Shown here piece by piece: positions 1-16,430 of a stretch of DNA of 16,430 nucleotides. The stretch's first letter is position 1. The number at the start of each line of letters is the position of its first letter. The stretch comes from Nitrospirota bacterium. GTDB lineage: Bacteria; JACPQY01. A program made the translations under genes and the position numbers. The stretch spans positions 1 through 16,430 of the forward strand of contig JACPAV010000060.1 in NCBI GenBank assembly GCA_016180645.1, read 5' to 3'. The notes under the pieces are model-generated. The model did no database searches. It was given only the letters and a program-made list of their open reading frames with translations, and was not told where the DNA came from.

Positions 1-747
1 CGTCAGGACGACCGTGAACGTGGCCGTGCCGCCCGCTTCGGTGGTGTTGCCGCTGATCGCGCTGACCGTGTAGCCGGACACGTCGTTGTCGTTGTTCGTC
101 ACCGCCACGTTGGGTGAGGGGGTTAGTCCGTTGTAGTTCGCGTCCGCGCTCGTCGAACCCGAGAAAACAATCGAGTAAGCAATATTGCCGTCCTGAACGG
201 CATCGTTCTGCCCGGTGACGGTGACGGTCTGAGGGGTGCTCCAATTGAGATTCGTGAACGTGAGGGAGGCCGGGCCGACCGTGCCCTCGGTCGTGTCGTT
301 CGACGTGTAGTTGACGGTGACATTCGCCGTCGGCTGGCTGTTGAGCATCACGGTAAAGGTTCCCGTGCCGCCCGCTTCGGTGGTGTTTCCGCTGATCGCG
401 CTAACTGTGTGGCCGGGCGTGTCGTTGTCGGTGTTCGTTACAGCCACATCCGCCGGGTCAAGACCGTTGTAGCTCGAATCGGTGCTCGTGGCGGCCGCGG
501 TGGTGATCGTGTAGGCCATGTTTCCGTCGGCCAGCGCGTCGTCCACGCCGGTCACTGTCACCGTCTGCGGCGTGTTCCAATCCAGGCTGGTGAAGGTGAG
601 GGAGGCGGGAGAGACTGTTCCCTCGGTTGCGTCCGAACTTGAAATCCCCACCGATGTGGCGGCCGTCGGCTGTGTGGTCAGAACGACGGCAAAAGTCGCC
701 GTTCCGCCCGCCTCGGTAGTGTTTCCGCTGATCGCGCCGACGGTGAT
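1..747 (-). repeat. Tandem Calx-beta-like domain repeats (two full, one cut by window edge)
   Basis: Each unit starts with a form of TVSAISGNTTEAGGT and ends with NTDND or NNDND. Unit starts on the minus strand are at 747, 411 and 72, giving periods of 112 and 113 codons. The DNA is also visibly similar: the segment encoding SGNTTEAGG recurs near 707, 371 and 32 with few changes, implying fairly recent duplication. Assignment to a Calx-beta-like fold is by recognition of the repeat style (TEGTVSPASLTFT, WNTPQTVTVTG) and was not tested by a profile search. Confidence 0.75.
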
Positions 748-3700
748 CCCTGCCGCTGCGATGGAAAAGTTCGCGTTCGACTCGTCGCTGGAAGTGTTCC
801 CGTAGGAGTCCGTCGCGATCAACTTCACACGCACCGTGCCGGAGGTGATTGCGGGCACCGTCCACGTGTAGGTGCTGTCGTTGGCTTCCCCGGTGGCGAT
901 CAGATTCGGATAGGAAGCGCCGCCGTCCGTGGAGTAGTAGAGCGAAATGGGGCCGGCGCCCAGATTCGGGTCGGTGATATCGGCGTTGGACCACGCGATA
1001 GCTCGTGTGGATCCCTGCGACCATGGTTCGGCCCCGTTCGGGGTAGTCAGCGTACCGGCGAGAATCGACGGGGCAGCGACATCATTCGTAAGAGCCGTGG
1101 GGGAGGATTGATTTCCGACCGCGTCCGTTGCCGTGATGTATAGGGAAGGGTTGGTATTGTCGCCGATGGCCGTGGCCCCAAAGGAGCCATCGGCCAATGA
1201 TGTGACGGTCGTGATGAGTGAGGTGAGGAGGCCATCGGAGTAGATCTTGACGGCGGAGTTGGCTTCGACGGCTCCGGCTGCTCCGCTGACGGTATCATTC
1301 GTGCCTGGCGTATTCTGGGTGATCGTGAGCTGGGCAGGCGCCGGCGCGGAAGGCGGTGTGGCGTCAACCGTCCATGTGAATGAGGCGGGTGATGCATCCG
1401 CGTTGCCCGCGGCGTCTTTCGCCCGGACGGAGAAAGTGTGCGAGGCGTCGGAGATCCCCGAGTACGCCTTTGGAGATGTGCAGGAGGCATATGCGGAGCC
1501 GTCCAGTTTGCACTCGAAGGTGGCCGTGTTTTCCGGACTCGTAAAGGTGAACGAAGCGGAGGTCTGGTTGGTGGGCGAGGAAGGTTGACCGCTGATGGAC
1601 GTTTCCGGGGCCGCGGTATCGAGCGTGACGGTTGCCGTCAGGCTTGAGGTGGCGTTCCCCAGGGAATCGCGGAACCGGACGTAGACGGTGCGGACACCAT
1701 CGGCGCCAGGCGCCAGGCTCCAGGTCTTGGAGGTGGAAAAGGGCTCGTAGGCTGAAAACGTCGCATCGTCGTTCGAAAACGCCATTTCCGCGGCGTCCGT
1801 GGCGGCGAGCGTCAAGGTGACTCCCAGGGTGCCGGTCACCGTCGCACCGCCGCTGATCGCCACCGTACCGCCCGCAGGTGCGCTGGTCTTCACGGTCCAT
1901 GCGTACGAGGCGGGCGTCGGATCGACGTTGCCGGCGGCGTCCGTGGATCGGACCGCGAACGCGTGTGAACCATCGGTTAGTGGCCCAGCGATCAAGTGGG
2001 AAGACGAGCAGGAGACGAACGCGGCGGAGTCGAGGGAACACTGGAACGCTGCAGACGGATCCGAGGAAGCGAAAGCAAACGCCGCGATTGTCTGATTGGT
2101 GAGCGCGGATGGTGTCGTCGAGATCGTCGTCTCCGGGGGCGCGGTGTCGACCGTCCATGTGTATGTGGCGGGCGTGAGATCCTTGTTGCCGGCCTTGTCG
2201 GTGGCGGAGACGGAGAGGGAGTTCGACCCTTCGACGGGGCTCAGGGCGAACGGGGAAGCGCAGGTCGCGGCAGGAGCGCCATTCAGAGAACAGGTAAAGG
2301 TACACCCCTCACCCCCGCCCTCTCCCGCAAGGGGAGAGGGGGAATTTTGGCAAGTGAAGCCAAAGGTGGCGGCGGAGGAATTGGTCAGTGCGGGCGGCGT
2401 GGACGCCGCCCCTACGAAGAGCGTGTCCGGCGGCGCGGTATCCACCGTCCACGCGAACGTCGCCGGCGTCTGATCCTTATTGCCGGCCTTATCGACAGCC
2501 GACACGGAAAACTTTTGGGATCCATCCTTCGACAAGCTCAGGACGAGCGGGGAAGCGCATGCCGCCGCGGCTTCCGCGTTGAGTTGGCACATGAAAGATG
2601 AATCGGGTTCGGTACTCGCGAACGTGAACGTGGCGGAGGTCTGGTTCGTCAGGAGGGCGGGCAAGCCCGCCCCTACCAGCGTCGTATCCGGCGGAATCGA
2701 GTCCTTGAGGGCCAGCTTGAACTTGACTTCGAGGGGGGTTGGGTCGGAATTGCCCAGCACATCGGAGGCCTTCACAAGAAGGGTGTGGTCTCCGTCTTCG
2801 GATGGCGGCATGTAGGCCGCCGGACACGAGGCGTAGTCGCCTCCATCAAGGGCGCAACGATAGGTGCAGGCAACCTTGGAGCAGTCGAACACGAAAACGT
2901 CAGACGCACCGGTCACCGCGCAGAGCGTTCCGGCTCCGCCGGCGCAGGGCTTCGTCTTGAGGATCGTGTCCGGCGAGGTCAGATCCACTTCCTTCAGTTT
3001 GAGCTTGAAATCCTGGGGAGGCTTCACGCCCGCCACTTCAAAATCCTGCCTCACTTTCGTTTCGAGCTGAACGCTCAGGGTCTCGAATGCCGCCTTCACC
3101 TGCTCGGTGGTAGGCTTGCTATCCGAGTTGGCTGCACCGGCGATGGCTTGTTGAAGGATGGACTGGGCGGTAGCCGCTGATCCGCCGCTCGAAGGGGACG
3201 AAGCGGCGACGGCCGAGGCAATTTCCGTTAGAGTGGAAATACCGTCCCCGTCAAGATCCGGGAGTTCCACCTGGTTCACGTCCAGAGGGGTATCCTTGAT
3301 TTCGAGTGTCAGGACAGGTCCCACTCCCGCCCCGGAAGGACCGGCCTCGGACTTCTGCACTTTCACTTCGATCGTCGTGGTGACCTTCACGTATTCGACT
3401 TCCTGGTGCCCGCGGGAACGGACGCGCGTGCTGATTTGATTCTGGCCATCCTGGGCGGATTTCTTGGGAAGATTGAACGAAATCTCAAACACAAAGGCCG
3501 TCTCGCCCTCACCCGCAGATTCGTCGCGTTTGGGCGCCCCTCGAACACCTCCGCGGACGCCGCCGCGGACACCGCCCTGCTCGGCGCCTCGGATTCCCCC
3601 GCGGACGCCACCCTGCTCCGCTCCGCGCACGCCCCCCCGAACGCCGCCGCGGATACCTTCCGCCACCATCTCGCCGTTCATGTACACGTCGGCCACCACT

Positions 3701-4017
3701 TCATCCCCCGCCTTCCCCTGAATGCCGTTCAGCATGGCGGCGATTTCGGGTGAGAGCGGGATATTCATGTCCATGGGGACGACATCTTTCTTGGCCTGTG
3801 GGAGTTCGAGGTTGCGAACGCAGGAACCGAGAGTGGTGAGGAGCAAGCCGTGAGCCGTAAGCAGCAGGGCAAGAATCGTGAACCGTGAGGAGCAGAGCGA
3901 GAGGCGAGAGGAGGGAGGCGAGAGGCGAGAGAAGAGGGAACAGCCCCGGAGCAGACGACGGGGTGAAGAAAAAAGCACGCGCGAGACTTGCCGCAAACTC
4001 AGCCCTGCAAACGACAT
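1..4017 (-). CDS. Giant multidomain surface lipoprotein with Ig-like and Calx-beta-like repeats (partial, 3' end outside window)
   Basis: One open frame runs from the ATG at 4017 to the window edge (1339 codons, no stop). Seen: a long basic/serine-rich N-terminus, then a hydrophobic stretch (FTILALLL...) ending in lipobox LGSC, with the lipidated Cys about residue 66. A small beta-type region follows, then ten tetrapeptides of type G[VI]RG/AEQG (121-160) and a calcium-loop-like motif DLDGDGISTLTE (254-265). Next come Cys-containing Ig-like modules with the signature DxAGNxDxTPAxxxWTVDTxPP (about 355-890), two other beta-sandwich-like modules (about 891-1090), and Calx-beta-like repeats of 112-113 residues from 1091. 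The family inference is an outer-membrane-anchored, surface-exposed adhesin or matrix protein; no enzymatic motif was seen. The start at 4017 is supported by a promoter placed so that transcription would begin at about the ATG (leaderless). The 46-residue n-region is unusually long and is encoded by heptamer repeats. Exact function unknown. Confidence 0.85.
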   Translation of the reverse strand, partial: MSFAGLSLRQVSRVLFSSPRRLLRGCSLFSRLSPPSSRLSLCSSRFTILALLLTAHGLLLTTLGSCVRNLELPQAKKDVVPMDMNIPLSPEIAAMLNGIQGKAGDEVVADVYMNGEMVAEGIRGGVRGGVRGAEQGGVRGGIRGAEQGGVRGGVRGGVRGAPKRDESAGEGETAFVFEISFNLPKKSAQDGQNQISTRVRSRGHQEVEYVKVTTTIEVKVQKSEAGPSGAGVGPVLTLEIKDTPLDVNQVELPDLDGDGISTLTEIASAVAASSPSSGGSAATAQSILQQAIAGAANSDSKPTTEQVKAAFETLSVQLETKVRQDFEVAGVKPPQDFKLKLKEVDLTSPDTILKTKPCAGGAGTLCAVTGASDVFVFDCSKVACTYRCALDGGDYASCPAAYMPPSEDGDHTLLVKASDVLGNSDPTPLEVKFKLALKDSIPPDTTLVGAGLPALLTNQTSATFTFASTEPDSSFMCQLNAEAAAACASPLVLSLSKDGSQKFSVSAVDKAGNKDQTPATFAWTVDTAPPDTLFVGAASTPPALTNSSAATFGFTCQNSPSPLAGEGGGEGCTFTCSLNGAPAATCASPFALSPVEGSNSLSVSATDKAGNKDLTPATYTWTVDTAPPETTISTTPSALTNQTIAAFAFASSDPSAAFQCSLDSAAFVSCSSSHLIAGPLTDGSHAFAVRSTDAAGNVDPTPASYAWTVKTSAPAGGTVAISGGATVTGTLGVTLTLAATDAAEMAFSNDDATFSAYEPFSTSKTWSLAPGADGVRTVYVRFRDSLGNATSSLTATVTLDTAAPETSISGQPSSPTNQTSASFTFTSPENTATFECKLDGSAYASCTSPKAYSGISDASHTFSVRAKDAAGNADASPASFTWTVDATPPSAPAPAQLTITQNTPGTNDTVSGAAGAVEANSAVKIYSDGLLTSLITTVTSLADGSFGATAIGDNTNPSLYITATDAVGNQSSPTALTNDVAAPSILAGTLTTPNGAEPWSQGSTRAIAWSNADITDPNLGAGPISLYYSTDGGASYPNLIATGEANDSTYTWTVPAITSGTVRVKLIATDSYGNTSSDESNANFSIAAAGITVGAISGNTTEAGGTATFAVVLTTQPTAATSVGISSSDATEGTVSPASLTFTSLDWNTPQTVTVTGVDDALADGNMAYTITTAAATSTDSSYNGLDPADVAVTNTDNDTPGHTVSAISGNTTEAGGTGTFTVMLNSQPTANVTVNYTSNDTTEGTVGPASLTFTNLNWSTPQTVTVTGQNDAVQDGNIAYSIVFSGSTSADANYNGLTPSPNVAVTNNDNDVSGYTVSAISGNTTEAGGTATFTVVLT
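2227..2255. repeat. Short interspersed repeat element, CTTCGACGGGGCTCAGG type, in frame in module B
   Basis: The plus strand reads CTTCGACGGGGCTCAGGGCG here. It resembles the element at 2526-2552 (CTTCGACAAGCTCAGGACG). Read on the minus strand it encodes SPFALSPVEGS, which occupies the loop after the second cysteine of Ig-like module B. I recognise this as a widespread interspersed short repeat of proteobacterial and metagenome-derived genomes; the family name was not checked. Confidence 0.6.
2305..2342. repeat. REP-like palindromic element inserted in frame in module B
   Basis: A 9-bp perfect stem, CCCTCTCCC (2318-2326) and GGGAGAGGG (2332-2340), with loop GCAAG, is preceded by CCCCTCACCCCCG. 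On the minus strand it encodes SPSPLAGEGGGEG, a peptide typical of such elements when they land in genes. Compared with modules A and C it adds about eleven residues between the first beta strand and the first module cysteine, so it looks like a tolerated in-frame insertion. Confidence 0.75.
2390..2416. repeat. Hairpin element (GGGCGGCGT/ACGCCGCCC) in frame at the module B linker
   Basis: Arms 2392-2400 and 2403-2411 are perfect 9-bp complements with a 2-nt loop, followed by CCTACG. The minus strand encodes VGAASTPPAL in the linker between PPDTL and LTN of module B. The linker is two residues longer than in module C, which lacks the element. Confidence 0.65.
2526..2552. repeat. Short interspersed repeat element, CTTCGACAAGCTCAGGACG type, in frame in module A
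   Basis: The plus strand has CTTCGACAAGCTCAGGACG followed by AGCGGGG. The minus strand encodes SPLVLSLSKDGS, in the loop after the second cysteine of Ig-like module A, the same position as the related element in module B. Module length here equals that of the element-free copy at residue 803, so the element replaced rather than lengthened the loop. Confidence 0.65.
2655..2676. repeat. Hairpin element (GGGCGGGC/GCCCGCCC) in frame at the module A linker
   Basis: An 8-bp perfect stem (2655-2662 with 2665-2672, loop AA) is followed by CTAC. The minus strand encodes VGAGLPALL between PPDTT and TNQT of module A, the same linker position as the 2390-2416 hairpin in module B, again with two extra residues relative to module C. 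Confidence 0.65.
3538..3657 (-). repeat. Tetrapeptide tract (G[VI]RG with AEQG spacers) in the giant lipoprotein
   Basis: Residues 121-160 are ten tetrapeptides in the order GIRG, GVRG, GVRG, AEQG, GVRG, GIRG, AEQG, GVRG, GVRG, GVRG. The 12-bp DNA units vary at synonymous sites (for example Arg as CGC, CGG and CGA). The same tract type is present in the lipoprotein at 5711. Function unknown. Confidence 0.85.
3836..3931. repeat. Degenerate heptamer tandem repeat within the signal-peptide coding region
   Basis: On the plus strand, eight 7-bp units run from 3836 to 3891 (GTGAGGA, GCAAGCC, GTGAGCC, GTAAGCA, GCAGGGC, AAGAATC, GTGAACC, GTGAGGA). After a 5-nt break, five units run from 3897 to 3931 (GCGAGAG four times and GAGGGAG once). 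On the minus strand they encode residues about 29-61 of the giant lipoprotein, including most of its hydrophobic signal segment. Confidence 0.8.
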
Positions 4018-4023
4018 GCGACG

Positions 4024-4052
4024 TTTCTAGCAACCACGCAACGTGATGTCAA
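4024..4052 (-). promoter_or_regulatory. Sigma70-type promoter of the giant lipoprotein gene, probably leaderless
   Basis: On the minus strand there is a perfect -35 TTGACA (4052-4047), a 17-nt spacer and a -10-like TAGAAA (4029-4024, 4 of 6 matches). Six nucleotides separate the -10 from the ATG at 4017, so the expected start of transcription coincides with the A of the start codon and no ribosome-binding site is possible. Confidence 0.6.
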
Positions 4053-4080
4053 GTTGTTTCTCAATTTTTTCCAGTAGAAA

Positions 4081-4096
4081 TGTGATGTACGTCACA
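4081..4096. promoter_or_regulatory. CRP/FNR-family operator-like palindrome
   Basis: The sequence TGTGATGTACGTCACA matches the CRP consensus TGTGA-N6-TCACA in all ten conserved positions and is preceded by AAA. Its centre (4088.5) is 71.5 bp upstream of the inferred transcription start at 4017, a helical phase at which CRP-type activators act. It could instead, or also, serve the plus-strand NADH dehydrogenase gene. The regulator itself is not in the window. Confidence 0.6.
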
Positions 4097-4276
4097 ATCG
4101 TGATTATTCTCGTATTTGCAGGGATTTGGGCGGTCAACATTCGGTGGGCGGAGTCAGTACGAGCATTCGAAGTTGAAGTTGGACTTGAATATTTGTCCCC
4201 CACCAGGGAATCGATCCTGTGTCTTGGCCCAAGGGCTGGGTTTGCCGAAGGCGCCCGGCTGCGCTAAAAGTCGGCT

Positions 4277-5647
4277 GTGCCAGCCGTGAAAAGTTCCATC
4301 CCCAGCGTTGTCATCGTGGGAGCCGGGTTCGGAGGGCTCTGGGCCAGTGGTCGTCTGAAAAGTGCTGCACTGCAGGTGACGATTTTGGACCGCCAGAACT
4401 ACCACACGTTCTTCCCCCTCCTCTACCAGGTGGCGGCAGCCGAAATTGAGCCGGAGGAAATCGCTTACCCCGTGCGCAGCATCCGCCAGAAAACTTCGCA
4501 CGCCCGTTTTTTCGTGGCGGAGGTGCGCCGGATCGATCTTCAGGCGAGACGGATCCTGACCGACGGCCCCGAGCTTCCCTACGACTACCTGATTCTCGCG
4601 CCGGGGAGCGTGCCCCATTTTTTCGGAGTGCCGGGCGCGGCGGATTTCGCCTTCCCCCTGCGAACGATGGATGACGGCATCGAGCTGCGGAATCACATCC
4701 TGAGCTGCTTCGAGCGCGCCGTCCCGATTGGTGGCATCCAGCCAGTCGCGGGGCGGCTGGGCCATCCTAGCGCCGTTCGTGAACCGGATCCCGCCGAGAG
4801 CCGATCTCTGCTTACGTTTGCCATTGTGGGCGGAGGCCCCACGGGTGTCGAATTCGCAGGGGCCCTCGCGGAACTCATTCACGGACCGTTCCGCACAGAT
4901 TACCCCTCCATCCAGGATGGTGATCCGCACGTCCTTCTCCTCGAGGCGGCGAACGGCCTCCTTCCGGGACAGCCGGCGAACTTGGCCCGATACGCAGCCG
5001 ACCGGCTTCGCTCCCGGGGAGTGGCCGTGCGGCTCGGGGCCGTCGTCAGCAAAATTGACGAGAGGGGTGTGGGTCTCAAGGACGGTAGCTTTGTTCCGAG
5101 CCGAACGGTGGTGTGGACCGCCGGGGTATCGGGTCCACCCGCCTTGGAGCAATGGGGGCTTCCGATGGCGAAGGGCGGGCGGGTCGCCGTTCGGCCAACC
5201 CTCCAGGTCCCGGACCATCCGGAAGTGTACGTGGTGGGCGACTGCGCCCACGTGGAGCACGAAGGCCGTCCCCTTCCCGGAGTTGCACCGGTGGCTATGC
5301 AGGAAGGCGAGTGGGCTGCAGAGAATATCCGGAGGCAGATCGCCGGAGAGGATCCTGTCCCATTCATGTATAGGGATCTCGGCACGATGGCGGTGATCGG
5401 CCGCAACGCGGCTGTGGCTCGCATCGGAAAGCGTTCATTCACCGGCTTTACCGCCTGGGTCATGTGGCTCGTGGTCCACTTGATGAGGCTGATCGGATTT
5501 CGGAACCGTCTCGTTGTCTTGTCGAGCTGGGCATGGGATTATTTCTTCTTTGACCGAGTTGTTCGCTTGATCCTTCCGTCAACGCACCGAAGGGACTCCG
5601 CGCGAGCGTTCAAACCGGGATCACCCGGAGGGGCGCAAGAAACGTAG
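4277..5647 (+). CDS. ndh: Type II NADH dehydrogenase (NADH:quinone oxidoreductase, FAD-dependent)
   Basis: The family transfers electrons from NADH to the quinone pool at the inner face of the cytoplasmic membrane without pumping protons. Seen: FAD-binding GAGFGG (15-20) with the following NYHTFFPLLYQVA motif (41-53) typical of NDH-2, the LAPGS segment (108-111), the second Rossmann motif VGGGPTGVEFAGALAEL (184-200) for NADH, GDCAH (321-325) contacting FAD, and VAMQEGEWAAENI (339-351). The C-terminal 390-435 segment is rich in aromatic and hydrophobic residues with basic residues, the usual membrane anchor. Length 456 aa is normal. Residues about 150-177 look like a small extra loop before the second Rossmann fold. 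The start is GTG with no clear Shine-Dalgarno; GTG at 4286 is an alternative. It lies 63 bp before the next lipoprotein gene, so cotranscription is possible. Confidence 0.93.
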   Translation: MPAVKSSIPSVVIVGAGFGGLWASGRLKSAALQVTILDRQNYHTFFPLLYQVAAAEIEPEEIAYPVRSIRQKTSHARFFVAEVRRIDLQARRILTDGPELPYDYLILAPGSVPHFFGVPGAADFAFPLRTMDDGIELRNHILSCFERAVPIGGIQPVAGRLGHPSAVREPDPAESRSLLTFAIVGGGPTGVEFAGALAELIHGPFRTDYPSIQDGDPHVLLLEAANGLLPGQPANLARYAADRLRSRGVAVRLGAVVSKIDERGVGLKDGSFVPSRTVVWTAGVSGPPALEQWGLPMAKGGRVAVRPTLQVPDHPEVYVVGDCAHVEHEGRPLPGVAPVAMQEGEWAAENIRRQIAGEDPVPFMYRDLGTMAVIGRNAAVARIGKRSFTGFTAWVMWLVVHLMRLIGFRNRLVVLSSWAWDYFFFDRVVRLILPSTHRRDSARAFKPGSPGGAQET

Positions 5648-5710
5648 GGGGCCGTGCCACGATTTTGCATCGCGGGCCCGTCGTGGTACATTTGGACGCG
5701 GGAGGTCACC

Positions 5711-6778
5711 ATGAGATTCCATGCAGCCGTGTCCCTGCTCGCTTTCGTCATCCTCACAGCCGCGTGCGCGAGCGATTCCACACCGCCGAAACAGAAGGAA
5801 TTGAGCCTCGATGTGCCGGTCCTCTCTCAAACCGCAGTGGCCTTGGAAGGCATGGGCGAGCTGGAGGCCACACTCGCCGTAGATGGACAGAACCTGTCGG
5901 GAGTTCGCGGCGGGGTTCGAGGCGGAGTTCGTGGAGGCGTGAGGGGAGGGGTCCGAGGCATCGGGACGCGTGACGCGGGGCGCGAGACGCAGGCAAGAGG
6001 GGGACCGGCGTCCGGTGCCTTGCGATCAGCGCAATCTTCGGAGTTCCCGGTTTACAATGTGACCTACACGTTCGAATCCATTCCCGAGAGTCTGGCGAGC
6101 GGCTCGCATCGTCTGCATCCGATCTTCGTTCGGGCCACCGATCCGGTGGGAGAGGAGCGCGGGCTCTGTTGGTTTGAGTTTGACAAGGAGCTGTCGTCCG
6201 ACGGGGCGCTCGTGGATCCCCTGATCGATCCGAACAGCGAGCTGTTCGGGATCCCCGACGACGACCAGGACGGTGTGTCCAACCTGGTCGAGCTGGCGAT
6301 CGGGAGCGATCCGACGAATGCATCGGCCCGCCCCTCCGCCGATGAGATCAGGGCGAAAGGATTCGACGCGACGCCGCCGGAGACCACGATCACAAGCTGC
6401 ACGGCAGCCTCTGGGGGTGGTCGGACTGTGGAGTTTTCATGCTCGGAGCTGTGCGCCGATGCGACCAAAGAAGGCGACCTGATCGGCTCATCGTCCCTGG
6501 CCGCGATGGCCCGGGACGACGCAAGGAACGCAGCTCAGGATGAGCTGCAGCATACGTCGCAACCGACGCTCGCCTGTGCGGTCACCGCCCAGATCGCCCA
6601 GTGCGGCTTCCGATGCAAAGTGGACGGCCCGTCAGGGGAAGGGAGAGTGGAGGTTTGCCGTAGCGGCTTCGTCGCAAAATCTTCGGGGGCCGGGAAATAC
6701 ACTTTCAGCGTGCGGGCTCTCGACGGCTTTGGGAATGCCGACACGACTCCGGCCACATGTGAGTGGAACGAACCATAA
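5711..6778 (+). CDS. Lipoprotein with GVRG repeats and TSP3/EF-hand-like motif; short relative of the giant lipoprotein
   Basis: ATG 5711 was chosen because GGAGG lies 5 nt upstream and a signal peptide follows directly (MRFHAAVSLLAFVILTAAC, lipid Cys at 19). A beta-rich segment resembles the N-terminus of the giant lipoprotein (LDVPVLS against MDMNIPLS; AVDGQNLSGVRGG against YMNGEMVAEGIRGG). It is followed by five GVRG units (64-83), a linker, a second beta region, then the loop DDDQDGVSNLVELAIGSDP (183-201) of the thrombospondin type 3/dockerin style. One Cys-rich Ig-like module begins at PPETTITSC (222) and ends with YTFSVRALDGFGNADTTPA. The overall order therefore matches the giant lipoprotein in reduced form. 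An outer-membrane location is inferred; the role is unknown. A longer start at 5654 is possible but would hide the signal peptide. Confidence 0.82.
   Translation: MRFHAAVSLLAFVILTAACASDSTPPKQKELSLDVPVLSQTAVALEGMGELEATLAVDGQNLSGVRGGVRGGVRGGVRGGVRGIGTRDAGRETQARGGPASGALRSAQSSEFPVYNVTYTFESIPESLASGSHRLHPIFVRATDPVGEERGLCWFEFDKELSSDGALVDPLIDPNSELFGIPDDDQDGVSNLVELAIGSDPTNASARPSADEIRAKGFDATPPETTITSCTAASGGGRTVEFSCSELCADATKEGDLIGSSSLAAMARDDARNAAQDELQHTSQPTLACAVTAQIAQCGFRCKVDGPSGEGRVEVCRSGFVAKSSGAGKYTFSVRALDGFGNADTTPATCEWNEP
5900..5959 (+). repeat. (GVRG)5 tetrapeptide tract
   Basis: Five exact GVRG units occupy residues 64-83. Their Arg codons are CGC, CGA, CGT, AGG and CGA, and their Val codons are GTT, GTT, GTT, GTG and GTC, so the peptide is identical while the DNA has diverged. 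This argues for selection on the protein sequence. Confidence 0.9.
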
Positions 6779-6906
6779 TCCTCTCGCATCTTGGGGCTGA
6801 ATGCCCCCATCTCCGGGCAAAAAAGTCCGAATTCGCGCCCTCCAAGGCCCCATCACACCCCTGAAAAGTGATTTGGCACACATTTGCTAGGAGGAAGGCT
6901 AAGTAC

Positions 6907-6975
6907 ATGAACGCATACCGTACAAGAACCAATGGGAGGGTTCTTTGCCCTCCTTCAGAAAGGGGTGAGTCATGA
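6907..6975 (+). CDS. Possible 22-codon leader ORF overlapping the start of the next lipoprotein gene
   Basis: An ATG at 6907 is preceded by AGGAGG (6889-6894, spacing 12 nt) and encodes MNAYRTRTNGRVLCPPSERGES. Its TGA stop (6973-6975) overlaps the ATG of the 825-aa lipoprotein in the form ATGA. A small hairpin (GGAGGG with CCCTCC) lies within it. This arrangement suggests translational coupling or a leader peptide, but the ORF is short, the spacing long, and the downstream gene has its own purine-rich AGAAAGGGG site, so it may be plain 5' untranslated RNA. Confidence 0.3.
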   Translation: MNAYRTRTNGRVLCPPSERGES

Positions 6976-9449
6976 AATACATCCGTTCTCTTGGAACAAT
7001 CGTTTTCGCCGGCTCGATCCTCGCGTGCGAAGTGAGCGGGACCGGGACCGGAACCACAGTATCGAAGGAACCGAGCGAGAATGAACAGACGGCTCAAGCC
7101 GTCGCCTCCGTTGCGGATACCACCCAGACTCTGAACGAAACGGTGGAGACGGTTCAGACCGTCACCGAACTGACCTCCACGGTGGAGAGCTTGAGCGAGA
7201 CCGGCTCAACACTCCAATCGGCCTCCTCGGCCGGATCGGCGACCTCAACGACCTCCACCCTTGGCGGAATCCGCGGCGCTCCGGCGCGTGCCGATGCCGC
7301 GGCCACCGAAACGCCCGATTTCGGCAAGTGTGATGCGACCCCCACCGACGCCGCACCACTCCCGTGCCACTGCATCTACAAAACCCCCGAGAAATTCGGG
7401 CTGGACCAGGATGCCAAGTGCGCGGAACACGTCCCGGGCGCCGCCAAGGCCGTCGTGGCCACCGTGCGCATCAAGACTACCGACGAGGCCGACATCTACA
7501 AAATCACGATCAAGGCCGTTGTACCCGCCAAGGCCGACCTGCCGGCGGACGTCAAGAAGCATTGCGTCGTGGCGGGGACGGAGATGACCTGCTCGGCGGA
7601 TACCGTTGTCGTGAAACGTTGCAAGGACGACGGAGTCACCTGCTTCTTTGTGCCCGCCCCGGCGATTCCCGAGGGCAGTGTGGTGTTCATCAACCGTCGA
7701 TTCGAGCTTCCGGATGATTACAAGGCCCCGGAGGATTTCAAGGATCAGACCGCGGTCACCACATGGCTCAAGGCCATCCTTGAAGGCTGGAACACGGCGA
7801 AGAATGACGACGAGCGCCGCGCCTTCATCAAGCGCTTCCTGATCGTGGACAACGGCTGGGTCACCGAGATCAAGAGAGTTCAGTGCGAACCGGGAAATGA
7901 GAAACAGAAACCCGGCGAGCCGTGGTGCCCGGATTTCCGCCCGCCCGCGGAAGGGAAGGACGGCGCCCAAGCGCCGCATCCGGTAAAAGAGAGCGGAATG
8001 CGGTTCATCTCGCGGCAAGTGCCCCCGCCGGTCCTCCCCGGCGAGACGCCCTCCGCAGAGCCGGCCAATCTTGGCCACTACGAAGTGGATTTCCGGATGA
8101 TCGATTTGAAATTCAGAATGCCGGGCGAGCAGCAGCCCCGCAAGACGCAGGCGTTTCGTGTTGCGCTGGAGAAGCCCGGCGAGGCATGCACACCGGTCGA
8201 CCTCAAAGGCCAGCCTCTCTCCGGAGCGCCCAGCGGACGGCTGATCACCGCCACGCACGCGGCCATCGAGGCGCACGGCGGATACGAGAACGGCGGTCGA
8301 AAGGCGTGCCGTGCCGTGGAGAAAGTAAAACTCGAATCCGGCAAGGTCGTCACGCCGACGAGTTGGGTGAGCCAGGAGTTCGCGCGACTCCAGATTCTGC
8401 CGGTCCCGCCGCCCGACAAGGCCCCGGCGCGATATCCCGTAACGCGCGAGGAAAAAGGGAAGCACTACCTCGTGGTCGATCCGCCCGAGAAGGTGCAAAA
8501 AGAGCGCGAGGAGAAGGTCGGGACGGTTGCCGACAAGGATCGGCGGCCCGGCGCGGGTGGAACCACGGCCACGGGAACCGATACGAACCGACTCCGCGGA
8601 GTCGAGGATCGAGCGACGGGTGAAGGGGTCGCCGCGGTTGCCAAGGCCCAATCGGACCGGTGCCCCGGCCACGGCGAGGGAATCACCAACGTCACCATCA
8701 AGTTCAATGACGGCCGCATCGACGAGAGGGTCCATCGTTACCTGAAAGAAGAGGGCGTCTGCCAGCCCACTCCGCTCGACGAGGATGGAAATCCGATTCC
8801 TGTAGAGGAGGATGAGAAGGGGAATCTCAAGATTAAGATCAAGGACAAGAAAGGTCAGGACTTGGACGTGTCCGTCGAGAATCCCGAATCCCCATCGAAG
8901 ACCATCAAGATCAGCGCCGGGTTCGTTTCAGGCTACATCAACCTCCACGAGGCGGACGAAAATGGCGTCATCGGCGAAGGGACACTGAACGTCACCGTTC
9001 CGGGAACGAGCGTCGAGGTCAGCCTAACGATGACCGAGGCCGGATGGCAGCATGTGCAAGGGAAGGCCACGATCAAGAGCGGAAAGAACGGCACGAAGAC
9101 CATGCTTTTCTGGCAGGATCGCACTGAGAGTGGCGCGTTGATCAAGTTCAAGCTGGTTGCGTCGGGCGAAATCACCGTCGCCGAAAGCGCGGAAGCCCAA
9201 GCCGAAGCCGCCTCAGCTGAAGGATCGCTGGACATGACAGTTCCCTCCGATTCGTCCAATGCCTGCGAGGAGGTGGGACAGGGAAGCCTCAACGAAGCCG
9301 GCACGGGGTATTCCCTGACGGTTTACGAAGACACGAGCACCCTGATCAGGATCGGAAACAACACGGTGAATGTTCCTGTCGGCTGCGCGGGCGGAGGAAC
9401 GCCGGCGACGACAACGGCCGACACCGTCTCCGCGGCAACGAAAGGCTAG
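6972..9449 (+). CDS. Large lipoprotein of unknown function with N-terminal coiled-coil-like segment
   Basis: The 825-aa product starts at ATG 6972, with AGAAAGGGG just upstream and an immediate signal peptide ending SILAC (lipid Cys 19). Residues about 37-82 are Thr/Glu/Val-rich with hydrophobic residues at helical spacing, suggestive of a coiled-coil or stalk. GGIRGAP (98-104) is a single copy of the tetrapeptide found repeated in the two other lipoproteins. The centre (about 115-480) has scattered cysteines (for example C120, C132, C134, C150) and charged segments, and a Lys/Asp-rich linker follows. The C-terminal third (about 640-800) looks like beta sandwich (NLHEADENGVIGEGTLNVTV...) with two cysteines. 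The tail is Thr/Ala-rich. I do not recognise the family. It is the last gene before a strong terminator, probably outer-membrane-anchored. Confidence 0.82.
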   Translation: MKYIRSLGTIVFAGSILACEVSGTGTGTTVSKEPSENEQTAQAVASVADTTQTLNETVETVQTVTELTSTVESLSETGSTLQSASSAGSATSTTSTLGGIRGAPARADAAATETPDFGKCDATPTDAAPLPCHCIYKTPEKFGLDQDAKCAEHVPGAAKAVVATVRIKTTDEADIYKITIKAVVPAKADLPADVKKHCVVAGTEMTCSADTVVVKRCKDDGVTCFFVPAPAIPEGSVVFINRRFELPDDYKAPEDFKDQTAVTTWLKAILEGWNTAKNDDERRAFIKRFLIVDNGWVTEIKRVQCEPGNEKQKPGEPWCPDFRPPAEGKDGAQAPHPVKESGMRFISRQVPPPVLPGETPSAEPANLGHYEVDFRMIDLKFRMPGEQQPRKTQAFRVALEKPGEACTPVDLKGQPLSGAPSGRLITATHAAIEAHGGYENGGRKACRAVEKVKLESGKVVTPTSWVSQEFARLQILPVPPPDKAPARYPVTREEKGKHYLVVDPPEKVQKEREEKVGTVADKDRRPGAGGTTATGTDTNRLRGVEDRATGEGVAAVAKAQSDRCPGHGEGITNVTIKFNDGRIDERVHRYLKEEGVCQPTPLDEDGNPIPVEEDEKGNLKIKIKDKKGQDLDVSVENPESPSKTIKISAGFVSGYINLHEADENGVIGEGTLNVTVPGTSVEVSLTMTEAGWQHVQGKATIKSGKNGTKTMLFWQDRTESGALIKFKLVASGEITVAESAEAQAEAASAEGSLDMTVPSDSSNACEEVGQGSLNEAGTGYSLTVYEDTSTLIRIGNNTVNVPVGCAGGGTPATTTADTVSAATKG

Positions 9450-9484
9450 CCGGAAAGCAAGTCAGGTCCTCCTTCTACGATTGC

Positions 9485-9524
9485 GCCCTCCATCCGCTGA
9501 TGTGGCGGATGGGGGGCTTTTTTT
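9485..9524 (+). terminator. Rho-independent terminator of the 825-aa lipoprotein gene
   Basis: A 13-bp stem with one G-T pair (9485-9497 with 9505-9517) and a 7-nt loop is followed directly by seven T (9518-9524). It lies 35 bp after the stop codon. Confidence 0.92.
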
Positions 9525-9532
9525 CGGGGGGT

Positions 9533-9553
9533 TCAGCCGTCAGCGATCAGCCT
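9533..9553. repeat. Heptamer tandem repeat, three units
   Basis: TCAGCCG, TCAGCGA and TCAGCCT follow one another without a break between the terminator and the 21-bp inverted repeat. The unit length matches the other heptamer tracts in this window; this is the one copy that is not within a gene. Confidence 0.65.
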
Positions 9554-9554
9554 T

Positions 9555-9604
9555 CTATCTAGGCTAAGCCTCTATAGCGGACCATAGAGGCTTAGCCTAG
9601 ATAG
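9555..9604. repeat. Perfect 21-bp inverted repeat overlapping the 3' end of the diiron gene
   Basis: The arms 9555-9575 and 9584-9604 are exact reverse complements, separated by the 8-nt loop AGCGGACC. The right arm contains the last codons (Tyr-Leu-Gly-stop) of the minus-strand diiron gene. No T tract follows on either strand, so it is not a classical terminator, although it could act as an mRNA 3'-end hairpin. Confidence 0.9.
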
Positions 9605-10764
9605 GGGATCCCAAAAACATCTTCTCCGAAGACTTCCTTCTCGATCGCCAGGATATCGGGGCGAATCTCGCCCTCGTGAAGCTCGGTATAGTCCCGGTAG
9701 CCCGTGAATTTTTCCGGCTCGAACGCCCGAACGCAACTGTTGAAAAAGAGATTCAGAATGGCGAGGAACTCTTCGCGCGGTCGGAGCAGCGGCATACCGG
9801 AATTCTCGGCCAGCCGGGTGGCCTTCGCCACGAATCGACCGAAGAAGCCGAAGCAGTCCATCCCGACCGCCTCGAACGCGTCCTTGTAGTCCCAAATGAG
9901 TTTGGCGGCGGGCAGAAGGAGAAGCTCCCGGGCGAGCCTGTCGCGCCGACTGTTCGTCACCTCCTCCGGGACGTTCCCAGCCTCGTAGTAGTTCTTCGGG
10001 AACCCCACGTGTCGCGATTCATCGAGGTGAAAGACCGGGAGGATGTGGCGCAGTCCGGGGAAATCGGCAAACTGGGCGAAGAGCGACGTGGCGAAGCTCT
10101 CGAGCACCACGTTCATGCCGTAGAGCTTCAGGTACGGGCGCGCCTGCGCAATTTTTTCGAATGTGATGAAGGCGGAATCGTGGAGGGGCACGCTGTGGCC
10201 CAGCGTCCGGACCATCGCGCGGAGGACGATGAAGTGCTTCGCTTCCTCCATCACCTGCATGGCCATCCCCATCTTGGAGCCGGTGCCGGTGACCACCGGA
10301 AGAAGGGTCGAACTCGTGTAGAGCGCATACGCCTCTCCGTGCGCGATGAGCGACATCAGTTTGCAGACCGCTTCCCGCTGCTCCGGGGAAAAGGCTTCCT
10401 CGAATTCGCGGCGGACGTCCTCCGAAGTGGCGCGTTCCATCAGCTCGTCCGTTTCGCCCTTCTGGGCGTCGGGGTCCACGCCCAGCTTTTCCACCTCGGT
10501 CGCATCGTGAAATCCGAGGTACGGGGCCTGAACCTCCGCCTTCCAGATCTTGCGGAGGGCTTTTTCATAGACTTTGCGGGTGAGCTCTTCCATGTCGCCC
10601 CCTCGAAACGCGTGCGCACGGTCGTCGTAGTCGTTGGCCTGAGTTCTTTCCAGCTTCCGCCTCCAGCGGGGCTCGACCCAATTGTACGCCGCCGCCGCCA
10701 AGGGTCCCCCGTGGCAGAACGCCGCCCAGGTCGCTTTCTGACGCATCGCCGCCATCGTGTTCAT
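9592..10764 (-). CDS. Ferritin-like diiron carboxylate protein (paralogue 1)
   Basis: The 390-aa product has the ligand pattern of a four-helix-bundle diiron enzyme: E144 in HGEAYALY, E174-x2-H177 in MEEAKH, E222 in VLES and E249-x2-H252 in DESRH. A further His (246) three residues before E249 is also conserved in the paralogue at 14968. This E/ExxH/E/ExxH set is shared by ribonucleotide reductase R2-like and AurF-type oxygenases, which use O2 to oxidise organic substrates; which reaction applies here cannot be told. There is no signal peptide, so it should be cytoplasmic. The start at 10764 has a GGAGGT site upstream and overlaps the TetR stop as ATGA, implying translational coupling. It is close to the 14968 protein throughout (for example MAMQVMEEAKHF identical). 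Its stop codon lies in the 21-bp inverted repeat. Confidence 0.85.
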   Translation of the reverse strand: MNTMAAMRQKATWAAFCHGGPLAAAAYNWVEPRWRRKLERTQANDYDDRAHAFRGGDMEELTRKVYEKALRKIWKAEVQAPYLGFHDATEVEKLGVDPDAQKGETDELMERATSEDVRREFEEAFSPEQREAVCKLMSLIAHGEAYALYTSSTLLPVVTGTGSKMGMAMQVMEEAKHFIVLRAMVRTLGHSVPLHDSAFITFEKIAQARPYLKLYGMNVVLESFATSLFAQFADFPGLRHILPVFHLDESRHVGFPKNYYEAGNVPEEVTNSRRDRLARELLLLPAAKLIWDYKDAFEAVGMDCFGFFGRFVAKATRLAENSGMPLLRPREEFLAILNLFFNSCVRAFEPEKFTGYRDYTELHEGEIRPDILAIEKEVFGEDVFGIPYLG

Positions 10765-11396
10765 GGTTTCACCTCCCCTGAGGGATTTCCCCCAAGAATC
10801 TTCACGAGGACCTTCTTGAAATCTTCAAACGCGCGATCGCCCCGGCCGGGATCGGCCGAGAACAGGGCGTGACCGCAGAAACCGATCAGCGCGGCCATGA
10901 CGATATCTGCAAAGCTCTCTGCGCTCATATCGAGCTGGTTCTGAAGCGGGCCCAAGACCGTTCGAATGCCTCCGACCAGGAGCGCCCGTTGTTCCTCGAT
11001 GGAGTGGACCACCCTGCGCTTCAAAGTTTTCCGTGTCATCGATCGGGCGGCCAAGTCCATGAACACCGGTAGGAGCGGCTGCGCCTTTTTCAGGAGCTTC
11101 CACAATTCGTCGAACGCCCACAGGGCCTGCTGAACCGAGGGACCGAGCTGCGACGTGGCGCCCTCCACGCGATCGGAAATCTTGCGAAAGAGCAGGGATT
11201 GCACCTCCAGCAGAAGCTGCTCCTTGGATTTGAAATGGTAGTGCAGCAGACCTTTTGAGACGCCGGCTTCGCGCGCGATGTCGTCCATGGACGTGGACTG
11301 AAACCCGTTTCGATTGAAGCAGGTGAGCGCGGCTTCGAGGATGGCCTGCATCGAAGCGGCCCGGCGCTCCGCGTGGCTTCGACGCGGATGCGCCAT
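10761..11396 (-). CDS. TetR/AcrR-family transcriptional repressor
   Basis: The N-terminal helix-turn-helix is typical: AILEAALTCFNRNGFQSTSMDDIAREAGVSKG, then LLHYHFKSKEQLL. The C-terminal ligand-binding half is helical, with LWKLLKKAQPLLPVFMDLAARSM. ATG 11396 was chosen because it puts the usual short basic leader before the helix-turn-helix; upstream in-frame starts at 11456, 11462, 11465 and GTG 11492 are also possible, and none has a strong ribosome-binding site. It is cotranscribed with the diiron gene (ATGA overlap) and divergent from the TonB receptor, so it probably controls both directions and itself in response to a small hydrophobic ligand (inference from the family). Confidence 0.9.
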   Translation of the reverse strand: MAHPRRSHAERRAASMQAILEAALTCFNRNGFQSTSMDDIAREAGVSKGLLHYHFKSKEQLLLEVQSLLFRKISDRVEGATSQLGPSVQQALWAFDELWKLLKKAQPLLPVFMDLAARSMTRKTLKRRVVHSIEEQRALLVGGIRTVLGPLQNQLDMSAESFADIVMAALIGFCGHALFSADPGRGDRAFEDFKKVLVKILGGNPSGEVKP

Positions 11397-11533
11397 CGCC
11401 CGCTGCGATCGGCCTCCCGCCCTCCGTGGGAAGATTGGTGTTACGCTTGCTTGCATAGTCATCATACTGGCACTTGCCCCAGGTCGGCTCACCTTCCTGG
11501 CTCGCCCTGATCAGGCAAGTACCGCACCATCCT

Positions 11534-11551
11534 TGGCTGGCTAGCCAGTCA
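11534..11551. promoter_or_regulatory. Candidate TetR operator palindrome
   Basis: CTGGCTAGCCAG (11537-11548) is a perfect 12-bp palindrome that extends to 18 bp with one mismatched pair. It lies in the divergent region between the tetR gene and the receptor gene, where an autoregulatory TetR site is expected. A second, 10-bp palindrome CCTGATCAGG lies at 11506-11515. Confidence 0.45.
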
Positions 11552-11657
11552 GTATTACATCCTACGGAAACCATGTGGACCTGTCAAGTCCCCATTAGTT
11601 TCCCGGCCGGCTCATCGATTTTTTGGGTGGGGACGGGTATGCTCCGCAGCCGGCGGG

Positions 11658-13925
11658 ATGATGACGATGAGGATGAGCACATGGGCGATGAGTCTCTTGC
11701 TTCTCGTGGCGATGGCATCTATCGCTCGAGGCGACGAGAGGACGCCGTTGGCAGGGCGCCTCCTCGAAAAGGGCACCCGCCGTCCTATCGAGGGAGGAAC
11801 AGTGATGGTGCTTGAGACCTCCGAATTTGCTCTCACGGATCGCTCGGGGAACTTCATCCTAGCCACTCCAAACACACTTCCCCTCACATTCAAGATCCTC
11901 GCCCCCGGATACAAACCCTTTGAGGAAAAAATCGATTCTTGGCTGGACGGACGACGGGTGACGGACGACGGACGACGTTTTTTCTACCTCGATCCCGAAG
12001 TCGTCTCCTCTCTCGAAGTGCTCGTGGAGGCCGAGGCCGAGCGGCGGGAAACGGCCCGGAGAGTCATCACCCGGCAGGAGGTGCAGAAAGCGGCCGGAAC
12101 CGGGGGGGACGCCATCAAGGTGGTGCAAGACATGCCGGGGGTGGCCCGCACCCCTTTTTCGGGGGGGGGGTTGATCGTTCGCGGTTCGGCCCTCGAAGAC
12201 ACCGGCGTCTACATGGACGGCCACGAGATCCCGCTCCTCTTCCATTTCGGCGGCCTCACGAGTACGTTCAACTCCGATCTCATCCGCGACCTCCGCTTCT
12301 ACCCAGGCGTCTACTCCGTGAGGTACGGCCATGAGATGGGCGGCATTGTCGACATCCGGTCGCGCGCCGGGGACGCCACCGGCACACATGGGTACGTGGA
12401 CGCCGACTTCTACGATGCGGGCACTCTTTTGGAGGGACCCGTCAAGAATTTCTCGTACACTGCGTCCCTCCGACGGAGCTACGCGGATGCCATCATCAAA
12501 GCGGCCGTCCCGGAGGATGTCGTCCGATTCACCCTCGCTCCCCGCTACTATGATTACGAGGCTTCCGTCGGGGGTCGATTCCTCCCGCGCATGTCCGGGT
12601 CACTCATGGCGTTCGGATCGGACGACAAGATGGCCCTCGTGCTCGAGGAACCGCCGGGTCGAGAAGTGGAGTTTTCGGGTAATTTCAATTCCAACCTGTA
12701 TTTCCATCGCCTGCTCGCGAAATGGAGCTGGGATCTCGGGGCGAACCTTCGAAATGAATTCTCGACGGCCGCGGGTCCGGACCGCATCCTCTTCCGAATA
12801 GCCGAACTCAGCCATCTCAGCATCCGGATCTGGAACACTTCGCTAAGGGATGAGCTCTTCTACCAGCCCACTCCCTGGCTCACGCTCTACCCCGGGATCC
12901 ATTTCGTCTGGGGCAGAGGCAACTACGACGCGAGATTCCCCCGAATCCCGAGGGAGGACGACCCCGAGCATGCCTACGACCCGGTCTCGGTTCGCGACGC
13001 CGACGGCGTCCTCGCCGGCTCGGCGGTCTCGCCCTACCTAGAAGCCGTGATCCGACCGATCAGTCGGATCAGCCTGACCCCAGGGGTGCGATTGGACCGC
13101 TACACTATCCAAAATCAAACACCGATTTCCCCGCGGATGACCGCGCGATATCAGCTCTTGGAACCGCTCACGTTCAAGGTGGGCGCAGGCCTCGTTCACC
13201 AGCCCCCCGAACCGCAGGACGTGGCCGAGGGAATTGGCCAGCCGGAGCTGGGCGTCCAGCGCGCGGCCCAGTACACGGGCGGATTCGAGGTCGATCTCCC
13301 CCGAGGATGGAGCGGCGACATCCAGGGATTCTACAAAGACCTGTCGCTCCTCGTGGTCCGAAAGGCCGAATCCGACATTTCCAACTACGATCCTTCCGAT
13401 CTTGAAAACGGCGGCATCGGCCGCATCTACGGAAGCGAAGTGTACCTCTCATGGAAGAACCCCCGCGGATTCGCCTGGTGCAGCTACACGCTCTCACGGA
13501 GCGAACGACGCGACCACCCTGGAGAAGACTATCGATTCTTCAGCTTCGACCAGACTCACATCCTGACCGTGGTGGGCACGCTGAGCTTGACGGCGAAATG
13601 GGACCTCGGAGCGCGCTTCCGATACTCCACGGGCCGCCCGGAAACCCCGTTCATCGATTCGATCTACGACGCGGATCGCGACCGGTACATCCCGATCCCC
13701 GGGGAACTTTATTCCGTTCGAATCCCCGGGTTTCACCAGCTTGACGTGCGCGTCGACCGGCGCTGGAGATTCAATACGTGGATGCTGACAAGCTATCTCG
13801 ACATCCAGAATGTGTACGTGCAGAAGAACCCCGAGGGGTTTTCCTACAACTATGACTACAGCGAACGGCAGGCCGTGACGGGCATCCCCATCTTTCCGTC
13901 TTTCGGCCTTAGAGCGGAGTTCTGA
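11658..13925 (+). CDS. TonB-dependent outer-membrane receptor with N-terminal carboxypeptidase-regulatory-like domain
   Basis: The 755-aa product carries a signal peptide (MSLLLLVAMASIARG) and then an N-terminal beta-sandwich of the CarboxypepD-regulatory type (about 28-115, RTPLAGRLLEKGTRRPIEGGTV). A TonB-box-like LEVLVEAE follows, then a plug (about 135-235) with MPGVARTPFSGG, LIVRGS, VYMDGHEIPLLFHFGG and YGHEMGGIVDIRSR. The rest is a beta-barrel ending in Phe (GLRAEF), as outer-membrane barrels do. Such proteins import ligands using TonB energy; the ligand is unknown. The gene is divergent from tetR and followed within 22 bp by a lipoprotein gene. Oddities: a heptamer repeat encodes residues about 97-107, and tracts G7 (12102-12108) and G10 (12161-12170) lie in the plug-coding part. 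Several ATGs cluster at 11658-11675, so the exact start is open. Confidence 0.92.
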   Translation: MMTMRMSTWAMSLLLLVAMASIARGDERTPLAGRLLEKGTRRPIEGGTVMVLETSEFALTDRSGNFILATPNTLPLTFKILAPGYKPFEEKIDSWLDGRRVTDDGRRFFYLDPEVVSSLEVLVEAEAERRETARRVITRQEVQKAAGTGGDAIKVVQDMPGVARTPFSGGGLIVRGSALEDTGVYMDGHEIPLLFHFGGLTSTFNSDLIRDLRFYPGVYSVRYGHEMGGIVDIRSRAGDATGTHGYVDADFYDAGTLLEGPVKNFSYTASLRRSYADAIIKAAVPEDVVRFTLAPRYYDYEASVGGRFLPRMSGSLMAFGSDDKMALVLEEPPGREVEFSGNFNSNLYFHRLLAKWSWDLGANLRNEFSTAAGPDRILFRIAELSHLSIRIWNTSLRDELFYQPTPWLTLYPGIHFVWGRGNYDARFPRIPREDDPEHAYDPVSVRDADGVLAGSAVSPYLEAVIRPISRISLTPGVRLDRYTIQNQTPISPRMTARYQLLEPLTFKVGAGLVHQPPEPQDVAEGIGQPELGVQRAAQYTGGFEVDLPRGWSGDIQGFYKDLSLLVVRKAESDISNYDPSDLENGGIGRIYGSEVYLSWKNPRGFAWCSYTLSRSERRDHPGEDYRFFSFDQTHILTVVGTLSLTAKWDLGARFRYSTGRPETPFIDSIYDADRDRYIPIPGELYSVRIPGFHQLDVRVDRRWRFNTWMLTSYLDIQNVYVQKNPEGFSYNYDYSERQAVTGIPIFPSFGLRAEF
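11946..11977. repeat. Heptamer tandem repeat in the receptor coding sequence
   Basis: GACGGAC, GACGGGT, GACGGAC and GACGGAC, plus a partial GACG, run without a break. The frame encodes the charged stretch LDGRRVTDDGRRFF at the end of the N-terminal domain, just before the plug. Because 7 is not a multiple of 3, the repeat is read in shifting frames. Confidence 0.8.
12161..12170 (+). repeat. Poly-G tract (G10) in the receptor plug region
   Basis: Ten consecutive G follow CCCCTTTTTC and encode Ser-Gly-Gly-Gly of the plug motif. A one-base change would shift the frame early in the protein, so expression could be switched by slippage. No variation can be seen from one sequence. Confidence 0.7.
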
Positions 13926-13930
13926 TGAAC

Positions 13931-14022
13931 GTGAAGGGTGAAGAGTGATGGGTGAAGGAAGAGAAGGCCGGGGCGCCAAGGGTCGGATCCTGCACATCAC
14001 CCTTTACTCATCACTCATCACG
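13931..14022. repeat. Two inverted blocks of heptamer repeats at the start of the lipoprotein gene
   Basis: Block 1 (13931-13958) is GTGAAGG, GTGAAGA, GTGATGG, GTGAAGG. Block 2 (13995-14022) is CATCACC, CTTTACT, CATCACT, CATCACG, roughly the reverse complement of block 1. The two blocks could therefore fold as an imperfect hairpin around a GC-rich centre. Block 1 covers the probable ribosome-binding area and start codon; block 2 encodes part of the signal-peptide core. Confidence 0.8.
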
Positions 14023-14862
14023 GCCGTGCTGAGCACGGCCTGCGGCATCGACCAGGGAGAGCCCACGTTCGTCGACAAGCCGCGCATTCTCGCGATGAAG
14101 GCTGAACCGCCGGAGATCCAACGAGAGGGCGAGTCGCGGCTGAGTGCCTTGGTCGCCTTGCCGGACGATTTCGATCCATCCGCCCCGCCCCCCCTGCTCC
14201 TCTGGGGACTCTGCGAACTGACCGGAACCGTGACCGGGCAGAGCTGTGCCGATCCCGAATCCGCGAAGGTTTTGGGCGCCGGCGGCCCGGAGGAATCGAT
14301 CCCGATTGCGGACCCCACTCCACCCCCTCCGATCCTTTCCGGGGACGGCGAGAAGAATCATCAGGGGATCTCAGCGCCGCCGGAATTTTCCATGCAACCC
14401 CTGCCCGTTCCGGTGCCTTTCCTCATCGGTCTGTTCGCCAAGGCGGGAGACAGGGAGATGAAGGCTTTCAAGCGGTTCATCGTCAGCGGCTCCACGAACC
14501 CCAATCGGAATCCCGTGATCACGGACGTGATGATCGACGGCGCACCGCTGGCCGACCTTTCCGCCTTGGAGCCCGAAAGAGAGTACACACTGGAAGTCCA
14601 GGTTCCGGAGGATGCCGCTCAATCCTACGCGGATCTTTCGCCGACCGGGGGGGGGCGGGAGAAGACCGAGGATCTGTTCATCGCCTGGTTCAGCACCGCC
14701 GAGGGGCTCGAAAAGGATCGATCCTTCGGAGTACCGTACGAGAACAAGTGGCGTGCCCCTCGGAAGCCGCCGGAATCGGGAAAAGTGCGATTTTGGGTCG
14801 TCCTTCACGACAGTCGCGAGGGAGTTGACTGGAAGAGCTTCGACCTCACCTTCGCAGAATAA
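13948..14862 (+). CDS. Lipoprotein partner of the TonB receptor, function unknown
   Basis: The 304-aa product has a short polar N-terminus, hydrophobic core ILHITLYSSLITAVL and lipobox STAC (lipid Cys 32). It continues with KPRILAMKAEPPEIQ, a Pro-rich centre, and a C-terminal half with EDLFIAWFSTAEG and VRFWVVLHDSREGVDW. In my recollection this pattern matches lipoproteins often found beside outer-membrane receptors in Myxococcota and related bacteria, but the identity was not tested. It begins 22 bp after the receptor stop, so the two are one transcription unit, and the product likely sits at the outer membrane with the receptor. GTG 13945 is an alternative start. Oddities: the signal peptide is partly encoded by heptamer repeats, and a G9 tract (14647-14655) encodes Gly-Gly-Gly near residue 235. 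Confidence 0.82.
   Translation: MGEGREGRGAKGRILHITLYSSLITAVLSTACGIDQGEPTFVDKPRILAMKAEPPEIQREGESRLSALVALPDDFDPSAPPPLLLWGLCELTGTVTGQSCADPESAKVLGAGGPEESIPIADPTPPPPILSGDGEKNHQGISAPPEFSMQPLPVPVPFLIGLFAKAGDREMKAFKRFIVSGSTNPNRNPVITDVMIDGAPLADLSALEPEREYTLEVQVPEDAAQSYADLSPTGGGREKTEDLFIAWFSTAEGLEKDRSFGVPYENKWRAPRKPPESGKVRFWVVLHDSREGVDWKSFDLTFAE
14647..14655 (+). repeat. Poly-G tract (G9) in the partner lipoprotein gene
   Basis: Nine consecutive G encode three glycines in SPTGGGRE. This is the second long G tract in the receptor-lipoprotein operon and, like the G10 tract, a possible slippage site. Confidence 0.65.
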
Positions 14863-14905
14863 CTTCTCTTAATTACTTATATATCAATGCGAATGGCGTG
14901 GCACT

Positions 14906-14933
14906 AACCGTTTAGTTGACAACGTTGACGGTT
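14906..14933. promoter_or_regulatory. Candidate operator/promoter dyad upstream of the second diiron gene
   Basis: AACCGT (14906-14911) and ACGGTT (14928-14933) form an inverted repeat. Inside it, GTTGAC occurs twice (14915-14920 and 14924-14929) and makes the small palindrome CAACGTTG. It lies 35 bp before the ATG at 14968 in a 105-bp intergenic gap that is AT-rich at 14864-14890. TTGACA at 14916 could act as a -35, but no -10 at good spacing was found. Confidence 0.35.
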
Positions 14934-14967
14934 CGTGTCACCATATCAGTCCAAGGAGGACGCGATA

Positions 14968-16242
14968 ATGGAAGCGCTGACAACTGAATCCCAGGCCGCG
15001 CCGCAAACCGGGAAATCCTCCATCCTTCCGCCCCTGACACGTCGTTATGCCGTTGAACGAAACCTCAAGCGGCTGGATCGCGGCCTCTACCGCGCCTACA
15101 AGCTCAGGAAACGAGCGATGCCGTATGACGACACGACGGCCACCTTCTTCGGCGGAGACCTGGAAGAGCTGACCCACCGCAACTACGAAAAAGCGCTCGC
15201 CAATCTCTGGAAAGCCGAGGTGGTCGCCCCGAGCCTCGGCTTCCGCGATGCGTCCCGCGAGGAGCGACGCCCCACCGATGGCAATGCCGCTCCCCAATCC
15301 CAGGAGACGCGCGATCTCGTCGAGAAAGCACGCTCCGACGGATTCCGGGATGCCATCCGGTCCGCCCTCGATCCCGATCAGCGCCGCGCCCTCGCCCGAA
15401 TTCTTTCCATCATCCTTCACGGCGAAGCGCACGCCTTGTTTGTTTCGGCTTCCCTTGTCCCGCATGTCCGCGGGACCGGCGCCAAACTCGGAATGGCCAT
15501 GCAGGTCATGGAAGAGGCGAAACACTTCGTCGTCATGCGCGAGGTCGTGAAGCGGATCGACCGCGTGTATCCCCAGAATTTCTCCGATTTCTTCGCGCTG
15601 GACATGATCCTCCGCGCAAGACCGATGGACCGCCTGTTCGGCATGAACCTCGTGGTCGAAAGCGTGGCGATGACGTTCTTCTCCACGTTCACCAACTATC
15701 CCGGACTGTCCCAGATCCTTCCCTTTTTCCACAAGGACGAAAGCCGCCACAGCGCCTATCCCAAATCCTACACGGCCTTTGCCCCGCTCTCGTTCTGGAC
15801 CAAGCACAGCCCCCTCGCCCGGCAGCGGCGCATGAATCTCGTTTTTCCCCTCCTCCTGCTTCTCGTGACGCTAAAAGAGGACTTCGACAAAGTGGGCCTG
15901 GACATTTTCGAGTTCGGCGGGAAACTTCTGGATAAGGTGTCACGCCTCGCCGAGCAGACGGGCTTCTACCTTCCCCTCCCGCGGGCGGACATGATGCGGA
16001 TGTACAATCTCGTCTTCAACCTCCACCTTCGGATGACGGACCGGGCGCACTTCGAGGGCTTCCGCGACTACACCCAGCACCACAGCTACCGCATCCGGGA
16101 GGATCTCCAGGAGGTCGAAGATCAGATCTACGGAACGGGCTCTTCCGGCGCGTCCGGCTGGTACCACCGGTTGATGGAGGGAGTATACGGACGTCTGGCG
16201 CGCGCCATCGATCCATCGCACCCTCGCGCCGCGACGGCCTGA
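14968..16242 (+). CDS. Ferritin-like diiron carboxylate protein (paralogue 2)
   Basis: The 424-aa product has the same diiron ligand set as the 9592-10764 gene: E153 in HGEAHALF, E183-x2-H186 in MEEAKH, E231 in VVES and E258-x2-H261 in DESRH, with H255 also conserved. Shared stretches include FxGGDxEELT, YEKAL, WKAEV, APxLGF and FRDYT/YRDYT. It differs in a longer N-terminus, a hydrophobic segment LVFPLLLLLVTL (291-302) and a C-terminal extension (about 390-424). The start at 14968 is set by AAGGAGG 8 nt upstream; a GTG at 14935 would leave that site inside the gene. It lies 105 bp after the lipoprotein gene in the same direction, with its own possible operator. An O2-using oxidase/oxygenase is likely; the substrate is unknown, and paralogue 1 may work with it or on a related step. 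Confidence 0.87.
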   Translation: MEALTTESQAAPQTGKSSILPPLTRRYAVERNLKRLDRGLYRAYKLRKRAMPYDDTTATFFGGDLEELTHRNYEKALANLWKAEVVAPSLGFRDASREERRPTDGNAAPQSQETRDLVEKARSDGFRDAIRSALDPDQRRALARILSIILHGEAHALFVSASLVPHVRGTGAKLGMAMQVMEEAKHFVVMREVVKRIDRVYPQNFSDFFALDMILRARPMDRLFGMNLVVESVAMTFFSTFTNYPGLSQILPFFHKDESRHSAYPKSYTAFAPLSFWTKHSPLARQRRMNLVFPLLLLLVTLKEDFDKVGLDIFEFGGKLLDKVSRLAEQTGFYLPLPRADMMRMYNLVFNLHLRMTDRAHFEGFRDYTQHHSYRIREDLQEVEDQIYGTGSSGASGWYHRLMEGVYGRLARAIDPSHPRAATA

Positions 16243-16430
16243 GCACGGGATCAAAAGCAAGCTGTTGTAGTTTAGTCAACATGTCCGCTTTACTGTTGAG
16301 TGAAAATGTCCTCCCCCGCGCGTGGCATGGATGAGGGGGGAGCGGGGGGAGAGGGGGTCCGATTGTTGCGGCGCAGAGTTCGGAGGAGCCGATCCTGACC
16401 CGGTTTTTCCGTTTCGAGTAGAATTCGGTG
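16243..16430. other. Non-coding tail of the window
   Basis: No credible gene was seen. The first 60 bp are AT-richer and contain GTTTAGTCAACA (16269-16280) and TGTTGAGT (16294-16301), an imperfect dyad that may be regulatory for a gene beyond the window. The segment about 16310-16357 is a G-rich purine stretch. Confidence 0.4.

Follow-up and report, generated by a model that had tools for sequence, protein, structure and literature searches.

Degenerate heptamer arrays in a Nitrospirota genome and their probable capture as cores of existing signal peptides

Heptamer tracts of the window and their host genes

The window, i.e., the whole stretch of DNA analysed here, is the 16,430-bp contig C60 of a 4.72 Mb draft genome (G000), and the organism is represented by draft assemblies only. 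Tandem repeats of 7 bp had been noticed at four loci in the initial annotation, and all four are present by TRF and direct reading. Tracts 1, 3 and 4 lie inside genes, as had been stated, and tract 2 is non-coding. The features are as follows.

1..4017, minus strand: giant Big-domain lipoprotein gene (Pfam Big_13/Big_6), host of tract 1, extending past the window edge
3836..3943, minus strand: tract 1, composite heptamers, with CGCCTCT repeated about five times and then TCACGGT/TTCACGA/CTTACGG/CTCACGG-like units (coding strand)
9533..9553, minus strand: tract 2, (TCAGCNN)3, reading TCAGCCG TCAGCGA TCAGCCT, non-coding
11658..13925, plus strand: TonB-dependent receptor gene (Pfam TonB_dep_Rec_b-barrel, Plug), host of tract 3
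11946..11977, plus strand: tract 3, 4.6 copies of GACGGAC (TRF and direct reading), in frame, encoding DGRRVTDDGRR
13931..13958, plus strand: left array of tract 4, four copies of GTGAAGG (TRF and direct reading), downstream of the receptor stop and upstream of the lipoprotein h-region
13945..14862, plus strand: lipoprotein gene, host of tract 4, whose orthologue in L114 of the same-family genome G001 is 38% identical and keeps the lipobox
13995..14021, plus strand: right array of tract 4, 3.9 copies of CATCACT, encoding the h-region HITLYSSLIT of a predicted lipoprotein signal peptide

Tract 1, called by TRF at 3849–3936 with periods 7/21/28, encodes residues ~24–61 of the giant lipoprotein, which form the n-region and h-region of its predicted signal peptide and end in LLLTTLGSC. 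The earlier proposal that this repeat is translated and supplies the core of the predicted signal peptide is borne out. Tract 2 has three units, falls under the TRF threshold and was read directly; it is located between convergent genes, right after a terminator-like hairpin, and its unit belongs to a TCAGC/GCTGA family met elsewhere in the genome. In alignment, the same-family orthologue of the receptor has a gap of 6 residues at the site of tract 3.

The fourth locus had been described as one tract at 13931–14022; it does consist of heptamers, but these form two oppositely oriented arrays, 13931–13958 and 13995–14021. The arrays are complementary to each other, and a hairpin is predicted. 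The lipoprotein, which had been given a start at 13948, was said to draw its signal-peptide core from the repeat. This is correct for the CATCACT array in the h-region, but the GTGAAGG array instead covers the annotated start codon (13945) together with Shine-Dalgarno (SD)-like purine runs. At the CATCACT position, the same-family orthologue carries four copies of CTGCTCAC, reading LLTAHCLLLT. Because the lipobox Cys is kept between the two proteins (STACGIDQGEPT / GAACGLDPGDPT), translation must run through the array. A hydrophobic segment followed by an orthologue-conserved lipobox Cys, as in lipoprotein signal peptides (SPII), was found both in this lipoprotein and among the giant lipoprotein paralogues.

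Period 7 across the genome and at the N-termini of exported proteins

The 7-bp period characterises the genome as a whole. We sampled 2.07 Mb of G000 in stretches (44%; GC 60.7%), in which TRF returned 88 rows at period 7; periods 14 and 21 had 54 and 24 rows. In an order-3 Markov control of equal length, the three periods gave 0, 6 and 4 rows, respectively. Strong segments numbered 101 at lag 7 and 1–18 at lags 4–6, 8–11, 13, 15 and 16 (18 at lag 8; 1–8 at lags 4–6, 9–11 and 13). The period is therefore far over chance and over other periods, as in the class of heptameric STRRs and heptanucleotide repeats. Unit families include TCATCAC/GTGATGA, CTCAAAT, CGCCTCT, TTCACGA, GGTCAGC and others. 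Most arrays are degenerate, with 3–5 units, and about 60% of the lag-7 arrays carry TGA on one strand, so that most are translatable in a single orientation only.

Most arrays are inside genes. Among the 120 arrays scoring ≥12 in the sample, 34 are intergenic and 86 are in genes; the first 60 codons hold 39 of these 86. The mostly intergenic location of the heptameric STRR class is thus not seen here (86–92 of 120 in genes), although per-base array density is nonetheless higher in spacers than in genes. Density climbs at positions −60 to 0 of genes, and likewise in signal peptides and loops. Arrays occur at 49 of 1186 co-directional junctions versus 4 of 311 others (p = 0.015), with convergent junctions at 2 of 159. 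In short co-directional spacers they make up 5.3% of bases; per-junction counts were used and this density was set aside, since a spacer grows with the array that it contains. GTGA arms frequently terminate in TGAARYCCC, and a gene start repeatedly lies 13 nt upstream of this motif, so an extra role of arrays at translation starts is possible.

Of the four classes of sequence compared, predicted signal peptides are the richest in arrays. We compared 66-nt windows of G000 at a lag-7 segment score ≥10, with a relaxed signal-peptide predictor and other lags as control; gene starts came from a home-made caller with a hexamer coding model and signal peptides from regular expressions, rather than from Prodigal and SignalP. 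Lag-7 arrays were found in 16 of 414 signal-peptide windows (3.9%), 4 of 1148 non-signal N-terminal windows (0.35%), 15 of 2345 intergenic windows (0.64%) and 1 of 3726 internal coding windows (0.03%), i.e., the frequency in signal peptides is 6 times that of intergenic DNA, 11 times that of other N-termini and ~150 times that of internal coding sequence. The absolute numbers are small, and 5 of the 16 arrays come from one duplicated lipoprotein family; the difference between signal peptides and intergenic DNA (p = 1.7e-6) persists when the lipoprotein paralogues of contig C65 are collapsed to one (p = 2e-4). Lag 14 behaved like lag 7 in these windows (3.6%), other non-multiple lags stayed at ≤0.5%, and codon shuffling within the windows removed the excess (0.06 on average). 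With the strict predictor, 9 arrays were found, whereas a uniform distribution would give 0.8 and one confined to N-terminal plus intergenic DNA 3.1. Genome-wide enrichment at the N-termini of exported proteins had been set beforehand as the test, and its outcome is positive. N-terminal arrays are also present in the cytosolic proteins HIT, agmatine deiminase, PanC and Der, hence tolerance of the N-terminus accounts for part of the pattern.

At other positions in genes, arrays appear from alignments to be insertions that the protein tolerates. The three in-frame array sites of MnmG face 6-residue, ~32-residue and small gaps in the solved homologue, and in MnmE an array adds 8 residues after DTAGLR. 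Orthologues of MnmG and MnmE were not found in the 84%-complete sister genome G001, so the sequences of solved structures served for the comparison. In-frame insertion into conserved protein genes, as described for Rickettsia palindromic elements and MITEs, is therefore present in MnmG, MnmE and the TonB-dependent receptor.

Unit turnover, prior export and apparent tuning of the encoded peptides

The sister genome G001 belongs to the same family and a different genus, and one genome per species was used throughout. Its sample of ~0.32 Mb (10%; contig C63 is JACPQY010000071) holds ~14 lag-7 arrays versus 0–1 at lags 4–6, with two fully masked contigs removed. The units differ between the two genomes: TCATCAC has 36 matches in G000 and 1 in G001, TGYTCAC has 8 and 53, and CTCAAAT has 53 and 6, respectively. 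One array of G001 lies inside an apparent valyl-tRNA synthetase, identified by eye from sequence. An exact TCATCAC array is present in 11 of 290 genomes scattered across families, mostly with 1–2 copies each, and in-frame cases in unrelated genomes include predicted signal peptides, one SurA-like in G171 and one in G210. By-eye identification also placed TCATCAC arrays of unrelated genomes in loops of WaaA-, HypF-, ThiL- and PyrK-like proteins.

The repeats appear to have taken over pre-existing signals rather than to have created newly secreted proteins. For ten exported proteins that bear arrays, the N-termini of the orthologues in G001 all read as signal peptides. Five of the ten are ordinary signal peptides free of the repeat, such as MRLTILTLLTLVVASC in an acylase-like protein, but those of the FadL-like Omp, p179, p263 and the window lipoprotein bear TGYTCAC arrays at the corresponding position. 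In the sampled genome, the giant lipoprotein gene is one of seven paralogues, five with ordinary signal peptides and two with heptamer ones whose units differ; in the lipoprotein cluster of contig C65, LSAHCLLLT in one paralogue stands at the site of ITLHSSLFT in the others. Since repeat-free orthologues and paralogues already carry ordinary signal peptides, the arrays would have invaded or replaced existing signals. The idea in the initial annotation that repeats make new surface proteins is thus not supported. That repeats landing upstream of cytosolic genes turned them into exported proteins is the least credible of the readings considered here: arrays do extend the N-termini of the cytosolic HIT and agmatine deiminase proteins, but these extensions are too little hydrophobic to resemble signals, and each orthologue of the ten sets, like each paralogue examined, has a predicted signal peptide.

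The period has a simple consequence for translation. Since 7 cannot be divided by 3, all three frames of a stop-free unit give, by arithmetic, one and the same heptapeptide cycle, as had been pointed out, and an array landing or growing in a gene thus usually yields one predictable peptide. The further claim, that a hydrophobic LTxHxLL-like peptide results wherever a repeat lands, did not survive: only TCAC-type units do so, in one orientation, the GTGATGA strand containing stops, and CTCAAAT units encode the hydrophilic KSQISNL. In the sampled G000, CTCAAAT arrays were seen internally and N-terminally and none as a signal-peptide core. Predicted signal peptides encoded by arrays include MKAVRLVFL-ITLHSSLI-TISPAC, MSDVKPRFLIH-RITHHSSLI-TLFVTLHASLLTSAC and MRREVKPRGSDARHWSY-LITHHSSLI-TLFITLHASLFTHLQTAHA.

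Codon phase points to selection for hydrophobicity of the encoded peptide. In TCAC-type signal-peptide arrays, the variable A/T base is T, giving Leu rather than His, in a ratio of 10:2 at second codon positions, versus a T:A ratio of 7:20 at the first and the third, where little depends on the base (p = 0.0014, paralogues collapsed). In-gene array segments are also more hydrophobic in signal-peptide genes than in others (median KD 0.16 vs −0.77, p = 4e-4). Several of the signal-peptide array genes are weakly hydrophobic (LITHHSSLIT), and their signal function therefore stays putative.

Origin of the arrays and their meaning for protein export

We consider it probable that degenerate heptamer arrays settle genome-wide at tolerant sites and are captured and tuned as cores of existing signal peptides. 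This reading starts from what the sequences directly hold: the arrays and their enrichment, their translation, unit turnover at orthologous sites, prior export and the codon-phase signature. The four tracts would be members of a population of degenerate 7-bp (some 8-bp) arrays, abundant in the lineage and with units differing between genera. A process with a 7-bp period would make and rewrite them; the simplest candidate is slipped-strand copying together with occasional homogenisation within the genome, and template-switch copying with a 7-nt ruler is another. Arrays would last where insertion harms little, most of all in signal peptides but also at gene junctions, in N-terminal extensions and in the surface loops of enzymes. 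NNNTCAC units (TCATCAC here, TGCTCAC in the sister genus) would read L-I-T-x-H-x-S or L-L-T-A-H-C-L, peptides probably hydrophobic enough for an h-region once selection has tuned His to Leu, so that TCAC-type arrays could replace the signal-peptide core of proteins already exported, with signal function in vivo as a premise. A bolder extension can be offered tentatively: the unit would be rewritten genome-wide at orthologous genes, from TCATCAC to TGYTCAC, by concerted evolution with export kept, such that signal peptides evolve as satellite DNA, also independently in other phyla, and repeats are a renewable source of cores.

Several other explanations compete with capture and tuning. Uniform neutral 7-bp slippage combined with purifying selection, with almost any hydrophobic string suiting a signal peptide, would leave the same arrays by tolerance; it gains from the enrichment of junctions and loops and from the fact that, among long repeats, heptanucleotides are already known to be the commonest class in many bacteria, for which PMC4679880 cites a polymerase-footprint explanation. 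We judge it unlikely, because arrays would then be expected in neutral intergenic DNA no less often than in signal peptides, yet the window frequencies are 0.64% versus 3.86%; convergent junctions are array-poor, and the codon-phase Leu bias points to selection on the encoded peptide. Regulation at the RNA level, in which arrays lying at start codons or within operon spacers would be binding sites or hairpins hiding the RBS, as proposed for Beggiatoaceae TAACTGA, appears less credible still. The excess at co-directional junctions, the SD-like runs and start codons held by GTGA arms, the recurrent 13-nt spacing and the predicted fold of the window lipoprotein leader (−56.4 kcal/mol, z = −5.5) speak for it, but the orthologue has no hairpin (z = +0.7), z falls below −3 in only 4 of 16 signal-peptide-array genes, and many arrays are deep within enzymes. 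The start-codon hairpin is rejected as a common function, since the orthologue does not conserve it and just one in four of these genes has it.

Insertion in frame of a mobile palindromic or MITE-like element with inverted heptamer arms, behaving like the Rickettsia elements, would explain the inverted arms 40–100 bp apart at many loci, the TGAARYCCCG motif that trails the GTGA arrays and the inserts in conserved enzymes. Loops and flanks nevertheless differ between copies, there is no fixed length or target duplication, the many unit families have only the period in common, and orthologous sites carry different units; a conserved element body sought downstream of the GTGA arms was not found, only the arms and the short TGAARYCCC motif recurring. 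A mobile element is accordingly quite improbable. Phase variation, in which gain or loss of a 7-bp unit shifts the frame and toggles surface proteins, agrees with the frequency of surface lipoproteins among the hosts and with heptanucleotide tracts that act in this way elsewhere, e.g., in Haemophilus HMW1A (PMC8262952). It is very improbable here, as the arrays are mostly degenerate with only 3–5 units and similar ones sit in the housekeeping enzymes MnmG and MnmE.

The arrays resemble several known repeat systems in part. Heptameric STRRs are known from cyanobacteria, heptanucleotides dominate bacterial long simple sequence repeats (PMC4679880, PMC4692102), and a polymerase-footprint idea for the 7-nt period is attributed to Mrazek 2007 in PMC4679880. 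Our arrays share with these the 7-bp unit, short degenerate arrays, lineage-specific units and a patchy distribution across phyla; unlike STRRs, they are mostly in genes, in frame and concentrated in signal peptides, with no single unit or G-quadruplex motif. The Beggiatoaceae TAACTGA repeats have one fixed unit and nearly all sets intergenic, with 10 of 170 inside ORFs (MacGregor 2015, PMC4679880). They are alike in being heptamers with TGA, with many sets near start codons, 2–6 copies and strain-specific paths, but here many units occur and coding arrays are in the majority; none of the consensus units of the sampled G000 belongs to the TAACTGA family. Rickettsia palindromic elements (PMC10969869) likewise insert in frame into genes for unrelated proteins and are tolerated at the protein surface; they are ~150 bp long with a conserved body, whereas the arrays here are plain heptamers without one. 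Borg coding tandem repeats are likewise genome-specific, frequent in extracellular proteins and a source of new protein segments, but their units are perfect, have lengths divisible by three throughout and yield disordered regions (PMC9879509), whereas a degenerate 7-bp unit here supplies a hydrophobic signal core. In the literature covered, which was incomplete, no report was found of heptamer arrays enriched in or tuned as signal-peptide cores; heptamers are known as the dominant long repeat class, and their capture and tuning as such cores is seemingly unreported.

Signal peptides are classic examples of fast-evolving, weakly constrained sequences, and random sequence can often serve in their place. 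In this lineage, a fixed 7-base mutational process seems to write signal sequence that is identical in all three frames. For annotation, period-7 tracts at N-termini should be taken as real coding sequence, not as junk or mis-called starts. The arrays link simple-repeat dynamics with protein export and offer a clean natural test of the minimal information in a signal peptide.

Repeats within exported proteins and mnmG

Tandem arrays of the heptamer TCATCAC, a signal-peptide unit in this Nitrospirota genome, also lie inside predicted signal peptides in two unrelated genomes, G171 (contig C33, L211) and G210 (contig C29, L196), the one in G171 belonging to a SurA-like protein. The predicted signal peptide of the SurA-like protein in our genome likewise carries a heptamer array, with the unit CGATTCT. 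Beyond signal peptides, mnmG (contig C2:63998-65347) contains three heptamer arrays, each with a different unit and all three in frame. Additionally, GGVRG-type peptide repeats recur among this genome's lipoproteins; they are encoded by 12-bp DNA repeats and positioned shortly past the mature N-terminus, after a conserved 'IPLSPEIAAALNG...VAEG' segment.

GGVRG-type repeats and paralogues
3549-3653 and 5898-5931: 12-bp repeats in the window
Contigs C3, C5, C11, C20 and C21: paralogous repeat lipoproteins

Surroundings of the receptor operon

Two genes for related proteins lie in opposite orientation on either side of the operon of the TonB-dependent receptor.

9592-10764 (-): protein of about 390 aa
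14935-16242 (+): protein of about 435 aa
9555-9604: perfect 21-bp inverted repeat, CTATCTAGGCTAAGCCTCTAT, loop of 8 nt

The two proteins share the pattern ...GGD(M/L)EELT...YEKAL...WKAEV.AP.LGF.DA..., and neither has a Pfam match. The inverted repeat, flanked by two convergent genes and lacking a long T run, is probably a two-way terminator.

Other array classes and gene starts

A second array class in this genome has a period of 8 bp, with units CATGATTC and CGTGAGCC (e.g., C16:86144-86196, C19:81235-81341, C11:56489-56591 and C3:187235-187341), and some of these arrays form inverted pairs directly 3' of stop codons. GTGAWGR arrays are terminated by a fixed TGAARYCCC(C)G motif at 11 places in the genome (e.g., C2:289839, C3:191026-191114 and C5:93541). 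In several, a predicted gene start lies 13 nt upstream of this motif, which gives otherwise unrelated proteins N-termini of a common type, M(K)S(E/D)VKPR.
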